From Streptomyces sp. NBC_00425 (GTDB lineage: Bacteria > Actinomycetota > Actinomycetes > Streptomycetales > Streptomycetaceae): DNA of 64,000 nt. Below are positions 1 through 64,000 of this stretch, in pieces (position 1 is the stretch's first letter; each line of letters starts with the position of its first letter). The stretch spans positions 5,518,001-5,582,000 of the forward strand of contig NZ_CP107928.1 of the NCBI RefSeq assembly GCF_036030735.1. The letters are read 5' to 3'. The notes below the pieces were generated by a model. The model did not search any database, was not told the DNA's origin, and saw only the letters and a program-made list of their open reading frames with translations. The position numbers were made by a program, and so were the translations under genes.

Positions 1-102
1 ACGCCGCACCTCGGCTCGGCGGTGAAAGTGTGCGGCGTTGTCGTGATGCTGTTCGGCTTCTGGTTGTCCGACGTGGCCGACTGGGAACCGCGGCAGGGCT
101 GA
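1..102 (+). CDS. C-terminal end of an unidentified protein
   Basis: The window opens inside a reading frame that stays open for 33 codons and stops with TGA at 100-102. The visible tail has one hydrophobic stretch (VCGVVVMLFGFWL) followed by a short polar end (ADWEPRQG), so it may be the last membrane segment of a membrane protein. Too little is present to assign a family. It could also be a chance open frame at the window edge. Confidence 0.4.
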   Translation, partial: TPHLGSAVKVCGVVVMLFGFWLSDVADWEPRQG

Positions 103-254
103 TCCTCTCCCTCACCCACCACTCACCCCGGCTCCCGTTCCGCCTGCCGCCGACCGACACACCTGGAGCGGGGGTGGTTTGAGCTCGCTTCCCCGGGAGC
201 GGGGGCATGCCTGAAGCCCGATGTGTGCGGCGGCAGTTGGACGCTCCGGCGGTG

Positions 255-395
255 CTCCTCCACCCGTGTCGCCGAGTCCGCCGGCCCCCGTCATCCGGCT
301 GCACGATGCACGATGCAAGGCACGGCACGGCACGGCCACCCTCCTCACGGCGGCCGGAGTCGCACCCCGCGTCGTGACGGAGATCCGTCGTGGCT
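255..395 (+). pseudogene. Remnant of a tyrosine integrase C-terminus
   Basis: This short stretch matches, with small indels, the end of the integrase gene near 35.6-35.75 kb. Both read roughly TRVAxSAG..VIRLHDAR, then RHGTATLLTAAGVAPRVV and an EI word. The remnant has an extra insertion between the DAR and RHG blocks and stops at 393-395 before the final catalytic tyrosine. Only about 45 codons are left, so it cannot be functional. It suggests that a relative of the tRNA-Arg island integrase once sat here or recombined here. Nothing else recognisable lies between 103 and 503. Confidence 0.6.
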
Positions 396-503
396 GACCG
401 CCCGCGGTGATGGCAGAAGTGGATGTCAAAGGCCCCGGGAATTCGCCATGCTGTTCCGCCGTCCGCTCACGCATGCGGGGCCTTGACGCCTTGGCGGGCG
501 CGG

Positions 504-1208
504 TCACGCCGGTATCCCGAACTCCTCGCGGTCGGCGTCGACGAGGCCGTCAAGCAGGGCGACGGTCGCGGAGGCGACCTCGCCCATCACGGACTCCTCG
601 GGACGCTCCTGCCTCACCAGCGAGCGCTCGACGACGCAGGCCAGCAGGTCCGCGCGCGATTCACGGCCGTCGGCGCCGTCCTCTGCACGCAGGAACCCTT
701 CGAAGGTGGCCTGGTAGGCGTAGCCGACCTCCTCGACGCTCATGCCCTCGCGCAGCAGGCCGTGCCGGGCGAGCAGCTCGAAGTAGCCGAGTGCCACGCC
801 GGCGTGCCGCTCGTCCCGGGCGGTGTCCGGTGCGCTGGTCAGCTTGCCGAGCAGATCGGGGTCGGTCAGAAGGAAGCCACGCAGCAAGGGGCGGTCGATG
901 ACGGCCAGGAAGTACGTGCGGGCGAAGCGATGGAGCAGGCAAGTCGACGGATCCCGCGCCAGCGCGTCGCGCAGTTCGCCGGTCGCCGCGAGGACCTCGC
1001 GTGCGAAGACAGCGGAGAACAGCTGCTCGCGGGTCTTCCAGTGCAGGTAGACGGTGCCCTTGCCGATCCCGGCGCCGGCGGCCACGTCGTCGATGGACAC
1101 CTTGCGGTAGCCGTGGCGGAGCAGGAGGTCGGCGGCGGTGTCGAGGATCCGGGCGGCGCGCTCGGCGCGCTGCTGCGGGTCGCGGAGTCGTCCGGTGGAT
1201 GTGGTCAC
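504..1208 (-). CDS. TetR/AcrR family transcriptional regulator
   Basis: A predicted DNA-binding repressor of about 234 residues. The N-terminus carries a classic TetR helix-turn-helix (ARILDTAADLLLRHGYRKVS, then IDDVAAGAGIGKGTVYLHW), followed by a variable ligand-binding half. The frame is open to an ATG at 1259, but that start would place 17 codons across the palindromic region shared with the neighbour, so the GTG at 1208 (VTTSTGRLRD) is preferred. It is divergent from the FAD monooxygenase at 1336, with an inverted repeat between them. The usual arrangement is repression of itself and the neighbour until a small ligand binds; that is inference from layout. Confidence 0.85.
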   Translation of the reverse strand: MTTSTGRLRDPQQRAERAARILDTAADLLLRHGYRKVSIDDVAAGAGIGKGTVYLHWKTREQLFSAVFAREVLAATGELRDALARDPSTCLLHRFARTYFLAVIDRPLLRGFLLTDPDLLGKLTSAPDTARDERHAGVALGYFELLARHGLLREGMSVEEVGYAYQATFEGFLRAEDGADGRESRADLLACVVERSLVRQERPEESVMGEVASATVALLDGLVDADREEFGIPA

Positions 1209-1244
1209 GAGGCAAGCATATGACCAGATCTGCAATTCAGTCAC

Positions 1245-1263
1245 AAAGTTGTTGACCAACTTT
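1245..1263. promoter_or_regulatory. Palindromic TetR-type operator
   Basis: AAAGTTG, five bases, then CAACTTT form a perfect 7-bp inverted repeat in the only A/T-rich part of the gap between the TetR gene and the divergent monooxygenase gene. Outer TATGAC/TCATAT words flank it. Size, symmetry and place fit the operator of the adjacent TetR regulator; binding is inferred. Confidence 0.55.
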
Positions 1264-1335
1264 CGAAATTCGTCATATGGTCACGCCGTCAGCCGCCGGA
1301 CCCCCCCGGCGGACGGCCTGTGACGGGAGTGAACG

Positions 1336-2523
1336 ATGAGTAGCGCGCCCCACCCGACGGTTCTGATCTCCGGCGCTGGGATCGCCGGGACGACGCTGGC
1401 CTTCTGGCTGGCCCGGCACGGGTTCCGGCCCACGATCGTCGAGCGCACGGACGCCCTGCGCTCCAGCGGCAACCCGGTGGATGTACGCGGACCGGCCGTC
1501 AAGGTGGCCGAACTCATGGGCGTCATGCCGCGGTTGCGCGAGGTCGCCACCCACGTCACCGCGCTCAGCTTCGTCAGCGACTCGGGCCGCCAGCTGGGCC
1601 GGGTGAACACGCGGGCCCTGCAGCGGGCCGCGGACAGCGGCGAGGTGGAGGTGACCCGCAGCGATCTCGCGCGCATCCTCCTGGAGGCGAGCAGCGACTC
1701 CGCCGAGATCCTGTTCGGTGACACGGTCACCGCGCTCCACCAGGACGGCGGCGGCGTGGACGTCACGATCGCCGACGCCGCACCGCGCCGCTTCGACCTG
1801 GTCATCGGCGCGGACGGACTGCACTCGACGACCCGCCGCCTCGCCTTCGGCCCGGAGGTCGACTTCGTCCAGCACATGGGCCTGTACGTGGCGACCATGT
1901 CGCTGGACGGCCCGGCCGACAGCCCCACGGACGTCGTCCTCCATAACGCACCCGGCCGGATGGCCTCCCTGCATCCCGTGCACGGCCGCGCGCTGGCCGC
2001 GTTCATCTTCCGCCACCCGGGCATCGCCGACTTCCGCCCCGGCGATCTCGACCAGCACAAGCGGGCACTCAAGGATGCCTACGCCGGCGACGGCTGGCGC
2101 GTGCCCGAACTCCTTGACCGGGTCCGGGCCGCCGAGGACCTGTGGTTCGACTCGGTCAGCCGCGTTCGCCTCGGCAGTTGGGCGAACGGCCGGATCGCCC
2201 TCCTCGGCGACGCCGCCTCATCGGTCTCACTCTTCGGCGACGGCTCCACCCTCGCCATGGCCGGAGCCCGCACCCTCGCCGAGGAACTGGCGGCCTCGCC
2301 CGCGGACCACGAGGCGGCGTTCGCGCGCTACGAGACCCGGCACCGCAAGCTCGTCGACCCCCGGCAGAACAACGTCGCCACCGCCTCCGCCCTCATGGTC
2401 CCCGTCACCCGCACGGGCATCGCGGTCCGTAACGCGGCGACACGGCTATGGCCGGTGGCCGCCGCGGGAGCTCGGATTCGCAGGGCTATGACCGCGGGCG
2501 CAGGCCGTCCATCAGCACGGTGA
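1336..2523 (+). CDS. FAD-dependent monooxygenase (aromatic hydroxylase type)
   Basis: A 395-residue flavoprotein of the PHBH/TetX-like class, expected to hydroxylate a small aromatic or drug-like substrate with NAD(P)H and O2. The N-terminal Rossmann motif is clear (LISGAGIAG near residue 10, acidic VERTD about 25 residues later), the middle has the IGADGLHS motif (DG box) and the C-terminal third has GDAASSVSLFGDG (FAD phosphate/ribose-binding GD motif). It is about half identical by eye to the monooxygenase at 3120. Its 3' end overlaps the next, opposite-strand TetR gene by 38 bp. The substrate is unknown. Confidence 0.85.
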   Translation: MSSAPHPTVLISGAGIAGTTLAFWLARHGFRPTIVERTDALRSSGNPVDVRGPAVKVAELMGVMPRLREVATHVTALSFVSDSGRQLGRVNTRALQRAADSGEVEVTRSDLARILLEASSDSAEILFGDTVTALHQDGGGVDVTIADAAPRRFDLVIGADGLHSTTRRLAFGPEVDFVQHMGLYVATMSLDGPADSPTDVVLHNAPGRMASLHPVHGRALAAFIFRHPGIADFRPGDLDQHKRALKDAYAGDGWRVPELLDRVRAAEDLWFDSVSRVRLGSWANGRIALLGDAASSVSLFGDGSTLAMAGARTLAEELAASPADHEAAFARYETRHRKLVDPRQNNVATASALMVPVTRTGIAVRNAATRLWPVAAAGARIRRAMTAGAGRPSAR

Positions 2524-3055
2524 GGTAGGCGTCGGTGAGCTCCCGCACGGCGGGCCGGGTCCGTGCGATGGCGAAGGCGGTCTGCCCGACCAGTGTGGTC
2601 AGCAGCCCGGCGTCGAGGTCGGACCGTACGACTCCGGCGCGGCGCCCGCGGCCGATCATCTCCTCGACGGCGGCGACCAGTTCGGCGCGCCGTGCTGTGG
2701 TGGACGGCAGGTTCAGGTCCGTGAGCTTGTCGTTGATGCCGTGGTGTGCTGCTTGGAAGTCGATGAGTTCCGCGAGGAACGTGCGGAGGGCTTCATCCGG
2801 GGCCTCCCCCTCGCAGAGGTCCTGTGCGCGCCTGACGATCGGTTGGAGCAGTTCGGCCACGGCGGCGTCGAGAAGCGCGTCCTTGCCGCCGAAGGCCCGT
2901 ACGACCGTTCCGGCCCCAAGGTCCGCGCGCTTCGCAATCGCCTCGACCGTCAGCACGGTGTCCGGCTCGGCCAATAGCTCCGTGGCGGCCTCCAACGCGA
3001 GCTGCCTGTTGCGGACCGCGTCGGCCCGCAGGCCGCCCTTTCCCGGCGTTGACAT
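2486..3055 (-). CDS. TetR family transcriptional regulator
   Basis: A 189-residue regulator starting at ATG 3055 (MSTPGKGGLRADAVRNRQ). The helix-turn-helix lies near residues 30-55 (TVEAIAKRADLGAGTVVRAF), and the C-terminal half resembles the ligand domain of TetR repressors that guard oxidoreductase genes. The frame continues upstream of 3055 but would run through the operator and into the divergent gene, so the internal ATG is chosen. It is divergent from the FAD monooxygenase at 3120. With the pair at 504-2523 this makes two TetR/monooxygenase modules side by side. Confidence 0.85.
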   Translation of the reverse strand: MSTPGKGGLRADAVRNRQLALEAATELLAEPDTVLTVEAIAKRADLGAGTVVRAFGGKDALLDAAVAELLQPIVRRAQDLCEGEAPDEALRTFLAELIDFQAAHHGINDKLTDLNLPSTTARRAELVAAVEEMIGRGRRAGVVRSDLDAGLLTTLVGQTAFAIARTRPAVRELTDAYLTVLMDGLRPRS

Positions 3056-3082
3056 CTGGAACGCACCTTCCACATAATCATC

Positions 3083-3098
3083 TGGAACCTCGGTTCCA
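3083..3098. promoter_or_regulatory. Palindromic operator TGGAACC-TC-GGTTCCA
   Basis: A perfect 7+7-bp inverted repeat with a 2-bp centre lies 28 bp upstream of the TetR start and 22 bp upstream of the monooxygenase start. It sits where both divergent promoters must be and ends just before the monooxygenase ribosome binding site (AGGGGAGGG at 3107-3115). It is the best candidate operator of the TetR protein encoded at 2486-3055. Confidence 0.6.
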
Positions 3099-3119
3099 AT
3101 TATCTTAGGGGAGGGCACC

Positions 3120-4316
3120 ATGAACGAGCGCATCCTCATCTCCGGCGCCAGCATCGCCGGCCTCACTCTCGCGCACTGGCTGGCCCGCCACGGCTTCCAG
3201 CCCACCGTCGTAGAACGCGCTCCCGCCCCGCGGACGGGTGGCAACGGCGTCGACGTGCGCGACCTGGCGGTGGACGTCGTCGACCGCATGGGCATCTGGC
3301 CCGCTGTTCAGGCGGCGGCTGCCGACGTGCACGGCATGAAGTTCGTCGACGCCCGCGACCGCGTCACCGCCCGCGTCGACACCCGCACCGCGGGTGCCAT
3401 CGAGATCATGCGCGGTGATCTGGTTGCCCTGCTGCTGGAGAATACGGACGTCGAGTACCTCTTCGGCGACTCGGTCCGCGGCCTGGAACAGGACGAGAAC
3501 GGTGTCAGCGTCACCTTCGAGAACGCCGCCCCGCGCCGCTTCGAGCTGGTCGTCGGGGCCGACGGCCTGCACTCGAACGTGCGCAGCCTCGCCTTCGGGC
3601 CCGAAGAGCGGTTCCTCCGCTTCAAGGACCACTATTTCGCCTTCGCCGACGCAGACTCCGCGCTCGGCGAGAACCGCCGGGTCACCATGCACAACACCCC
3701 CGGCAGGATGACCGGCGTCTACCGCTCCGGCAACCACGCCCAGGCCAAGGCGTACTTCATGTTCCGCTCCGCGCCCCTCGCCTACGACCGCCGCGACACC
3801 GCCCAGCACAAGCGCCTCCTCCGCGATGCGTTCGGTGGGGACACCTTCTGGCGCGTGCCCGAACTCCTCGCCGGTGCGCTGGACGACCCGGAGTTCTACT
3901 TCGACGCTCTCAGCCAGGTCCACATGCCCACCTGGTCCACCGGCCGCGTCGCCCTCGTCGGCGACGCCGCCTGGTGCGCCTCACCTGCCTCCGGCGCCGG
4001 CGCCGAACTGGCCCTGGTCGGGGCGTATCACCTCGCCAGGGAAATCGTCGCCCACCGCGAGGACCACGCGACCGCCTTCGCGCGCTACCACGCCGCCCAC
4101 AACCCCTTGGTCCGCAAGAAGCAGCAGATCGGACCCAACGTCCGCCTCATGGTGCCCAAGACTGCCGGCGGGCGCCGAGTCCGCGACACCCTCGCCCGCC
4201 TGCCCCTGATGCGCGCCATGGCCGCCGCCGAGCAACTCGCCCAGTCCGCCAGGCGACGCGCACTCCCGGACATGGACGCCGGCAGTGCGGCTCCGCACAT
4301 CCCCCACACGCGCTGA
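3120..4316 (+). CDS. FAD-dependent monooxygenase, paralogue of the 1336 gene
   Basis: A 398-residue flavin monooxygenase with the same plan as its neighbour: LISGASIAG dinucleotide-binding motif at the N-terminus, VVERAPAPR acidic loop, VGADGLHSNVR in the middle and VGDAAWCASPASGAGAEL near residue 285. The strong ribosome binding site AGGGGAGGG fixes the start. A palindromic operator directly upstream and a divergent TetR gene imply ligand-induced expression. The two monooxygenases have diverged well beyond recent duplication, so they may act on different substrates. Function beyond the class is not visible. Confidence 0.85.
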   Translation: MNERILISGASIAGLTLAHWLARHGFQPTVVERAPAPRTGGNGVDVRDLAVDVVDRMGIWPAVQAAAADVHGMKFVDARDRVTARVDTRTAGAIEIMRGDLVALLLENTDVEYLFGDSVRGLEQDENGVSVTFENAAPRRFELVVGADGLHSNVRSLAFGPEERFLRFKDHYFAFADADSALGENRRVTMHNTPGRMTGVYRSGNHAQAKAYFMFRSAPLAYDRRDTAQHKRLLRDAFGGDTFWRVPELLAGALDDPEFYFDALSQVHMPTWSTGRVALVGDAAWCASPASGAGAELALVGAYHLAREIVAHREDHATAFARYHAAHNPLVRKKQQIGPNVRLMVPKTAGGRRVRDTLARLPLMRAMAAAEQLAQSARRRALPDMDAGSAAPHIPHTR

Positions 4317-4321
4317 CCACG

Positions 4322-4447
4322 GTGGAGCTGCCGGTCACCCCGCGGCTCGCCTCGCTCTTCGACGTGCTGTTCACGGACATCAACGGCGTGAAAGACCACG
4401 CCCGTCACGAGCACGACAAGGTCCGCTACCACAGCGGTCGATCGTGA
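4322..4447 (+). other. Short open frame, possibly a gene remnant
   Basis: A 41-codon frame (GTG 4322 to TGA 4447) reads like ordinary protein (LFDVLFTDINGVKD, then HARHEHDKVRYH) but is too short to assign and has no clear ribosome binding site. It may be the tail of a lost gene between the monooxygenase and the desaturase. The rest of 4317-4552 shows nothing else. Confidence 0.2.
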
Positions 4448-4552
4448 CCTCGCTGGGCGTCAAGCAGAACCAGATAAGCCGTGCTCCTGGAGACCGATGT
4501 GTGCCGTGTCGGTCACCGCATCACGGGCACCGACGGCTGCGGCAGCGCGTCT

Positions 4553-5596
4553 CTAGGCCGGGGCGAGGGGGTGCCTGAGCGGTGCCCCGGCCCGATGGAG
4601 GCTGGTGAGAGCCTGCCGGTAGGAGGTGATCAGCCCGGTCTCGACGTACTCCACGCCCAGTTCCTCGCAGTAGCGGCGGACGATGGTTCGGGCCTTGCGC
4701 AGGTTGGGGCTGGGCATGCTGGGGAACAGGTGGTGCTCGATCTGGTGGTTCAGCCCGCCCAGTGCGATGTCGGTGAACCGGCCGCCGCGCACGTTGCGTG
4801 AGGTGAGCACCTGGCGGCGGAGGAAGTCCGGGTGGTCATCGCCCGTCAGGATCGGCATGCCCTTGTGGTTGGGTGCGAAGAGGGAGCCGAGGTAGACGCC
4901 GAACAGGCACTGGTGGACGGCGAGGAAGGCGATCGCCATGCCGGGGGGCAGCAGCCAGAGGAGGACGGTCAGGTATGCCGCGAAGTGCGCGAACAGCAGG
5001 GTGCCGTCGAGCGCTCGGTGCTTGAGCGAGCGGTTGGCCAGCGCCTTCACGCTCGACACGTGCAGGTTGAAGCCCTCCAGGGTGAGGAGCGGGAAGAACA
5101 GGAACGCCTGCCAGCGGCCGATGAGGCGGGGGAGCCCCTTGGCGGCCCGAGCCTGGTCCTGGGACCAGACCAGCAGGTCGGGGTCGAGGTCGGGGTCGAG
5201 TTCCTCGTGGTTGGGGTTGGCGTGGTGGCGGGTGTGCTTGTCCTGCCACCATCCGTAGCCCATCCCGACGCCGGCGCCGGCGATCCGGCCGGATGCTTCG
5301 CTGGCCCGGCGTCGACGGAACACCTGGCGGTGGGCCGCGTCATGGGCGATCAGGGCGACCTGGCCGAAGACGACGGCCAAGAAGCCGGCGACCGTCAGCG
5401 TCCACCAACTGTCGCCGATGAGCGCGACGGCGGCCCACCCGCTGACGTAGAGCGCGGTCACCACTGTGATCCGCAGGGCGTAGTAGCCGGGGCGGCGTCT
5501 CAGCAGGCCGGCATCAGCGATCTTTCTCGACAATCGGGCGAAGTCACTGCCGGACGTCTCCGAGGGCGGGGGGCGGACGGTGGTGTCGGTGGTCAT
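4553..5596 (-). CDS. Membrane fatty acid / acyl-CoA desaturase
   Basis: A 347-residue di-iron membrane desaturase that would introduce a double bond into lipid acyl chains. The three histidine boxes are complete: HDAAH, HTRHH and HQIEHH, the last with the Q typical of front-end desaturases, though no cytochrome b5 domain is present. At least four hydrophobic segments flank the boxes (for example near residues 35-80 and 205-240). The start at ATG 5596 (MTTDTTVRPP) follows GGAGAG; upstream in-frame codons look non-coding. It is monocistronic. In soil actinomycetes such enzymes adjust membrane fluidity and are often cold induced, which is family knowledge and not shown here. Confidence 0.88.
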   Translation of the reverse strand: MTTDTTVRPPPSETSGSDFARLSRKIADAGLLRRRPGYYALRITVVTALYVSGWAAVALIGDSWWTLTVAGFLAVVFGQVALIAHDAAHRQVFRRRRASEASGRIAGAGVGMGYGWWQDKHTRHHANPNHEELDPDLDPDLLVWSQDQARAAKGLPRLIGRWQAFLFFPLLTLEGFNLHVSSVKALANRSLKHRALDGTLLFAHFAAYLTVLLWLLPPGMAIAFLAVHQCLFGVYLGSLFAPNHKGMPILTGDDHPDFLRRQVLTSRNVRGGRFTDIALGGLNHQIEHHLFPSMPSPNLRKARTIVRRYCEELGVEYVETGLITSYRQALTSLHRAGAPLRHPLAPA

Positions 5597-5866
5597 GTTG
5601 CTGAAACTCTCTCCGAAGGAGGCAGATTGGTCAGGCGCCGCCTCGGGAGTTGCTGAGACCGGGCCACAGGTGGGGATGCGCTTCCGGCGTTGCGGATGCA
5701 CATCGAGCGAGGAGCAGGGACGTCGTCCCTCTCGACATGCGGGTTCCCTGCCAGGCAGGTCTCACACCGTGGCAGCGACAGGGCTGGCGGAGCGACGGCC
5801 GCGCGCTCTCAGGGAAGAACCGGGAAGGTCGGAGAAGGGGGGCGACTGATCACTGGAGGGCACTCG

Positions 5867-6655
5867 TCACGGTGACCGGCGAGGTCCGTCGCCAGCCGCG
5901 GTTTCCGTGATGAGGACGGCGACGGTGGCCGGGCCCGGGGTGTCAGCGGTGGCTGCCTCGGCCACGGCCTCCCTGACGGCGCGGGCCACGTGCAATGGAT
6001 GGTGTCCCGGGCCGACCGCGAGGTGAACCTCGATGTGTCGGCCGGGTGGATCATCATGGTCCTCCACCCTGACCGGGCGGCTGCCCAGCACGGCCGTGAG
6101 GCGGGCTACGCCCGACACGCCCGTCGCGACGTCCGCCAGCTCCCTGACGAGTCCCCGCATGGACCCCGTTCCGGTCACCGGGGGCGCGCTCCGCGCGGCC
6201 GCAGATTCCGGCGTGGGCCTCATGGCCGTCGCCGCGGTCCGAGACGTCATACCTGCCTTCGGGATCTCGCGGAGATCCGTTACGCGGATGTCAGCCGTCA
6301 CCGTGGCCAGCCCGAGCTGTTCAGCGGCCGCGCCCAGCAGTGTGCTCCTCAGTTCGTCGGCGGTCTCCGGCAGCGGCCGCACGAGGGATGCGGTGAAGGC
6401 GGCCTCGATGGTGAGCGGGCCAGGCGGCAGGGCGCCGGCCGGCGGACGGACGGCCGGCTCGGACACGGGTTGGAGCGGCGCCGACCCGACGCGCAGGGAC
6501 TCCAGCCGGACACCGGGGACCTCGGCGGTAGCGCGCTCGAGAGCCTGGACGGCCGCTTGCTCGGTGATCCACGTCCCGTCGTGGGGCCCGCCGAGCGGGA
6601 GGAGACGGCCCAGCTCGAGCTGGTTTCGTACTGCCTGCGTCCACGCCTCCGTCAC
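5867..6655 (-). CDS. Conserved partner of the Asp23 cluster (P10-family-like)
   Basis: A 262-residue soluble protein beginning at GTG 6655 (MTEAWTQAVRNQLELGRLLPLGG). I recognise it as a conserved streptomycete protein, often labelled nucleopolyhedrovirus P10 family, that sits beside Asp23/Gls24 genes. Two repeated parts of similar design, around residues 25-125 and 170-255, each look like an Asp23-type alpha/beta fold (GVRLESLRVG... and GVARLTAVLG...HIEVHLAVG). A low-complexity linker rich in T, A and P joins them. It is divergent from the Asp23 operon that starts at 6858. The molecular function is not established. Confidence 0.65.
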   Translation of the reverse strand: MTEAWTQAVRNQLELGRLLPLGGPHDGTWITEQAAVQALERATAEVPGVRLESLRVGSAPLQPVSEPAVRPPAGALPPGPLTIEAAFTASLVRPLPETADELRSTLLGAAAEQLGLATVTADIRVTDLREIPKAGMTSRTAATAMRPTPESAAARSAPPVTGTGSMRGLVRELADVATGVSGVARLTAVLGSRPVRVEDHDDPPGRHIEVHLAVGPGHHPLHVARAVREAVAEAATADTPGPATVAVLITETAAGDGPRRSP

Positions 6656-6767
6656 TGGCCTCTCACCCTTCTTTCTCCATGGCCGCGGTTCTCATCCCGC
6701 GGCCATCTGCCCGGAGTGTCCGCGAGAGCTCGGGGCAGGGGCCTCAGGCCACTCGTCGAACCACCCC

Positions 6768-6813
6768 GTCTCGCTCTCGATAACCGGGTAAAAGGTACTA
6801 AAAAGACTATAAT
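6768..6813 (+). promoter_or_regulatory. Candidate stress promoter of the Asp23 operon
   Basis: GTCT at 6768, 14 bases, then GGGTA at 6786 resembles the GTTT-N14-16-GGGTAT pattern of Streptomyces sigma-B-type promoters. A TATAAT box also stands at 6808-6813 in an unusually A/T-rich patch. Either would give a leader of about 40-60 nt for the Asp23 gene at 6858. The sigma-B match is imperfect. Confidence 0.35.
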
Positions 6814-6857
6814 CCAAGTAATGGGTGCTCTGTGGCCTCGCGAGGGAGGAATACCCC

Positions 6858-7289
6858 ATGACTGAGAACACCGGCGTCAGGCTCGGCGCTGCGCCCGGTT
6901 CTCGCGGCCGGACGACCATCGCCGATGTGGTGGTGGAGAAGATCGCCGGAATGGCGGCACAGGACGTGCGCGGCGTCCACGCCCTGGGCAGCGGATTCGC
7001 CCGCTCGATGGGATCCATGCGAGAGCGGATGCCCGGTGCCGGCAGTGGCAAATCCGCCACGCGCGGGGTCAGTGTCGAGGTCGGGGAGCTGCAGGCGGCC
7101 ATCGATCTGGAGATCGTCGTCGACTACGGCGTTTCCATCACGGACGTGGCCGCCGCGGTACGGGAGAACGTGATCTCCGCGGTGGAGCGGATGGCGGGTC
7201 GGGAAGTCGTGGAAGTCAACATCACGGTCAGCGACGTGAAGCTGCCCGACGAGGAGGACGAAGAGGAGGAGCGGCAGCGGATCCAGTAG
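6858..7289 (+). CDS. Asp23/Gls24 family envelope stress response protein
   Basis: A 143-residue member of the alkaline-shock Asp23/Gls24 family, proteins that coat the inner face of the membrane and are tethered by AmaP. The diagnostic core is present: RTTIADVVVEKIAGMAAQD at residues 17-35, then SVEVGELQAAIDLEIVVDYG and the C-terminal VERMAGREVVEVNITVSDV. The tail is strongly acidic (DEEDEEEER). The start ATG 6858 follows GAGGGAGGA. It heads an operon of five tightly packed genes (6858-9292). Candidate stress promoter elements lie just upstream. Confidence 0.9.
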   Translation: MTENTGVRLGAAPGSRGRTTIADVVVEKIAGMAAQDVRGVHALGSGFARSMGSMRERMPGAGSGKSATRGVSVEVGELQAAIDLEIVVDYGVSITDVAAAVRENVISAVERMAGREVVEVNITVSDVKLPDEEDEEEERQRIQ

Positions 7290-7326
7290 CCGGGCGGACC
7301 AGCCCGCGTGAGTGAAGGAGCGCGTG

Positions 7327-7554
7327 ATGAGCAGGGCCGTGGTGGGCTTGATGGCCGGAATGGCGCTGGGTTTCGCCGCGTATTTCGGTGACTTCTGGGC
7401 TTTCCTGCTGGTGCTCGTGCTGGGCCTCGTCGGTCTTGTCATCGGGCGGTTCATGGAGGGTGATCTCGAACCGGGCGACTTCGTCCGCCGTCGGGACCGG
7501 CAGGATCGGATTCGCGACGACCGGCGACAGGCTCGGGGAGACTGGGGGCGGTGA
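7327..7554 (+). CDS. Small membrane protein of the Asp23 operon (DUF2273-like)
   Basis: A 75-residue protein with two close hydrophobic helices (AVVGLMAGMALGFAAYFG and AFLLVLVLGLVGLVIG), then a charged cytoplasmic tail (RRRDRQDRIRDDRRQ). This plan fits the small DUF2273-type membrane protein found with Asp23 and AmaP genes. ATG 7327 follows GAAGGAG at the right distance. Its TGA overlaps the GTG of the next gene (GTGA), implying translational coupling. Confidence 0.75.
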   Translation: MSRAVVGLMAGMALGFAAYFGDFWAFLLVLVLGLVGLVIGRFMEGDLEPGDFVRRRDRQDRIRDDRRQARGDWGR

Positions 7555-7997
7555 GCGGAGAAGTCGATGAGCGTCCGGGCGTCCCCCGCGAGGAGCGTGG
7601 GGCGACCACCGTCACCGACCGGGTCGTCGCGAAGATCGCGGCCCGGGTGGCGCGCGAGGCGCTGAGCCGTTTCGCCGAGTCGGTCGGCCACGTACCGCCC
7701 GGCCGCCGGACGCCGCACGTGAACGCATCCGTACGGCGGGCGCCGGAACGGACCAGCGCAGGACGGGCCGCCGAGTCCGCCGCCGGACGGCAGGCGGTGC
7801 TCGGCGAGGCACGGCTGGACATCACCGTCGAGCTCGGCTACCCGTCCGACATCGGGGCGCAGTGCGCCGCGGTGCGCCGGGAGGTCACCGAGCGGATCAG
7901 GGCATGGGCCGCCATGGAGGTGTCCGACCTCGCGGTGTCGGTCGAGCAACTGCACTCGGCGCATACGCGGCACACGGACCGGGAGAGGGTGCGATGA
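7551..7997 (+). CDS. Second Asp23/Gls24-like protein
   Basis: A 148-residue protein starting at the overlapping GTG 7551. It keeps the family frame: TTVTDRVVAKIAARVAREAL near residues 19-38, then LDITVELGYPSDI and the closing WAAMEVSDLAVSVEQL. An R/A-rich insert (residues about 45-85) separates the halves. It is more divergent than the product of 6858 and may form mixed assemblies with it. Its stop overlaps the start of the next gene (ATGA). Confidence 0.8.
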   Translation: MSGEVDERPGVPREERGATTVTDRVVAKIAARVAREALSRFAESVGHVPPGRRTPHVNASVRRAPERTSAGRAAESAAGRQAVLGEARLDITVELGYPSDIGAQCAAVRREVTERIRAWAAMEVSDLAVSVEQLHSAHTRHTDRERVR

Positions 7998-8689
7998 GCG
8001 CGAACGCCTCGCGGCAGCCGACCGGTGACAGCGACCTCTCCCCCGGTCCGGGACAGGCGGCACCGCCCGCCGACGGCACCCCGGGGGCGGCCGAGGGCGC
8101 TACGAATACGAAGGTGATCGACGGATCAGGCCGGTCGGCGCACCGTTTCTGGTCGTCGCGGCGGATTCCCGCGGCCTTGGCAGCCCTGCTGTCTGCCGCG
8201 GCCGTCGGATTTCTCCTGTACGACGTGGTCGCGGTGCGGGCAGGCCGGAATGCGCTGCGCTGGCGGCGGCGTCTCGCAGAGGAACTGGCCACACGGCCCC
8301 TGGACGACGTCTGGATGATCGTCGGGGCCGCGGTGGCGATGGCCCTCGGCCTGTGGCTTTTCCTGCTGGCGGTCACGCCGGGACTGCGCAGGCTGCTGCC
8401 CATGCGGCGGCCCACCGGTATCCCTGGGACAGAGGACGTCCGAGCCGGGCTCGACCGCCGCGCGGCCGCCCTGGTTCTGCGCGACCGGGCCATGCTGGTG
8501 CCCGGCGTCCAGTCGGCACAGGTCGCTGTCGGCCGCCGGAAGGTCAAAGCCCGGGCACGGGCACATTTCCGCGACCTCGAGGAGGTCCGCTCGGACCTGG
8601 ACGCCGAGCTTGGCGAAGCCGTGACGTCCTTGGGCCTGGCCCGGCAACCCGCACTGGTCGTGCGCGTCCGGCGCCCGAAGAAGGGCTGA
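7994..8689 (+). CDS. DUF6286-like membrane protein of the Asp23 operon
   Basis: A 231-residue protein translationally coupled to the gene before it. The first 50 residues are polar and low complexity. Two membrane spans follow (IPAALAALLSAAAVGFLLYD and MIVGAAVAMALGLWLFLLAV), and the C-terminal 90 residues form a soluble alpha/beta domain (VPGVQSAQVAVGRRKVKARA...) similar in pattern to Asp23-type folds. This matches the uncharacterised DUF6286 proteins of actinomycete Asp23 clusters; the name is from memory. A role as a second membrane anchor is inferred. Confidence 0.7.
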   Translation: MSANASRQPTGDSDLSPGPGQAAPPADGTPGAAEGATNTKVIDGSGRSAHRFWSSRRIPAALAALLSAAAVGFLLYDVVAVRAGRNALRWRRRLAEELATRPLDDVWMIVGAAVAMALGLWLFLLAVTPGLRRLLPMRRPTGIPGTEDVRAGLDRRAAALVLRDRAMLVPGVQSAQVAVGRRKVKARARAHFRDLEEVRSDLDAELGEAVTSLGLARQPALVVRVRRPKKG

Positions 8690-8698
8690 GGTGATCCG

Positions 8699-9292
8699 AT
8701 GCTCAAGACGGCGAACCGGGTGCTGCTCGCACTGCTCGGCCTCGGACTGTTCGTCCTGGGCGGCGGCGTGCTGCTGGGCGCACTGGACCTGCAGCGCCAC
8801 TGGGATTTCGACGTGCCGGGCTGGTGGCCCTTCCGCGGGCCGGACGACGTGGTGCTGGGCAGCGAGGGACGCACCCGGTGGCGGGAAGAGGACTGGTGGT
8901 GGCCGACCGTGATCGCGGTGCTCGCCGTGCTGCTGGCCCTGCTGCTGTGGTGGCTCCTCGCGCAACGCAGACACCGCTTGGACCGTGTCCTCGTCGACAG
9001 CGAAGACGGCGCGCCGGCCCGGCTCAACGGCCGCACGCTGGAGAGGGTCATCGAGGAAGAGGCACAAGCCCTGGACGGGGTCTCACGGGCTCACGTCCGG
9101 CTGACGGGCCGACGTACCGCTCCCACCGCACGCGTACGGCTGCTGCTGGAGCCTCACGCGGACCCGGCGCGGACCCTGAGGCGACTGAGCCGGGAAACGC
9201 TCGCACACGCACGAGACTCGGCCGGCCTGGACCGCCTCCCGTCGAAGGTCCGACTCCGTGAAGTCCGCCACCGCGCCGAACGCGCCACCTAG
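8699..9292 (+). CDS. amaP: AmaP-like alkaline shock response membrane anchor
   Basis: A 197-residue protein with an N-terminal membrane span (VLLALLGLGLFVLGGGVLLG), a tryptophan-rich loop (WWPFRG, EEDWWWP), a second span (VIAVLAVLLALLLWWLLAQ) and a cytoplasmic domain with an AmaP-like pattern (LNGRTLERVIEEEAQALDGV). AmaP fixes Asp23 to the membrane in firmicutes, and the same pairing is expected here. It is the last gene of the operon, 9 bp after the preceding stop, with a GAGGTGAT ribosome binding site. Confidence 0.8.
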   Translation: MLKTANRVLLALLGLGLFVLGGGVLLGALDLQRHWDFDVPGWWPFRGPDDVVLGSEGRTRWREEDWWWPTVIAVLAVLLALLLWWLLAQRRHRLDRVLVDSEDGAPARLNGRTLERVIEEEAQALDGVSRAHVRLTGRRTAPTARVRLLLEPHADPARTLRRLSRETLAHARDSAGLDRLPSKVRLREVRHRAERAT

Positions 9293-9646
9293 GACCCCCT
9301 GGGCCGAGCCTCATGGGGGTATCGGCTGCGAGGCGGGCGCCCAGGATTCCTGGAACCCGAGCGTTTCGGCACGCGGAGGATCAAACCAACAGCACGCTGC
9401 CCGGCGCACTCGCTTCGCTGACGGCGTGCGCGAAGACACCGGCCTTGGTTGTCGTCGGCATCGCCCTGAGAACCCTGGCGTCGGTGGGGCACGCCGTCGG
9501 CGGAGGCGCCCTGGCGGCGGCTTTGGGCCGGGGCCGTCACGTATCACCCCTCGGCCGACGCGACATCGAGCAGAGGCACGGCGTGTCCTGCCGTAGCCGA
9601 GAGAGCGCGCAGATCTCGCACGGTTCCTTCCAGGAGGCATCCCGTC
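9293..9646. other. Gap without a recognisable gene
   Basis: No frame here has coding character. The only clear element is the AGGAGG at 9632-9637, which is the ribosome binding site of the small gene that follows. Confidence 0.6.
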
Positions 9647-9817
9647 ATGGTTCTCTTCCTGATCCTGCTCATCGCCGGAATCGCTCTGGTCGCCATCGGC
9701 GCGGCCGTCGGCGGCATGCCCTACCTGATGTCCACCGGCGTACTGCTTCTCGTCGTCGATCTGCTCTACCTGGCGGCCCGCTCCATCTGGCGCTCCACCC
9801 GGCGCCCGGCCCGCTGA
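9647..9817 (+). CDS. 56-residue hydrophobic membrane peptide
   Basis: A very small gene with an ideal ribosome binding site (AGGAGG, 9 bases before ATG 9647). The product is nearly all membrane: two helices (LFLILLIAGIALVAIGAAVG and LMSTGVLLLVVDLLYLAA) and a basic tail ending RSTRRPAR. It resembles the short hydrophobic proteins often seen near stress genes in Streptomyces, but I cannot assign a function. It lies 350 bp after the Asp23 operon on the same strand. Confidence 0.65.
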   Translation: MVLFLILLIAGIALVAIGAAVGGMPYLMSTGVLLLVVDLLYLAARSIWRSTRRPAR

Positions 9818-10360
9818 CCGGCTCCCCGCCGATCACGTCATGGCCGGCACGTCGCCCCTCAACGCCAGTCACCACAAGGGGATCGGTTCGACGGGGACCT
9901 GGGCACGTCGGCCGGTGAGCGGGCCAGGGTGAGGGTCCGGTCCCGACCGAAGTGGCAGACGGTGGCCATGGCCGGTCGGTCGTGGTGTTCGGTGTTCGTG
10001 CAGACCGCTTCCGGAGTGCCGATCCTGCGCCCCCTTCGGGTCCACGACGTCGTGGGTCGCACCACTTCGGACATCGGCGGAACGGATCACGCCCTGCCCC
10101 CGGCGGCCGCGTGCGTCGTGCTCCAACGACCCCGGCGTATACACACCGGGGTCGCCCTTCCGGGCCGGTCGCACGTGAGAGTGTGCCGACCCGCTTTCAT
10201 GCTATGTCTGGTGCACATTTCGGGCATCCGGTAGCATCCAGCAGTGGTTGCGCAACGCAACAGTCGTGCCGGGGACGCCCGACTGCCCATCGGCGACGCA
10301 CACCGAAGTGTGGCCGGGCCCCTGCGGCCGTGCAGGCTGGCGGCCCTGCCGTGACGCCGG
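9818..10360. other. Gap without a recognisable gene
   Basis: No frame has convincing coding features. A perfect 14-bp palindrome, CCACGACGTCGTGG, lies at 10042-10055 and could be a regulatory site, but no nearby gene start explains it. Confidence 0.5.
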
Positions 10361-11077
10361 TCAGGCCCCCAGACCGGCGAGGGGTTCGGATCCGCTGATG
10401 AATGCGCGGGCCACGTCGGCCAGGCGCCGGTTGTGGGCGCGGGCGTAACCACGCAGCGCGGTGAACGCCTGCTCCATGTCGATGCCCTGCCGTTCGGCGA
10501 GTTTCCCCTTCGCCTGTTCGATCAGTACCCGGCTGTTCAACGCCGTCTGCAGCTGTTCGTTGAGCACCGTGCCGCGGTGGACGGTGCGTTGTTGCAGCAG
10601 GCTGATGGTGGCGACGTCGGCCAGCGCCTGGGCGATGAGGGTGGCGGGTGGGTCGAAGGGGCCGGGGGCGGCGCGGAAGAGGTTCAGGGCGCCCACGGTC
10701 TCGTCCCGCAGGCGCATGGGCAGGGCCTGGACTGCCCCGAAGCCGCTGCGGTGGGCCGCGGTGACGAAGCGTGGCCAGCGGTCGATCTCCCGGGTCAGGT
10801 CGTGGATGATCACCGGTGCGCCGGTGTGGAAGCTCTCGAGGCAGGGGCCTTCGTCGTTCTGGAGCTGGAAGAGCTCCAACAGCCGCACCTGTTCGTCGGA
10901 GGCGGCCATGACGCGGAGTTTGCCGTCACGGTCGGCGAGCAGCACCCCGGCGGCGCTCGCGTCGAGCATGCCCACGCAGCGGTCGGTCAGCAGGCGCAGG
11001 AAGTCCATGAGGTCGAAGTCGGCGACCAGGTTGTCGGCCAGCTCGACGAAGGTCTTGGCCAGAAGCTGTTGATCCAT
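10361..11077 (-). CDS. GAF-ANTAR signalling protein
   Basis: A 238-residue cytoplasmic sensor. Residues about 25-165 form a GAF domain (MLDASAAGVLLADRDGKLRV, then NDEGPCLESFHTGAPVIIHD). The last 55 residues are an ANTAR domain (SRVLIEQAKGKLAERQGIDM...), which binds paired RNA hairpins and prevents transcription termination. ATG 11077 is preferred over the in-frame GTG 11086 because GAGGG lies 8 bases before it. It follows a second GAF-ANTAR gene on the same strand after a 79-bp gap. The signal and the RNA targets are unknown. Confidence 0.88.
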   Translation of the reverse strand: MDQQLLAKTFVELADNLVADFDLMDFLRLLTDRCVGMLDASAAGVLLADRDGKLRVMAASDEQVRLLELFQLQNDEGPCLESFHTGAPVIIHDLTREIDRWPRFVTAAHRSGFGAVQALPMRLRDETVGALNLFRAAPGPFDPPATLIAQALADVATISLLQQRTVHRGTVLNEQLQTALNSRVLIEQAKGKLAERQGIDMEQAFTALRGYARAHNRRLADVARAFISGSEPLAGLGA

Positions 11078-11156
11078 CGTGGGCACCCTCGATTGAGACT
11101 AATCCCTGCCTGAAGGGGCGGGAAGTGCGGCATGTTCGTCGGTCGGCACCCATACG

Positions 11157-11936
11157 TCAGGTTTCCTCATCGGTCCGGTCCGGCTCCGCGTCCGGTGAGA
11201 AGCGAAGCCGACGGGCCACCACGTCCGCGGCCACGTCGGCGAGCCGGCGTCCCCGCGCATAGGCGTAGGCGCGAAGCCGGACGAAGGCTTCTTCGATGCC
11301 GACGCCGAGCTGGACGGTCAGGATGCCGTTGGCCTGGTCGATCTCCGCCCGGTACGCGCCCAGGTCCTCGAAGCTCTGTTCCGGAATCGGTCCGCCGGTC
11401 GGCGCACCTGTCTCGTCGATCCTTGTATCGAGCAGGATCAACGTCGCCAGATCGGCGAACGCCAGTGCGTCGGCCAGTTCCTCCGCGTCCAGCGCGGTCG
11501 GCACGTCGGCGTACAGGTCCAGAACTCCCGGGCTGATCGCCCCCATCTGCAGGGGGAGCGCGAAGACCGCGCGGGCTCCGGCTTCCAGGGCCGCGTCGGC
11601 GAACACCGTCCAGCGGTCCTGCAGATCACGGGTGAGCAGATCGGGTGTCAGGACGGCCGAGCCGTGCAGGAAGGCGTCCACGCAGGGTCCCTCGCCCAGG
11701 GTGAGCTGGAGCTCTTCCAGCTGCTCGCTGACGTCGTCGGTGCTGCACAACGGATGGCTCGGCGCGGACCGGGACATCGCCGACATCCCGGCCCCGCCGA
11801 CCGGCAGCGCGGCCACGGCCGCGGTGCACACGTCCACCACACCGACCCGGGCACCACGCCTGACCGCCTGCTCGGCCACCAGCATCCGAATGCGGGCCGA
11901 CCGCCTGTCAGGCCCCACCAGGGCCACCGCCTCCAC
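11157..11936 (-). CDS. GAF-ANTAR signalling protein, second copy
   Basis: A protein of up to 259 residues with a GAF domain in the middle (LTLGEGPCVDAFLHGSAVLT, VFALPLQMGAISPGVLDLYA) and a C-terminal ANTAR domain (YRAEIDQANGILTVQLGVGI, then EEAFVRLRAYAYARGRRLAD). It differs from the neighbour in a longer, alanine-rich N-terminus (RMLVAEQAVRRGARVGVVDV). The start is uncertain among several GTG codons; 11936 is the longest. It overlaps the end of the acetyltransferase gene by 29 bp, so the STAS, GNAT and GAF-ANTAR genes are probably one transcript. Confidence 0.85.
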   Translation of the reverse strand: MEAVALVGPDRRSARIRMLVAEQAVRRGARVGVVDVCTAAVAALPVGGAGMSAMSRSAPSHPLCSTDDVSEQLEELQLTLGEGPCVDAFLHGSAVLTPDLLTRDLQDRWTVFADAALEAGARAVFALPLQMGAISPGVLDLYADVPTALDAEELADALAFADLATLILLDTRIDETGAPTGGPIPEQSFEDLGAYRAEIDQANGILTVQLGVGIEEAFVRLRAYAYARGRRLADVAADVVARRLRFSPDAEPDRTDEET

Positions 11937-12579
11937 GCGTCACGACAAGGCCGTCCACCTTCGCCCCGGTTCGTTCCCCGACGGGACATGCCGGCGCGCG
12001 GAACGTGGTGGCACCGGCCGGCCTGCGAAGCTCTCCGACGTCCGTCCACCCCCAGGAGCGGAGCGCAGCGAGAGTGGGGCGATCGGCCCGGTCCACCAGC
12101 GTGGCGCCGAGTGATGCCTGGTGGTCGGTCAGCAGCCGCTCCAGCAGACGACGGGCCAGACCTCGGTCCTGCGGGTGCGGCCGGATCATGATGTCGCCGA
12201 ACGCGAAGACACCGCCGGACACCGTGGGTTGATCGATGCGGCACGGCAATGCACCCTCGAAGTCGAACCACCAGGAGCCGTCGCCGCGCACCGGGAATCC
12301 GAAGGCGCATCCCATCGGTCTGTCATTCTCGCCGATCACCATGGCGAATCCCGGTCGGCGCATGTCCGTGGCGGGACGGGCCGATAAGTTCTGGCGGCCG
12401 GGACGGCGGTATGCGTCACCCGGCGCCGTTACGCGGGACTCCACATACAGATCCGCCAGTTCTTCACGCAGGCTCTCCACCGGCCAACGGTTCAGCCGAC
12501 GCGACCGCACCGGAGCGATGGCGGAGGGATCGCCCTCCGCAGGCTTCCGTGACTGTCCCCGCGCGGGTTCGGCCGTCAT
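11908..12579 (-). CDS. GNAT-family acetyltransferase
   Basis: A 223-residue protein whose C-terminal half has a GNAT-like order: a strand FAFGDIMIRPHPQDRGLARR carrying the (Q/R)xxGxA-type acetyl-CoA loop, then ERLLTDHQASLGATLVDRAD and a final strand. The basic N-terminus (RSRRLNRWPVESLREELADL) contains a helix seen in actinomycete acetyltransferases encoded beside sigma-factor regulators. It is translationally coupled to the STAS gene (ATGA at 12576-12579). The acceptor substrate is unknown. Confidence 0.75.
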   Translation of the reverse strand: MTAEPARGQSRKPAEGDPSAIAPVRSRRLNRWPVESLREELADLYVESRVTAPGDAYRRPGRQNLSARPATDMRRPGFAMVIGENDRPMGCAFGFPVRGDGSWWFDFEGALPCRIDQPTVSGGVFAFGDIMIRPHPQDRGLARRLLERLLTDHQASLGATLVDRADRPTLAALRSWGWTDVGELRRPAGATTFRAPACPVGERTGAKVDGLVVTRGGGGPGGA

Positions 12580-13001
12580 CGCACATCGCCCGAGAGAAGA
12601 GGCGCAAGCGGGACAGTCCGCTGCGGCGGGGCTGGAACGGGCGGGGCCGAGGCGTCCACGAGGGGAGGTTGCAGGTGTCCGAACGGTAGGCCGAGGAGCA
12701 GGAACCCGCAGCCGACGACGTCGAGAATCCGAGCCAGCGTCGGTGGCGGATGGTGCAGTCGCAGGGTCCCGCCGACCACGGTGGCCTGCTGCGCGGCGCG
12801 GAGGAATGCGTTGAGTCCGGTGCAGTCGCAGAAGGTGACGGAGACGAGGTCGACGTCGATGGCGCGGATACCGTCCCGCAGGCAGCGCTCCAGGGACGCG
12901 CGCACCAAGGGCACGGATTCCAGGTCGATCTCACCGGACAGGGTGACCAGGGCCCGAATCTCTCGGTCCTGGCGGTACACGGTGAGCTGGGGAAGGGGCA
13001 T
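12576..13001 (-). CDS. STAS-domain anti-sigma factor antagonist
   Basis: A 141-residue anti-anti-sigma factor. It reads TLSGEIDLESVPLVRASLER, then IDVDLVSVTFCDCTGLNAFL, the STAS phosphorylation loop. In SpoIIAA this loop is DSSGL with the second Ser phosphorylated; here it is DCTGL, so the phospho-acceptor would be Thr and the preceding position is Cys. The C-terminal 30 residues are proline-rich. ATG 13001 follows AAGGGG-like bases. It is the first gene of a coupled set running to 11157 and probably works with a kinase encoded elsewhere. Confidence 0.85.
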   Translation of the reverse strand: MPLPQLTVYRQDREIRALVTLSGEIDLESVPLVRASLERCLRDGIRAIDVDLVSVTFCDCTGLNAFLRAAQQATVVGGTLRLHHPPPTLARILDVVGCGFLLLGLPFGHLQPPLVDASAPPVPAPPQRTVPLAPLLSGDVR

Positions 13002-13637
13002 GACGCCTCGGTTCAGAAGACCATCCGGCAGTGGGCGCGGTGGTGCCGGAGTCCCGGCATCCTGGGCGTGCTCCCGGCAGGGGCGTACGTTCGGCGGAGG
13101 CGGAGCAACGGCCGGTCCGACAGTCTGCGCAGCAGGACAGAGGACCCACCCAGTTCCCTCCAGGGATGCGCCGGGTGACAGACGAACAGTCCGCACCCCG
13201 CAGCCATCTGTGTTCAGCAACGGCATGCCGCCGGGGTCTGGGACGTCTGTGCAGCAGTGTAGTCCTCGCGCCGTGTGGTGGACGGTCCGAAGCCGCCCGG
13301 TCCCAGGATGTGGACGGAGCAGAAACGTGGTGGCGCGCGCCTGTCCGAGGCATCGCAGGGTACGTGAAGCACTCAAGGCGACCGCTCGAGTACGGCACCA
13401 CGTGCGCCGACCGCGGAGATGGCTCGTATGACGGAGCCGAACAGTTCCCCCTCGCGGCAGCCCGATCCAGCGAAGCCCCGCACTCGCCCGGACCGACGAC
13501 GTTCGTGACGGGTCGCCACATGGCCCGGGCGCGAGGGCGAGGGAAGCGGGATCCACTTGGAATCCGGGATGGCTCCCCCTTCGGAGCCCGGACCGGATGA
13601 GGGAACGCATCACCTTGCTCGACAGCGACGTCCATTT
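13002..13637. other. Gap of about 640 bp upstream of the STAS gene
   Basis: The left part must hold the promoter of the minus-strand STAS operon. No frame on either strand has family resemblance. The right part precedes insertion sequence debris and may be remnant DNA. Confidence 0.5.
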
Positions 13638-14034
13638 CCCCTGACTCACCACCCGGACGAGAAGGTCGCCATCTGCGCGGGCTTCCTCACCCGCGCGGCT
13701 GCGTGCTTCCACACGCACGGCATCACCCGCATCGAACGCGTGCTCACCGACAACGCCTGGGCCTGCCGCGAGGGCCTGGCCCGGAAACAGGCCCTCGCCG
13801 AGATCGGCGCGACCGGAAAGCTGACGCGCGCCTACCGGCCCCAGACCAACGGCAAGGTCGAACGCTTCAACCACACCCTGCTCGACGAATGGGCCTACCT
13901 GCGGCCCTGCACCAGCGACGACGAACGCACGGCCGCCCTGGACGACTTCCTCCACGGCTACAACTGCCATCGCTGCCACACCGCCCTCGGAGGCCGGCCA
14001 CCCATCAGCCGTGTGAACAACGCTGCGGGTGGAT
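13638..14034 (+). pseudogene. C-terminal fragment of an IS481-type transposase
   Basis: About 130 codons match the DDE integrase-like part of IS481/IS3-type transposases: FLTRAAACFHTHGITRIERV, LTDNAW (second catalytic Asp), RAYRPQTNGKVERFNHTLLD (catalytic Glu in GKVERFN), WAY and GGRPPISRVNN at the end. The helix-turn-helix and first Asp are missing and the frame runs on without a proper stop. The fragment abuts the helicase remnant that follows, so insertion and later deletion are likely. Confidence 0.8.
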
Positions 14035-14073
14035 ACAACCAGGGCTTCCTGCTGATGATCTCCTGCGCATGCG

Positions 14074-14496
14074 GGCGGCGGCCCTTCGCGAGCAACCGAC
14101 CGCCTCCTCGACCGCCTCGGCACCGACGTACCCCGCGCCCGTTCGCTCCGCCGCGACGGCGCCCTGCGCATCCGCCACGCGGACGGCGCCGCCGACCCGG
14201 TCGCCACCGTCGTACGGGAGGCGCTCGCGCACGGGGGTTCGGTAGGGGTCGTGGCCGCGGACGCCGAGGCGTCCCGTGTGCGCGAGGCCCTCGACGCGGC
14301 CGGTCTCACCCCCTTCCCGCGGATCACCGTCATCCCCGCCACCCTCGTCAAGGGCCTGGAGTACGACCATGTCGTCGCCGTCGAACCGGCGGCCATCGCG
14401 GAGGCCGAGCCGCGCGGCCTGAACCGGCTGTACGTCGTCCTGACCCGCGCGGTGTCCCGGCTGGACGTGGTCCACGCCCGCGCGCTTCCCTGGTGA
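14074..14496 (+). pseudogene. C-terminal fragment of a HelD/UvrD-like helicase
   Basis: About 140 codons in one frame end with features of superfamily 1 helicases: ITVIPATLVKGLEYDHVVAV (motif V-like KGLEYD), then LNRLYVVLTRAVSRLDVVHA (motif VI-like LTRA) and TGA at 14494-14496. The ATP-binding half is absent; the upstream side is transposase debris. It resembles the tail of actinomycete HelD-like RNA polymerase-associated ATPases more than UvrD, but with only the tail this is tentative. No start codon with a ribosome binding site is present. Confidence 0.65.
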
Positions 14497-14567
14497 CGTA
14501 CGGGACGCCCGGGGCTGATGTGACGTAGGTCACCGGAACTCGCCTGCTCCGACAGTCAGTTCATAAC

Positions 14568-15233
14568 GTGACCACAGATATGCGAACCCGGGTGCGAACC
14601 GGAGATCCGAACGCGTTTGCGGAACTCTTCGACGACCATGCCCGCGCCGTGTACAACCACGCCTTCAGGCTGACCGCCGACTGGTCCGCGGCCGAGGACG
14701 TCATGTCGACGACGTTCATGGAGGCCTGGCGGCGCCGTGCGTCGGTCGAGGCCGAAGGGGGTTCGCTGCGGCCCTGGCTGCTGGGTATCGCCACCAACGT
14801 GGCCCGCGCCCAGTACCGCAGCAACCGGCGCTACCGGAACGCCGCGAGCGCGGCAGCCGCCGCCAACGCCGCGGACGAGCACGTCGAGGACCACGCCGAG
14901 GAGACCGCAGGCCGGCTGGACGACCGGCGCCGCATCAGCGCCACGCTCACCGCCCTCAGTTCGCTCAAGCGCCCCGAACGCGAGGTCCTGACCCTGTGCC
15001 TGTGCGAGGGCATGGAGTACGCCGAGGCCGCCCGCGCCCTCGGCATCCCCGTCGGCACCGTCCGCTCCCGGCTGTCCCGCGCCCGCGGCAAGCTGCGAAA
15101 ACTCGCCGACGCGGAACTGCTCCGAAAAAAAAGCGAACTCGGCGGGAAAAAAACGGAACTCACCCGCACAGACCGGCAGATAACAGGTGATCGCGGATAC
15201 GTGATCCGGTCCGCACAGGAAGGAAACCGATGA
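14568..15233 (+). CDS. ECF RNA polymerase sigma factor
   Basis: A 221-residue sigma-70-family factor. Region 2 lies at residues about 10-75 (FAELFDDHARAVYNHAFRLT, then DWSAAEDVMSTTFMEAWRRR) and region 4 at residues about 125-185 (LKRPEREVLTLCLCEGMEYA, GIPVGTVRSRLSRARGKLRK). The start is GTG 14568. The stop overlaps the next gene (ATGA), a membrane protein that very likely acts as its partner or anti-sigma factor. The tail is unusually lysine-rich and polar (RKKSELGGKKTELTRTDRQ), with two runs of A that give KK codons. Confidence 0.9.
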   Translation: MTTDMRTRVRTGDPNAFAELFDDHARAVYNHAFRLTADWSAAEDVMSTTFMEAWRRRASVEAEGGSLRPWLLGIATNVARAQYRSNRRYRNAASAAAAANAADEHVEDHAEETAGRLDDRRRISATLTALSSLKRPEREVLTLCLCEGMEYAEAARALGIPVGTVRSRLSRARGKLRKLADAELLRKKSELGGKKTELTRTDRQITGDRGYVIRSAQEGNR

Positions 15234-16285
15234 ACGCCAGCCCCTCCCAGCCGCACCCGGCTGAGTGGACGGAGACCCAGGACCTCCTGCCCTCCGTCGA
15301 GCGGGATCTGCCGGCGGGCCGCCACCAGTTCCACAAGGAGCACATGATGGCCCAGATCCACGAAGACCTCCGCGGCAGCCGCACCCCCGCCCCGCAGCGG
15401 CAGCGCAACCCGTTCCTGCGCCGCGCGATCCTGGTGCCCGCTGCCGCCTTCGCCGTGGCCGGCGCGGTCGTGGCCGGCCTAGCCCTGTCCGGCGGCGACG
15501 GAGACGGCGGCAGGACCGCCGTGGCCACCGGCCCCGCCCTGACCACCCAGATCGGCGCCGTCGACACCAAGGGCGCCCCCCAGCTGCTCGACCGCATCTC
15601 GCTCGCCGCCGCCGACACCTCCGGACCGACGGCACACGACGGCCAGTACATCTACATCGCCTCGAAGGTGGCCAGCACCTATTCCAAGACCGTCGACGAC
15701 AAGACCACGATCGTCAGCAAAGAGCTGCACTCCCGCCAGGTCTGGATGTCCACCGACGGGAAGGACGGCTGGCTGATCGAAGCGGGCGAGGAGGACATCA
15801 CCCTGGCCGGGTCCACCCCGCTCACCGGGGCGTACGACAGCCTGGTCAAGCTGCCCACCGACCCCGACGTACTGCTGAAGCAGATCTACAAGGAGTCGGA
15901 CGCCGTCCGGGACCCCGAAGTCCCCCGCGACCAGGCGGCCTTCGTCGCCATCGGCGATCTGCTGAACGAGAGCTACCCGCCCGCGGACGTGGCCGTCGCC
16001 CTGTACAAGGCCGCCGCCAAGATCCCGGGGGTCGTCGCGGTGGACGACGCGGTCGACGCCTTGGGCCGCCACGGGGTCGCCATCGCGCGGCAGAACGACA
16101 CCGACGGCCAGCGCACCGAGTGGATCTTCGACAAGAAGACCCTCCAGTTGCTCGGCGACCGCACCGTCCAGGTCAAAGCCGAAAAGGACGGGGAGTTCAA
16201 GCCCGGCACCGTCCTGTTCACCTCCGCGATCACCCAGCGCGCGGTCGTCGACGCCAACAAGCAGGTCCCCGGGAAGGCGAGCTGA
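15230..16285 (+). CDS. CU044_5270-type membrane protein, sigma factor partner
   Basis: A 351-residue single-pass membrane protein coupled to the ECF sigma gene. The first 60 residues are cytoplasmic (LLPSVERDLPAGRHQFHKEH), followed by a basic stop (RNPFLRRA), a transmembrane helix (ILVPAAAFAVAGAVVAGLAL) and a large extracellular domain with YIASKVASTYSKT and GKDGWLIEAG. This plan is typical of the CU044_5270 family found next to ECF sigma factors in actinomycetes. It lacks a zinc-binding HxxxCxxC motif, so any anti-sigma role is by inference from position. Confidence 0.75.
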   Translation: MNASPSQPHPAEWTETQDLLPSVERDLPAGRHQFHKEHMMAQIHEDLRGSRTPAPQRQRNPFLRRAILVPAAAFAVAGAVVAGLALSGGDGDGGRTAVATGPALTTQIGAVDTKGAPQLLDRISLAAADTSGPTAHDGQYIYIASKVASTYSKTVDDKTTIVSKELHSRQVWMSTDGKDGWLIEAGEEDITLAGSTPLTGAYDSLVKLPTDPDVLLKQIYKESDAVRDPEVPRDQAAFVAIGDLLNESYPPADVAVALYKAAAKIPGVVAVDDAVDALGRHGVAIARQNDTDGQRTEWIFDKKTLQLLGDRTVQVKAEKDGEFKPGTVLFTSAITQRAVVDANKQVPGKAS

Positions 16286-16286
16286 C

Positions 16287-19200
16287 GTGCGCCTCGGTTC
16301 CTCCTCGGCGGCGCTGGCCGCCCTGCTGGTCGCGGGAGTGATGACGGGCGTCTCGGTGTCGGCCACCGGCTCCGGCCTCGGCGTGCGGACCGCCGCGGCG
16401 GCCACCGCCGCCCGGCCGGACACCGGCTCCCCGGCCCGGTACGTCACCCTCGTCACCGGCGACCGGGTCCAACTGGATGCCTGGGGCCAGGTGACCGGCG
16501 TCCGGCGGGCCCCTGGCCGTGGACACGTCCCGTTGTCCGTGCGCCGCCTCGGCGACGACCAGTACGTCATCCCCGCCGACGCCGCCGCCCTCATCGGCCA
16601 AGGCGTCCTGGACAAGCGGCTGTTCGACGTCAGCGGTCTGATACGGGCCGGCTACGACGACACCCGGCGCGGCACACTCCCCCTGATCGTGTCGTACGAG
16701 GGGAAGGCCGCCCAGCGCAGGAACACCCAGAGGTCGCTGCTCGCGGACGGACAAGGGGCCGTCACCGTCCGCCGTGAACTGCCCAGCGTGGACGGCGCCG
16801 CGCTCAGCGTCCGCAAGGAGGAGGCCGAGGACACCTGGCAGGCCCTCACATCCGCACCGGGCGTCGAACGGGTCTGGCTGGACGGCCGGTTCAAAGCGGC
16901 TGCTGTTCAGGGCGACAGTGACAAGGTCAGCGACAACGTCACGCGGATCGGCGCGCCGACCGCCTGGAACGCCGGGTACGACGGCAAGGGCGTCAAGGTC
17001 GCCGTCCTGGACACCGGCATCGACACCACGCACCCGGACCTCGCCTCGGTGGTGACGGAGTCGAAGGACTTCAGCGGCACCGGCAGCACGGACGACAGGG
17101 TCGGCCACGGCACGCACGTCGCGGCGACGGTGGCCGGCTCGGGCGCCAGATCCGACGGCCTCTACAAGGGCGTCGCACCGGGCGCGCGGCTCCTCAACGC
17201 CAAGGTGCTGAACGACGACGGCGAGGGCACCGACTCCAGCGTCATCGCCGGCCTGGAGTGGGCCGCCGCGCAGGGCGCCGAGGTGGCCAACCTCAGCCTC
17301 GGCCAGACGGACGCCCCGGGGGCAGACCCGGTGGAGACGGCCGTGAACGCCCTCTCCGAGAGCACCGGCATGCTCACCGTCGCCGCGGCCGGCAACGAGG
17401 GCCCGGGCGCCGGGACCGTCGGCTCCCCGGGCGCCGCGGAGTCGGCGCTCACCGTGGGAGCGGTCGACGGCGAGGACCGGATCGCCGAGTTCTCCAGCGT
17501 CGGCCCGACCGCCGACAGCGCGCTGAAGCCGGACCTCACCGCGCCGGGCGTCGACATCGTCGCGGCGAAGGCGGCGAACGGCGTTTTGGGCGACCCGGCC
17601 GCCGACGGCTACGTCTCCATGTCCGGTACGTCGATGGCGACACCGCATGCCGCGGGCGCCGCCGCGATCCTGGCGCAACGGCACCCGGACTGGACGGGGG
17701 CGCGGATCAAGCAGGCACTCACCGCGTCCACCACGCCGACCGCCGGCCTGACCGGCTACCAGCAGGGCACCGGCAGGCTCGACGTGGCCCGGGCGCTCGG
17801 CCAGAGCGTGGTCGGCGAGCAGATGTCGGTGTCCTTCGGCAAGCAGCTGTGGCCCCACACCGACGACCGGCCGGCCACCCGGCGGGTCACCTACCGCAAC
17901 GACGGCGACCGCCCCGTCACCCTGGACCTGACGGCCACCGCGACCGGCCCCGGGGGCAGCGCCGCTCCCGACGGCATGTTCACGCTCAGCACACGGCAGC
18001 TCACCGTCCCCGCGGGCGGCACCGCAAGCGTCGACCTCACCTCGGACACCCGCACCGAGGCGGCGGACGGCGCGTACTCGGGCACGGTCGCCGCCACCGC
18101 GCAGGGCGACGGCGACGGCAGGTCCGTGCGGACCTCCTTCGGCGTGATCCGCGAGGCGGAGGCGTACGAGCTCACCCTGAAGTTCCTCGACCGTGGCGGC
18201 AGGCCCGTCAGCTCGCCGCTGACCGAGATCATCGGCTACTCGGGTGAGTACGAGACCAATGTCCTGGAGGACTCCCAGCAGATCGCCAAGGGCGTCTACA
18301 AGGTGCGCGTCCCGCGCGGCGACTACGTCCTGGACACGCTGATCGGCGACGGCGGCAGCGAGGGCACCTCGGCGCTCGTCCGGCCGAAGCTCTCGCTCAC
18401 CAAGGACGCCACGGTCACCTTCGACGCCCGTAAGACCAAGCCGGTCCGGATCACCGCCCCCGGCGGCGCGAAGATGTCGGCCGGCTACCTCAACTACCGC
18501 ATGGAAACCGGCGGCACCCGCTACAACACCACCCTCCTGTTCTCGGACTCCTTCACCGACCTGCGCACCGCGAGCCTGGGCCCGGCGCCCGCCGCGGGGA
18601 GGCTCAGCACCCAGCTCAGCGGCCTGTGGCAGAAGGGCAGCACCACCTACAACCTGCTCTACAACCTGCCCGACCGCTTCCCCACCGGCTACCAGCACAC
18701 GGCGCGGATGAGCGAACTGGCCCTGCTGAAGCGGAACATCGGCTCCTCCGTCGCGCACCGCAAGGGTTCCGTCAACGCCCTGTGGTACGGCCCCGAGCTG
18801 GGGCTGGGCACGATCAGCGACCCGTTCCCGCTGCCGACGACGGCGAAGACGTACGTCACCACGCCCAAGGGCTTCCGGTGGACGGTCAACGTCGGCCAGC
18901 TGAACGCCGCCGGTGAAGAGACCGACGTGTTCTACGACGACCAACGGGTGTCCTACCAGGCGGGCCGGACGTACGAGTCGACGTACAACGTCGGCGTCTT
19001 CAGCCCCATGGTCGGCCAGGGGTGGGGCGCGCAGCGGGTCGGCGACACCCTCGACCTGTGTGTCCCCGACCTCGTCGACGGCGCCGGACACCCCGCGTCC
19101 TCCGTCGCCGCACGACACACGACGGTCACCGCGGGCGGCCGTACCCTGCTCGACAACGACGGCGACCTCTGCCAGACGGTGGAGAACCTCCCGGCGGCGT

Positions 19201-19649
19201 CCACCCGCTACACGATCGGCACGGACCTGACCCGGCCGGCCACGGTCGCCGGCACCACCAGCCGTCTGACCGCGGCCTGGACCTTCACCTCGAAGCAGCC
19301 CGCCCAGCCGGCCGACTCGAAGGCGATGCCCCTCTCCACCGTCCGTTTCCACCCGAAGCTGACCCCGGCCGGCACGGCCCGCGCCGGCCACCGCACCACG
19401 GTCCCCCTCTCCATCGAGGGCCCGGCCGCCACCCACCTCAAGTCCCTCGCGGTGAAGGTCTCCTACAACGGCGGAACGACCTGGTCCAACGCCCCGGTCA
19501 CCACCAGGAACGGCAAGAGGACCCTCACCCTGACCCACCCGAAGACGGCCAGGTCGGTCTCCTTCAAGGCCACCCTGACCGACACCACCGGCAATACGTA
19601 CACGGTGACGATCCTGAAGGCATACCTCCTGACACAGGTCCTCCCGTAG
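16287..19649 (+). CDS. Secreted S8 subtilisin-like serine protease
   Basis: A 1120-residue exported protease beginning at GTG 16287, one base after the preceding stop, so it is likely cotranscribed with the sigma factor set. A signal peptide (LAALLVAGVMTGVSVSATGS) is followed by a propeptide and the S8 catalytic domain: Asp about residue 242 in VAVLDTGIDTTHPD, His about 274 in GHGTHVAATVAGSG and Ser about 449 in SGTSMATPHAAGAA. The C-terminal 600 residues form beta-rich domains. It has no sorting motif. Residues and order are complete, so it should be active. Release outside the cell for nutrition or wall processes is family knowledge. Confidence 0.92.
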   Translation: MRLGSSSAALAALLVAGVMTGVSVSATGSGLGVRTAAAATAARPDTGSPARYVTLVTGDRVQLDAWGQVTGVRRAPGRGHVPLSVRRLGDDQYVIPADAAALIGQGVLDKRLFDVSGLIRAGYDDTRRGTLPLIVSYEGKAAQRRNTQRSLLADGQGAVTVRRELPSVDGAALSVRKEEAEDTWQALTSAPGVERVWLDGRFKAAAVQGDSDKVSDNVTRIGAPTAWNAGYDGKGVKVAVLDTGIDTTHPDLASVVTESKDFSGTGSTDDRVGHGTHVAATVAGSGARSDGLYKGVAPGARLLNAKVLNDDGEGTDSSVIAGLEWAAAQGAEVANLSLGQTDAPGADPVETAVNALSESTGMLTVAAAGNEGPGAGTVGSPGAAESALTVGAVDGEDRIAEFSSVGPTADSALKPDLTAPGVDIVAAKAANGVLGDPAADGYVSMSGTSMATPHAAGAAAILAQRHPDWTGARIKQALTASTTPTAGLTGYQQGTGRLDVARALGQSVVGEQMSVSFGKQLWPHTDDRPATRRVTYRNDGDRPVTLDLTATATGPGGSAAPDGMFTLSTRQLTVPAGGTASVDLTSDTRTEAADGAYSGTVAATAQGDGDGRSVRTSFGVIREAEAYELTLKFLDRGGRPVSSPLTEIIGYSGEYETNVLEDSQQIAKGVYKVRVPRGDYVLDTLIGDGGSEGTSALVRPKLSLTKDATVTFDARKTKPVRITAPGGAKMSAGYLNYRMETGGTRYNTTLLFSDSFTDLRTASLGPAPAAGRLSTQLSGLWQKGSTTYNLLYNLPDRFPTGYQHTARMSELALLKRNIGSSVAHRKGSVNALWYGPELGLGTISDPFPLPTTAKTYVTTPKGFRWTVNVGQLNAAGEETDVFYDDQRVSYQAGRTYESTYNVGVFSPMVGQGWGAQRVGDTLDLCVPDLVDGAGHPASSVAARHTTVTAGGRTLLDNDGDLCQTVENLPAASTRYTIGTDLTRPATVAGTTSRLTAAWTFTSKQPAQPADSKAMPLSTVRFHPKLTPAGTARAGHRTTVPLSIEGPAATHLKSLAVKVSYNGGTTWSNAPVTTRNGKRTLTLTHPKTARSVSFKATLTDTTGNTYTVTILKAYLLTQVLP

Positions 19650-19659
19650 GTTCCATGGC

Positions 19660-19830
19660 ATGGCTGACGAACCTGACGAATGCTTCGGGAATCCACGCCT
19701 CGCCGAGATCTACGACGCCCTCGACCCCGATCGCGGCGACCTCGACCCCTACCTCCGGATGGCGGAGGGGGTCGGGGCTCGCCGCGTTCTGGACATCGGC
19801 TGCGGGACCGGTGTCCTCGCGCTACCGAGG
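19660..19830 (+). pseudogene. Truncated SAM-dependent methyltransferase N-terminus
   Basis: The start is normal (MADEPDECFGNPRLAEIYDA) and runs into the AdoMet motif I (VLDIGCGTGVLALP), then the sequence changes abruptly into a TraB/FtsK fragment near 19828. The remaining two thirds of the methyltransferase are missing from the window. It was probably cut by integration or deletion of the neighbouring mobile element, which makes its break a candidate left edge of that element. Confidence 0.7.
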
Positions 19831-20487
19831 TGCACGGCCCGTTGGAAAGTGCCGGTCGCGCTGCGGGAGGACGCCATGCCCTTCGTGCGGGACTACCGGG
19901 CCGTGCCGCACCAACTCACCCTCGGCGCGACGCTGTCGGGCAAGTGCATGTACCTCCGTCACCTGGCCGCCGGACTCGCCCGACAGCCCGTCGCCCTCGT
20001 CGGCATCGACTGCAAGCGCGGTGTCGAACTGGCCCCGTTCGCCCCGCGACTCTCCGCGCTCGCCACCGACCCGGGACGAAGCCGCCGAACTGCTGCCCGT
20101 CCTGATCAAGGAAATGGAGGACCGATACGACCTGATCAAGGTCAGGCAAGGCATCGCCCCCGATCTCCCCGACGAAGAGATCACCTCCGACATCTGGGGC
20201 CTGCAAGAGAGTGAACGGCCTGTGCCCGTCGTCCTGTTCGTCGACGAGGTGGCCGAGCTCTTCCTGATCGCCACCCGCAAGGACGAGGAACGGCGCGACG
20301 AGATGGTCACCCAGCTCATCCGCCTCGCCCAGCTCGGCCGCGCGGCCGGCATCTACCTCGAGGTCTGCGGGCAGCGCTTCGGCGCTGAACTGGGCAAGGG
20401 CGCGACCATGCTCCGGGCCCAGTTGACCGGCCGCGTCCGCCACCGCGTCAATGACGAAGCCTCCGCGAAGACGGCCCTCGGCGACAT
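19831..20487 (+). pseudogene. Broken TraB/FtsK-like DNA translocase of an actinomycete element
   Basis: This is the ATPase part of the conjugative translocase (TraSA/FtsK type) of pSAM2-like elements. The Walker A region is LGATLSGKC, where Cys replaces the Ser that binds Mg-ATP. A one-base insertion near 20075 shifts the frame, after which DEAAELLPVLIKEMEDRYDL and the Walker B region VPVVLFVDEVAELFLIATR continue, then GQRFGAELGKGATMLRAQLT. The N-terminus is gone, and the C-terminus ends at ALGDI where it fuses to a RepSA tail. Three separate lesions mean the gene is dead. Confidence 0.85.
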
Positions 20488-20841
20488 AGGCGGCGACGGC
20501 GCGTTCGCGAGCACGCGCGCCGCCTGATCCGAACCGCCTGGGCGCTCGGCGCACGCAAGGACCTCGAACACCTCCGCCTGCGCGCCTGGGCACACATGCT
20601 CGGCTTCCGCGGCCACTTCTCCACCAAGTCCCACCGCTACTCCACCACCCTCGGCGCACTCCGCGACGCCCGCGCCGAATGGCGACGAGCCCAGGCAGCA
20701 GCAAGCGAACCCACTCCCGAGACGACATACGTACTCGCGCACTGGGTCTTCGCCGGAACCGGCCTCTCCGACGCCGAAGCCTGGCTGGCTGCGTCCATCG
20801 AGCCCGCCCCCGGAACGGAAGGAGAACCGACTCGTGGCTGA
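20488..20841 (+). pseudogene. C-terminal fragment of a RepSA-like replication initiator
   Basis: About 110 codons match the tail of the rolling-circle/AICE replication initiator: REHARRLIRTAWALGARKDL, LRAWAHMLGFRGHFSTKSHR and YSTTLGALRDARAEWRR. In pSAM2-type elements repSA is followed by xis and int, as here. The N-terminal catalytic part was lost in the deletion that joined it to the TraB fragment. The stop at 20839-20841 overlaps the start of the excisionase gene. Confidence 0.75.
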
Positions 20842-21259
20842 CCGCTACCTCACTGTGGCGCAGGTGGCCGAACTCCTCGGCACCACGGAGCGCTTCCCGC
20901 GCCGTCTGATCGCCGAACGACGCATCACGTTCGTCAAGGTCGGCCGTCACGTCCGCATCCCGGAGCGTGAGCTGAGCGCGTTCATCGACGCCAACACAGT
21001 GCAGCCGATCAGCCACCGGCGAGGCTCGCTGCGGAGGGTTGCCCGATGGCCAACAAGAAGGGGCAGCGCAGAAGCTTCGGGTCGGTCCGACAGCTCAAGT
21101 CCGGTCGCTGGCAGGTCCGCTACCGCGACACCGAGACGGGGCTACTTCGTCCGGCCGAGAAGACTTATCCGACCAAGAGCGACGCCCAAGTCGCCCTTGC
21201 CCAGATCGAGGCCGACATCACGCGCGGCCAGTGGTCGGACCCGGACGCCGGGGCGGTGA
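20834..21259 (+). CDS. xis: Excisionase (MerR-like helix-turn-helix), extended frame
   Basis: The first 65 residues are a standard small excisionase: RYLTVAQVAELLGTTERFPR (helix-turn-helix) and RITFVKVGRHVRIPERELSA (wing). Such proteins usually stop after about 65-80 residues, at or just past the start of int. Here the frame stays open to 21259 and overlaps the integrase by 214 bp; the last 75 residues are arginine/serine-rich and look like read-through of the integrase in another frame. Either a stop codon was lost or the true protein is an unusually long one. It would direct excision together with the integrase. Confidence 0.7.
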   Translation: MADRYLTVAQVAELLGTTERFPRRLIAERRITFVKVGRHVRIPERELSAFIDANTVQPISHRRGSLRRVARWPTRRGSAEASGRSDSSSPVAGRSATATPRRGYFVRPRRLIRPRATPKSPLPRSRPTSRAASGRTRTPGR

Positions 21260-22200
21260 ACTTCGCGGAGTACGCCACGGCATGGCTGCGAGACCGGAAG
21301 CTTGCCGACCGCACCCGTGAGCGGTCTGAGTCCGTCGTGCGGCTGCACATCCTTCCCATCTTCGGTGCCGGGACCATGGCTGACGTGACGACGACTCGTG
21401 TGCGGAGCTGGCGGGGAAAGCTCCTCGCGGCCGGCGTCGGTGAGCCGACGGTGGTCAAGGCGTACCAACTGCTGCGGGCCCTGATGAACACGGCCGTGGA
21501 CGACGAACTGATCCGGCGCAAGCCGTGCCGCATCAAGGGCGCCGATCGCTATGACGTGCCCGAGCGGCCGGTCCTGTCGGTCGCCGAGGTCTTCGCCGTC
21601 GCCGACGCCATTGCGCCGCGCTACCGGCTGCTCGTCCTCCTATCCGCGTTCACCACTCTGCGCTTCGGTGAACTCGCCGCCCTCCGTCGTCGGGACATCG
21701 ACTTGGAGGGGCTGACCGTCAGTGTCCGTCGTTCTCAAGCCGAGTTGCAGGACGGCCGGCTCTTCGACAAAGCGCCGAAGACCGCTGCCGGGGTACGTGC
21801 CATCTCGTTCCCCGCCGAGCTGCTCGACGACGTGACACGCCACCTGGATCAGTTCGCCGCGTCTGGCCGCGACGGGCATGTCTTCGTCGGTCCGCAGGGC
21901 GGCCAGCTCCGGCGGAGCAACTTCCGTGACGACTGGGTGTCGGCCAGGAAGGCCGCGGGGATCACGTCGGAACTCCACTCTCACGATCTCCGCCACACCG
22001 GCAACACGCTGGCCTCGACTGCCGGTGCCAGCACCCGTGAGCTGATGACCCGCATGGGCAACAGCAGCTCGCGCGCCGCGCTGATCTATCAGCACATGAC
22101 CAGCGACCGTGACCGGGCCATCGCTGATCGGCTCGGAGCCATGATCCGCAGAAGCGTGGAAGAGCCATCAGGCTCGTCTGATCTGGAAGTATCGAAGTAG
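21046..22200 (+). CDS. int: Tyrosine-type site-specific integrase
   Basis: A complete 384-residue recombinase of the pSAM2-like class. It has an N-terminal arm-binding AP2-like region (SGRWQVRYRDTETGLLRPAE), a core-binding SAM-like region (AEYATAWLRDRKLADRTRER) and a catalytic domain with Arg in TTLRFGELAALRRRDI, Lys in DKAPKTAAGVR, HxxR in HSHDLRHTGN and the final HxxR/Tyr region SSSRAALIYQHMTSD. All catalytic residues appear intact, unlike the integrase at 34701. The attachment site it uses is not evident; no tRNA gene lies next to its 3' end. Confidence 0.92.
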   Translation: MANKKGQRRSFGSVRQLKSGRWQVRYRDTETGLLRPAEKTYPTKSDAQVALAQIEADITRGQWSDPDAGAVNFAEYATAWLRDRKLADRTRERSESVVRLHILPIFGAGTMADVTTTRVRSWRGKLLAAGVGEPTVVKAYQLLRALMNTAVDDELIRRKPCRIKGADRYDVPERPVLSVAEVFAVADAIAPRYRLLVLLSAFTTLRFGELAALRRRDIDLEGLTVSVRRSQAELQDGRLFDKAPKTAAGVRAISFPAELLDDVTRHLDQFAASGRDGHVFVGPQGGQLRRSNFRDDWVSARKAAGITSELHSHDLRHTGNTLASTAGASTRELMTRMGNSSSRAALIYQHMTSDRDRAIADRLGAMIRRSVEEPSGSSDLEVSK

Positions 22201-22350
22201 CACCACAGAGCCAGACACGGAGGAGCCAGACAGGGCTCTCCAACGTACCGCTCGTAATATTGCATCAGCTGCTGTGACGAAAACATTTGACTGGATGGCC
22301 AGGGCTCTGACCTGCGAATTTTAGTGACTGATGTGGTCTGGAGCGCGTGC

Positions 22351-22387
22351 TATGATGCACTCAACTGGGCGCCAAGTGCGCCCAGTT
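22351..22387 (+). promoter_or_regulatory. Promoter -10 box and 5' hairpin of a structured leader
   Basis: TATGAT at 22351-22356 is a good -10 box. About six bases later a perfect 10-bp hairpin starts: AACTGGGCGC (22363-22372), loop CAAGT with the closing bases, GCGCCCAGTT (22378-22387). A transcript from this promoter would begin at or in the hairpin, giving a leader of about 130 nt before the first gene at 22490. Confidence 0.5.
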
Positions 22388-22440
22388 CGAGTATGGGTCT
22401 CTTTCTCCTTCAAGGAGCAGGGGCCCTTTTTCGTGCCCCA

Positions 22441-22467
22441 GGGCCCCCGAAACCTGTTCGGGGGCCC
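22441..22467 (+). terminator. Strong hairpin in the leader of the 22490 gene
   Basis: GGGCCCCCGAA, loop ACCTG, TTCGGGGGCCC: a perfect 11-bp stem that ends 11 bases before the AGGAGG of the small membrane gene. An upstream GGGGCCC followed by five T at about 22420-22431 can pair instead with the first arm of this stem, so two exclusive structures are possible. It is placed to act as an attenuator or as a terminator for transcription from the integrase side. Confidence 0.6.
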
Positions 22468-22489
22468 TTCGTCATATAGGAGGTTGCTG

Positions 22490-22819
22490 TTGCCCACTTT
22501 CGTATCGGCTTCTGCTCTCGGCCTGCCGATTTGGCTGCTGGCGCTCGCTGTTTTTGCTTTGCTGGCCGTGCTACTGCTGGCCGCCTTCATTGGCTGTCTG
22601 GCGGTGCGACGCGCTGATCGCAGAGACCTCTCCCAAGTGCTTCTCGGGCTGAGTCACGTCATCTCGTCCATGTGTGGCCTCCTTCCGTGGGGGCGGCCGT
22701 CTTCACCCCCGCAGTTGTCGGCAACCGAGTCCGGTTCTGCACCCAGTACGGGCATCGTCGTAGTCATGCAGGCCAACGGTGCTAGGAATCTAGTTGCCGG
22801 GGAGAGGGCCGACGGGTGA
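22490..22819 (+). CDS. Small single-span membrane protein
   Basis: A 109-residue protein from TTG 22490, chosen because AGGAGG lies six bases before it. One long hydrophobic segment near the N-terminus (LGLPIWLLALAVFALLAVLL) is followed by a basic turn (VRRADRRD) and a polar cytoplasmic tail. No family is recognised. Its stop overlaps the next start (GTGA at 22816-22819), so the two are coupled and probably work together. The gene stands between an intact integrase and the left att copy, so it is likely mobile-element cargo. Confidence 0.55.
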   Translation: MPTFVSASALGLPIWLLALAVFALLAVLLLAAFIGCLAVRRADRRDLSQVLLGLSHVISSMCGLLPWGRPSSPPQLSATESGSAPSTGIVVVMQANGARNLVAGERADG

Positions 22820-23310
22820 CAAGGCGTAGGAACGAGGAGTGCCCAACTGCGAGCACGCAACTGTTCAGTACGGTGCTGGGAAGCTTGAGCACAGGTGACC
22901 TGGTGGCCTTCCTGATGCATGTCCTGTACGGCTACTCGACCAGGGACATAGCCGCGCGCTTGCGCCGAGACGGGCGTGCCGTTGACCAGCAGATCGCCAG
23001 AACGTACGCGAGTCTCAACCGGCTCCTTGAGGAGGAACTGAAGGGGCGCGGCGGCACCCTGTTGGTTGACGAGGAGCTACGGCGCTTGATCCGGCGAAGC
23101 ATGGTGGAATTTTGGGCGCCATGGTGCGAGTGGTGTGACCACGCCTTGCCGACGAGAGTGACGCACGTCGACTTCGAAGCCGTCCTCTGCCGAGACGCTC
23201 CGCTCTCTCGGCCTCGTGGACGGCCTCGCCGCTACTGTTCCGCTGCTTGTCGGCAGAAGGCCTATCGGTGGCGTCGCGCTATCGCGGAGCAGCCGGTGGA
23301 CGCAGAGTGA
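22816..23310 (+). CDS. Helix-turn-helix protein with a C-terminal cysteine cluster
   Basis: A 164-residue protein. Residues about 22-75 resemble a sigma-region-4-like helix-turn-helix (GDLVAFLMHVLYGYSTRDIA, then ARLRRDGRAVDQQIARTYAS). The C-terminal 55 residues hold CEWCDHALP and RPRRYCSAACRQKAYRWR, a CxxC plus CxxxC arrangement seen at the end of several short actinomycete proteins and likely to bind zinc. Coupled to the membrane protein before it, it could form a membrane sensor and DNA-binding pair. The function is unknown. Confidence 0.6.
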   Translation: MTRRRNEECPTASTQLFSTVLGSLSTGDLVAFLMHVLYGYSTRDIAARLRRDGRAVDQQIARTYASLNRLLEEELKGRGGTLLVDEELRRLIRRSMVEFWAPWCEWCDHALPTRVTHVDFEAVLCRDAPLSRPRGRPRRYCSAACRQKAYRWRRAIAEQPVDAE

Positions 23311-23383
23311 CCTGTGGCGGCGGGACGGATGGTGTGTCGCCCTTGAGCGGTTGCCGGGGCGACGAGCCCTCTGCCGGATGATG

Positions 23384-23401
23384 TGGCACGCCTGTGGCAC
23401 G
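23384..23401 (+). repeat. TGGCACG doublet, copy 1
   Basis: Two TGGCACG words start 11 bp apart with a 4-base spacer. The same doublet occurs at 28657, 30415 and 31489. This copy is 63 bp left of the left att repeat, outside the island proper. Confidence 0.7.
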
Positions 23402-23416
23402 GGGTGGGAAACGAAG

Positions 23417-23457
23417 AAGGGCCAGCACGGGAGGAAACTCCTCCTGAGCTGGCCCTT
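23417..23457. terminator. Bidirectional hairpin terminator beside the left att copy
   Basis: AAGGGCCAGC (23417-23426) pairs with GCTGGCCCTT (23448-23457), with a second inner stem around GGAGGA/TCCTCC. The 3' arm is followed by TTCC, the other strand by TTCTTCG. It holds the same position relative to the left att copy as the terminator at 35884 holds to the tRNA. Confidence 0.65.
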
Positions 23458-23463
23458 TCCTCT

Positions 23464-23506
23464 GTGCCCCCGGCAGGATTCGAACCTGCGACACCCGCTT
23501 TAGGAG
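23464..23506. repeat. Left attachment-site copy (43-bp direct repeat)
   Basis: This stretch is identical to 35933-35975, the 3' part of tRNA-Arg(CCT) from the discriminator base through the T-arm, variable loop and part of the anticodon stem-loop. After 23506 the two copies diverge at once, and the CCA-encoding TGG of the tRNA is not kept on the other side. It marks the left end of an island integrated into the tRNA gene. Confidence 0.9.
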
Positions 23507-23589
23507 TTCGATCTACGCCCGCCCCTGGGGCCGTCGTCGGCTGGTCCGACGGTCGTGCGGGGGTGCTGGTGTGTGCCGCCGTCCGGCCT

Positions 23590-23614
23590 CGTTGATGTCA
23601 GCGTTGGATGTCAG
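23590..23614 (+). repeat. Arm-type-like site, copy A
   Basis: CGTTGATGTCAG, three bases, TTGGATGTCAG-type second half. The same 25-bp pattern is found at 35862, beside the right att copy, and in weaker form at 29399. Position inside both ends of the island suggests binding sites for the integrase N-terminal domain; this is inference. Confidence 0.5.
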
Positions 23615-23638
23615 GTTCGTTCACCCCATCCGCCCTCT

Positions 23639-23836
23639 CTAGGGCCGATGGTAGGCAGAGGCGTCGACGCCATGCTCAGGCGTCCTACCGAAGGTCACGT
23701 AAGCGGGGTGCTTTAAGTCGCCGACCTCCATGAGGGCGAACAGATCTAGGTGATGGTTCGCGAACCGATGCAGGTACTGAAGGAACAGCTCCAGTTCCTC
23801 GTCGGACAACCGTTCCTCGTGCCGCTCGTTGCGCAT
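23639..23836 (-). CDS. 65-residue acidic protein behind the GntR gene
   Basis: A small frame starting 19 bp after the GntR stop on the same strand. The product (DEELELFLQYLHRFANHHLD, then LFALMEVGDLKHPAYVTFGR) has an acidic helical look and no known family. The tight spacing and the natural amino acid mix argue that it is real and cotranscribed with the regulator. Confidence 0.5.
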   Translation of the reverse strand: MRNERHEERLSDEELELFLQYLHRFANHHLDLFALMEVGDLKHPAYVTFGRTPEHGVDASAYHRP

Positions 23837-23854
23837 GTGCTGCCTGCCTATGGG

Positions 23855-24610
23855 CTACCGATTGATGGGGATCTCGTAGACGACCTCGCACAGGGCGGCG
23901 GGCACCACAATGTCGGCCGTCTCCACGGGACGGCCCTCGTCGCTGTAATACGTCCGCCGGATGTGCGTGACGAGTGCGGCCTTCTGGATGCCGAGTAGCG
24001 ACGCCTCCTCGGCGTTCGCCTGCCTCGGCTCGGGCTGCTCCACGGCGTGGCTGACGGTGACTCCGATCGCGGCCATGCGGTTCACGACGCCTGTCCCCGC
24101 ATGGGGCCCTCCTTCGGGCAGGACGACGAGAGTGCCAGCGGTGAGGTCGTACGGCTCCCAGCTCGTCGAAAGCTGCACCGGCCTGCCGTCGGCCAGAAAC
24201 TCGTAGGTCGTGCGGACGCACAGCTCGCCCTCGGCGATACCGAGACGCGCCGCGATCTCCGTCGGAGCCGGCACCTTGGCGTCGGTCCGGCTCTCCCAAT
24301 CGCCCTGCCTGCCTACCGCCTTCATGTCCGTGCGAAACGGAGACCCGGCTGGCTGCTCGCGCGCCGAGGAGCGGACGACTCGCACGCGCTGCCGGGGCTC
24401 GGCGACGTACGTGCCCGACCCCGCGCGGCCCTCCAGCACGCCCTGGGAGATCAGCAACTCCTGGGCCCGACGGACCACGTTCTCGCCCACGCCGCACTCC
24501 TGGCCGATCTGAGCGCGGGACGGCAGGCGGTCTCCCGGCTCCCAGACGTGCTCCACGATCCGCCGCCGGAGTTCCTCGGCGATACGGAGATAGGGCGGTT
24601 GCTCAGGCAT
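23855..24610 (-). CDS. GntR/HutC-type transcriptional regulator
   Basis: A 251-residue regulator. The N-terminal winged helix is standard (EELRRRIVEHVWEPGDRLPS, then GVGENVVRRAQELLISQGVL), and the C-terminal 160 residues form a UTRA ligand domain (AARLGIAEGELCVRTTYEFL, LADGRPVQLSTSWEPYDL). Similar proteins (KorSA, TraR types) control transfer or cargo genes in actinomycete mobile elements. It is divergent from the gene set starting at 24689, and two CTAGT-ACTAG operators lie between them. Repression relieved by a small ligand is expected from the family. Confidence 0.9.
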   Translation of the reverse strand: MPEQPPYLRIAEELRRRIVEHVWEPGDRLPSRAQIGQECGVGENVVRRAQELLISQGVLEGRAGSGTYVAEPRQRVRVVRSSAREQPAGSPFRTDMKAVGRQGDWESRTDAKVPAPTEIAARLGIAEGELCVRTTYEFLADGRPVQLSTSWEPYDLTAGTLVVLPEGGPHAGTGVVNRMAAIGVTVSHAVEQPEPRQANAEEASLLGIQKAALVTHIRRTYYSDEGRPVETADIVVPAALCEVVYEIPINR

Positions 24611-24619
24611 ATGGAAAAT

Positions 24620-24650
24620 CTAGTCCACTAGCTCTAATCTAGTTAACTAG
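24620..24650. promoter_or_regulatory. Pair of GntR operators, CTAGT-NN-ACTAG
   Basis: CTAGTCCACTAG (24620-24631) and the perfect palindrome CTAGTTAACTAG (24639-24650) stand 19 bp apart, centre to centre, in the short A/T-rich gap between the GntR gene and the divergent set. They match the GT-N-TA-N-AC style bound by HutC-type regulators and are 10-40 bp from the GntR start codon. Confidence 0.65.
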
Positions 24651-24688
24651 CTTCACTCAAAGTGATCGCTGGTGACGGAGGCTGTCCT

Positions 24689-24967
24689 GTGCCCGCTTCG
24701 GGAGTTAGCGCGGCGGCCATCGCCGCCCGGCTGTCCGCCCTCGGGCTGCACACGCGAGTGGAGGAACACCCCCGGCACACGTCGGTGGAAGCGGAGGTGC
24801 CGGACGCGCTCTCCGCCGAGTCATGGCGGGAGGTCCTGGACGTGATGGCTGAGGCCGACCGGTTCGGGCTCCTGGCCACCAGTTTGAACGGCCGCACCCT
24901 CTGGGCGGTCGTACGCAAAGCGGTCCCCACGACGGGCGATGTCGGGGGACCGAGCCTTCAGCGATAG
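24689..24967 (+). CDS. Small hypothetical island protein
   Basis: A 92-residue protein from GTG 24689, seven bases after GGAGG. It reads ASGVSAAAIAARLSALGLHT, then VEEHPRHTSVEAEVPDALSA and LLDVMAEADRFGLLATS-like residues, a compact alpha/beta mix with no membrane segment. No family is recognised. It heads a run of seven closely spaced genes (24689-26751) that share overlaps and are probably one transcript controlled by the GntR operators upstream. Confidence 0.6.
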   Translation: MPASGVSAAAIAARLSALGLHTRVEEHPRHTSVEAEVPDALSAESWREVLDVMAEADRFGLLATSLNGRTLWAVVRKAVPTTGDVGGPSLQR

Positions 24968-24979
24968 GAGCTGAACAGC

Positions 24980-25288
24980 GTGCTCAACCGTATCCGCCGT
25001 GCCCTCTCCCTCACCAGGGTGCGGAACTCCACAAGGGGCAAGCACCGCCGCCCGTTAACGCCCTCCACGCCTCCGGCGCTCCTTCCCGCCCCCGTTGACG
25101 TGTCGCCCCCCGTCCTGAGCCGGGCCCCCGCTGGCGACGCGGCTCATCGACCCGTGCTAACGGGGGAGGACGTCGCGCTCGTCCGCCCGTACGTGCTGGC
25201 CTGGGAAAGCCGCGTGCGGACCCGCGCGGTGGTTGTTGCCCCTCACCTGTCGGCCGACGCCTGGTCGGCCCTCGCGGGGGTCAGCTGA
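24980..25288 (+). CDS. Hypothetical island protein with a conserved C-terminus
   Basis: A 102-residue protein starting at GTG 24980 after AGGAG. The N-terminus is very basic (RIRRALSLTRVRNSTRGKHR), the middle is proline-rich and the end (GEDVALVRPYVLAWESRVRT, then RAVVVAPHLSADAWSALAGV) resembles short proteins I have seen in other Streptomyces islands next to GntR genes. The last base of its stop is the first base of the next ATG. Confidence 0.6.
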   Translation: MLNRIRRALSLTRVRNSTRGKHRRPLTPSTPPALLPAPVDVSPPVLSRAPAGDAAHRPVLTGEDVALVRPYVLAWESRVRTRAVVVAPHLSADAWSALAGVS

Positions 25289-25491
25289 TGCCGCCTCGTC
25301 GACAGCCGCACCTTACGGACACCTCGGCCGTCCCCTACCGCTCGACGGCCTGCCGGATCGGCACGCACCTCGCCTGCGCGGAGTCCTCGCCGGCCTCGGT
25401 ACCGGACGACCTCCCGGTGGTCTACGAAGTGTGCGACTGCCCGTGCCACTTGTTGCCCGACCGGTCCACACTCGAGGGGGTGACGCAGTGA
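25288..25491 (+). CDS. Small cysteine-rich island protein
   Basis: A 67-residue protein with CRIGTHLAC near the middle and CDCPCH near the end, five or six cysteines and histidines that could hold a metal ion. It is coupled to the genes on both sides (1-base overlap at the start, GTGA at the end). No family is recognised. Confidence 0.55.
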   Translation: MPPRRQPHLTDTSAVPYRSTACRIGTHLACAESSPASVPDDLPVVYEVCDCPCHLLPDRSTLEGVTQ

Positions 25492-25712
25492 GCAACCGGG
25501 CCTTCGGCGGCGCACTGGTCTCCAACATCGAGGTCACCGCGACCACCGTGCAGCGCGGCGACATCATCCAACTCGGCGGTCGTGCCTGTCGGGTGAGAGA
25601 CCTCTTCCAACTCCCCCAGGGAGCAAAGCAACTGGTCTTCGAGTCGGGAGAGTTGCTGACCATACACACCCGCACCCGGCTCGTAGCCGTGCGGACACTG
25701 AGAAGGCGGTGA
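25488..25712 (+). CDS. Small hypothetical beta-rich island protein
   Basis: A 74-residue protein from the overlapping GTG 25488. The sequence alternates short strands (VTATTVQRGDIIQLGGRACR, then VRDLFQLPQGAKQLVFESGE), which would suit a small beta-barrel. No family is recognised. Its stop overlaps the start of the second GntR gene (GTGA at 25709-25712). Confidence 0.55.
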   Translation: MSNRAFGGALVSNIEVTATTVQRGDIIQLGGRACRVRDLFQLPQGAKQLVFESGELLTIHTRTRLVAVRTLRRR

Positions 25713-26452
25713 CCGGGCCCATGCCTTCCCGCCACCAAGACATCGCCGACGACCTGCGCCACCAGATCACGAGCGGGCGCATGCAACCCGGCGAACGCCT
25801 TCCTTCCGAAAGCGTCCTGGCCGACCGGTACGCGGTCAGCACAGTGACGCTGCGGCATGCTCTCGCGATGCTCCAGGGCGAAGGCCTCGTCGAAAAGATC
25901 CACGGAAAGGGCAACTTCGTCCGCCGCCCTCTTCGCAAGATCATGTACGTCGGGGGCTGGGGAACGCTGGACCCGTGGACCGCGGCCAGCCCGGCCTTGC
26001 GCGTCACCGTTCGCAGCAACACCGTTCAGGCCGACGGGCACCTCACGACTCTCTTGAAGGTGCCCACGGGCAGCCCTCTCGCAGAGTTCTTCTGCCTCAG
26101 CCTCGAAGGGGAGTCACCGCACGGGCTGGCCCGCATCTACCTGCCGCGTGACCTGGCTCCGGCCGGAGTGCTCGACGACGACTCCGCGTGCCAAGAGGCA
26201 GTCACAAGATTCGCCGTCCTCGGCCCTCCGCCGGCCGCTGTCCGGGAGACGGTGTGCGCCCGCCCAGCGACGCCGGACGAAGCCGCAGCTCTCCGGATCA
26301 GCCCCGCAGCAGTCGTCCTCGCGATCACCCGCATCGCGACCGACTCCACTGGCCGCGTCGTCGAAGCCGCGCTCCTGGCCTTCCCAAGAGATCGCGTCGA
26401 CGCGGTCTTCACCACCCACCACGTGATCGATGAAAGGCAGACTCAAGGATGA
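25709..26452 (+). CDS. Second GntR/HutC-type regulator of the island
   Basis: A 247-residue GntR protein (243 if ATG 25721 is used). The winged helix is complete (ADDLRHQITSGRMQPGERLP, YAVSTVTLRHALAMLQGEGL, VEKIHGKGNFV), followed by a UTRA-type domain (PTGSPLAEFFCLSLEGESPH, then AVRETVCARPATPDEAAALR). It is not closely similar to the regulator at 23855. Unlike that one it sits inside the operon and so may set the level of its own transcript. Its stop overlaps the next start (ATGA). Confidence 0.88.
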   Translation: MTGPMPSRHQDIADDLRHQITSGRMQPGERLPSESVLADRYAVSTVTLRHALAMLQGEGLVEKIHGKGNFVRRPLRKIMYVGGWGTLDPWTAASPALRVTVRSNTVQADGHLTTLLKVPTGSPLAEFFCLSLEGESPHGLARIYLPRDLAPAGVLDDDSACQEAVTRFAVLGPPPAAVRETVCARPATPDEAAALRISPAAVVLAITRIATDSTGRVVEAALLAFPRDRVDAVFTTHHVIDERQTQG

Positions 26453-26751
26453 CGGCGCCGAATGAACTGCGGCTTCTCCCGTGGGCGGGTCCGGAAGGAA
26501 AGCCCTGCTACCTGAGCACCGACGACCGGGGCGGCTACATCTCCCGCCTAGCGGACAACATCGAAGCGGCCCAACTCGGCGCTGCGGCCGATCTGCTGGA
26601 ACAGGCCTCGAAAGCCCTCGACGACCCAGACGCGAACCCGGATGAGACACGGCGCCTGGCAACAGAACTGACCGGAGCTCTGTGTGACGTCCTCCGCGTC
26701 GCGACCAGCCGCGGTCACCTCCTGGCGGTGAGCGAACTGCAGGGGATCTGA
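26449..26751 (+). CDS. Hypothetical protein coupled to the second GntR gene
   Basis: A 100-residue protein starting in the ATGA overlap. The middle is a regular helix pattern (RLADNIEAAQLGAAADLLEQ, then ASKALDDPDANPDETRRLAT) consistent with a small helical bundle. No membrane segment or known motif. A strong hairpin 46 bp downstream ends the operon. Confidence 0.6.
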   Translation: MTAPNELRLLPWAGPEGKPCYLSTDDRGGYISRLADNIEAAQLGAAADLLEQASKALDDPDANPDETRRLATELTGALCDVLRVATSRGHLLAVSELQGI

Positions 26752-26796
26752 GGGGCCGACGCGAAACGGCGTTGACCGAGGACAGTCCTTCCAAGC

Positions 26797-26836
26797 GGGG
26801 AGGGGAGCCCAAGCACCAACCTGGGCTCCCCTCCCC
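26797..26836 (+). terminator. Hairpin terminator after the GntR operon
   Basis: GGGGAGGGGAGCCCA (26797-26811) pairs perfectly with TGGGCTCCCCTCCCC (26822-26836) across a 10-base loop: a 15-bp stem without a T-run, a form common in Streptomyces. Confidence 0.8.
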
Positions 26837-26851
26837 ACAGCGTTTGCGCCT

Positions 26852-26944
26852 CAGCCGACAACAGTCCGCCACAATGGCGGGTGCGCCGACTGACCGACCA
26901 GGCGCGCGTATGTCTCGCTGCACTCCCACCGACCTCAGCCACGC
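26852..26944. repeat. Dispersed repeat of about 90 bp, copy 1
   Basis: This stretch aligns almost base for base with 31512-31600, beginning CAGCCGAC and ending CCTCAGCCACG, with a few substitutions and short gaps. A small hairpin CCGCCA-CAA-TGGCGG is inside. It does not belong to any gene that I can recognise. Confidence 0.65.
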
Positions 26945-27090
26945 TTTCGGTGGCCGTGGGCCAGCCTTCCGGCGGCAGGCTGAAGAACACACAGCTCCGG
27001 GGCTTGGGTCTTGGGCAACGCAGCAGGTCACGGGTTTGCACGGGGCAGTGCAGGCCGGACGAGGCCACGGATAGGACACTGCTGGCAAGA

Positions 27091-28368
27091 TCAGTTCGGG
27101 GAGGACGAGGGTGGCAGTCCGCGCGCCCCGTGGGTCTTGGCTCTGGTGAGCTTGGCTCCGGTGAGCCGCGCCCCTCGCAGGTCGGCATTGGTGAGGTTTG
27201 CTCCGGTCAGGTTCACACCGCGTAGGTCAGCACTTGTTAGGTCGGCGCCGCTAAGGTTGGCGTTCGACAGATTCGCGCTGTCCGTGACGGCACCAGAGAT
27301 GATCTTGGATTGTAGTGACTTGTCAGCAGCGCTGAGCTTCGCGCCGTGCAGCTTCGCGCCGGTCAGGTCCGCGCCCTGCAGGTTGGCATCAACCAGGATT
27401 GCCTCGGTCAGGTTTGTTCCTTGAAGGCTTGCACCTGTGAGATCCGCGTCCCAGAGAACAGCATTGGTGAGATTGGACGATTCGGTGCCGATTGGCGCGT
27501 CCGGTCGTCGCCCCAGCTCGGCCTCGTGCAAGTTCGCGCTGCTGAGGTCTGCACCGGTCAGGTCCGTCTCAACAAGTCCCGCGCCGGTCAGGTCTGCTCC
27601 GTACAGTTGGGCATTGGCCAGGCTTACGCGCAGGAATGTCGCTCCGCTCATGTCGGCTTCGCCAGCGAACGCGTTGCGCAGATCTACTCCCGCAACCACT
27701 GCATGCCGTAGGTCCGCACCCTCCATGATCGCGTAACTGAATGAGGAACGCGTGCGGGGAAGTTCGCCGCCCTTGGAGATCTTCGCGATGTCCTTGATGT
27801 CCCAGGTGGACAGCGTCAGGCCCCGCAGGTCCGTTTGGTTCCAGTCGAGCTGCGCACCGTTGTCGTGGCCAGGTGGGCGGCGGGCCAGTACATTCATCAC
27901 GGCTGCCACATCAGTGGACGGTCGACGTTTGAGTGCCACCGCAAGGTCCTTGGGCTCTTTCACGAAGCCGCTGGGCGGTACGGGTGCGTGGCTTCGCATG
28001 TACGCCGACAGGACCGAGATGATCCTGGGCTGATCGCGAGGCGAGTCCTGCATGATGCGCTCCAGCGCGTAGATCCCTCCGAAGCGCACGTCCAACGACG
28101 GCGACCCCAGGTTGGTGATCGCGTCGTTGAACCGGCTGGTGAGCTGTGCCTGTTCGGCGACCCGTACTTCCCGCCAGGTGAACAGCAGCGCCAGCACTGC
28201 GGCCAGGCCAGGCAAGGTGGCCACCATGAGCCCGAGCCATTGGGCCCGGCCCAAGCCGCCGGCACCCTGCATGCCCGCACTGCGGCTGCGGCGCCGTTGT
28301 CCGACCGCGCGACTGCGAGCGATCCGACTCGGTCTTCCACGGCCTGTATTGCTCCTCACCTGGTCCAT
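27091..28368 (-). CDS. Membrane-anchored pentapeptide-repeat protein
   Basis: A 425-residue protein from ATG 28368. A basic N-terminus precedes one membrane span (WLGLMVATLPGLAAVLALLF), then a helical linker (SRFNDAITNLGSPSLDVRFG, IYALERIMQDS) and a long C-terminal run of A(D/N)LxxA pentapeptides (for example ADLTGAGLVETDLTGADLSS, LRGVNLTGANLTNADLRGA). The repeats fold as a right-handed square beta-helix. This membrane plus repeat plan is frequent in Streptomyces; some pentapeptide proteins mimic DNA, but a membrane-tethered one is more likely a scaffold. It is monocistronic. Confidence 0.88.
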   Translation of the reverse strand: MDQVRSNTGRGRPSRIARSRAVGQRRRSRSAGMQGAGGLGRAQWLGLMVATLPGLAAVLALLFTWREVRVAEQAQLTSRFNDAITNLGSPSLDVRFGGIYALERIMQDSPRDQPRIISVLSAYMRSHAPVPPSGFVKEPKDLAVALKRRPSTDVAAVMNVLARRPPGHDNGAQLDWNQTDLRGLTLSTWDIKDIAKISKGGELPRTRSSFSYAIMEGADLRHAVVAGVDLRNAFAGEADMSGATFLRVSLANAQLYGADLTGAGLVETDLTGADLSSANLHEAELGRRPDAPIGTESSNLTNAVLWDADLTGASLQGTNLTEAILVDANLQGADLTGAKLHGAKLSAADKSLQSKIISGAVTDSANLSNANLSGADLTSADLRGVNLTGANLTNADLRGARLTGAKLTRAKTHGARGLPPSSSPN

Positions 28369-28629
28369 GGCAACCGACAGACACCGAAACGAGCTGACGC
28401 CACACCGGCGAGGCACCCGATCGCCAGGGTCACCCGCAGGCTTCGCGGCGCCACCCAGCACGAGCTCGTACACCGGTCGCCTTCGAGGAGCGCGACAGCA
28501 CGCTCCGGCCCACCTACGACGCCGCCTGAGCCCTCAGCTTGGGAAGCTTGGGTTCTACGGGCTCGACAATCCCGCTGACCTGCTGTCGATCCGTGTCATG
28601 GCCTGGGGGCGTCTCTGAGTGGGTGACCG

Positions 28630-28674
28630 CTGTTCCCCGTGGCTCCCCGCAGTATCTGGCACGAGTCTGGCACG
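28630..28674 (+). repeat. 45-bp repeat with TGGCACG doublet, copy 2
   Basis: CTGTTCCCCGTG and a second CCCCGCA block lead into two TGGCACG words 11 bp apart (28657 and 28668). The same arrangement stands at 30388-30432 and 31462-31506. About 80 bp before it lies an AGCTTGGGAAGCT word shared with the region before the 30388 copy. Confidence 0.7.
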
Positions 28675-28695
28675 GGGCGCGTTCAGGCGGGTTAG

Positions 28696-29184
28696 TCAGT
28701 CGCGCCGCGGCCCTGGCACGCCGATACCGGATCTGAGATCGGTGGAGGCGGTCAACGAGTGGGCCGCGGCCCTGAGACCGTTCTCCCATCCCGGGAGTTC
28801 GTCCGCGTCCATCCATTTGCTGTAGCCCGCTGCGATGGAGAGGAACTGTGTCTCCTCCGGGGTGCGGGCTGCGACTGTCATCGACAGCCGGTCGACCACG
28901 TCCTTGGGGCTCAGCTCGGCATTCGCGAGACCGACCGCGAGGCTTACGAGGAGCCAGCGGCCGGCCGTCTCATCGTCGGGAAGGGGTACGCCGAGTTCGT
29001 GCAGGGTTTGGACGTACAGTTCACGGATCTCGGTCTCGTCGCTCCTGCGTGGCAGGCCGGCCAGTGAACGCAGGGCGGGGGAATCACGCCCGTCGACGAG
29101 TGCATGAGCAGCAAGCATCGGGAGCTCCTCGGGTGGGAGTATCTCCGCCACATACCGCCAAGCGCTGTCCTGCAATCGGTCCAT
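28696..29184 (-). CDS. Hypothetical helical protein
   Basis: A 162-residue soluble protein from ATG 29184 (MDRLQDSAWRYVAEILPPEE). The sequence is mostly helical and acidic (DETEIRELYVQTLHELGVPL, then DDETAGRWLLVSLAVGLANA) and ends with LTASTDLRSGIGVPGPRRD. No family is recognised. It stands alone between two repeat units of the island; together with its size this resembles the nearby immunity-like genes, but there is no sequence match to support that role. Confidence 0.55.
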   Translation of the reverse strand: MDRLQDSAWRYVAEILPPEELPMLAAHALVDGRDSPALRSLAGLPRRSDETEIRELYVQTLHELGVPLPDDETAGRWLLVSLAVGLANAELSPKDVVDRLSMTVAARTPEETQFLSIAAGYSKWMDADELPGWENGLRAAAHSLTASTDLRSGIGVPGPRRD

Positions 29185-29398
29185 GCACTCATCGTGAGAG
29201 CAACGAGACTTCCTGGCCAGCTGATTGCCGTTTTGGCCTCGGCTCCCTTGCGGAGCGACCTCTTCGTCCCGAACTCTCGGCTGGAGGGTCATTGAGGTCT
29301 GGTGGGGTGGTCAGCTGGCCACGGAGGGGCGTTAGCGGTCAGCTGAGGTTTCGGTGGTTGCTGTACTCCGTTGCTGTGCAGCGGTCAGGGGATCATGT

Positions 29399-29423
29399 CG
29401 TTGATGTCAGCCCTGGACGTCAT
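29399..29423 (+). repeat. Arm-type-like site, copy B (weaker)
   Basis: CGTTGATGTCAG followed by CCCTGGACGTCAT repeats the pattern of 23590 and 35862 with one substitution in the second half. It is in the middle of the island, so it could mark an internal junction of two older elements. Confidence 0.45.
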
Positions 29424-29440
29424 CTCACACAGACTGGGGA

Positions 29441-29683
29441 TCACTTTCGACGCCTGCGTGCCTTCGCCTTGCGTTCGGCTTCCTTGCGCTTCTCGATGGT
29501 GTACGACGACCACTCGCCACGGTGCAGGTTGCATCGCGACGCACCCACCATCGCCAGCCGCCGGCACCGAGTGCCCTTCTCCGTGAGCGCTCCACACCTG
29601 GACTGCGTAGGAGCCACGTCTCCCACCTCCGGTCTCGGCCGTTGTGCGGACCAGTGCAGGATTGCCGTGCACATGTCTTCCAT
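29441..29683 (-). CDS. Small zinc-motif protein
   Basis: An 80-residue basic protein containing RCGALTEKGTRCRRLAMVG followed by SRCNLHRG. The C-x(n)-GxxC...C-x2-H pattern occurs in short phage and island proteins of unknown role and should bind one zinc ion. The tail is a charged helix (EKRKEAERKAKARRRRK). The start is uncertain because no ribosome binding site precedes ATG 29683; a later in-frame start would keep the motif. Confidence 0.5.
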   Translation of the reverse strand: MEDMCTAILHWSAQRPRPEVGDVAPTQSRCGALTEKGTRCRRLAMVGASRCNLHRGEWSSYTIEKRKEAERKAKARRRRK

Positions 29684-29941
29684 GGAAGGTGCACTGCCCC
29701 GCGCAGCGGTGCACGGCGGCCCAGGGAGGTTGCTTGGGGGCGCACGCTTTCCAACTGTGTTGGTGGGGCGTTGAGCTCTGTGCAGAAGCGTTCACCTGCG
29801 TTCATGAGCGGTTGGCTGTCCGGGCGGGGACGGCTCGGGGTCTCGCCTGAACCGTCGTGAACGGAGCTGAATGAGACGGAAACTGAGACGGCGGCCGGCG
29901 GACAGCGTGCCTTGTCAGACCCATGGTGAATGATCCCTGGC

Positions 29942-30295
29942 ATGGGATACGAGCTTCACATCACGCGGGCATCGGACTGGATGGACAGCGAGGAGTACCC
30001 GATCGCGTTCGATGAGTGGATCGCGTTCGCTCGGGGCTGCCCAGGGCTCCGCGAGGATGGGTACCTCGACCTGGTCGACGTCGGTCGGCAGCCGGGCTTC
30101 ACTTGGAGCAGCCCGGGGGGTGCCTCTGTCGGGCTCCATTGGTACGAGGGAAGTGTGACGCTGTCCGGCGCGCATGCCCCTGATGTTGACCGGGCTTCCC
30201 TGGCCGACCTCGCAGCAGAATTGGCAGCGAACCTCGTCGGGGACGACGGCGAGCACTACACAGGGACCCGCGGGAACGAGGGCGTAGAGCACTGA
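29942..30295 (+). CDS. Conserved small protein, possible immunity protein
   Basis: A 117-residue acidic protein from ATG 29942 (MGYELHITRASDWMDSEEYP). Short proteins opening with this Y-E-L-H-I-T-R pattern and a downstream FDEWIAFA are common in streptomycetes and resemble small immunity proteins in size and charge. Strands GYLDLVDVGRQPGFTWSS and SVGLHWYEGSVTLSG follow. No ribosome binding site is obvious. The toxin-immunity idea rests on size, charge and company (an Imm32-like gene next door). Confidence 0.55.
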   Translation: MGYELHITRASDWMDSEEYPIAFDEWIAFARGCPGLREDGYLDLVDVGRQPGFTWSSPGGASVGLHWYEGSVTLSGAHAPDVDRASLADLAAELAANLVGDDGEHYTGTRGNEGVEH

Positions 30296-30387
30296 GCTTG
30301 GGAAGCTCAGGGCGTCTGGGGCTTGCTCCAGGCCTGACCTGCGGCGGCGGGACGCAGACGTGCGGTGGACGGCCGATTAGTTCCCCG

Positions 30388-30432
30388 CTGTTCCCCGTGA
30401 TTCCCCGCACGATCTGGCACGCGTCTGGCACG
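30388..30432 (+). repeat. 45-bp repeat with TGGCACG doublet, copy 3
   Basis: CTGTTCCCCGTG, CCCCGCA and the doublet (TGGCACG at 30415 and 30426) match the copy at 28630 closely over the whole 45 bp. It ends three bases before the stop of the minus-strand Imm32-like gene. Confidence 0.75.
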
Positions 30433-30434
30433 AG

Positions 30435-30695
30435 TCATTCGTCGTCACACCGCTCCAAGACCAGGCCTACGGAGCCCTCTTCGAGCCCGTTGTTCTCCTC
30501 CAAGTGGAGATGAGCACCGTCCGGCGTGCCATCCTGGGCGAGCGTGAGGAGGTGGCCGGCCAGGGTCTTCAACCCGGCAGCGTTTGCCTCTATGACGATC
30601 TCACCGCCCAGGTTGCGGACCTCGATGCGTGCGCCTTCCTCCCACGTGAAAACTCTGGTGACTCCATCGGTCGCCGCACTCACGTGAGTGGTCAT
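30435..30695 (-). CDS. Imm32-like immunity protein
   Basis: An 86-residue protein. Its core (GGEIVIEANAAGLKTLAGHL, then LTLAQDGTPDGAHLHLEENN and GSVGLVLER) follows the pattern I know for immunity protein family Imm32: a strand, the AxGLxxLAxHLLxLAQ helix, PDGAHxHL and a closing strand. Such proteins protect a cell from a cognate secreted toxin. No toxin gene is nearby, so it would be an orphan. The start is uncertain: ATG 30695 gives the usual length, ATG 30725 adds ten residues. Confidence 0.6.
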   Translation of the reverse strand: MTTHVSAATDGVTRVFTWEEGARIEVRNLGGEIVIEANAAGLKTLAGHLLTLAQDGTPDGAHLHLEENNGLEEGSVGLVLERCDDE

Positions 30696-30923
30696 CGACG
30701 GAGCAGCGCTGGGTTTAGGGGACATACTCCAAGCATCGCGTACTCCGGGCCGGACGCGACGGCGAGAACTGTACGGCGAGACATGGGTGACGACTTCTTC
30801 GTCCCGAAGCAACTTGGGCGATGTCTGCGCCTTGGGCTGGTGTGCCGCGCACCTGTGCTGATGGTCCGTAAGCGTCCGCGCTCGTCCGCCGCTGTCTGCT
30901 GGCGTTGTCACGCAGTTAGACAC

Positions 30924-31319
30924 TCACGCATGCTGCCCACAGCTCAGCAAGCGCAGGTCGTTCGAGACCATGACCTGAGCGAGGCGTCCGGCGATGGCCA
31001 CGACTTCGGGCCAGGCTGATGCCTGAAGGTACTCAGCGTCGGTGTCGTGGGGTGCCTCCGCGGCGGCAGCGTTGAGCGCGACGCCGAGGGCCCGCATGAG
31101 AGTTACCTCTTCCTCCGTTCTCAAGCTGATGCCGAGAAACCGCTCAGGCTCATCGGCGTCACAGAAGTCATCGAAGAGCGCGTGGAAGACGTGGTCGATG
31201 TTCTCGAACTCCGAAGGGTCGAGCCACACGTCCCGCTGCCACGGTGGATTGGCCAGAGCCAAGACCACAGGTACGACGTGGACACGGTGATTCGCCATGA
31301 CTTGGGCTTCTGCGCTCAC
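30924..31319 (-). CDS. SCO4402-like small protein
   Basis: A 131-residue acidic protein (or 124 from ATG 31298). NPPWQRDVWLDPSEFENIDH, FHALFDDFCDA and FLGISLRTEEEVTLMRALG resemble a conserved streptomycete family (SCO4402-like) with a DVW motif and a late WPEVV; the match is by memory of the pattern. Proteins of this kind are often encoded in clusters of small orphan genes. It lies just upstream of the Imm32-like gene on the same strand, about 230 bp apart. Confidence 0.5.
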   Translation of the reverse strand: MSAEAQVMANHRVHVVPVVLALANPPWQRDVWLDPSEFENIDHVFHALFDDFCDADEPERFLGISLRTEEEVTLMRALGVALNAAAAEAPHDTDAEYLQASAWPEVVAIAGRLAQVMVSNDLRLLSCGQHA

Positions 31320-31461
31320 GAGCCGAGCCTAGCGACCGCACCTTCAGAAGGCGCTGGTGTTTTCTGGAGCACCACTTTAGGAGAGAGGCGGGTGAGTGTG
31401 GGCGTTGACCTGGAGCTTCGATACCTGGTCAGCCTGCCGAGAACTCGACCGCGAGACACCC

Positions 31462-31506
31462 CCGTTGACCGTGGCTGACCCCTGCATCTGGCACGACAGT
31501 GGCACG
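31462..31506 (+). repeat. 45-bp repeat with TGGCACG doublet, copy 4 (diverged)
   Basis: The doublet is exact (TGGCACG at 31489 and 31500), the preceding 27 bp match the other copies at most positions (GTTGACCGTGGCTGACCC against GTTCCCCGTGGCTCCCCG). It is directly followed by copy 2 of the dispersed repeat at 31512. Confidence 0.65.
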
Positions 31507-31511
31507 AACAT

Positions 31512-31600
31512 CAGCCGACGACAGTCCGCCACGACGGCGGGTGCGCCAGCCGACCACGCACGCGTGTGCCTCGCTGCGCCCCCACTGGCCTCAGCCACGT
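31512..31600. repeat. Dispersed repeat of about 90 bp, copy 2
   Basis: It aligns with 26852-26944 and has the hairpin CCGCC-ACGAC-GGCGG at the same place, with compensating changes in the loop-side bases. It lies in the 240-bp stretch between the repeat at 31462 and the A/T-richer gene at 31838; nothing else is visible there. Confidence 0.65.
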
Positions 31601-31837
31601 TACTGGCTTGTGTCGTCGACCAGAGCGGGCCACGACGGTCGGCCCCGTGAGGATGGTGCGCGAGCTCCCAGCTTGGGGAGCTGCAATCAACTACGGCCAG
31701 CTTGGACGTTGACCTGGGCGAACGGTCGGTCCGTGGCGTCGGGCTGGGCTGTACCCACCGTGCTCCCCCGCGGTCGGGGACCTGCTATTTTCAACGACTT
31801 GACTACTTGGGTCTAGGCGCCGTGACAACCTGTAGTC

Positions 31838-32857
31838 GTGACCCCTCAGCGACGCATCACAGAGTTCGGCATGGTCGCCGAACTCACCAGGTCAATCATG
31901 CTTGAGCCTCGTGCACTGCGCGATGAGAGCATTCCGAAAGAATTGCTCGAATACGCGAATGAGTGTCATCTCTATCTGATCGGGCATCGTCCGCTTACTG
32001 TCGTTGACCCTGACTCGCTCAGCGTGGATGACGATCTAATCACGGCACGATTCATTAGTTATGAACAGTCCGAAGATGCGATCGTGGAGTGCTTCTGGAG
32101 GCAGCCGGGATTGTCGGGTGCTGTAAGTATTGAATCGGACTGGCCGCACAATGTGCTGAAGATGAAGGACTCTTCGGGGCGTCAGATCGCGAGAGGGAAC
32201 GCCAGTTATTTTCTGGCTTATGCCATGGCCCAGACAGATTCGGACATGGAAAGGATTCCAGTAGATTCCCAGTTTCTAGATCTGATGGTCGACTACGTGG
32301 GGAAGGCCTACGGTGCGGAAGGTAGTCGAGGGGCGATAACCCGGCTTCAGTCGCACAGTACACTCCAGAGGATTCTGACTGAACTTCCTCGGGATATGGA
32401 AGCCTGGATTGTTCTGCTAAATAGCGACTCGCAAACACTCTTCACGTCGATTGTGCCATCTGGTGAAAGAGGTGATGCTGCGGACTTGGAAGATGATCAG
32501 CACCTAGAGCGAGCCCTGAGCGGCCCGCTTAGAGAGGAGATGATCGTCGACTTCCTGGAAGGGTGCTTGATTAAGTATTTTCAACCCCCTTATAACGTGC
32601 AGCTAAAAAAGACATTCCCGCAGGCGTCTGCAAAGCCCTTGGCTGAACTCTATGCGCGAGATTTGAATCTGGTTGGTTTTGAGCTAGACACCAAACACCT
32701 CAGCATGCGACTGCGGTCAACAGAAGTGCGTCCTAGTTTCGGGCATGTAGTCATGTATCCCTTGCATGACCCAGAAGAACGCAAGGACATGTTTGATTTC
32801 GTTGACGATATTGAAGTGCTTCGTGCGCGCAGAGAGGATCCTGAAGCGATGAGTTGA
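31838..32857 (+). CDS. GIY-YIG-like protein of unknown function
   Basis: A protein of up to 339 residues in clearly A/T-richer sequence than its neighbours, a sign of recent transfer. Residues about 150-185 read LMVDYVGKAYGAEGSRGAIT, then RLQSHSTLQRIL, which looks like the YIG...R...H part of a GIY-YIG nuclease fold. About 65 residues later EGCLIKYFQPPYN fits the closing E-LI-P-N motif. No classical GIY start is clear. The C-terminal 80 residues (LVGFELDTKHLSMRLRSTEV) form an extra domain. The GTG 31838 start lacks a ribosome binding site. A nuclease or defence role is possible and untested. Confidence 0.5.
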   Translation: MTPQRRITEFGMVAELTRSIMLEPRALRDESIPKELLEYANECHLYLIGHRPLTVVDPDSLSVDDDLITARFISYEQSEDAIVECFWRQPGLSGAVSIESDWPHNVLKMKDSSGRQIARGNASYFLAYAMAQTDSDMERIPVDSQFLDLMVDYVGKAYGAEGSRGAITRLQSHSTLQRILTELPRDMEAWIVLLNSDSQTLFTSIVPSGERGDAADLEDDQHLERALSGPLREEMIVDFLEGCLIKYFQPPYNVQLKKTFPQASAKPLAELYARDLNLVGFELDTKHLSMRLRSTEVRPSFGHVVMYPLHDPEERKDMFDFVDDIEVLRARREDPEAMS

Positions 32858-33020
32858 GACTCGATTGATCCCCTTGCCGCCAGCCGCCCCAGCTCCGAAA
32901 TGTGCGTCTCCTGTGAGTAGCTCTTCCTGAGTCTGCGTTTGAGATCTGCCGTATCCCGGGCTGGGTGGGGGCGATGAGCCCCGCGTGAGTGGTTCTGGGG
33001 TTGGGTATCTGCCGGATGGC

Positions 33021-34295
33021 CTAAGAGTCAAATACAGCAAACTGATATACGCCTTGAACGGTCGACATGAGGAATCGCTCACGAAGCTCATCTTTATCCG
33101 TGAACTCTTCAAGCTCCCGTCTCGAATAGAACTTGACCGCTCCATCCCTGAGGAAGTCAATATAGTAGTGGCGCATGATTCGACTCCCCAAATGCTCGGC
33201 GACTGGATCCGCAACTTCGATAATTATCGCCCGATGGGCAATTCTGATACACTCGCCAATCAATTCCCTCACAGCCTCCGCCGAAGCCATATGATGCAAA
33301 ACATTCTTGCAGATGGCGACGGAGAATGTCTTGTCGGCAAAAGGGAGATCCGTGGCGTCGTGGTTTGTGTAAAGCAGCGAGGATGCTGGGTGCGGCAAGC
33401 TGCGCGTCTTTCGAATCAATTCGATCTGACTCCACGCCACATCGTTTCCGACCACGATCGGAATATCCCCCCTCTCTGCCAGCGCATTACATAGCCCATT
33501 CTCGCCGCATGCTACATCGATTATCGAATGCGGACTAACTTCCCGTATGGCCTCGTCAATCACCTTGGCCACATCGCCAAGACTCTGCTCGCACACATAT
33601 TCAGATGCGGCGCGCATGACTGGCTTGACGACCGTGTCATGAAATTGATACCGGTTTCGATATAGCTCATTCCGGGATATTTCATTGTCATGGAATGGAA
33701 TCCGGCCCCGCTCTTTACTTGCCAGGCACTCTTGCGCCACGCCCAAAACCTTCGCGTTCTGCAAAGGGGTGACCGAACCGAGAGGGGTGTCGATATCGAC
33801 GAGCTGAGCGCGAGTTCGCTTCACGCTTCGCAACTTCTGATCGGTGTCTCGACCCCGTATCCTACCCATAAAAGCAATGCCTTTATGGGTCCACTCGCGC
33901 CCCTCGCACTGAAAGACATGAGACAAGAAAGCAATAGGAACAATATCGGCCAACTGGACGCCCGACAATGCCTCCTGGGCGATCTCATTGGCCGCAACGA
34001 TGAAGTCTTCTTGCGCATCCTGCCTCAGGCCCTCACCCAAAAGAGTCCACAATATGCCTTCATTCATAAATATCCTCTCGACCAGGATTCTATGGTCGAT
34101 TACATATGGAACGATCAGAGAGAAATGATTCACCCTGCGGCAGTATTCGAACGCCGCACTATTCACCTGAAATGTATCGGAGAGTGACGGGGCCTCTCGA
34201 TAAAGGCGTCTATAGGTGTCAAATTGCCGCTGGGCCACATCGCTCGCACTTAAGGCATTTTCTCGAGTCGGTGGATTCAGCCTAGACATTTCCAT
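33021..34295 (-). CDS. Nudix-like domain fused to a SAM methyltransferase
   Basis: A 424-residue fusion, again A/T-richer than the surroundings. Residues about 55-175 follow a Nudix fold (ILVERIFMNEGILWTLLGEG, EDFIVAANEIAQEAL, FLSHVFQCEGREWTHKGIAF), but the box is degenerate: NEIAQEA replaces the REUxEE core, so hydrolysis is doubtful. Residues about 255-365 form a class I methyltransferase (SIIDVACGENGLCNALAERG as motif I, then DLPFADKTFSVAICKNVLHH). The C-terminal 55 residues are charged. It is convergent with the GIY-YIG-like gene. Target and role are unknown; a modified nucleotide or RNA pathway would suit both domains. Confidence 0.65.
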   Translation of the reverse strand: MEMSRLNPPTRENALSASDVAQRQFDTYRRLYREAPSLSDTFQVNSAAFEYCRRVNHFSLIVPYVIDHRILVERIFMNEGILWTLLGEGLRQDAQEDFIVAANEIAQEALSGVQLADIVPIAFLSHVFQCEGREWTHKGIAFMGRIRGRDTDQKLRSVKRTRAQLVDIDTPLGSVTPLQNAKVLGVAQECLASKERGRIPFHDNEISRNELYRNRYQFHDTVVKPVMRAASEYVCEQSLGDVAKVIDEAIREVSPHSIIDVACGENGLCNALAERGDIPIVVGNDVAWSQIELIRKTRSLPHPASSLLYTNHDATDLPFADKTFSVAICKNVLHHMASAEAVRELIGECIRIAHRAIIIEVADPVAEHLGSRIMRHYYIDFLRDGAVKFYSRRELEEFTDKDELRERFLMSTVQGVYQFAVFDS

Positions 34296-34476
34296 CCCTC
34301 ACAGCCGATTCGACTCCAGCTGGGTCTTCTTCCAGCTTGCACCCCAACGGCAAAGCATGCACCTGCGCCGGAGCGACACCTGGGCTTGTTTGAGGCGAAC
34401 CACCGACAACGGCTGCCGTCGGCGAGGGGCTGGCGGACTGTCTACGAGGATTGCCGCACAAGCGGTCGTGGGCCGG

Positions 34477-34566
34477 GCTGGTCTCGTGGACGGCCAGGAG
34501 CAGGCCGAGGGTGTAGGCGACGATGAACCGCTTGCGGCCCTTCAATTTCTTGCCCGCGTCGAAGCC
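34477..34566 (-). mobile_element. IS5-type transposase fragment
   Basis: Thirty codons on the minus strand read GFDAGKKLKGRKRFIVAYTL, then GLLLAVHETSPAHDRL, the conserved Y-DAGKK-KGRKRHIVVDTLGLLL block of IS5-family transposases with V-D changed to A-Y at the catalytic Asp. Both ends are lost. The fragment sits where the first half of the excisionase gene should be. Confidence 0.75.
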
Positions 34567-34582
34567 CCTGGTGGCAGCAGGG

Positions 34583-34701
34583 ACGGTGTTGGCAGTACGG
34601 ACTCGCACCGCCTCGCCTCCATCAAGATCGACGGCGCCCGCCGCATCCCTGCCCACGCCGTCACCGACTTCGTCCTCGGCCAGATCGAGGAGGCTGCCTG
34701 A
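34583..34701 (+). pseudogene. C-terminal remnant of the island excisionase
   Basis: The last 32 codons before the integrase read RLASIKIDGARRIPAHAVTD, then FVLGQIEEAA and stop, the wing and tail of a MerR-like excisionase. The helix-turn-helix half is missing and replaced by IS5-type debris. Its stop overlaps the integrase ATG (TGATG at 34699-34703), the usual xis-int coupling. Without the first half it cannot support excision. Confidence 0.7.
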
Positions 34702-35854
34702 TGGCCAGTCAGCGCAAGCGCAATCCGAACGGCGCCGGCACCATCACCAAGCGCAAGGACGGCCGCTTTCAGTGCGTGGTCTACGTGCTCCAACCGGACG
34801 GCACCCGCGCCCGCAAGTTCGCCTACGGCAAGACATGGGCCGAGTGCGACGCCAAGCGCCGGGAGCTGCTCGACAAGGTGGACCAGGGCGTGGCCGTGCC
34901 CACCAAGTCGGCCAAGCTCTCCGAGTGGCTGCCGTACTGGCTGGACAACGTCATCAAGCCCCGGCGCAAGCTCAGCACCTTCGACAAGTACGAAGCGCAC
35001 GTCCGCCTCTACCTGGTGCCTCTCCTCGGTGGCAAGCGGCTCGAAAGCCTCGGCGTCGCCGACGTCCGCCGCTTCCTCATGCGCCTGGAGAAGGAGACGA
35101 CCGCCGCAACCGCCAAGAAGTCGCACCGGGTTCTGCGCTCGGCGCTGACCTCCGCCTGCCGTGAGGAACTCATCACGCGCAACGTCGCCAAGCTCGTCGA
35201 GCCGCCGCGCACGGACAATCGGGAGTTGCAGCCTGGAGCCTCGACGAGACGCTCGACTTCCTCGCGGCCTCTCGTAAGGATCCGCTCTACGCGGCCTTCG
35301 TCCTCGCCATCGCCATGGGCCTGCGGCGGGGCGAGATCATCGGTCTCCGCTGGTCCGACCTCGACCTCGACAACCGCGTCCTCTACGTCCGCCAGCAGAC
35401 CCAGCGCCGTCGCGGCGTCCTCTACGACGACGACCCCAAGAGCCGCCGTCGTCGTGTCGTCCCGCTGCCCGCGCTCTGCATCGCGCCCTTGCGCTGGCAC
35501 CGGATGCGGCAGGCGGCGGCTCGGGCCAAGGCGGGGGAGACCTGGCAGGAGTCGGGCTACGTCTTCACCACCCGTACCGGTCGTCAGGTCGAGCCGCGGA
35601 ACGTCTACCGCTCCTTCACCCGCGTCGCCCAGTCCGCCGGCCTCCGCGTGATCCGGCTGCACGACGCCCGGCACGGCACCGCCACGCTCCTCACGGCGGC
35701 CGGGGTCGCACCGCGCGTCGTGATGGAGATCCTCGGGCACTCGCAGATCAGCATCACCATGGACGTCTACACGCACGTCGTGCAGGACACGCAACGGGAA
35801 GCCATGAGCCACATGGACCGGCTGCTGCGGAAGAGGCGCCCCGGTCGTCAGTGA
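34701..35854 (+). pseudogene. int: Frameshifted tyrosine integrase of the tRNA-Arg island
   Basis: Reading starts well (GAGTITKRKDGRFQCVVYVL, AKLSEWLPYWLDNVIKPRRK) and continues to TDNRELQP, then a one-base deletion near 35235 moves the frame. The rest is in the next frame: WSLDETLDFLAASRKDPLYA, MGLRRGEIIGLRWSDLDLDN (catalytic Arg), VIRLHDARHGTATLLTAAGV (HxxR), LGHSQISITMDVYTHVV (H and Tyr). Joined, it would be about 383 residues and complete. It ends 76 bp before the tRNA gene, the expected place for int. As written it is inactive unless ribosomes shift frame or the base is a sequencing error. Confidence 0.85.
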
Positions 35855-35861
35855 CCGTTGT

Positions 35862-35886
35862 CGTTGATGTCAGATCTGGATGTCAG
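35862..35886 (+). repeat. Arm-type-like site, copy C
   Basis: CGTTGATGTCAG, ATC, TGGATGTCAG: the same pattern as copy A at 23590. It lies between the integrase stop and the terminator next to the tRNA, 47 bp inside the right att copy. Confidence 0.55.
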
Positions 35887-35927
35887 AAGGGGTCCACCTC
35901 CGAAAAATCGGAGGTGGACCCCTTCTG
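35884..35927. terminator. Perfect 20-bp hairpin between integrase and tRNA
   Basis: Arms of 20 bases (35884-35903 and 35908-35927, starting CAGAAGGGG and ending CCCCTTCTG) enclose a loop of four A. It can end transcription of the integrase from the left and of the tRNA from the right. Confidence 0.9.
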
Positions 35928-35930
35928 AAC

Positions 35931-36006
35931 TGGTGCCCCCGGCAGGATTCGAACCTGCGACACCCGCTTTAGGAGAGCGGTGCTCTATCCCCTGAGCTAC
36001 GAAGGC
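35931..36006 (-). tRNA. tRNA-Arg (anticodon CCT)
   Basis: A complete 76-nt tRNA on the minus strand. The acceptor arm pairs GCCTTCG with CGGGGGC (two G-U pairs), the anticodon arm CCGCT/AGCGG encloses CTCCTAA giving anticodon CCT, the T-arm GCAGG/CCTGC encloses TTCGAAT, and CCA is encoded at the 3' end. It reads AGG codons, which are rare in Streptomyces. Its 3' part is the attachment site of the island and stays intact after integration. Confidence 0.96.
35933..35975. repeat. Right attachment-site copy (43-bp direct repeat)
   Basis: Identical to 23464-23506 and lying within the tRNA-Arg gene. The repeat covers the 3' part of the gene from the discriminator to the anticodon loop, a classical integration target. 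The island between the copies measures about 12.5 kb. Confidence 0.9.
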
Positions 36007-36330
36007 GGGGCTTGGGTGAAACCTTGCGCGGGACTCGGTGCACGAGTCGTGGCCAGGTCTCTCGGTCAAGCCCTGAGCGACCTGAGGCGGCAGCTGCGGC
36101 GAGGCGGTGGGCGGAGCCCGCGTGACACGCCGCAGCGCCCGTCGGGGCGCTCGATCAACAGACTACCGGATCGAGGCTCGGACGGGCGCTGGTGTATCGG
36201 AGCGGAGGGGGTGGCCAGGCTGTGTGGCACGCGTGTCGCCACGAGGGAGCACCCTCCCGAGCCGGAGGCGTAGCCCACTGCACCTCCGGTTCGGACGGGA
36301 CGGGAGTCGGGAGCCGTCACACGCGGGCGG
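36007..36330. other. Gap between tRNA and the glycoside hydrolase gene
   Basis: It must hold the tRNA promoter on the minus strand and the end region of the hydrolase gene. A GCGCCCG/CGGGGCGC-type inverted repeat near 36135-36150 could be a terminator for the minus-strand hydrolase operon. No gene is visible. Confidence 0.5.
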
Positions 36331-39300
36331 TCATGACCTGCCGAGCAGGCGCCAGATCTGGTTCTTCTTGGTGGTCAGGGTGCTGCCGGTGTCGCAGGTC
36401 CACTGGTGGACGAGGGCGCCGGGGGCGGTGGAGACGGTGCTGACGTCGACGCACTTGCCGCTGTGTACGGCGACGAGCTGGTAGTCGTGACTGTTGCCGA
36501 GTGCGGTCACCGGTCGGAGGGTGAACCGCTGGTTGTCGGCGCCGGTGCAGGTCCACTGCTGGACGGCGGCGGCGTTGGCGGTGGAGATCCGGGAGATGTC
36601 GAGGCACTTGCCGCTGGAGTGGTTGACGACGGTGTAGGTGTCGGTGGTGCCGCTGACGGGGTGGAAGTCGAAGATCTGCTCCTGGCCGCTCGTGCAGGTG
36701 TTCTGCCGGTACTGGGTGCCGTCGGCGGCGGACTGGCCGGGGTTCTCCAGGCAGAGCGAGCTGTGCTGGGCGACGGCGGTGGAGGAGAAGCCGGTCGCGG
36801 CGCCGGTGTGGAGGTTCTGCGGCGCGAAGGAGATCTCGTCCAGGTGGGGCGCGGAGCTGGAGCGCATGGGCTGGCCGATGTCGCTCCCGCCGCCGGAGTA
36901 GACCACGCCGATGGTCGTGCCGTCGTAGTCGTAGAGCTGGGAGGCGGTGAACTTGACCGTGTTGGCGCCCTTGGCCAGGGTCACGGGGACGGTGTGGGTG
37001 GCGAACTGGTTCCAGTGCAGGGTGCTGGCGAAGTTGACGCGGGTGGCGGCGCGGCCGTTGACGCTGACGTCGGCGTGCTCGGCGTACAGGTCGGGGTTGT
37101 AGTGGTTGGAGGGCAGTTCCTCGGCGTTGGCGTAGCGCATGGTCATGGCGTAGGTGCCGGCCGTGGGCGCGTCGACGGCGAGGGTGAGGGAGTTGGCGGT
37201 TCCGTTGCCGATGCCGGTGACGACTTTGCCGTCGGCCTGGCTGTAGGTGGCGTCGGCGGCCGCGGCGCCGGTGAGGGTGCCGCTCTCGGCCTTGTAGGTG
37301 ACGACGTTGCCGGTGGTGACGGCGTCGCCGGCGCCGAACGGGGTGACGGCCAGGTCGTCCAGGGTCAGGGTGCCGCCGGTGCCGGTGACCTGGACCTTGT
37401 TGATGCCGGCGGTCAGGTGGACCCGGTTGCCGGAGGTGGACCAGGCGCTGGTCGTCGTGCCGGAGAGGATCTGGTCGTCGGCGCTCGCGCCGTTGACCGT
37501 GAGAGAGGCCCGGCCGGTGTTGCGGTAGCGGGCTGTCAGGTCGGCGTAGCCGTCCTGCGCGGAGTAGACCCAGAACGTGGCGGACTTTCCGGAGGTGAGG
37601 TTGACCGAGCCCGCGCCGGACTGGCCCTGGGAGGCGTAGGCGGCGGTGCCGCTGTCGGAGAGGGCGGCCTGCTCGGCCTCGTAGAGCGTGGTGCCCTGGA
37701 CCGCGGCGTTCCGGTACCTCAGGTCGATCTTGTCGACGAGGGCGTCGCCGGTGGTCTTCGCGCCGTTGTCACCGGTGGTGGCCAGGGTGACGGTGTGGCT
37801 GCCGGAGGTGAGGTGCACGGTGGTGTCGCTGTGCCCCCAGACCACCCACTGGAAGCCCACCGGCAGGTCCATCCTGGTCGAGGCGCCGCCGTCGACCCGC
37901 ATGTACACGTCCGTCGGGCCCTTGACGTCGGCGTCCTTGGCGTAGCTGTTGCCGAACACCGACAGGTCGTAGTCGCCGGTGGTGGGCACGGAGACCGGGA
38001 AGGAGATCACCGTGGTCGAGCCGGTGCGCAGACCGCCGACGTCCTTGGTGCCCGAGGTGGCGAACTTGCCGACGTTGCCGGTCGTGCCCTCGGTGTTGAT
38101 GTTGTAGCCGCTGCCGCTGAGCGTGGCGTTCTCGGCCTCGTACGTGCCGGTCCAGGTGCTGTCGGAGGCGGTGGCGCTGCCGGTGCCCCCGGGAGAGACG
38201 ATCACCTGGTACGCGGACATCGCGTCGAGGGTGAGCGGGAGGGTGATCGAGCCGTCGGAGCCCACGGCGACGTCGGCGTCCGAGAGCCGGGTCGGGGTGG
38301 CCGCCGCGCCGATGTAGCCGCTGTAGCGGTCCTGGAACACGCTGACGTGCACGGTGCTGCCGAAGACCGCGGGGTCGATGTTCTTGATCACCGTGCTGGA
38401 GGCGCCGCTGGTGCCGCCGCCGGCGAGGATCACGCGGGCCTGCTTCTTGGCCGTGTCCAGGCTCGCCACGCCCTGGAGGGTGTACGCGGCGTCGGCCTCG
38501 GTACTGGTGACCTTGACGGTGTTGCCGCCCTTCATGGAGCTGTACCAGTTGTACAGCCACCACTGGGCGTTGGGGGTGTTCTGGGCGGCGGCGGAGTCGC
38601 CGAGGTTGCCGTTGATGTTCCAGTACGGCAGGTTGCCGTCGACCTTCTCGTCCTCGAGGGCCGCGATCCACTGGACCATCTGGCCGGGGTCGGTCAGGTG
38701 GTAGCGGTGGGCGTACTCGTTGAGGTTGACGGTGAGGGGAGAGGTGATCCCCGCGGCGGTCTCCACCGCGCGGTAGGCGTCGACGGTGCTGCGGACGCCG
38801 GCCGGGCTGCCCAGGGTGTGCCAGGTCACCACGTCGGGCAGGCAGTTGTTGGCCTTGCAGTAGGTGAGGAACCCCTTGAGGGAGGAGTCGCTGTAACCGG
38901 CGCTGTTGGGTCCCGCCAGCCGCGCCTGGGGCCAGATGCCCTTGATGAAGTCGTACGTCTGGCGCCACTCGGCGTTGAAGTTGGCCAGCGCGCTCGCGTT
39001 GGTGCGCATGCCGTTGAACCAGCCTATGTCGGGCTCGTTGTAGGGCACGAAGACGATGTGGCTCGCGTAGGGGCTGGCCTTCGCCTGCTCGACCTGGGTT
39101 CTCATGTACCCCTGGTACTGCGCGTAGCTGGTCCGTTCGTAGACCCCTCGGTACACGTCCGTCATGTAGATCATGACGTCCCTGCCGCCGCTGTCGACGA
39201 ACGGCTCGGCGACCTCCAGGGCGTCCGAGCCGGGGTGCTGCTGGCCGTCCTGGTACTTGGTGTTGGTGGTCTGCAGCCCCATTCCCTCGATGAGGTTGTT

Positions 39301-39525
39301 CGTCGGCACGTCCGGTCCGTACAGGCCGTACAGCGCCCCGGACGCGCCGCCGCGGAAGGCTCCGGTGGAGGTGGCGAGGTCGACGGTGAGGGTGGGGGTG
39401 GCCGCGGAGGCCGGCGTCGCCGTCACGGTGGTGACGGCGGCCACCACGGTCAGCGGGAGCAGCGTCCTGGTGATGCCGTGGAGGAGGCGTCTCTTGGCCG
39501 AGCGCCTCTGCCCGAGTCTTGGCAT
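36331..39525 (-). CDS. Secreted multidomain glycoside hydrolase with CBMs and ricin-type lectin domain
   Basis: A 1064-residue exported enzyme. A signal peptide ends at ATPASA (residue 41). Residues about 45-430 form a TIM-barrel of clan GH-A look, with acid/base Glu164 in VPYNEPDIGWF and nucleophile Glu270 in VNLNEYAHRYH; GH39-like is my best guess. Residues about 460-600, 615-720 and 740-890 are CBM35/CBM6-like modules (YEAENATLSGSGYN, YEAEQAALSDSGTA, YKAESGTLTGAAAA). The last 140 residues form a ricin-type beta-trefoil (QHSSLCLENPGQ, SGKCLDI, SGKCVDVS with QWTC repeats). It is the last gene of the LacI-ABC cluster. Plant polysaccharide is the likely target. Confidence 0.85.
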   Translation of the reverse strand: MPRLGQRRSAKRRLLHGITRTLLPLTVVAAVTTVTATPASAATPTLTVDLATSTGAFRGGASGALYGLYGPDVPTNNLIEGMGLQTTNTKYQDGQQHPGSDALEVAEPFVDSGGRDVMIYMTDVYRGVYERTSYAQYQGYMRTQVEQAKASPYASHIVFVPYNEPDIGWFNGMRTNASALANFNAEWRQTYDFIKGIWPQARLAGPNSAGYSDSSLKGFLTYCKANNCLPDVVTWHTLGSPAGVRSTVDAYRAVETAAGITSPLTVNLNEYAHRYHLTDPGQMVQWIAALEDEKVDGNLPYWNINGNLGDSAAAQNTPNAQWWLYNWYSSMKGGNTVKVTSTEADAAYTLQGVASLDTAKKQARVILAGGGTSGASSTVIKNIDPAVFGSTVHVSVFQDRYSGYIGAAATPTRLSDADVAVGSDGSITLPLTLDAMSAYQVIVSPGGTGSATASDSTWTGTYEAENATLSGSGYNINTEGTTGNVGKFATSGTKDVGGLRTGSTTVISFPVSVPTTGDYDLSVFGNSYAKDADVKGPTDVYMRVDGGASTRMDLPVGFQWVVWGHSDTTVHLTSGSHTVTLATTGDNGAKTTGDALVDKIDLRYRNAAVQGTTLYEAEQAALSDSGTAAYASQGQSGAGSVNLTSGKSATFWVYSAQDGYADLTARYRNTGRASLTVNGASADDQILSGTTTSAWSTSGNRVHLTAGINKVQVTGTGGTLTLDDLAVTPFGAGDAVTTGNVVTYKAESGTLTGAAAADATYSQADGKVVTGIGNGTANSLTLAVDAPTAGTYAMTMRYANAEELPSNHYNPDLYAEHADVSVNGRAATRVNFASTLHWNQFATHTVPVTLAKGANTVKFTASQLYDYDGTTIGVVYSGGGSDIGQPMRSSSAPHLDEISFAPQNLHTGAATGFSSTAVAQHSSLCLENPGQSAADGTQYRQNTCTSGQEQIFDFHPVSGTTDTYTVVNHSSGKCLDISRISTANAAAVQQWTCTGADNQRFTLRPVTALGNSHDYQLVAVHSGKCVDVSTVSTAPGALVHQWTCDTGSTLTTKKNQIWRLLGRS

Positions 39526-39608
39526 GTGCTTGCGTCCCTTCAGGGATGGGGCTGGTTGTCGCTGCGTCGGCCCCCGTGCCGGACGTGTGGGTGGGTGTCG
39601 CCCGAGGG

Positions 39609-41390
39609 TCAGGCGACGGTGGTGGTGACGCTCGCCCCGGCTTCCGCGCCGCGACGTTCGTGGTCCCGGGCGAGGAGGAGGTAGCTGCTCGCGGTCCAGG
39701 TGTAGGCGCGGTCGCGCAGTCCCTCGCCGGTCAGGGCGTCGAAGTTCTCGGCGAAGCCCGAGGACTCGCACAGGGCGCGGAAGCGGGCGCTGATCTCGTC
39801 CGCGAGGCGAACGTGCCCGGCGCGGCGCAGGCCGTCCTCGACGAGCACGGTGGCCGGGGCCCAGATGGGGCCGCGCCAGTAGCCGTCGGGCTCGTAGTGC
39901 GGGGAGCCGGGGTGTTCGGTGGCCAGGCCGAACGCGGTGAGGTGGGCCTCGATCCGTTCGGCCAGCCGGTCGCGGACCGCGGCGGGCAGCCGGTCGCCGA
40001 GCACGATCGGCATCAGGTCGAGCAGGCTGGCGCTGGGGGTGCGGGCTCCGCCGTGGGCCGGGCGGCTCAGGAACCGTTCGCCGTCCCACAGTTCGTCGAG
40101 CAGGGCCGCCTGGAGGTCGTCGGCGGTGGCGGCGCGCCGCCGGGCGTCCTCGGGGAAGCCCAGTTCCTCGGCCAGCCGGGCCAGTTCGTCGAGTTGCAGG
40201 ATCAGCAGGGCGGTGAGGTCGGCGGTGACGGCGAGACGCCCCGGGTCGAAGGTGGTGGCGTTGTCCCAGCCGCTGTCGTTGCCGTGCTGATAGTGGGGCA
40301 GGGCGGTGTCGGGTGCGCGCCGCGCGGTGAGCCAGAAGTCCGTCCAGCGGGTGAGCCGGTCGTACGCCTCGGTCAGCTGGGCTCGGGTGAGCGGCTCGGG
40401 GAGCCGTCGGCGCAGGTTGCCGAGGGCCCAGCCGTGGATGGGCGGTTTGACGAAGTTGTAGAGGACCTCGGAGTGGGTGACGGAGTCGGGGAGCGCGCCG
40501 GCGGCGTCCTGGTGGTCGAAGGGGAGGGAGTACTGGTCCCAGGCCAGCTCGGGACAACCCGGCGCCAGGGCGAGGGCGTTGAAGCAGTGGTCCCAGCTCC
40601 ACACCTTGTCCATCCAGTGCTTGGACATCAGCACGGCGGGCCGGGTGACGAGTCCGGCCGGGAGCACGGTCGCCGACCACACCACGTAGGCGGCGAGTTC
40701 GGCGGCCGGGGTGGCCTCCGAGCGCCAGGGCGCGACGGTGCCGGCGAAGCCGGCGAACAGCTGGCGCGCCGCCTCCCGGACCTCGCCGAACGTCGCCGGG
40801 GAGTGGAAGGGCGGTCGTGCGGTCTCGTGTTCCTCGATCGCGATCTCCCACGAGCCGTCGGCCCCGGCGGCGACCGTCAGACCGCGGTCGCCGTCGCCCA
40901 GCGCCTGGGATCCCAAGACGGCGGTGACCGTGCCCGACAGCACGGTGATCCGGTAGCGGCGGCCGGTCTCGTAGGAGGTGAACACGTGCGCGCCGTCCAC
41001 CGGATCGCGGTAGAAGTAGGTCCCGCCGAAGGGGGTCAGGGCGTGCGCCGCCGCGGTGACCCGCAGGTCCAGTCCCTCGCCCCGCACGCGCACGGTGTCG
41101 GGCGACTCGTAGGCGAGGTCCACCCGCCCGGCCGCGCCGCTCCAGCCGAGCAGGCCCGGCGTCGCCTCGACGGAGGTCTCCGCCCGCTCGCCCGTCGCCG
41201 CGTCGAGGGGAACGAGGCGCAGGACGGCGTGCATGCCGTTCTGGTGCGAGACGAGGTGGAGGTCCTCGGCGAGCGTCCGCTCCGCCAGCACGGGGGAGAC
41301 GCCGAACCAGGAGCCGTGGGTGCTGAAGGGTATGTCGAGGACGGAGAAGGCCGGGCCGGCCGGTGCGGCGGTCATGGAGGCGGCACTCAT
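39609..41390 (-). CDS. GH63/MGH1-like glucosidase
   Basis: A 593-residue protein without a signal peptide, so cytoplasmic. The N-terminal 220 residues are a beta-sandwich; the rest is an (alpha/alpha)6 barrel with KHWMDKVWSWDHCFNALALA, GNDSGWDNATTFDPG and YWRGPIWAPATVLV, the motifs of GH63/GH37-like glucosidases and related mannosylglycerate hydrolases. WDHCF and GWDNATTFD carry candidate catalytic acids. It lies between the ABC importer and the secreted hydrolase on the same strand and probably cleaves the imported oligosaccharide. No clear ribosome binding site precedes ATG 41390. Confidence 0.82.
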   Translation of the reverse strand: MSAASMTAAPAGPAFSVLDIPFSTHGSWFGVSPVLAERTLAEDLHLVSHQNGMHAVLRLVPLDAATGERAETSVEATPGLLGWSGAAGRVDLAYESPDTVRVRGEGLDLRVTAAAHALTPFGGTYFYRDPVDGAHVFTSYETGRRYRITVLSGTVTAVLGSQALGDGDRGLTVAAGADGSWEIAIEEHETARPPFHSPATFGEVREAARQLFAGFAGTVAPWRSEATPAAELAAYVVWSATVLPAGLVTRPAVLMSKHWMDKVWSWDHCFNALALAPGCPELAWDQYSLPFDHQDAAGALPDSVTHSEVLYNFVKPPIHGWALGNLRRRLPEPLTRAQLTEAYDRLTRWTDFWLTARRAPDTALPHYQHGNDSGWDNATTFDPGRLAVTADLTALLILQLDELARLAEELGFPEDARRRAATADDLQAALLDELWDGERFLSRPAHGGARTPSASLLDLMPIVLGDRLPAAVRDRLAERIEAHLTAFGLATEHPGSPHYEPDGYWRGPIWAPATVLVEDGLRRAGHVRLADEISARFRALCESSGFAENFDALTGEGLRDRAYTWTASSYLLLARDHERRGAEAGASVTTTVA

Positions 41391-41498
41391 TTCTTGTGCG
41401 GGGGCGGTCGGCGGTTCGCGGTTCGCGGTTCGCCGGACGGGGCGACGGTGCTCGCGCGGCGGCTCGTGGGGAGCGCGGCGACACGGGTGGTGCCGGGG

Positions 41499-42341
41499 TC
41501 AGTCCTTGACCGCGCCGGCGGTCACGCCGGCGGCGACGTAGCGCTGGGCCAGGACGAGGATGACCGCGGCCGGCAGCGAGGCCACGACGGCGGTGGCCAT
41601 GATGGCGTTCCACTGCTGGTTGTTGTTGCCGATGTAGTGGTAGATGCCGAGGGTGATCGGCTCGTGGGCGCCGCCGTTGACGAGCGTGCTGGCGAAGACG
41701 AAGTCGGACCACGACCACAGGAAGGCGAACAGGGACACCGTGACCACGGAGTTGCGGCTCATCGGCAGGACGATCGCCCAGAACGTGCGCAGTGGTCCGG
41801 CCCCGTCCGTCTTCGCGGCCTGCAGCAGTTCGCCGGGGATGCCGGACATGAACGCGGTGAAGATGAGGACGGCGAACGGGACGGCCAGCGTGGAGTCGGC
41901 GACGATCAGGCCGGGCACGGACTGGAGCATGCCGAGCTGCAGGTAGATGGCGTAGAAGCCCATCGCCATGATGATGCCGGGGATCATCTGGGCGGCCAGC
42001 AGCACGAAGTTGAGGATGCCGCGGCCGCGCGGGCGCAGTTTGGCCAGCGCGTAGCCGGCGGGTGCGGCCAGCGCCACGGTCAGGGCCACCGTGCCGAGGC
42101 CGATGACGAGGCTGGTGCCGAGGTAGGGCAGTTGCTGGTCGACGACGGCCCGGTAGCCCTCCAGGGTCGGGTGCGCGGGGAACAGGTCCGGCGGGCTCTT
42201 GCGCATGTCCTGGTCGCGGGTGAAGGACACGTTGAGCATCCAGTAGACCGGGAACAGCATGACCGCGGTCAGCAGCACGCCGACGGCCGTCTTCACCCAG
42301 GTGCGGCGGCGACGGTTCGGGACCGTCCGTGCGTGCGTCAT
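41499..42341 (-). CDS. Carbohydrate ABC transporter permease (MalG type)
   Basis: A 280-residue inner membrane permease with six spans (for example VKTAVGVLLTAVMLFPVYWM at the start and SLVIGLGTVALTVALAAPAG). The EAA loop that contacts the ATPase is present (ELLQAAKTDGAGPLRTFWAI, then VLPM). It starts in an ATGA overlap with the preceding permease gene (42338-42341). No ATPase gene is present; in Streptomyces a shared MsiK-type ATPase usually serves such importers. Confidence 0.92.
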   Translation of the reverse strand: MTHARTVPNRRRRTWVKTAVGVLLTAVMLFPVYWMLNVSFTRDQDMRKSPPDLFPAHPTLEGYRAVVDQQLPYLGTSLVIGLGTVALTVALAAPAGYALAKLRPRGRGILNFVLLAAQMIPGIIMAMGFYAIYLQLGMLQSVPGLIVADSTLAVPFAVLIFTAFMSGIPGELLQAAKTDGAGPLRTFWAIVLPMSRNSVVTVSLFAFLWSWSDFVFASTLVNGGAHEPITLGIYHYIGNNNQQWNAIMATAVVASLPAAVILVLAQRYVAAGVTAGAVKD

Positions 42342-43321
42342 GACAGTGCCTGCTTTCGCTGGACCCGGACGTGGATCAGGCCGAAGACCAGGGCGGCGAC
42401 GACCAGCAGGTTGCCGACGGCCGCTCCGGGGCCGAAGGCGGGCAGCAGGTTGCCGAAGCCGAGCCGGTAGGACCAGGTGGCGAAGGTGGTGGACGAGTCG
42501 GCCGGGCCGCCCTTGGTCATGATCCAGATGATGTCGAAGACCTTGAGCGTGTAGACGAGGCCCAGCAGGAGGGTGATCGCGGACACCGGCCGCAGCAGGG
42601 GGAAGGTGATGCGCCAGAAGCGCTGCCAGGCGTTCGCCCCGTCGAGCGCGGCCGCCTCGTACAGGCCGGCGGGGATGGACTGCAGACCGCTGTAGAGCAC
42701 GACGAGGTTGAAGGGGACGCCGATCCAGATGTTCGCGATGATCACCGAGGCCAGCGACCAGGACGGCGAGGTCAGCCAGTTCACCGGACCGATGCCGACG
42801 GCGTGCAGGGCGGCGTTGACGATGCCGGAGTCGCTGTTGAGCATCCACGACCAGGTCGACGCCGACACGATGAGCGGCAGCAGCCACGGCACCAGGAACA
42901 GCGCCCGCAAGGTGGCGGAGAGCCGGAAGCTCTGGTTGAAGAAGACGGCGAGCGCCAGGCCGATCGCGTACTGGAAGACCAGGCACACCGCGGTGAACGC
43001 CGCCGTGTGCAGCAGCGCCGGAGCGAACGTCGGGTCGTCGAACACGATCCGGTAGTTGGCCAGGCCCGTGAACGGCGCGTCACCCCGGACGAAGGAACGC
43101 ACGGTGTAGTGGCGCAGGCTCAGGTCGATGTTGCGGTAGAGCGGATAGGCGTAGAAGAGGACGAGGTAGAGGGTCACCGGGGTGAGGAACGCCCAGGCGG
43201 CCCACTGCGGGGAGGCGGGACGACGCCGGGCCGGGGTGCGGGCCGGGGGCGGGGCGACGGTCGCCGCCCCGTTCCGGTCGCGTACCGGCCGGCGGTCCGG
43301 CGACGTTGTCGTGTGCTTCAT
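42338..43321 (-). CDS. Carbohydrate ABC transporter permease (MalF type)
   Basis: A 327-residue permease. A polar N-terminus rich in R and P (about 35 residues) leads to six membrane spans starting with WAAWAFLTPVTLYLVLFYAY. The EAA loop reads AGLYEAAALDGANAWQRFWR, then ITFPLLRP. It pairs with the MalG-type permease to form the membrane channel for the solute-binding protein encoded upstream. Confidence 0.92.
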   Translation of the reverse strand: MKHTTTSPDRRPVRDRNGAATVAPPPARTPARRRPASPQWAAWAFLTPVTLYLVLFYAYPLYRNIDLSLRHYTVRSFVRGDAPFTGLANYRIVFDDPTFAPALLHTAAFTAVCLVFQYAIGLALAVFFNQSFRLSATLRALFLVPWLLPLIVSASTWSWMLNSDSGIVNAALHAVGIGPVNWLTSPSWSLASVIIANIWIGVPFNLVVLYSGLQSIPAGLYEAAALDGANAWQRFWRITFPLLRPVSAITLLLGLVYTLKVFDIIWIMTKGGPADSSTTFATWSYRLGFGNLLPAFGPGAAVGNLLVVAALVFGLIHVRVQRKQALS

Positions 43322-43340
43322 CGGCTGGCCGGGGTCCTGG

Positions 43341-44588
43341 TCACTTGGCGGCGGCGGACTGGGCTGCGGTCAGCGCGTCCTTCGGCGACGCCGACCCGCT
43401 GAGAGCGGACTGCACGGCCTTCCACAACTGCTCCGAGATCTTGGGGTATTTGGTGCCCAGGTCGTCACTGGTGCGTCCCTTGGCGGCGTGCACCGCGTCG
43501 ACCCAGGGCCCCAGTCCGGGGTCGGCCGCGACCTGCTTGGCCTGGACCTCGGCGGTGGGAGCCACGTAGGACAGCGTCGTGTCGGTGGCGAGCAGGTTCT
43601 GGCTGCTGCTCAGGCAGGACACCAGCTTCTGCGTGGTGGCGTAGCGGCCGGTGTCGTCCTGCACCGGGACGGTGACGAACTCGCCGCCCGTCGGTGCCGC
43701 GGCGTCTCCTCCGGTGGCGGCGGGGACGGGGATGACGCCGTAGTCGAAGCCGGCCTTCGCGGCGCCCGCGAGCTGCCACGTGCCGTTCTCCGCGAACGCG
43801 TAGTCGCCGGTCGCGAACTCCTGCCAACTGGTCGTCTGGGTGTTGTTGATCACCGAGTTGGGGGCGTAGCCCTTGTCCAGCCAGCCCTTCCAGAGCGCCA
43901 GCGCGGAGACCGCCTGGTCGGAGTCGAGTGCGGTCAGCTGGGCTCCGGCGCCCCAGTACCAGGGCAGGAACTGGAAGCTGCCCTCCTCCGTGCCGATCGC
44001 GGAGAACGTGATGCCCTTCTTGCCCGCCGTCTTGACCTTCGCCAGCGCCGCCGTCAGCGACTTCCAGTCCTTGACCGAGGAGACGTCCACCCCGGCCGCC
44101 TTCAGCACCGCCTTGTTGTAGTACAGGGCGAGGGTGTTGGCGCCGATGGGCGTGCCGTAGGTCTTCCCCCCCGACTGGCCCGCCGCGAGCAGGTTGTGGT
44201 CGACCTTCGAGACGTCCAGCTTCGTGTCGTCCGTGGAGGTCAGCACGCCCGCCTCCGCCAGGGTCGACACCACCGGGTTGTCGACGATGAGGACGTCCGC
44301 GGAGTTGCCCTGCTGCGCCGCCAGCAGCGCCTTGTTCGTCAGGTCACCGGTGTCGAACGCGGTCCGCTTGACCTTCACGCCGGCCTTGGCGCCGCAGCCG
44401 TCCAGCAGCTTCGCCCACGCCGAGCTCTTGTCGAACTGGGGGTAGGGGTCCCAGATGGTGAACGTGCCGCCGTCCGAGCCCTTCGTGGACGTGCCGCTCG
44501 CTCCGGAGGAGCACGCGGTGGCGCCGGCGGTGACGGCGACGACGGTCAGGACTGCGGCGGTGAGACGCCGTCCGGCGGATCTGTTCAT
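43341..44588 (-). CDS. Sugar ABC transporter solute-binding lipoprotein
   Basis: A 415-residue type 1 extracellular solute-binding protein. The signal sequence ends in a lipobox-like AGATAC with Cys26 as lipid attachment site, followed by a serine/glycine-rich linker. The body shows the family pattern (GTFTIWDPYPQFDKSSAWAK, ADVLIVDNPVVSTLAEAG, YGTPIGANTLALYYNKAVLK). It is the first gene of the ABC operon, behind a leader containing four near-identical short inverted repeats. Confidence 0.92.
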   Translation of the reverse strand: MNRSAGRRLTAAVLTVVAVTAGATACSSGASGTSTKGSDGGTFTIWDPYPQFDKSSAWAKLLDGCGAKAGVKVKRTAFDTGDLTNKALLAAQQGNSADVLIVDNPVVSTLAEAGVLTSTDDTKLDVSKVDHNLLAAGQSGGKTYGTPIGANTLALYYNKAVLKAAGVDVSSVKDWKSLTAALAKVKTAGKKGITFSAIGTEEGSFQFLPWYWGAGAQLTALDSDQAVSALALWKGWLDKGYAPNSVINNTQTTSWQEFATGDYAFAENGTWQLAGAAKAGFDYGVIPVPAATGGDAAAPTGGEFVTVPVQDDTGRYATTQKLVSCLSSSQNLLATDTTLSYVAPTAEVQAKQVAADPGLGPWVDAVHAAKGRTSDDLGTKYPKISEQLWKAVQSALSGSASPKDALTAAQSAAAK

Positions 44589-44609
44589 GGCGTGTCCTCA
44601 ATGGTTTTC

Positions 44610-44696
44610 GGCACGGGTGTGCCCTGGGATCGGCACGGATGTGCCCGGGAGATCGGCACAGACATGGGTGTGCCGTGAGAGCGGCACGGGTGTGCC
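44610..44696. repeat. Four tandem GGCAC...GTGCC repeats in the operon leader
   Basis: GGCACGGGTGTGCC occurs at 44610-44623 and 44683-44696, a G-to-A version at 44632-44645 and a version with a 10-base centre at 44655-44674. Spacing is about 22 bp, two helical turns. Each unit is an inverted repeat GGCAC/GTGCC. They lie 22-108 bp before the solute-binding gene. No equivalent is seen elsewhere in the window. Confidence 0.7.
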
Positions 44697-44830
44697 GGGG
44701 AAGGGGTGATCCGGGGCCGCCGGGTTCACGGAACCCGGGCGGGGAGGGGAGGAGGGAGGAGGGAGGCCGGGGTGACGGCCGGGTGCGGTGGGTGGAGCGG
44801 AGGGCGCCGGCGGGGCGCCCCCGGTGACGG

Positions 44831-45931
44831 CTAGGGGTGCGTGGAGGCCGCGGGGTCCGCTCCCCGCTCGGCGGGAGTGGCTTCGGCGGGGCCGGGTCCG
44901 GCGGGTCCGGGTCCGGCGGAGGTGGGTCCGGCGGGTGCGGTGCTGGCCCGCAGCGAGATCGGCGGTGCGAGGAGGTGGTGCCGGGCTGGTGTGTCGGGGT
45001 GGTCGAGCCGTTCCACGAGCAGGTCGACGGCCAGGCGGCCCATCTGCTCCGCCGGCACGTCGGCCGCCGTGAGCTGCGGCGTCACCGTCTCCGCCCACCG
45101 GCCGGCCACGACCCCGGTGACGGAGAAGTCACGCGGCACATGACGGCCGGCCTGCGCCAGGCCTCGGTAGAGGCCGCCGAGCGCGGCCTCGTTCAGCGTG
45201 ACCAGCGCCGTGGTGGCGGGATCGTCGTGCAGGATCCGCTCCAGGCAGGCGAGACCCGAGGCGGCGTCGTCACCGCAGCAGTACGTCCTGACGGTGAGGC
45301 CGCGTTCCGCGGCGGCCTTGGTGAACCCGTCGAGACCCCGGTGGGCCGATTCGTAGCCGGCCCGCAGCAGCTGCTCGGGCCGGTTGACGAAGGCGACCCT
45401 GCGGTGGCCCAGGTCCGCGAGGTGGTGCACACAGGCCGCCGCCAGCGCCGTGTGGTCCAGGCCCACCCACCAGCTGCCCTGCGGGTGGGCGGTGCGGCCG
45501 ATGGCGACGGAGGGGAAGTCCAGCGCGGTGAGGTGGTCGAGCCGGTCGTCCTGCAGCCGGATCTCCATCAGGATCGCTCCGTCGACCCGCCGTTCGCCGA
45601 GCAGCCGCTGGAACGAGCGGTCGCTGTCCATGCCGCTCGGCGAGAGCAGCACGTCGTAGTCGTAGGCCGCGGCGGCCTCCGTCACGCTGCCGATGAAGTC
45701 CAGCTGCATGCCGGTGTAGTGGTTGCCGGCGGGCGGGAAGACCAGACCGATGGTGTTGGTCCGGCCGTTGGCCAGGGCCCGCGCACTCGCGTTGGGCTGG
45801 TAGCCCAGCTCGTCGATGACCCGCTGGATCTTGTCGCGGGTCTCCTCGGACACGGGGCGCTTCCCGCTGAGGGCGTACGACACGGTGCTCCGCGAGACAC
45901 CGGCCCGCTTGGCGATCTCACCGATGTTCAC
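44831..45931 (-). CDS. LacI family transcriptional regulator
   Basis: A 366-residue repressor from GTG 45931, selected because AGGAG precedes it and the helix-turn-helix begins at once (NIGEIAKRAGVSRSTVSYAL, then SGKRPVSEETRDKIQRVIDE). A periplasmic-binding-protein-like sugar domain follows (RTNTIGLVFPPAGNHYTGMQ). The last 30 residues are a low-complexity tail of P, A, G and T. It likely represses the ABC/hydrolase operon downstream and itself through TCGAA-TTCGA palindromes nearby and is released by the imported sugar. Confidence 0.9.
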   Translation of the reverse strand: MNIGEIAKRAGVSRSTVSYALSGKRPVSEETRDKIQRVIDELGYQPNASARALANGRTNTIGLVFPPAGNHYTGMQLDFIGSVTEAAAAYDYDVLLSPSGMDSDRSFQRLLGERRVDGAILMEIRLQDDRLDHLTALDFPSVAIGRTAHPQGSWWVGLDHTALAAACVHHLADLGHRRVAFVNRPEQLLRAGYESAHRGLDGFTKAAAERGLTVRTYCCGDDAASGLACLERILHDDPATTALVTLNEAALGGLYRGLAQAGRHVPRDFSVTGVVAGRWAETVTPQLTAADVPAEQMGRLAVDLLVERLDHPDTPARHHLLAPPISLRASTAPAGPTSAGPGPAGPGPAEATPAERGADPAASTHP

Positions 45932-45951
45932 GGGACTCCTTGCCGGGTTGA

Positions 45952-46016
45952 TCGAATCGGTTCGACTGTTCCGGGGAACGACCGCGGCCGGGTGGCCGTT
46001 CATCGAACCGGTTCGC
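45952..46016. promoter_or_regulatory. Two LacI-type operators upstream of the regulator gene
   Basis: TCGAATCGGTTCGA (45952-45965) and TCGAACCGGTTCGC (46003-46016) are 51 bp apart and centred on a CG step, the LacI-family signature. They lie 20-85 bp before the LacI start, well placed for autoregulation and looping. Confidence 0.7.
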
Positions 46017-46397
46017 GTGAAGTGAAGGTAGGAGCAACCCGGACGGGTGTCAACGCCTCGCGCCGGATTTCTCGTAACGTCCCGGAAACGTCGGTGGTGG
46101 CGGGGCGCGGCCTGATCCGACAGCGCGTGGACCGCGCCCGCCGCCGGGCCGGGGGATGGTCCGTCGGGCGAAAAGCCCTCGTCCCGGCGGGTGCCCGGCG
46201 CCGTCAGGGAGAGGGGGCGGCGTCGGGGCGGCCCTCGCCGCCGGCCCCGCCAGGCCCGGCTCTGCCCTCAGGTCGACCTCAGGGTCGGCGAGGGACGGCC
46301 TCGGGCGGCGTCCGGTGGCGGAGGGTCCCGTGGGAGGGCCCCGTGGGAGGGGTCGCGTCCGGAGTGTTGTCGGCCGGTGGCTCCGGTGCTAGGTTCG

Positions 46398-46411
46398 TCG
46401 AACCGGTTCGA
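46398..46411. promoter_or_regulatory. Third, perfect LacI-type operator
   Basis: TCGAACCGGTTCGA is a perfect 14-bp palindrome and the best version of the three sites. It lies 467 bp before the LacI start and 170 bp past the end of the IclR-type gene, so it could be a remote looping site or serve an unseen transcript. Confidence 0.6.
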
Positions 46412-46425
46412 TCGCTGTCACCGTC

Positions 46426-46463
46426 GAGAGCTTTCGAGAGCTGTGAGAGCTTTCGAGAGCTGT
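46426..46463 (+). repeat. Two tandem 19-bp repeats
   Basis: GAGAGCTTTCGAGAGCTGT is present twice head to tail (46426-46444 and 46445-46463). Each copy contains an AGCT..AGCT-like symmetry and a CTTTCGAGAG core. It lies 15 bp after the third operator. No other gene is seen in 46017-46581. Confidence 0.75.
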
Positions 46464-46581
46464 CGTCCGCGCCGAGGCGCCGAGCGCACACAGGCGCGCG
46501 GCGGCTGGGGACAGGGGGCGGGAGGCGGCGAGCGGGAGGCGTGTCGGAAGCGGCTCGGAGCAGTTCGGGAGCGACGGTCCG

Positions 46582-48210
46582 TCAGGTCAGCGGGACGTGG
46601 GTGAAGCGGGCTGCCGTGTGGAGGTCGGCCTCGATGCGTGAGGCCGTCGACCGCAGGGCCGGGAGGACGTCCCGCACGCACTCCTCGGCCGTACGGCGGG
46701 CGACATGCGTGGCCGCGTTCAGGGCGGCGACGGTGCGGCCCGCACGGTCGTGGATCGGGACGGCGATCGCCCGCACCCCCTGTTCGAGTTCCTCGTCCGC
46801 CAGGGCGTACGACGAGGCGGGGTCCGTGGGCGCCGCCAGCAGCACCCGTCCCAGCGATGTCGCGCGGGCGGGCAGTCGTGTGCCGACGCCGACGTCCACG
46901 CTCATGACGTGGCTCGCGGCGGCACGGGCCGTGTACTGGATCTCCTCGCGTGACGCGGTCAGCACCGCCAGCGACGTCGTCTCCCGGACCTCGTCCGCCA
47001 GCGCCGCCATGTGCGCAGCCGCGATCCGGGGGAGCGAGGTGCGGGAGAGCGGCGGGAAGCCGAGGGCGAGGACCCGTGGGGTGAGGGCGAAGGTGCGGGG
47101 GGTGGCCGGTGTCACCAGGCCCAGGTGCTGGTAGGTGATCAGCGCCCGGCGGGCCGTCGCCCGCGCGAGCCCGGTCGCCTTCGCGACCTCGGTGAGGGTG
47201 AGCTCGGCCCTGCCCTCGCCGAACGCCGTCAGGACGGTCAGACCCCGGGCGAGGGACTCGACGAACTCGCGGCCCAGTTCCTGTTTCGACGCCCCCGTCC
47301 AGACGGCCAGTCCCGCGGGCGGCGGGCCGGACTCCGCGGCCGGCGCGCTGCGCAGGTCGTCCTCCATCGCCACGACGGCCGTCCGCAGCCGTGGGAGCAG
47401 GGTGGCGCGCAGATCCTTCGCCGTGTGCCGGCTCGTGTGGCTGACGACGCTCGCCACGCACGCGATCCGCCCGGTGCGCGGGTCGCGGACCGGGACGGAC
47501 ACGGCCACCAGGCCCGGCTCGATCAGCTGGTCGTCCAGGGCGCAGTCCTCGTCCGCGGCCAGGGCCGTCCGGCGGGCGAAGCCGTCGTCGTCCGAGAGTG
47601 CGGGGGGCGGTGGCGGGACGGCCGGGAAGGCCCGGTCGTCCGGGTCCGCCGTGCGGCGGGCGCGCCAGGACCGCCACTCCTCGTCGGTCCACTCGGTGGC
47701 GAACAGCGGTCCCGGCGCGGTGCGTTCGGCCGGCAGCAGGTCGCCGATGCGGAAGCTCAGGGACATCGCGCGGCGGCGGGTCGCCTGGTGGATGAAGCGG
47801 ATGCCGTCGCCGTCGGCGACCGCGAGGGACACGGACTCGTCGAGTTCGTCGGCCAGGGCGTCCGCCCGGGACGACAGCAGCGCCGGCAGGCGCAGGGCAG
47901 CCAGGTAGGCGTTGCCCAGTTCCATGACGCGGGGGGCCAGCACGGCGTCCCGGCCGTCGAGGCGGACGTATCCCATGCGGGCGAGGGTCGCGACGATCCG
48001 GTCGACCGTCGAACGCGCCAGACCTGTGCTCCGCTCCAGTTCGCTCGGACTCGCCGTGCCGCCCGCGTCGGTCAGCCGGCGCAGCACGGCGATTCCGCGG
48101 ATCAGCGGCGTGACCGCCTCCGCCGGAGCGGGCGCGGCGGCCCCGGCGGACGAGGCGGGCGCGCCGGCCCCGGGAGACGGGGCGGGCGCGGGCGTCCTGG
48201 TCGCGGGCAT
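46582..48210 (-). CDS. Tandem double IclR-type regulator
   Basis: A 542-residue fusion of two complete IclR modules. Module 1: helix-turn-helix at about 34-95 (LIRGIAVLRRLTDAGGTASP, STGLARSTVDRIVATLARMG) and effector domain to about 265. Module 2: helix-turn-helix at about 315-375 (LARGLTVLTAFGEGRAELTL, KATGLARATARRALITYQHL) and effector domain to the end. IclR proteins are normally about 250 residues and bind as dimers or tetramers. The second module resembles PcaR/PobR-type regulators of aromatic catabolism, but no such genes are adjacent. An alanine/proline-rich N-terminal arm is extra. Confidence 0.85.
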   Translation of the reverse strand: MPATRTPAPAPSPGAGAPASSAGAAAPAPAEAVTPLIRGIAVLRRLTDAGGTASPSELERSTGLARSTVDRIVATLARMGYVRLDGRDAVLAPRVMELGNAYLAALRLPALLSSRADALADELDESVSLAVADGDGIRFIHQATRRRAMSLSFRIGDLLPAERTAPGPLFATEWTDEEWRSWRARRTADPDDRAFPAVPPPPPALSDDDGFARRTALAADEDCALDDQLIEPGLVAVSVPVRDPRTGRIACVASVVSHTSRHTAKDLRATLLPRLRTAVVAMEDDLRSAPAAESGPPPAGLAVWTGASKQELGREFVESLARGLTVLTAFGEGRAELTLTEVAKATGLARATARRALITYQHLGLVTPATPRTFALTPRVLALGFPPLSRTSLPRIAAAHMAALADEVRETTSLAVLTASREEIQYTARAAASHVMSVDVGVGTRLPARATSLGRVLLAAPTDPASSYALADEELEQGVRAIAVPIHDRAGRTVAALNAATHVARRTAEECVRDVLPALRSTASRIEADLHTAARFTHVPLT

Positions 48211-48381
48211 GCGGTGGGTTCTCCGATACGGGCGGTACGGGGGTGCGGCGCCGGTACGGGGGACCGGGCGCCGCGCACTGCGGGGGTGGCGGGGCGGCCT
48301 GCCTGCCGCCGCGCGGTTGCCGCCCTACGGTAGTCCCGGGGCCGTCCCCTCATCGGCCGGGGCCGACCGGACGTGTCCTGC

Positions 48382-49695
48382 CTACCGTCGGGTCACCCGC
48401 ACCCGGTATCCGTCCTCGGAGTCCGTCCCCGTGACCGTGATCCGGATGCCCCTCTTCGGGTCCTTGAAGGACTGGCCCGGGGCGAAGGGGGCGTCGGAGA
48501 GCTCGGCGTGGACGTTGGGGCTGCGGGTGCAGCCACCGCTGTCGGGGTGGGAGTCGTAGACCGTCACCGGGCCCATGCCGGTGTCGACGTCGGCGTCCAC
48601 CTTGTAGATGAGGACGCCCGGGCGGCACACCGCCTCGTCGTTCCCGCCGCGTGCGCGCATTTCGACGGCGTAGCCGGTGCGGTCGCTGAGCGGGACGAAG
48701 ACGAGTTTCGGTCCGCCCGCGCGCGCGAGGGGCGTCAACGGGTACTCCGTCGTGCCCGGTGTCGCCGCGCAGGCGATCTGGGAGGCGTCCAGCCAGCCCA
48801 GTTTCCACTTGTGCCAGCCGAGCAGGTCGTTGTTGGCCCCCCAGTCCTCGCTCATGATGTCCCAGTGGCCGACGGCCCCGCCGCCCTCCTGGGTGTAGAG
48901 GTCGGGCAGGCCGAAGACATGGCCGTTCTCATGGGGCAGGACCCGGTAGCCGGTCCGGTCGTAGGAACCGGAGCCGTCGTCCTGGCGGGAGTACACGAAC
49001 GAGGCGTTCGCCACCGACACCCCGTCGGCGACCGGGGCCTCCGCGTTCCCGGCGAACGTCACCGACAGGACCGTGTCCAGCGCGGAGGGGCCCGCATTCG
49101 GGGTGATCAGCACGTTCAGGAGGTCGTAGTCGCGGAAGTCCACCGTCGGGTCGGCGGCGCCCACGATGTCCTGGACGAGTTCGCGGTAGCCGGGCTCGAA
49201 CGGTGCGCCGCGCTCTATGCCGTACGCGTGGAACGACTTGGGCATGCGCAGCCAGTGCCGGACGGGCGTCTCGGCGCGGTAGTCGAGACGCCCGTAGGAG
49301 GCCGTGCGGAACCACTGCTCGGTCTGCGGGAAGAACTCGCGGTAGCGGCTCAGCGCGCTGCCCCGGCCGTGCGCATCGGAGAAGTCGATCATGAGAGTGA
49401 GGGCGCGGACGACGCCGGTGGAGCGGGAGTAGCCGCCTGCGGTGGGCACCCCTTCGGACATCTGGACGGAGGCGCCCCCACTGATCATGCACGGGGCGAG
49501 GGCGGCGGTGGGGGCCACGGTGAGGGGGCCGGCGCCGGCCGTCGTGGAGCCGGGGTCCGGGGTGAGGCGCCCGCTGCCCGCGGACGAGCTGAGGGCGAGC
49601 GTCAGGACGGTGACCGAGGCGAGCGCGGCGGCGCGGCGCGTGCGTATCCGGCGGTGGCGGAGGTCCCGGGCAGTGCGCGCGGACTGCGGCTGCAT
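48382..49695 (-). CDS. Secreted M6-like metalloprotease
   Basis: A 437-residue exported protein. The basic start and AAALASVTVLTLALSSSAGS form a signal peptide. The zinc site is HENGHVFGLPDLY with His255, Glu256 and His259, and a following Asp, the pattern of the M6/immune-inhibitor-A-like domain. GHWDIMSEDWGANNDLLGWH includes the Met-turn (DIMS). RALTLMIDFSDA opens the domain, and the C-terminus is a beta-rich part with no extra domain. Secreted peptidases of this kind degrade extracellular protein. It is monocistronic. Confidence 0.88.
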   Translation of the reverse strand: MQPQSARTARDLRHRRIRTRRAAALASVTVLTLALSSSAGSGRLTPDPGSTTAGAGPLTVAPTAALAPCMISGGASVQMSEGVPTAGGYSRSTGVVRALTLMIDFSDAHGRGSALSRYREFFPQTEQWFRTASYGRLDYRAETPVRHWLRMPKSFHAYGIERGAPFEPGYRELVQDIVGAADPTVDFRDYDLLNVLITPNAGPSALDTVLSVTFAGNAEAPVADGVSVANASFVYSRQDDGSGSYDRTGYRVLPHENGHVFGLPDLYTQEGGGAVGHWDIMSEDWGANNDLLGWHKWKLGWLDASQIACAATPGTTEYPLTPLARAGGPKLVFVPLSDRTGYAVEMRARGGNDEAVCRPGVLIYKVDADVDTGMGPVTVYDSHPDSGGCTRSPNVHAELSDAPFAPGQSFKDPKRGIRITVTGTDSEDGYRVRVTRR

Positions 49696-50104
49696 GCGGG
49701 GGCCTCTCGCTCCGGGCAGCCACCGGTCACCGGCTGCGTCCTGATCACCTCCTGATCACCCTCTTTGAGGGCGCACTCGGGCGCGCGCTGGAGGAGACCG
49801 ATCGTGGGTTACCGGCAGGTAAGGGACTGCGGCGAAGCGGCGGGGCGACGGGCGCGGAACGGCCGCGGAGCGGGTGCGGGGCAGGCGCGGAGCGGATGTG
49901 GAGCGGATGTGGAGCGGATGTGGAACGGGGTCGGCAGACGTGTGGCCCAGGTCACATCGAAAACTTCCGGGTCCGGGAAATAAGCGGGGATGCCGTCCCC
50001 GTTTAGCTAGGTGTCCGAGTGAAACGGGGACTCGCTCCCCGGATCGCAGCCACAGACGTCCGTGTCGCACCACGCGTCACACGAACCTCAGACAGGAGTA
50101 CGCC
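49696..50104. other. Promoter region between the M6 protease and TetR genes
   Basis: Divergent promoters are expected here. A short array of GCGGATGTGGAGCG-like repeats near 49890-49925 and the 8-bp inverted repeat described separately are the only visible elements. A GGGAAA-N20-GTT pattern (49976-50003) resembles a sigma-R promoter but has the wrong spacing. Confidence 0.5.
49997..50029. promoter_or_regulatory. Inverted repeat CCCCGTTT-N17-AAACGGGG
   Basis: Perfect 8-bp arms (49997-50004 and 50022-50029) flank a TAGCTA that could be a -10 box. It ends 75 bp before the TetR GTG and is a likely binding site for that regulator. Confidence 0.55.
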
Positions 50105-50755
50105 GTGCAGACCGCGACCGCTGTCCCCGCAGAGCGCAAGGCGACCCGGCCCCGCGCCGACGCCCTGCGCAACCGGGAGCGGATCGTCTCCGCCGCCCGC
50201 GAGATGTTCACCGAGTTCGGCCCCGACGTGCCGCTCGACGAGATCGCCCGCCGGGCCGGCGTGGGAAATGCCACGGTGTACCGCAACTTCCCCGACCGGG
50301 ACGCGCTGGTCCGCGAGGTCGTCTGCTCGGTGCTGGACCGCACGGTCCGGGCCGGACAGACCGCCCTCGCCGAGACCGGTGACGCGTTCGAGGCGCTGGA
50401 GCGCTTCGTGCACGTCTCCGCCGACGAACGGATCAGCGCGCTGTGCCCGATGATCTCCAGCACCTTCGACGAGCACCACCCCGACCTCGAGGCCGCCCGC
50501 GAACGGTGCGAGCGGATCATCGAGGAGGTCATGGACCGCGCGAGGGCGGCCGGGCAGCTCAGGCCCGACGTCGGCGTGGGGGACGTGATGATCGCGGTGG
50601 CCCAGCTCAGCCGGCCCCCGGCCGGTACGGCCTGCCCGAGCGCCGACCGCTTCCTCCACCGCCACCTGCAGCTGTTCCTGGACGGGCTGCGGGCCCCCGC
50701 CCCCTCCGTGCTGCCGGGGGCGGCCGTGACCATGGAGGATCTGCGCCGGCTCTGA
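50105..50755 (+). CDS. TetR family regulator of the adjacent exporter
   Basis: A 216-residue repressor from GTG 50105 behind CAGGAG. The helix-turn-helix is textbook (RERIVSAAREMFTEFGPDVP, LDEIARRAGVGNATVYRNFP) and the ligand half has the SADERISALCPMI pattern of the TetR_C type that pairs with drug exporters. It is followed on the same strand after 236 bp by a DHA2 exporter gene. An inverted repeat lies before it. Expected role: repress itself and the exporter until a toxic compound binds. Confidence 0.9.
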   Translation: MQTATAVPAERKATRPRADALRNRERIVSAAREMFTEFGPDVPLDEIARRAGVGNATVYRNFPDRDALVREVVCSVLDRTVRAGQTALAETGDAFEALERFVHVSADERISALCPMISSTFDEHHPDLEAARERCERIIEEVMDRARAAGQLRPDVGVGDVMIAVAQLSRPPAGTACPSADRFLHRHLQLFLDGLRAPAPSVLPGAAVTMEDLRRL

Positions 50756-50991
50756 CGGCCGGTCCCTGACCGATTGGTTTCCCGTACCGCAGCAGTCATC
50801 ACCGAGCAGCAGTCATCACCGAGCAGTCACCGCCGAGAACTCGGCACCGCGCGGCCGTCACAAAGGCGGGCGACCGGCCGTCAGTGAAGATGTGCCGCCA
50901 CGTCGCTCCACCTGCTCTTCGTCCACTTTTCGTCTCTTGGCTCCAGCTTCTTCCGTTTTTTCCGTCACGAAGTACCGAAGCGGGTATTCCC

Positions 50992-52539
50992 ATGTCTGAA
51001 ACAGTCCAGAAGGCCTCGGCCCCGGCCCCCGGCAAGGGGGGCGGGCCGGACGCCAACCGCTGGAAAGCGCTGGCCTTCATCGCCCTCGCCCAGCTGATGG
51101 TCGTCCTCGACGCGACCATCGTGAACATCGCGATGCCCTCGGCCCAGCAGGACCTCGGCATCTCCGACGGCAACCGGCAGTGGATCGTCACCGCCTACGC
51201 CCTCGCCTTCGGCGGTCTGCTGCTGTTCGGCGGCCGCATAGCCGACCTGTGGGGCCGCAAGCGCGCCTTCGTCGTCGGCCTCGGCGGCTTCGCCGCCGCC
51301 TCCGCGCTCGGCGGCGCCGCCGTCAACGAGGCGATGATGTTCGGCGCCCGCGCGCTCCAGGGCGCGTTCGGTGCGCTGCTCGCGCCCGCCGCGCTCTCCC
51401 TGCTCGCGGTGATGTTCACCGACGCCAAGGAGCGCGCCAAGGCGTTCGGCATCTACGGTGCGATCGCCGGTGGCGGCGGCGCCGTCGGCCTGATCCTCGG
51501 CGGCTTCCTCACCGAGTACCTGGACTGGCGCTGGACGTTCTTCGTGAACATCCCGTTCGCGATCGTCGCCGCGGCCGGCGCGTACTTCGTCATCCGTGAG
51601 CCGGAGGGCGGCCGCAACCGTTCGCCGCTCGACATCCCGGGCGTCATCCTCTCCACCCTCGGTCTGGTCTCCCTGGTCTACGGCTTCACCCGCGCCGAGT
51701 CGGAGGGCTGGAGCGACTCCGTGACCATCGGCATGTTCGTCGCGGCGGCCGTCCTGCTGGCCGCCTTCGTGATCGTCGAGTCGAAGGTCAAGGCCCCGCT
51801 GCTGCCGCTGCGCGTGATCACCGAGCGCAACCGCGGCGGGATCTACCTCTCCCTCGGCCTCGCGATCATCTCGATGTTCGGCCTGTTCCTCTTCCTGACC
51901 TACTACCTGCAGATCGTGAAGGGCTACACGCCGGTCAAGACCGGGTTCGCCTTCCTCCCGATGATCGCGGGCATGATCACCGGCTCCACCCAGATCGGTA
52001 CCCGTCTGATGACCCGGGTCGCCCCGCGTCTGCTGATGGGTCCCGGTTTCCTGGTCGCCGCCCTCGGCATGCTGCTCCTGACCCGGCTGGAGATCGACTC
52101 CTCGTACACGGCCGTGCTGATGCCGGCGATGCTGCTGCTCGGCCTCGGTATGGGTACGGCGTTCATGCCGGCCATGTCCCTGGCCACGTACGGCATCGAG
52201 CCGCGGGACGCCGGTGTCGCCTCCGCGATGGTCAACACCTCGCAGCAGGTGGGCGGCGCGATCGGCACCGCCCTGCTGAACACCATCGCCGCGTCCGCGA
52301 CGACCTCGTACATCAAGGACCACATCGCCGGCGCCGCCTCCAAGCCCCAGCAGCAGCTGGTGCAGCTGGAGGGCATGGTGCACGGCTACACCAGCGCCAT
52401 CTGGTTCGCCGTCGGCATCCTGGTGGCGGCCGCCGCGATCGCCCTCACCTTCATCAACGCCGGCAAGCCGGACATGGGCGCGGTCGCGGGTTCGGGGTCG
52501 AAGGACGCCGAGGACGCGGTCCCGGTGATGGTCCACTGA
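50992..52539 (+). CDS. MFS drug exporter, DHA2 (EmrB/QacA) type
   Basis: A 515-residue transporter with 14 predicted spans. Motifs fit the DHA2 group: QLMVVLDATIVNIAMPSAQQ (motif D1), ADLWGRKRAFVVGLGGFAAA (motif A), LIGGFLTEYLDWRWTFFVNI-like residues (motif C region reads GLILGGFLTEYLDWRWTFFV). Proton-driven export of a toxic small molecule is expected. ATG 50992 has no ideal ribosome binding site, only GCGGG; an upstream in-frame extension looks non-coding. It follows the TetR gene. Confidence 0.92.
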   Translation: MSETVQKASAPAPGKGGGPDANRWKALAFIALAQLMVVLDATIVNIAMPSAQQDLGISDGNRQWIVTAYALAFGGLLLFGGRIADLWGRKRAFVVGLGGFAAASALGGAAVNEAMMFGARALQGAFGALLAPAALSLLAVMFTDAKERAKAFGIYGAIAGGGGAVGLILGGFLTEYLDWRWTFFVNIPFAIVAAAGAYFVIREPEGGRNRSPLDIPGVILSTLGLVSLVYGFTRAESEGWSDSVTIGMFVAAAVLLAAFVIVESKVKAPLLPLRVITERNRGGIYLSLGLAIISMFGLFLFLTYYLQIVKGYTPVKTGFAFLPMIAGMITGSTQIGTRLMTRVAPRLLMGPGFLVAALGMLLLTRLEIDSSYTAVLMPAMLLLGLGMGTAFMPAMSLATYGIEPRDAGVASAMVNTSQQVGGAIGTALLNTIAASATTSYIKDHIAGAASKPQQQLVQLEGMVHGYTSAIWFAVGILVAAAAIALTFINAGKPDMGAVAGSGSKDAEDAVPVMVH

Positions 52540-52605
52540 CCCGCCCGGGACATCCGACCCGCCCGGGACGTCCCACCGGCCCGGGCGGCTGACCCGCCCA
52601 CGGGT

Positions 52606-53121
52606 CTAGCGGAGCCAGGGCAGGTCCGCACCCGCTTCGTTGGGCTGAAGTCCCTCGGCGATGATCTGCATGATCTCGCCGAGGGACTTCTGCTGTTCCG
52701 CGGAGAGCCGGTCGAAAAGCGCGTTGCGCACGACGGCGACATGGCCGGGCGCGGCGCGCTTGAGCATGTCCAGTCCCGCGTCCGTCAGCACGGCGAACTG
52801 ACCGCGCTTGTCGGAGGGGCAGTCCTCACGGCGCACCCAGCCGTTCTTCTCCAGACGCGCGATGGCGTGGGAGAGGCGGGAGCGGGTGATCTTGGCGTGC
52901 ATGGCCAGTTCGGTCATCCGCAGTCGCCGGTGGGAGGACTCGGCGAGCTTGACCAGGAGGCCGTAGTAGACGTGCGGCATGCCCGCATCCCGTTGCAGCT
53001 GCCGGTCCATGTGGTCCTCTAGGAGGGTGGTGGCGTGCACGTAGGAGCGCCAGACGAGCTGCTCCTCTGCGGTGAGCCAGCGCGGGTGCGGCTCGTCGAC
53101 GGATGTGGGTGCCTTCTTCAT
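52606..53121 (-). CDS. MarR family transcriptional regulator
   Basis: A 171-residue winged-helix repressor from ATG 53121 (MKKAPTSVDEPHPR). The core is clear: YYGLLVKLAESSHRRLRMTE, LAMHAKITRSRLSHAIARLE, then KNGWVRREDCPSDKRGQFAV (wing). One Cys stands at the start of the wing (REDCPSD), a place where some MarR proteins sense oxidants or quinones. It is divergent from the LigB-type dioxygenase gene, with matching operators between. Confidence 0.9.
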   Translation of the reverse strand: MKKAPTSVDEPHPRWLTAEEQLVWRSYVHATTLLEDHMDRQLQRDAGMPHVYYGLLVKLAESSHRRLRMTELAMHAKITRSRLSHAIARLEKNGWVRREDCPSDKRGQFAVLTDAGLDMLKRAAPGHVAVVRNALFDRLSAEQQKSLGEIMQIIAEGLQPNEAGADLPWLR

Positions 53122-53146
53122 GTACTCCACTGTAGACGTCAGCTCC

Positions 53147-53202
53147 TTGAAATTTAAATCATTTGGGAATATGCTCATGGCCGTTGACGTTTTAGATTTC
53201 AA
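53147..53202. promoter_or_regulatory. MarR operators overlapping a sigma-R-type promoter
   Basis: TTGAAATTTAAA (53147-53158) recurs inverted as TTTAGATTTCAA (53191-53202), one change in 12. Between them stands GGGAAT (53165-53170), exactly 18 bases, then GTT (53189-53191), the consensus of the thiol-oxidation sigma factor R. The second operator overlaps the -10 part, so MarR binding should block this promoter. Confidence 0.7.
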
Positions 53203-53269
53203 TCAACCATCGCGATCGACGTCGTCCCCGCAACCCGGCTCGGTCCGAACCCTGGAAGGAGTAGCTGCC

Positions 53270-54079
53270 ATGTCCGCCGCAACTCAGGAGCGCGCCCTCC
53301 CCCAGGAACGCATGCCCGCGCTCTACCTCAGTCATGGCGCCCCGCCGCTCGCCGACGACCCGGTCTGGCCCGGTGAGCTCGCCGCCCTGTCGGCCGGTCT
53401 GCCCCGCCCGAAGGCGATCCTGATGGTCTCCGCCCACTGGGAGGAGGCCCCGCTCGCCCTCGGCGCCGTCGACCCCGTCCCCCTGGTCTACGACTTCTGG
53501 GGCTTCCCCGAGCACTACTACCGGGTGAAGTACGACGCACCCGGCGCGCCCGAACTCGCCGAGAGCGTGCGCAAGCTGCTGCGCGCTCCGGGCGTCCCCG
53601 TACAGGACATCCCCGACCGCGGCCTCGACCACGGCGCCTACGTCCCGCTCGTCGAGATGTTCCCGGCCGCCGACATCCCGGTCCTGCAGATCTCCATGCC
53701 GACGCTCGACCCCGTGAAGCTGATGGACATCGGCCGCAAGCTCGCGCCGCTCCGTGACGAGGGTGTCCTGATCGTCGGCTCCGGTTTCTTCACCCACAAC
53801 CTGGCCGCACTGCGGCACCCCGGCGGGGGAGTGCCCAGCTGGTCCTCGGAGTTCGACGACTGGGGCCGGCGCGCGCTGGAGACACGGGACTGGGACGGTC
53901 TGCTCGACTTCCTCCACAAGGCCCCGGCCGGCCGGTACGCCCATCCGCGCACCGAGCATTTCGCCCCGCTCTTCGTGACCATGGGCACCGCGGAGGTGAC
54001 CGGCGAGCTGGACGCGCAGAAGTCCGTGATCGACGGGTTCTGGATGGGGCTGGCGAAGCGGTCGGTGCAGTTCGGCTGA
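53270..54079 (+). CDS. LigB/DODA-type extradiol dioxygenase
   Basis: A 269-residue enzyme of the class III extradiol family, related to 4,5-DOPA dioxygenase (YgiD). Metal-binding histidines are in place: His22 in LYLSHGAPP, His56 in MVSAHWEEAP and further ones in GFFTHNLAAL and RTEHFAPLFV. YDFWGFPEHYYRVKY is a family signature. ATG 53270 follows GGAAGGA. Divergent MarR gene, two operators and a sigma-R-type promoter indicate induction by electrophiles or quinones. Ring opening of a catechol is the expected reaction. Confidence 0.9.
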   Translation: MSAATQERALPQERMPALYLSHGAPPLADDPVWPGELAALSAGLPRPKAILMVSAHWEEAPLALGAVDPVPLVYDFWGFPEHYYRVKYDAPGAPELAESVRKLLRAPGVPVQDIPDRGLDHGAYVPLVEMFPAADIPVLQISMPTLDPVKLMDIGRKLAPLRDEGVLIVGSGFFTHNLAALRHPGGGVPSWSSEFDDWGRRALETRDWDGLLDFLHKAPAGRYAHPRTEHFAPLFVTMGTAEVTGELDAQKSVIDGFWMGLAKRSVQFG

Positions 54080-54128
54080 CGCGCCCGCGCGCCTCGGCCG
54101 GCGGATCCGACGACGGCTCCGCCGGCGC

Positions 54129-54668
54129 TCAGAGGTCCTTCTCGTACCAGGCGACGTCCCAGTAGCGGCCGAACTTCCGGCCCACCTCCCGGTAGGTGCC
54201 GACGTGCCGGAACCCGAAGCGTTCGTGCAGCCGCGCGGACGCTTCGTTGGGCTGTGCGATGCCCGCGTAGGCACGGTGCAGGTCCTCGCCCGCGAGCGCC
54301 TCGAAGAGCGCCTTGTAGAGCAGCGTGCCGATGCCCCGCCGGCCGGCGTCCGGGGCGACGTAGACCGTCACCTCCACCGACGTGGAGTAGGCCGCCTTGG
54401 GGCGGAAAGGGCTGGATGTGGCGTAACCCAGGATCGCCTGTGAGGCGCCGTGGATGTCCTGTGAGTCCGTTTCCGTGGCAACCATCAGGCGGTACGGCCC
54501 GTCTTCAGGGTGGGAGAGCAGCCAAGGACGTCGCTCTTCCGGACTGAAGACCGCGGTGTCGAATGTGATGGGCGTCTCACGTACGTAGTGGTTGTAGAGG
54601 CTGGTGAGGGCTTCGAGGTCACTCTCGATTCCCGGCCTGACCTGCACCTCTGTACGTTCCGACGACAT
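54129..54668 (-). CDS. Pat/Bar-like GNAT acetyltransferase
   Basis: A 179-residue N-acetyltransferase of the phosphinothricin acetyltransferase-like group. RPGIESDLEALTSLYNHYVR, ETPITFDTAVFSPEER and the acetyl-CoA loop VYVAPDAGRRGIGTLLYKAL are diagnostic, followed by IAQPNEASARLHERFGFRHV and WYEKDL. ATG 54668 follows GGAGGG. The acceptor might be methionine sulfoximine, a related amine or an antibiotic. It is divergent from hrdD. Confidence 0.9.
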   Translation of the reverse strand: MSSERTEVQVRPGIESDLEALTSLYNHYVRETPITFDTAVFSPEERRPWLLSHPEDGPYRLMVATETDSQDIHGASQAILGYATSSPFRPKAAYSTSVEVTVYVAPDAGRRGIGTLLYKALFEALAGEDLHRAYAGIAQPNEASARLHERFGFRHVGTYREVGRKFGRYWDVAWYEKDL

Positions 54669-54728
54669 CGGCCCTCCTCGCGTGGTCGGACAGGGTACTG
54701 CAAGATCATCAAAATCGGGGTGCGGGTT

Positions 54729-54755
54729 GGGAATTCTGTCCTGATTCCAGTCGTT
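54729..54755 (+). promoter_or_regulatory. Sigma-R-type promoter of hrdD
   Basis: GGGAAT (54729-54734), exactly 18 bases, then GTT (54753-54755) is a perfect match to the sigma-R consensus. hrdD is a known sigma-R target in S. coelicolor, which supports the call. The transcript would start near 54762, about 95 nt before ATG 54857. Confidence 0.8.
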
Positions 54756-54856
54756 GTTTCCATCAGATGCCGGGCACCCGAGGAGAGTCGCAAGTTCCGA
54801 GAGTGACCGGGCGTCTGAAGGGCCACCCGCCGAACCTCCATCGCAAGGGAGCACGC

Positions 54857-55855
54857 ATGGCAACCCGTGCCGTCGCCCGCCGCAAGTCCGCCACCGGCGA
54901 GACGAGCAGCGCGGCCCGCAGTGTTCGCGCCCATGGCGGCGAGATCGCCGACCGCGACCTGGTCGGCATGTACCTCGACGAGATCGCGCGCACACCCCTG
55001 CTCGACGCCGCGAAGGAAGTCGAGCTGTCCCAGATCATCGAGGCCGGCGTGTTCGCGCAGCAGGTCCTCGACGGGGAGGAGGAGTCCAGGGCGGACGCCT
55101 CCCGCGAGGAGCTCGAGGCTCTGGTCGTGGACAGCGAGCGGGCCAAGGACGTCTTCATCCGTTCCAACCTCCGCCTGGTCGTCGCGGTCGCCCGCCGCTA
55201 CCCCCGCAGCGGTCTTCCCCTCCTCGACCTCATCCAGGAGGGCAACGCGGGCCTGGTGCGAGCGGTCGAGAAGTTCGACTACCGCAAGGGCTTCAAGTTC
55301 TCCACGTACGCGACCTGGTGGATCCGTCAGGCCATCACCCGGTCGATAGCCGACCAGTCGCGCACGATCCGTCTGCCCGTCCACCTGGTGGAGGAGCTCG
55401 GCCGGATCCGCCGCGTACAGCGCGAGTTCAACCGTGAGAACGGCCGTGACCCGGAGCCCGCCGAGATCGCAGCGGAGCTCGGCTCCACGCCCGAGCGCGT
55501 CACCGACGTCCTGGACTGGGCCCGTGACCCGGTCTCGCTGAACATGTCGGTCGACGACCAGGGCGAGACGCAGTTCGGCGACCTGCTGGAGGACACCTCC
55601 GCGGTCTCGCCCGAGCAGTCCGTCCTCACCCTGCTGCGCAGCGAGGAGCTGGACGGCCTGATCGACCGTCTCGACCCGCGCACCGCCTCCATCATCAAGA
55701 TGCGCTACGGCATCGACGACGGCCGCGAGCGCACCCTGACAGAGGTCGGCAAGGAGCACGGGCTGACGAGGGAGCGCATCCGCCAGATCGAGAAGCACGC
55801 CCTGCTGGAACTGAAGAAGCTGGCCCGCGACACGGGCTTCGAGGCGGCGGCGTAA
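54857..55855 (+). CDS. hrdD: Principal-like sigma factor HrdD
   Basis: A 332-residue group 2 sigma-70 factor from ATG 54857 (MATRAVARRKSATGETSSAA). Region 1.2-2.4 is fully conserved (DLVGMYLDEIARTPLLDAAK, FIRSNLRLVVAVARRYPRSG, FSTYATWWIRQAITRSIADQ), then region 3 (LGRIRRVQREFNRENGRDPE) and region 4.2 (TLTEVGKEHGLTRERIRQIE). Length, N-terminus and the neighbours match HrdD as I remember it. It is not the essential HrdB, which has a long N-terminal extension. A sigma-R-type promoter upstream links it to the thiol-oxidative stress response. Confidence 0.95.
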   Translation: MATRAVARRKSATGETSSAARSVRAHGGEIADRDLVGMYLDEIARTPLLDAAKEVELSQIIEAGVFAQQVLDGEEESRADASREELEALVVDSERAKDVFIRSNLRLVVAVARRYPRSGLPLLDLIQEGNAGLVRAVEKFDYRKGFKFSTYATWWIRQAITRSIADQSRTIRLPVHLVEELGRIRRVQREFNRENGRDPEPAEIAAELGSTPERVTDVLDWARDPVSLNMSVDDQGETQFGDLLEDTSAVSPEQSVLTLLRSEELDGLIDRLDPRTASIIKMRYGIDDGRERTLTEVGKEHGLTRERIRQIEKHALLELKKLARDTGFEAAA

Positions 55856-56579
55856 CCGGTCACCGGCCTCCGCCCTGACGGGAGTTGCCGCTGGGCGCGC
55901 ATGCCGGGCGACGCCGGGCGGGCATGCCGGGCGAGGGGCGGCCTGCGGCGGCACCGCGGATCGCTGAATTGCCCTCCCCGCGGTGCGGTGCCGCCGCGCC
56001 GCGGGGGTGCGCGGGTGCGGTCGCTCCGGCGGCTGTGACGTCTTCTTCCGGACGTCTTCCGGACGGCCGGTGGTGCGGGCGCCGGCCGGTTGGGGCCGTC
56101 GGTGACGTGGGCGAAGGCCGGATCGCTTCGGTCACGCAAGGGCGGTCCGGTGCTGTGAGGGTGCCGTGGGCGTGCTGTGGTGTGGGGTTTCCGCCCGCGT
56201 GCGCCGGGTGGCGGGGACCGCGCAAACATGGCGCGGGAACGCCGCTTCAACCGGCAGATGCGGGGAAAAAGACTTCTGAGCACGGGAGTTCGGGCCGACC
56301 GGACCCTGTAGCTCTTCCCGAGACCTTCGCACCACGCGAGTGAGCCAAGTCCCGACGCACATCCCCCGGTGCCGGGACTGTCCAGAGCCGGGCTTCGGCG
56401 CCTCTCCCCCCAGGCGCCGGGCCCGGCTCCTTTTCGGCGCGCACGGGGTTGCGGGCGCACATGACCTGCCCCCGATCACGGCGCACGCGGGCACGCCAAG
56501 AGGCGGGGCACCCCGTACCTGAACCACGGGGTGGCCCGCCCGAATGGCAGATTGTGCCACATGGGCATAGCCTGCCGAA
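55856..56579. other. 724-bp gap after hrdD
   Basis: No frame is convincing. The left 480 bp are very GC-rich, repetitive in character and may contain an untranslated transcript. A strong two-part hairpin with a T-run stands at 56385-56434. The last 60 bp form the promoter region of the TetR gene at 56580. Confidence 0.5.
56385..56434 (+). terminator. Compound hairpin followed by TTTT
   Basis: GAGCCGGGC (56385-56393) pairs with GCCCGGCTC (56421-56429) and the inner CGGCGCCT (56396-56403) with AGGCGCCG (56412-56419); CTTTTC follows. It is a good rho-independent terminator on the plus strand, but 530 bp after the hrdD stop, so either hrdD has a long 3' end or a separate RNA ends here. Confidence 0.65.
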
Positions 56580-57479
56580 GTGATCAGCTCGACCCCCTCC
56601 GCCGGCCCGGCTTCGCTGACCGAGCGGCGCAAAGCGGCGACCCGGATGGAGATCGCCCGGGCGGCGGCCGGCCTCTTCGTCAGCCGGGGCCTGAAGGCCA
56701 CCCGCGCCGAGGACATCGCCCAGGCCGCGGGCATCGCCCCGCGCACGTTCTACAGGTACTTCGCTACCAAGGAGGAGGCGGTCGCCCCCCTCTACTCGGC
56801 GGGCGCCGAGCGCTGGGCGGAGGCGCTGCGCGAGGCCCCGGCCGAACTGCCGGTGCCGCAGGCTCTCGAACACGCAGTGCGGCACACCCTCGTCACCGGC
56901 CGTGGAGTCTCGGCGGCCTCCTGGGAATGGGTCCGCACCCTGATCCGGCTGGCCGTCGCCAGCCCCGCCCTCGGGAAGGTGTGGGCCGAGGTCTGCCACA
57001 CCTCGGAGACGACGATCGCGGAGGTCCTGGCGGAACGGGCGGCGGCCACCGAGGCCAGGACGTCCTCCCCGCAGGCCTCCGCCTCGACCGCCGCGGAACC
57101 CCCCGACGCTCCTGACGCGCCCGGCGCTTCGCATGGGGCCCATACGTCGAACGGCGCCGACGCCGCCGGCAGGACGGTCGCCGCCGTCGCAGCAGCAGCA
57201 GCCGATGCCGACGCCGGCGCCCCGCCCGAGGGCCGCGACCTGTCCGGTGCCGGTGTCCTCGCCTCCGAAGCGCCCGATGCCGCCGAGGCGCCTGTGGCCT
57301 CCGCGCGCCGGCGCTTCACCGCCGCCGTGGCCAGTGCCGCCGTCCGGGTCGCGGTGGAGAGCTGGGCGGTGACCGACGCCGCGCCGACCGGTCCGCAGGG
57401 CCCGGCCGAGCTGGCTCTGCACAACCTGCGGGCCCTGCACGGGTTCGCGTGGGAAGCGGGCCCGGCGAAGCGGACGTGA
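56580..57479 (+). CDS. TetR family regulator next to hrdD
   Basis: A 299-residue TetR protein from GTG 56580. The DNA-binding domain is ERRKAATRMEIARAAAGLFV, then RAEDIAQAAGIAPRTFYRYF. The C-terminal part is interrupted by about 90 residues of alanine-rich low complexity (residues about 165-255), unusually long for the family, before RRRFTAAVASAAVRVAVESW. By position it corresponds to the S. coelicolor regulator after hrdD (SCO3201 as I recall), whose overproduction blocks antibiotic synthesis and sporulation; I cannot verify the identity here. Confidence 0.8.
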   Translation: MISSTPSAGPASLTERRKAATRMEIARAAAGLFVSRGLKATRAEDIAQAAGIAPRTFYRYFATKEEAVAPLYSAGAERWAEALREAPAELPVPQALEHAVRHTLVTGRGVSAASWEWVRTLIRLAVASPALGKVWAEVCHTSETTIAEVLAERAAATEARTSSPQASASTAAEPPDAPDAPGASHGAHTSNGADAAGRTVAAVAAAAADADAGAPPEGRDLSGAGVLASEAPDAAEAPVASARRRFTAAVASAAVRVAVESWAVTDAAPTGPQGPAELALHNLRALHGFAWEAGPAKRT

Positions 57480-57668
57480 CACCGGACGGGGCAGCGCGAC
57501 CGTGCCCCAGATCCTGGTCCCCCCGCCCCTGTCCCGCCCCGCCCAGCTCCTGACAGGGCCCACGCCCCCGGCGCCCGCCTCACCCTCGATCGGGCCCACT
57601 GCCTCAGGCCCGCCTCGCCCCCGGCCGGGCTCGCCGCCCCCGACCGGGCTCGCCGGTTTCGGGTCGGC

Positions 57669-58730
57669 TCAGTGTGCCCGGGGCGGTTTGCCGTCGGCCG
57701 GGGCCGCTTTCGTGTCGCTCGGGGATCCGGTCCGTGCCGCTCGTCCCAGGCGTCCGCTCAACTCCTGTGCGCAGTCCACCAGTTCCTGCGGCTCCTGGAC
57801 GGAGAACTCGTACCCCAGCATCGCGAACCGGACCGCCAGCCACTCCACCGGATCGCTCGTGGTCCCCCGCAGCCGGCATCGGCGCACGCCTGCGTCCTCC
57901 CCGTCTCCCGCCGCGGGCGGGTCCGCCACGACCGAAGTGCTCAGCCAGGACGGCAGCCGGGACGTCACCAGCTCGGCCGGCGCGTCGAAGGTGACGTCGT
58001 ACGCGTACTCGTCCATGTCGGGGCGCCGTTGGATGGACCGCCGGAGGTATTCCGCCGCACTGCCCGTCGGCAGCTCGCGCGGCGCGAAGCGGGAGCCGGT
58101 CGCGAAGGGGTCCCGGACCCGGTCGACGCGGAAGGTCCGCCAGTCCTGGCGGTCGAGGTCGTACGCCACGAGATACCAGCGCCGGCCCGTGGACACCAGC
58201 CGGTAGGGCTCGGTCAGCCGCCGCGACTCGGTGCCGTCCTTCGCGCGGTAGGCGAACCGCAGCCGCTCCTGCCCGGCGACCGTCGAGGCCATGACGGTCA
58301 GCGTCTCGGGTGCGATGCTCGCGCCGTCTCCGCTGGTCAACGGCGTGGTCGCGGCCTGGAGGGTGGAGACGCGGTGGCGCAGCCTGGCCGGCAGCACCTG
58401 TTCCAGTTTGGCGAGGGCCCGTACGGAGGCCTCGTCGACGCCCTCCAGCGCGTGTCCCGCGCCGGCCCGCAGGCCGACGGCGATCGCCACGGCCTCCTCG
58501 TCGTCGAGCACGAGCGGCGGCATCGCCTTGCCCGCGACCAGCCGGTATCCGCCGTCCGAGCCCTTGCTGGCCTCGACGGGATACCCGAGTTCGCGCAGCC
58601 GGTCGATGTCCCGCCGGACGGTGCGCCGGGAGACCCCGAGGCGGTCCGCGAGCTCGCCGCCGGGCCATTCGCGGGGCGTCTGGAGGATGGAGAGGAGTTG
58701 CAGCAGCCGAGCCGGAGTGTCCGTCGTCAT
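57669..58730 (-). CDS. WYL-domain transcriptional regulator (YafY type)
   Basis: A 353-residue regulator from ATG 58730 (MTTDTPARLLQLLSILQTPR). A DeoR-like winged helix covers residues about 5-60 (LADRLGVSRRTVRRDIDRLR, ELGYPVEASKGSDGGYRLVA) and the WYL domain lies around 135-215 with SRRLTEPYRLVSTGRRWYLV. A WCX-like extension follows. WYL proteins sense nucleic acid or small ligands. It is divergent from the MFS exporter, with an inverted repeat in the 61-bp gap, and probably controls it. Confidence 0.88.
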   Translation of the reverse strand: MTTDTPARLLQLLSILQTPREWPGGELADRLGVSRRTVRRDIDRLRELGYPVEASKGSDGGYRLVAGKAMPPLVLDDEEAVAIAVGLRAGAGHALEGVDEASVRALAKLEQVLPARLRHRVSTLQAATTPLTSGDGASIAPETLTVMASTVAGQERLRFAYRAKDGTESRRLTEPYRLVSTGRRWYLVAYDLDRQDWRTFRVDRVRDPFATGSRFAPRELPTGSAAEYLRRSIQRRPDMDEYAYDVTFDAPAELVTSRLPSWLSTSVVADPPAAGDGEDAGVRRCRLRGTTSDPVEWLAVRFAMLGYEFSVQEPQELVDCAQELSGRLGRAARTGSPSDTKAAPADGKPPRAH

Positions 58731-58751
58731 GCATCGAGAATGCCGCACCAC

Positions 58752-58781
58752 TAGGACATGATCTGACCTATTGCGGTCCTA
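58752..58781. promoter_or_regulatory. Inverted repeat TAGGAC...GTCCTA
   Basis: TAGGAC (58752-58757) and GTCCTA (58776-58781) are perfect 6-bp arms 18 bases apart in the gap between the WYL regulator and the MFS gene. The second arm ends 10 bp before the MFS start, so a bound protein would block it. Likely operator of the WYL protein. Confidence 0.5.
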
Positions 58782-58791
58782 CAGTCGCACT

Positions 58792-60393
58792 ATGAACGAC
58801 ACGGACACCTCCACCGGGAACGAGAACGCGGCCGCGCCCGCCGCTCGGGCCACCGACTCCGGGACCGCCGCCACGACATCGGGCGAGGCCGGCACGCCGG
58901 GCGACCGCCGCCGATGGTTCGCGCTCGCGATCGTGATGACCGCGGCTTTCATGGACCTCGTCGACGTCACCATCGTCAACATCGCGATCCCCTCCATCCG
59001 GGAGGACGCGGGCGCCTCCTGGAGCCAGATCCAGTGGATCACCGCCGGATACGCGCTCGCCTTCGCCGCCGGGCTCATCACGGGCGGACGGCTCGGCGAC
59101 ATCCACGGCCGCAAGCGGCTGTTCCTCATCGGCATCGGCGGCTTCACCCTCGCCTCCGCGCTGTGCGGCTTCGCGGTGAACCCGGAGATGCTGGTCGCCT
59201 CCCGCATCCTGCAGGGCGGCATGGCGGCGATGATGGTCCCGCAGGTGCTGTCGATCGTGCACGCCACCTTCCCGGCGCACGAGCGGGGGAAGGTGTTCGG
59301 GCTCTTCGGCGCGATCGTGGGGCTGGGAGCAGTCTCCGGTCCGCTGCTCGGCGCGCTGCTGACGGAGTGGAACCTGTTCGGGCTGGAGTGGCGGCCGATC
59401 TTCCTGATCAACCTGCCGGTCGGCATCGCGGGACTGATCCTCGGCAGCCGGTTCATCACGGAGTCCAAGGCCCCGAAGGCGCTGAAGCTGGACCTGGTGG
59501 GCGTCGTCCTGGTGACCCTGGGCCTGCTCATGCTCCTCTACCCGCTCACCCGCGGCCGTGAGCTCGGCTGGCCGCTGTGGGGGTACGTGTCGATGGCGGG
59601 TGCGCTGGGCGTCTTCGGGGCGCTGGTCGCCTACGAGCGGCGCAAGGGCGCGCGGGACGGCTCGCCGTTGATCGAGCTCTCCCTCTTCCGGGTGCGGAGC
59701 TTCGCGGCGGGCGTCGCCGTGCAGACGGTCTTCGGGATCGGCCTCGGCGTCTTCTTCCTGGTGTGGACGCTGTACATGCAGACCGGCCTCGGCTGGAGCC
59801 CGCTGAAGGCGGGGCTGACCGGTGTCCCGTTCTCGATCGCGGTGTCGGTGGCCGCCGGGATGTCCGTCCAGAAGCTGACTCCGCGCTTCGGGCGCAAGGT
59901 GCTCCAGGCGGGCGCCCTGACGATGACCGTCGGCGTGCTCCTCTACATCTGGGAGTCCGAGCGCTACGGCCTCGGCATCGCCCCCTGGCAGATGGCGCTG
60001 CCGCTGGTCGTGATGGGCGCGGGCATGGGCCTGATCTTCGCCCCGCTGACCGACGCGGTGCTGTCGGAGGTGCCGCGCGAGCACGCGGGCTCGGCGTCGG
60101 GACTCATCAACACCGTGCAGCAGATGGGCAACGCGCTCGGTCTCGGACTGGTCGCGGTGGTCTTCTTCGGTGAGATCGGCGACCGGCTGACCCCGGCCGA
60201 GGTCGGACCCACCTTCGTGAACGCCTTCCAGCACGCGCTGGGCTGGGTGGCGCTCGTGATGTTCGGGATCTTCCTGCTGATGTTCGCTCTGCCGAAGCGG
60301 TCGGCGCAGCACCTGGAGGGTCTCGAGGACCTGCCGGAGGCGGCCTCCTCCGAGGGCCTGGAGCAGGAGAAGGAGCACGAGTTCGCCGGCTGA
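58792..60393 (+). CDS. MFS exporter, DHA2 type, paired with the WYL regulator
   Basis: A 533-residue 14-span transporter. After a 40-residue polar N-terminus come AAFMDLVDVTIVNIAIPSIR (motif D1), RLGDIHGRKRLFLIGIGGFT (motif A) and AIVGLGAVSGPLLGALLTEW (motif C), typical of EmrB/QacA drug exporters. The tail is strongly acidic (LEDLPEAASSEGLEQEKEHE). Start at ATG 58792. It is distinct from the exporter at 50992. Efflux of an unknown toxic compound is expected. Confidence 0.92.
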   Translation: MNDTDTSTGNENAAAPAARATDSGTAATTSGEAGTPGDRRRWFALAIVMTAAFMDLVDVTIVNIAIPSIREDAGASWSQIQWITAGYALAFAAGLITGGRLGDIHGRKRLFLIGIGGFTLASALCGFAVNPEMLVASRILQGGMAAMMVPQVLSIVHATFPAHERGKVFGLFGAIVGLGAVSGPLLGALLTEWNLFGLEWRPIFLINLPVGIAGLILGSRFITESKAPKALKLDLVGVVLVTLGLLMLLYPLTRGRELGWPLWGYVSMAGALGVFGALVAYERRKGARDGSPLIELSLFRVRSFAAGVAVQTVFGIGLGVFFLVWTLYMQTGLGWSPLKAGLTGVPFSIAVSVAAGMSVQKLTPRFGRKVLQAGALTMTVGVLLYIWESERYGLGIAPWQMALPLVVMGAGMGLIFAPLTDAVLSEVPREHAGSASGLINTVQQMGNALGLGLVAVVFFGEIGDRLTPAEVGPTFVNAFQHALGWVALVMFGIFLLMFALPKRSAQHLEGLEDLPEAASSEGLEQEKEHEFAG

Positions 60394-60498
60394 GCAGGTC
60401 GCTGAGCGTACGGCTGAGCTGGAGTTCGTCGGGCGATCCCGGGCGATCCCGGGCGGGTCCGAGGTGGGTCCGACCGAGCCCGCCGACCGCACGTTCCC

Positions 60499-60539
60499 GG
60501 CGAGGGGCCCGTCACCGCAACGGTGACGGGCCCCTCGCC
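60499..60539. terminator. Hairpin terminator after the MFS gene
   Basis: GGCGAGGGGCCCGTCACCG (60499-60517) pairs perfectly with CGGTGACGGGCCCCTCGCC (60521-60539) around a 3-base loop, a 19-bp stem. It lies 106 bp after the MFS stop and separates it from the fructose operon. Confidence 0.9.
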
Positions 60540-60582
60540 GCATGGACGCCCGGCAACGACTCCGGGGATATCGGGCCCATGC

Positions 60583-60640
60583 TCGTTCGTGCCCGCCCCT
60601 GCCCGCTCGTGCCCGTTCGTGCCCGAATCACGCCCGAACT
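60583..60640 (+). repeat. Short CGTGCCCG repeats upstream of fruR
   Basis: TCGTGCCCG-like 9-10 bp words occur five times in a row between the terminator and the fruR promoter. They end in the left arm of the operator described next and may add binding sites for FruR or a global regulator. Confidence 0.45.
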
Positions 60641-60696
60641 TGTTTACTTCTCGGAATTCCGGGCGTAGTCTCCGTGACCAAACCACAAGTTCGGGC
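60632..60696. promoter_or_regulatory. Fructose operon operator/promoter
   Basis: GCCCGAACTTGT (60632-60643) and ACAAGTTCGGGC (60685-60696) are perfect 12-bp inverted repeats 41 bp apart. Between them lies an A/T-rich TTTACTTCTCGG and GTGACCAAACC with the likely promoter. The arms are good candidates for two half-sites or two operators of the DeoR-type regulator FruR, 35-100 bp before its start. Confidence 0.65.
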
Positions 60697-60729
60697 ACAA
60701 ATCGTGGTGGCGGCAGGAGGGGAACGGAC

Positions 60730-61491
60730 ATGTACGCACCGGAGCGGCAGCAGGAGATCCTGCGGCTCGCCCGCGACGCCGGCCGGGTGGACGTCCTGTC
60801 ACTGGCCGAGGAGTTCCAGGTCACCGCGGAGACCGTCCGCCGCGACCTGAAGGCCCTCGACCGCGCCGGCCTGGTGCGCCGCGTCCACGGCGGCGCCATA
60901 CCGGTCGGACGCCTCGACTTCGAGCCGGACCTCGCCGAACGCGAGGGCACGTCCATCGACGAGAAGGACCGCATCGCCAAGGCGGCCCTCGCCGAACTGC
61001 CGGCCGAGGGCACGATGATCCTCGACGCCGGCACGACGGTGGCCCGTCTCGCCGCGGCCCTGCCCCTGGAGGCCGAGCTCACCGTCGTCACGCACAGCCT
61101 GCCCATCGCGGCCCGGCTCGCGGACCACCCCGGGATGCAGCTCCATCTCATCGGGGGGCGCGTACGGCACCGCACGCGCGCCGCCGTGGACGCCTGGGCG
61201 CTGCGCGCGTACGGCGAGATCCGCGCCGACGTCCTGTTCCTCGCCGCCAACGGCTTCTCCGCCGAGCACGGGCTGACCACCCCCGATCTCGCCGAGGCCG
61301 CGGTGAAGAGGGCTGCCGTCGCGGCCTCGCGTCGCGTGGTGCTGCTCGCCGACTCCTCCAAGCACGGCCAGGAGCACTTCGCCCGCTTCGGCGACCTGAG
61401 CGACGTGGACCTGCTGATCACCGACAGCGGGCTCAGCGACGACGACGCGGCCGCCGTCGAGCGCGGCGGCACGGAAGTGGTACGAGCATGA
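60730..61491 (+). CDS. fruR: DeoR family regulator of the fructose operon
   Basis: A 253-residue repressor from ATG 60730 behind GGAGGGGAAC. The helix-turn-helix is DeoR-like (ERQQEILRLARDAGRVDVLS, LAEEFQVTAETVRRDLKALD, VRRVHGGAIPVG) and the sugar-phosphate domain has ILDAGTTVARLAAALP and VLLADSSKHGQEHFARFG. It is coupled to fruK by ATGA (61488-61491). In Streptomyces FruR represses the operon until fructose 1-phosphate accumulates. Confidence 0.92.
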   Translation: MYAPERQQEILRLARDAGRVDVLSLAEEFQVTAETVRRDLKALDRAGLVRRVHGGAIPVGRLDFEPDLAEREGTSIDEKDRIAKAALAELPAEGTMILDAGTTVARLAAALPLEAELTVVTHSLPIAARLADHPGMQLHLIGGRVRHRTRAAVDAWALRAYGEIRADVLFLAANGFSAEHGLTTPDLAEAAVKRAAVAASRRVVLLADSSKHGQEHFARFGDLSDVDLLITDSGLSDDDAAAVERGGTEVVRA

Positions 61492-62480
61492 GCGGCACCA
61501 AGGGCACCCGCGGCACCCACGGCGGCGCGGGCGTGATCCTCACCGTCACCCCCAACCCCTCCCTCGACCGTACCTACGAGGTTCCCGCCCTGGACCGCGG
61601 CGAGGTCATCCGCGCCACCGGTGAGCGGATGGACCCCGGCGGCAAGGGCGTGAACGTGTCGCGCGCGGTCGCGGCCACCGGGCGGCGCACGGTCGCCGTG
61701 CTGCCCCTGGGCGGCGCGCCCGGCGCGCTCGTCGCCGAACTGCTCGACGCGCAGGGCATCGAGGTCGCGCCGGTCCCGGTCGCCGGAGCCACCCGCTCGA
61801 ACATCGCCCTCGCCGAGTCGGACGGCGTCCTGACGAAGATCAACGCGCCCGGACCCGAGCTGTCCGCCGAGGAGCAGGAACGGCTGCTGGAGACGGTGCG
61901 GGAGCAGTCCCACGGCGCGGACTGGATCGCCTGCTGCGGCAGCCTGCCCCGCGGGCTCATGCCCTCCTGGTACGCCGAGGTGGTCGCACGGGCGCACGAC
62001 GGAGGCGCCCGCATCGCGCTGGACACCTCGGGGCGTGCCCTGCTCGAGGCGCTGCGCGAGCGTCCCGACGTGGTGAAGCCGAACGCCGAGGAACTCGCGG
62101 AAGCCGTCGGACGCCCCCTGGCGACCGTCGGCGACGCGGTGAAGGCGGCGGAGGAACTGCGCGCGATGGGCGCCCGCGCCGTGCTCGCCAGTCTGGGCGC
62201 CGACGGGCAGCTGCTCGTGGAGGACACCGGCACCTGGTTCGCGAGCGCCCGCGTGGACGTCGTGCGCAGCAACGTCGGGGCGGGCGACTCCTCCCTCGCG
62301 GGCTTCCTCGTCGCCGGCGGCAGCGGCCCGGCGGCACTCGCCTCCGCCGTCGCGCACGGCGCGGCCGCCGTCCAGCTGCCCGGCAGCGTGATGCCGACCC
62401 CGTCCGACCTGGACCCGGCGGCGGTGACGGTCACGGCACAGGTGCCGGTGGACCGTCGACTCGAGGAGCCGGTGTCATGA
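61488..62480 (+). CDS. fruK: 1-phosphofructokinase
   Basis: A 330-residue PfkB-family kinase that converts fructose 1-phosphate to fructose 1,6-bisphosphate. ILTVTPNPSLDRTYEVPALD, GGKGVNVSRAVAATGRRTVA and the anion hole/catalytic loop VRSNVGAGDSSLAGFLVAGG with the catalytic Asp are all present; VKPNAEELAEAVGR is the usual PfkB motif. A glycine/threonine-rich 15-residue arm extends the N-terminus compared with E. coli FruK. It is the middle gene of the fructose operon. Confidence 0.94.
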   Translation: MSGTKGTRGTHGGAGVILTVTPNPSLDRTYEVPALDRGEVIRATGERMDPGGKGVNVSRAVAATGRRTVAVLPLGGAPGALVAELLDAQGIEVAPVPVAGATRSNIALAESDGVLTKINAPGPELSAEEQERLLETVREQSHGADWIACCGSLPRGLMPSWYAEVVARAHDGGARIALDTSGRALLEALRERPDVVKPNAEELAEAVGRPLATVGDAVKAAEELRAMGARAVLASLGADGQLLVEDTGTWFASARVDVVRSNVGAGDSSLAGFLVAGGSGPAALASAVAHGAAAVQLPGSVMPTPSDLDPAAVTVTAQVPVDRRLEEPVS

Positions 62481-62829
62481 CGACGACTCACGCGCGCCCC
62501 GCGGAGCTCGGCGGACCGGCCCGTGAACGGCGAGGCGTCCCGTCGCCCGCCGCCCCGTACGGTCGGCAGGGCATCCTGAGCCGCCCTGCCGACCGGGGGA
62601 AGCAGGAACCGAACCCTCCTGCGACCCCCCGGAGGCGGGGTTTCCCCGGCCCCGCCTCCGGCCTCCCCGTACTGCCCTGCGCGGTTCGCCGACGGTCCGT
62701 CTCCCCCCGTCCCTCCGTCTCCCCCCGTCCCTCCGTCTCCACCCGCTTGCCCGTCTCCACCCACCTCTCCGTCCCCCCTCCCGCCCACCACACCACGCCC
62801 CGGGCGATACGCGTGCGAAGGAGCCCGCG
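62481..62829 (+). other. 349-bp spacer between fruK and fruA with hairpin and repeats
   Basis: A frame of 118 codons (62477-62833) starts in the fruK stop and ends in the fruA start, but its product is arginine/proline/serine-rich and unlike any family, so I do not call it a gene. A perfect hairpin CCGGAGGCGGGG/CCCCGCCTCCGG occupies 62629-62661. An 18-bp tandem repeat (unit TCCGTCTCCCCCCGTCCC) runs from 62696 to about 62780 with two exact and two to three decayed copies. GAAGGAG at 62817-62823 is the fruA ribosome binding site. Confidence 0.6.
62629..62661 (+). terminator. Hairpin between fruK and fruA
   Basis: Twelve-base arms (62629-62640 and 62650-62661) around a 9-base loop. Without a T-run it may slow or partly end transcription, or protect fruR-fruK mRNA, and so set a different level for fruA. 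Confidence 0.5.
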
Positions 62830-64000
62830 ATGAGCGACATGATCACCGCGGATCTGGTCGATCTCGACCTGTCCGCCGAAACGAAGGAAGCGGCGGCGCG
62901 GTCCCTCGCCGAGCGCATGGCGGCCCTCGGCCGGGTGACCGACCTCGAGGGCTTCCTCGCCGACGTGGCCGCCCGCGAGGCCCAGATGCCGACCGGTCTC
63001 GACGGCGGCATCGGCATCCCGCACTGCCGCAGCGCCCACGTCACCGAGCCGACCCTCGCCTTCGGCCGCAGCGCGGCGGGCGTCGACTTCGGCGCCGCGG
63101 ACGGCCCCGCCGACCTGATCTTCCTCATCGCCGCCCCGGCCGGCGCCGACGACGCCCATCTGACGATCCTGTCGTCCCTGGCCCGCCAGCTGATGAACGC
63201 CGAGTTCACCGACGCGTTGCGCGCGGCGGGCGACCCGGCGGCCGCGGCGGCGCTGATCCGCGGTGACGAGGCCCCGGCCTCCACGACACCCGGGACCCCG
63301 GGAGCCACCCCGGAGCCCCCCGGAACCATGTCGGGGACCACTGGAACCGCGTCGGGGGCCTTCGAGACGGCTGCGGGCCCCGCAGCCGAGGCCGCAGACG
63401 CCTCCGCAGACTCCGTGCCGGCGTCGGCGGCGGCCTCCGCCGACGCCGGCACGGCTCCCGCCGCGGACCCGGCCGCCCCCGCTCCGGGGAGCGCCCGCCC
63501 CTTCCGGATCGTCGCCGTCACCTCCTGCCCCACCGGCATCGCCCACACCTACATGGCGGCGGAGTCCCTGGAGAACGCGGGCCGCGAGGCAGGCGTCGAA
63601 CTGGTCGTCGAGACGCAGGGCTCCGCCGGTTTCACCCGGCTCGACCCCGCGGTCATCGCCGACGCGGACGGTGTGATCTTCGCCCACGACGTGCCCGTAC
63701 GGGAGAAGGAACGGTTCGCCGGCAAGCCGACCGTGGACGTCGGCGTGAAGGCCGGCATCAACAAGCCCGCCCAGCTGATCGCCGACGTGCGCGGCAAGGC
63801 CGAGCGCGGAGAGGTCACCGCGAGCGCCAAGGGCGGCGGCACGCCCGTCGAGCGGGCCGGCGAATCCGGCGACGGTTACGGCACCAAGCTGCGCAAGTGG
63901 CTGATGACCGGCGTCAGTTACATGGTCCCGTTCGTCGCCGCGGGCGGTCTGCTGATCGCTCTGGGCTTCGCCGTCGGCGGCTGGGAGATCAACAAGGCGC
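62830..64000 (+). CDS. fruA: Fructose-specific PTS enzyme EIIABC (5' part)
   Basis: The gene starts at ATG 62830 and runs off the window after 390 codons. An EIIA domain comes first, with the phosphorylated His65 in GIGIPHCRSAHV. An alanine/proline-rich linker (residues about 140-215) follows, then EIIB with Cys233 in VAVTSCPTGIAHTYMAAESL. EIIC starts near residue 355 (LRKWLMTGVSYMVPFVAAGG). This order imports fructose as fructose 1-phosphate, the substrate of FruK. The full protein should be near 700 residues. Confidence 0.95.
   Translation, partial: MSDMITADLVDLDLSAETKEAAARSLAERMAALGRVTDLEGFLADVAAREAQMPTGLDGGIGIPHCRSAHVTEPTLAFGRSAAGVDFGAADGPADLIFLIAAPAGADDAHLTILSSLARQLMNAEFTDALRAAGDPAAAAALIRGDEAPASTTPGTPGATPEPPGTMSGTTGTASGAFETAAGPAAEAADASADSVPASAAASADAGTAPAADPAAPAPGSARPFRIVAVTSCPTGIAHTYMAAESLENAGREAGVELVVETQGSAGFTRLDPAVIADADGVIFAHDVPVREKERFAGKPTVDVGVKAGINKPAQLIADVRGKAERGEVTASAKGGGTPVERAGESGDGYGTKLRKWLMTGVSYMVPFVAAGGLLIALGFAVGGWEINKA

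Follow-up and report, generated by a model that had tools for sequence, protein, structure and literature searches.

The window (the whole stretch of 64,000 nucleotides of Streptomyces sp. NBC_00425 that was analysed) contains a tRNA-Arg island, which is composed of short modules joined at att cores. The features of this island, in order of position, are as follows.

20834 to 21259, plus strand: excisionase gene (Pfam HTH_17; TIGR01764 'excise', NCBIfam, 56.6 bits against a cut-off of 28.8)
21046 to 22200, plus strand: int1, an uninterrupted tyrosine integrase gene (384 aa; Pfam Phage_integrase; 77 related loci)
23384 to 23401, plus strand: TGGCACG arm doublet belonging to an att site, on its P' (tRNA) side; the Arg core lies 115 bp to the right
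23464 to 23506, no strand assigned: duplicate (43 bp, 100% identity) of the tRNA-Arg(CCT) 3' half, with the core loop TTAGGAG at its end (23500 to 23506)
23591 to 23613, plus strand: arm doublet of a second family, GTTGATGTCAG-N3-TGGATGTCA; the Arg core lies 92 bp to the left
28536 to 28548, plus strand: att core AGCTTGGGAAGCT, tRNA-Gly(CCC) anticodon stem-loop
28630 to 28656, plus strand: C-rich repeats between core and doublet; candidate excisionase sites, judged from the sequence and its consensus
28657 to 28674, plus strand: P-side arm doublet; the Gly core lies 121 bp to the left
28696 to 29292, minus strand: cargo ORF, no family match
29262 to 29273, plus strand: att core CTTCGTCCCGAA, anticodon loop of tRNA-Pro(CGG)
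29400 to 29422, plus strand: arm doublet of the second family (GATGTCA/GACGTCA); the Pro core lies 138 bp to the left
29930 to 30295, plus strand: cargo ORF (121 aa), no family match
30295 to 30307, plus strand: att core AGCTTGGGAAGCT, tRNA-Gly CCC loop
30381 to 30407, plus strand: TTCCCCG, three times, 10 bp apart
30415 to 30432, plus strand: P-side arm doublet; the Gly core lies 120 bp to the left
30435 to 30923, minus strand: ORF with an Imm32 domain (residues 108-158); the true gene start is probably nearer 30726
30797 to 30808, plus strand: att core CTTCGTCCCGAA, tRNA-Pro CGG loop
30907 to 30928, plus strand: arm site of a third family, GTCACGCAGTTAGACACTCACG, like the arm-type repeats published for pSAM2/pACPL; CGTCCCGAA lies 107 bp to the left
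30924 to 31319, minus strand: cargo ORF, SCO4402 family / DUF7945
31371 to 31384, plus strand: att core CCACTTTAGGAGAG, anticodon loop of tRNA-Arg(CCT)
31489 to 31506, plus strand: P-side arm doublet; the Arg core lies 113 bp to the left
31671 to 31683, plus strand: Gly-like core AGCTTGGGGAGCT, not followed by an arm doublet; in other genomes the Arg module has its right border here
34701 to 35651, plus strand: int2, a second tyrosine integrase, N-terminal part
35315 to 35854, plus strand: catalytic part of int2 in a different reading frame (gene broken)
35863 to 35885, plus strand: P'-side arm doublet of the second family; the tRNA core lies 105 bp to the right
35931 to 36006, minus strand: tRNA-Arg(CCT), the target gene of the island

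Within one island, att cores taken from three tRNAs thus alternate with three kinds of arm site. A reading of the region as a defence island was rejected, as PADLOC returned for 10 window proteins a single weak mad2 match, on a methyltransferase.

The initial annotation had reported a unit shared by three loci, and a 48-bp unit at 28627 indeed recurs at 30385 (90% identity) and 31459 (75%). Its fourth doublet at 23384 and uniform orientation were likewise recovered by an exact search for TGGCACG-N4-TGGCACG, which gave four sites (23384, 28657, 30415 and 31489), all on the plus strand and with starts 11 bp apart. The word said to precede two of the copies is AGCTTGGGAAGCT, present at 28536 and 30295. 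Of the C-rich block described as common to the three units, the repetition was found and the common wording was not, as the third copy carries GTTGACCGTG and not GTTCCCCGTG; the GTTGACCGTG form is the subtype accompanying the tRNA-Arg core. Allowing up to two mismatches raised the window matches to six, a number reached in none of 100 shuffles. In the source genome (9.8 Mb), nine exact doublets were present, against one for the reversed-pattern control. They are neither randomly spread nor part of an unrelated repeat, since each of the nine is accompanied, at the proper distance, by a core derived from a tRNA.

In a sample of 150 genomes from the genus, 251 doublets were counted in 97 genomes, against 130 occurrences of the reversed control in 87. 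Because the control is also frequent, a lone doublet is weak evidence, and about half of the lone doublets genus-wide may be due to chance. At least three doublets per genome were found in 34 of these genomes against nine for the control, and the largest number in one genome was 14 against four. The Arg core together with the doublet was detected in 56 of 295 genomes and the Gly core with the doublet in 80 of 295, the reversed control giving zero in all rows.

The words upstream of the doublets are att cores, made up of tRNA anticodon loops and half-sites (AGCTTGGGAAGCT for Gly, CACTTTAGGAG for Arg and CTTCGTCCCGAA for Pro), the first being the anticodon stem-loop of tRNA-Gly(CCC). The cores match the Gly, Arg and Pro anticodon loops, although the 100% loop identity proves nothing, because the loop letters formed part of the search patterns, and the flanks alone count. 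The distance from core to doublet is rigid: genus-wide, 52 of 68 Arg matches showed a spacing of 113 bp and 75 of 100 Gly matches one of 120-121 bp, while the Pro core at 29262, with its arm 138 bp away, has an unusual spacing. In 61 regions, a core stood at the expected distance from 81 of 101 doublets, against 0-5 of 95-101 in shifted controls; since these regions were chosen for intact doublets, decayed sites are under-counted. The remaining 20 doublets had no core by pattern, and inspection by eye gave about 12 variants and about eight that are unexplained. As in the att sites of AICEs, arm-type repeats flank the core at fixed distances (P' 111-115 bp to the left, P 112-123 bp to the right) and the core overlaps the 3' part of a tRNA gene, here tRNA-Arg(CCT) at 35931-36006 and its identical 43-bp copy at 23464. 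The same layout recurs in two further arm families, one of them pSAM2-like.

Mapping of the doublet relative to integrases and tRNA genes, proposed in the initial annotation as a check, placed it within 250 bp of the tRNA in 58 of the 59 int1-relative loci that have a tRNA within 2.5 kb (52 exact); the pattern read backward did so in four of the 59. Another 18 int1-relative loci had no tRNA in range and lie outside the 59. The adjoining tRNAs were Arg, Val, Thr or Gly. The doublets being tied to both tyrosine integrase and tRNA, the suggestion of integrase arm sites is supported; judged from sequence, their attribution to a tyrosine-integrase family appears largely right. The companion suggestion, recombination borders left by stepwise cargo capture, fits with AGCTTGGGAAGCT being an att core about 120 bp before the doublet, so that the earlier guess was right for the most part. 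A higher conservation of the N-terminal part than of the rest, sought as a sign of arm recognition, was not observed among the Int1 relatives. Against the integron-integrase model, Int1 scored 38.2 bits (cut-off 265), which does not place it among integron integrases. Nor are the modules whole AICEs carrying int, rep and tra in each unit: on the basis of one integrase HMM, an integrase-like ORF was absent from 42 of 48 bounded units and, in the window, from four of the five counted.

Taken together, it is probable that the doublets are arm sites of AICE-type tyrosine integrases and that island modules have been inserted, removed and exchanged at tRNA-loop cores. Evidence bearing on this proposal was obtained by comparing 64 P-side sites from the 61 regions in 2,016 pairs. 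Nothing was common on either side in 1,839 pairs, while 107 were similar on the right only, 67 on the left only and three on both sides; 44 of the 67 left-only pairs merely have the tRNA 3' half in common. Among pairs with the tRNA half at neither site, 64 were right-only, 23 left-only and two similar on both sides, and in 38 more pairs one module occurred once after the tRNA half and once after something else. A BLAST-based count gave 10 both-sided against 540 one-sided matches at cores, compared with 24-57 both-sided of 51-124 at random anchors. HSP starts near cores numbered 62 against 0-13 in shifted controls, whereas HSP ends (33) were barely above the highest shifted control (23). Some match borders fall at or past the arm doublet rather than the core, and two larger piles of match starts, at 30950-30959 (17) and 29740-29749 (13), coincide with no recognised core. 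Module-wise matches were also obtained around a solitary site at 3550375 (41 genomes searched) and in a search with 17 kb of the island. One window module was found after a tRNA-Pro 3' half in genome G062, and a second copy of it lies in the tRNA-Gly island of the source genome.

The left end of each module is a core with a P arm and is attR-like. Such ends might have been left by complete elements that accreted at the tRNA and lost the rest by ordinary deletion, only whole-element integration having moved DNA. Accretion with remnants at tRNA-Arg is described for Streptomyces in the available text of PMC9513070, int2 is broken, and among the 64 P-side sites four retain a P' doublet on the left of their core and 18 the tRNA 3' half, all of which would agree with this account. 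However, the other 46, although found by core pattern, keep the half-site and core, where random deletion should not halt. In stripped right-only pairs, identity is 56-70% from -11 to -1 and 26-28% beyond -12. In stripped sites, the tRNA-like left half-site is retained and similarity is gone beyond about -12. In addition, a 288-292 bp unit running from an Arg to a Gly core is shared by six regions (L076, L185, L202, L207, L208 and L210), and Gly and Pro cores lie inside an Arg island. Deletion of accreted elements is thus considered an unlikely explanation.

Still less likely is that RecA, and not an integrase, shuffled the modules by recombination through core-P arm repeats held in common. 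P arms of the same family offer about 100 bp of partial similarity, and in left-only pairs a similarity of 55-65% persists into the P arm, so these pairs alone cannot put the break at the loop. Nevertheless, L268 and L209 have a common non-tRNA left flank up to TTTAGGAG and then arms of different families, and the Pro-core joins in G062, G212 and G095 switch partner at the core or right beside it. Finally, an operator for a transcription factor or sigma factor, present in islands by accident, is hardly a credible reading of the doublet. Direct repeats one helical turn apart, an intergenic placement and the resemblance of TGGCAC to the sigma-54 -24 element are compatible with it, but the distance to tRNA-derived cores is fixed on either side, the doublet sits between int and tRNA, and two other arm families show a matching layout.

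Under the proposal of integrase-mediated exchange, the att core, about 113-121 bp from the doublet, would be the site of strand exchange, with a 7-bp anticodon loop and half-sites of about 11 bp. Elements integrating at tRNA-Arg would have left att sites behind, and integrases with tRNA-Arg, -Gly, -Pro or -Val specificity, whether resident or incoming, would later have recombined the cores and so inserted, removed and exchanged short modules, mostly integrase-less and each headed by a core and P arm. Cores of different tRNAs would come to alternate, since a circle cut at cores of one type takes others with it. Modules could be mobilised by an AICE in trans or in cis, and the C-rich repeats beside the arm sites may bind excisionase. 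As most modules have no P' arm, moving one module alone would not be a textbook attL x attR reaction. The anatomy of the sites, their rigid spacing, the link with int and tRNA and the similarity breaks at cores can be read from the DNA itself; from these, we infer that an integrase binds the doublet, that the island grew via repeated integrase action and that the shuffling was carried out by integrases.

Accretion and cis-mobilizable remnants are already known, and no description of mixed-tRNA-core shuffling or of mixed-core, integrase-less cassette arrays was found in the open-access literature. Core, rigid spacing and arm doublet together would form a sequence rule for locating insertion seams in Streptomyces, the accessory genome of which is of great practical interest. 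The proposal would account for the mixing of att sites and tRNA targets of different integrases in one island, and with it the route by which small accessory genes without a recombinase of their own enter tRNA islands becomes open to testing.

Among known systems, AICEs of the pSAM2, pMR2 and SLP1 kind resemble the present island in having a tyrosine integrase and excisionase, a tRNA 3'-end target and arm-type repeats flanking the att identity segment. In pSAM2, the available text reports these repeats as integrase-bound and essential for efficient recombination (PMC3364876). The pMR2 Int is 43% identical and is accompanied by related 11-bp doublets (2-3 mismatches) 234 bp apart; TCGCAC-type doublets with 11-bp spacing lie on both sides of a stretch that, in our own reading, resembles a tRNA 3' end and in which ARAGORN calls no tRNA. 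Unlike AICEs, most modules here are integrase-less and consist of a core, P arm and short cargo, often without the tRNA 3' half and P' arm. CIMEs and products of site-specific accretion (the ICESt1 family and Streptomyces islands) similarly retain att sites while having no genes for integration and transfer and can be cis-mobilised, according to the available text of PMC5704250 and PMC9513070. However, CIMEs keep attL and attR, whereas the window has alternating single cores that stem from at least three tRNAs and go with three arm families, and many of the modules are smaller than 1 kb and recur in other combinations. The ssrA islands of Dehalococcoides also stand in tandem at a single RNA gene, every boundary being marked by a direct repeat, and 16 of 31 include an integration module (PMC3146451, available text). 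They differ in using a serine recombinase and a single target gene, and mixed core types are not mentioned in that text.

Integron cassettes form arrays of short modules with one recombination site each, served by a tyrosine recombinase in trans, and in this they are like the present modules. In contrast to integrons, the site here is an anticodon-loop core with arm sites and not a folded attC, there is no single platform integrase, and a fixed, integron-style cargo orientation had to be dropped (18 minus, 13 plus and 33 without a clear ORF). As a tentative extension, plausible though short of likely, Streptomyces may harbour a decentralised, integron-like shuffling of mostly integrase-less core and P-arm cassettes, in which the several AICE integrases at work (tRNA-Arg, -Gly, -Pro and -Val) differ in their arm sites and interleaved cores let each integrase move cassettes that arrived via another.

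An island of 12.5 kb lies between a tRNA-Arg(CCT) gene, the sole tRNA gene called in the window, and a copy of that gene's 3' half. The features framing it are:

20834-21259, excisionase, left of the tRNA copy
21046-22200, int1, an uninterrupted tyrosine integrase, left of the tRNA copy
FtsK-like ORFs, left of the tRNA copy
23464-23506, exact 43-bp copy of the 3' half of tRNA-Arg(CCT)
int2, a second integrase read in two frames, ending beside tRNA-Arg(CCT)
35931-36006, minus strand, tRNA-Arg(CCT)

A large subtilase-family ORF (16287-19649; 1,120 aa) stands left of the island. Two GntR/UTRA regulators (23855-26452) stand one at each end of a ~3-kb stretch, which recurs with similar ends in at least five other genomes.

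The initial annotation had reported four doublets, TGGCACG-N4-TGGCACG, in one orientation, and all four were found on the plus strand (23384, 28657, 30415 and 31489). It had also described a C-rich unit common to three loci; the repeat is present, its second and third copies matching the first at 90% and 75% identity, but the third copy lacks GTTCCCCGTG and carries GTTGACCGTG. The word said to precede two copies, AGCTTGGGAAGCT, does stand ahead of two doublets and is the loop of tRNA-Gly(CCC). Separately, 26851-26943 is 81-84% identical to 31511-31599, the ~90-bp stretch that follows the doublet of the third unit copy, with no exact doublet ahead of the upstream copy. Across 150 genomes of the genus, the lone doublet occurred 251 times vs 130 for the backwards-read pattern, only about twice as often, though clusters exceeded that ratio, with at least three doublets in 34 genomes vs 9.

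The doublet loci compared, partly overlapping, numbered 39, nine in the source genome and 30 in as many other genomes. Some of the doublets lay a short distance from a tRNA 3' end, that of tRNA-Gly(CCC) or tRNA-Arg(CCT); others were preceded by a fragment of an anticodon stem-loop. Besides the Gly word, the att cores of this kind are TTTAGGAG, the loop of tRNA-Arg(CCT), and CTTCGTCCCGAA, that of tRNA-Pro(CGG). Doublets of the P' arm, on the tRNA side, lie 111-115 bp left of the core and those of the opposite P arm 112-123 bp right of it; all nine exact doublets of the source genome have a tRNA-derived core at such a distance. In 61 regions chosen for intact doublets or a match to the window, from genomes that sample species rather than strains, 101 doublets with at most one mismatch comprised 17 with a P' core only, 64 with a P core only and 20 with none, while windows shifted by 600-1500 bp contained a core for 0-5 of 95-101 doublets. 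By eye, about 12 of the core-less doublets are variant sites and about eight are unexplained. In 295 genomes, core plus doublet gave a control of 0 in every row; of 68 Arg matches, 52 have a spacing of 113 bp, and of 100 Gly matches, 75 have one of 120-121 bp.

The doublet also accompanies the integrase. Relatives of int1 were compared at 77 loci, 59 of which carry a tRNA no more than 2.5 kb downstream, and at 58 of these a doublet with at most two mismatches (52 without mismatch) lies within 250 bp of the tRNA; the backwards-read pattern does so in four of 59. The tRNAs at the 58 loci are Arg(CCT) (40), Val(TAC) (13), Thr(TGT) (4) and Gly(TCC) (1), and thus the doublet is constant while the tRNA target varies. 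In the int1 relatives, residues 1-66 show no better conservation than the remainder, which counts against a simple view of this link.

Two further arm families were recognized, and all three are present in the window. There the motifs of the second and third families, like the core words of Gly and Pro type, are confined to the island. The second, GTTGATGTCAG-N3-TGGATGTCA, was found in 64 of 150 genomes (control columns 0), and at nine of 30 loci a called tRNA gene, Arg or Val, lay 60-62 bp from it; of its 19 P-side sites, 12 lie 92 bp and two 91 bp right of a core. Of 74 Pro-type cores, 13 have the third-family motif, GTCACGCAGTTAGACAC, 107 bp right of CGTCCCGAA, one has it at 108 bp and one at 96 bp; next to the source genome's tRNA-Pro it stands at -110. 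The Pro core at 29262 is atypical, having a second-family arm 138 bp away.

BLAST with 28300-31900 gave matches in at least 319 of 392 genomes. Among the 148 matches listed, after two from the source genome itself were dropped, 48 began at the Arg core (31360-31389) and 14 ended at the Gly-like core (31680-31689), but no core was recognized at two other start points, 30950-30959 (17 matches) and 29740-29749 (13 matches). Among the same matches, 14 ended near 29743-29892, at which those 13 begin, and this 150-bp stretch is perhaps another small unit. When the 61 regions were compared all against all, 62 of 1,615 start bins had a P-side core no more than 15 bp away, against 0-13 in the shifted controls; match ends gave a weak signal (33 of 1,587, controls up to 23).

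Individual modules, the short segments bounded by cores, recur in different company. The segment 30790-31689, preceded in the window by an Imm32 module, is 90% identical in G062, a compared genome in which its left flank is a tRNA-Pro 3' half. In G212 the Imm32 module extends from a Gly core to a Pro core; G095 has a different module after the Pro core. A second copy (93%) of the SCO4402-family module begins at a Pro core in the source genome's tRNA-Gly(CCC) island (L070, G000:C1:4753000-4772500), a sister island with the same layout as that of the window. An Arg-to-Gly core unit of 288-292 bp is repeated in six regions. A pentapeptide-repeat protein (27091-28473) lies left of the first Gly core; a stretch of 93% identity in G024 (L177) stops just ahead of the core, and another module comes next there. 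Both ends were seen for 48 units, and in 42 of them no integrase was detected by an HMM that derives chiefly from int1 relatives and so may overlook other integrases; their median length is 862 bp (range 288-7,358). Four of the five units counted in the window likewise gave none. Window cargo comprises Imm32, SCO4402/DUF7945 and ORFs without a family, with no clear defence system among it.

Similarity at the cores is predominantly one-sided. Of 2,016 pairs of the 64 P-side sites, scored at a threshold of 45 (top of 300 shuffled scores, 34), 1,839 had no similarity, 107 were similar on the right only, 67 on the left only and three on both sides. The similarity of 44 left-only pairs is the common tRNA 3' half, and 38 more right-only pairs have that half at one site of the two; pairs in which neither site keeps it number 64 right only, 23 left only and two both. 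These pairs are non-independent, 56 stripped same-core right-only pairs deriving from 27 sites and 19 left-only pairs from 17. A BLAST-based count at cores found similarity on both sides in 10 cases and on one side in 540; at random anchors (five sets of 64), 24-57 of 51-124 were both-sided.

Stripped right-only pairs show 26-28% identity beyond -12, rising to 56% between -11 and -4 and to 70% between -3 and -1, loop identity being set by the search pattern itself; stripped sites keep a tRNA-like half-site to about -11. Stripped left-only pairs are 91% identical at -11 to -4 and fall only to 55-65% in the P arm, because sites of one core type have similar P arms. Together the two profiles place the left edge of exchange sharply, but not the right one. 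The sharpest single case is that of regions L268 and L209, which have a common non-tRNA left flank through the Arg loop and then different arm families.

These results support the earlier idea of integrase arm sites, or borders of stepwise cargo capture, and we infer that an integrase carries out module exchange. Exchange by RecA in place of an integrase is less likely, as is plain decay.

Accretion and cis-mobilizable remnants are already known from published accounts; within the accessible open-access literature, no description was found of mixed tRNA cores, of interleaved arm families, or of stripped cores reused to join short, mostly integrase-less modules. PMC3364876 reports that the pSAM2 integrase binds the arm repeats, which efficient recombination requires. 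The third-family motif resembles the pACPL/pSAM2 arm repeat. The circular element pMR2, whose Int is 43% identical to Int1, carries two doublets of this kind (2-3 mismatches) 234 bp apart, in line with summed P' and P distances of 223-238 bp.
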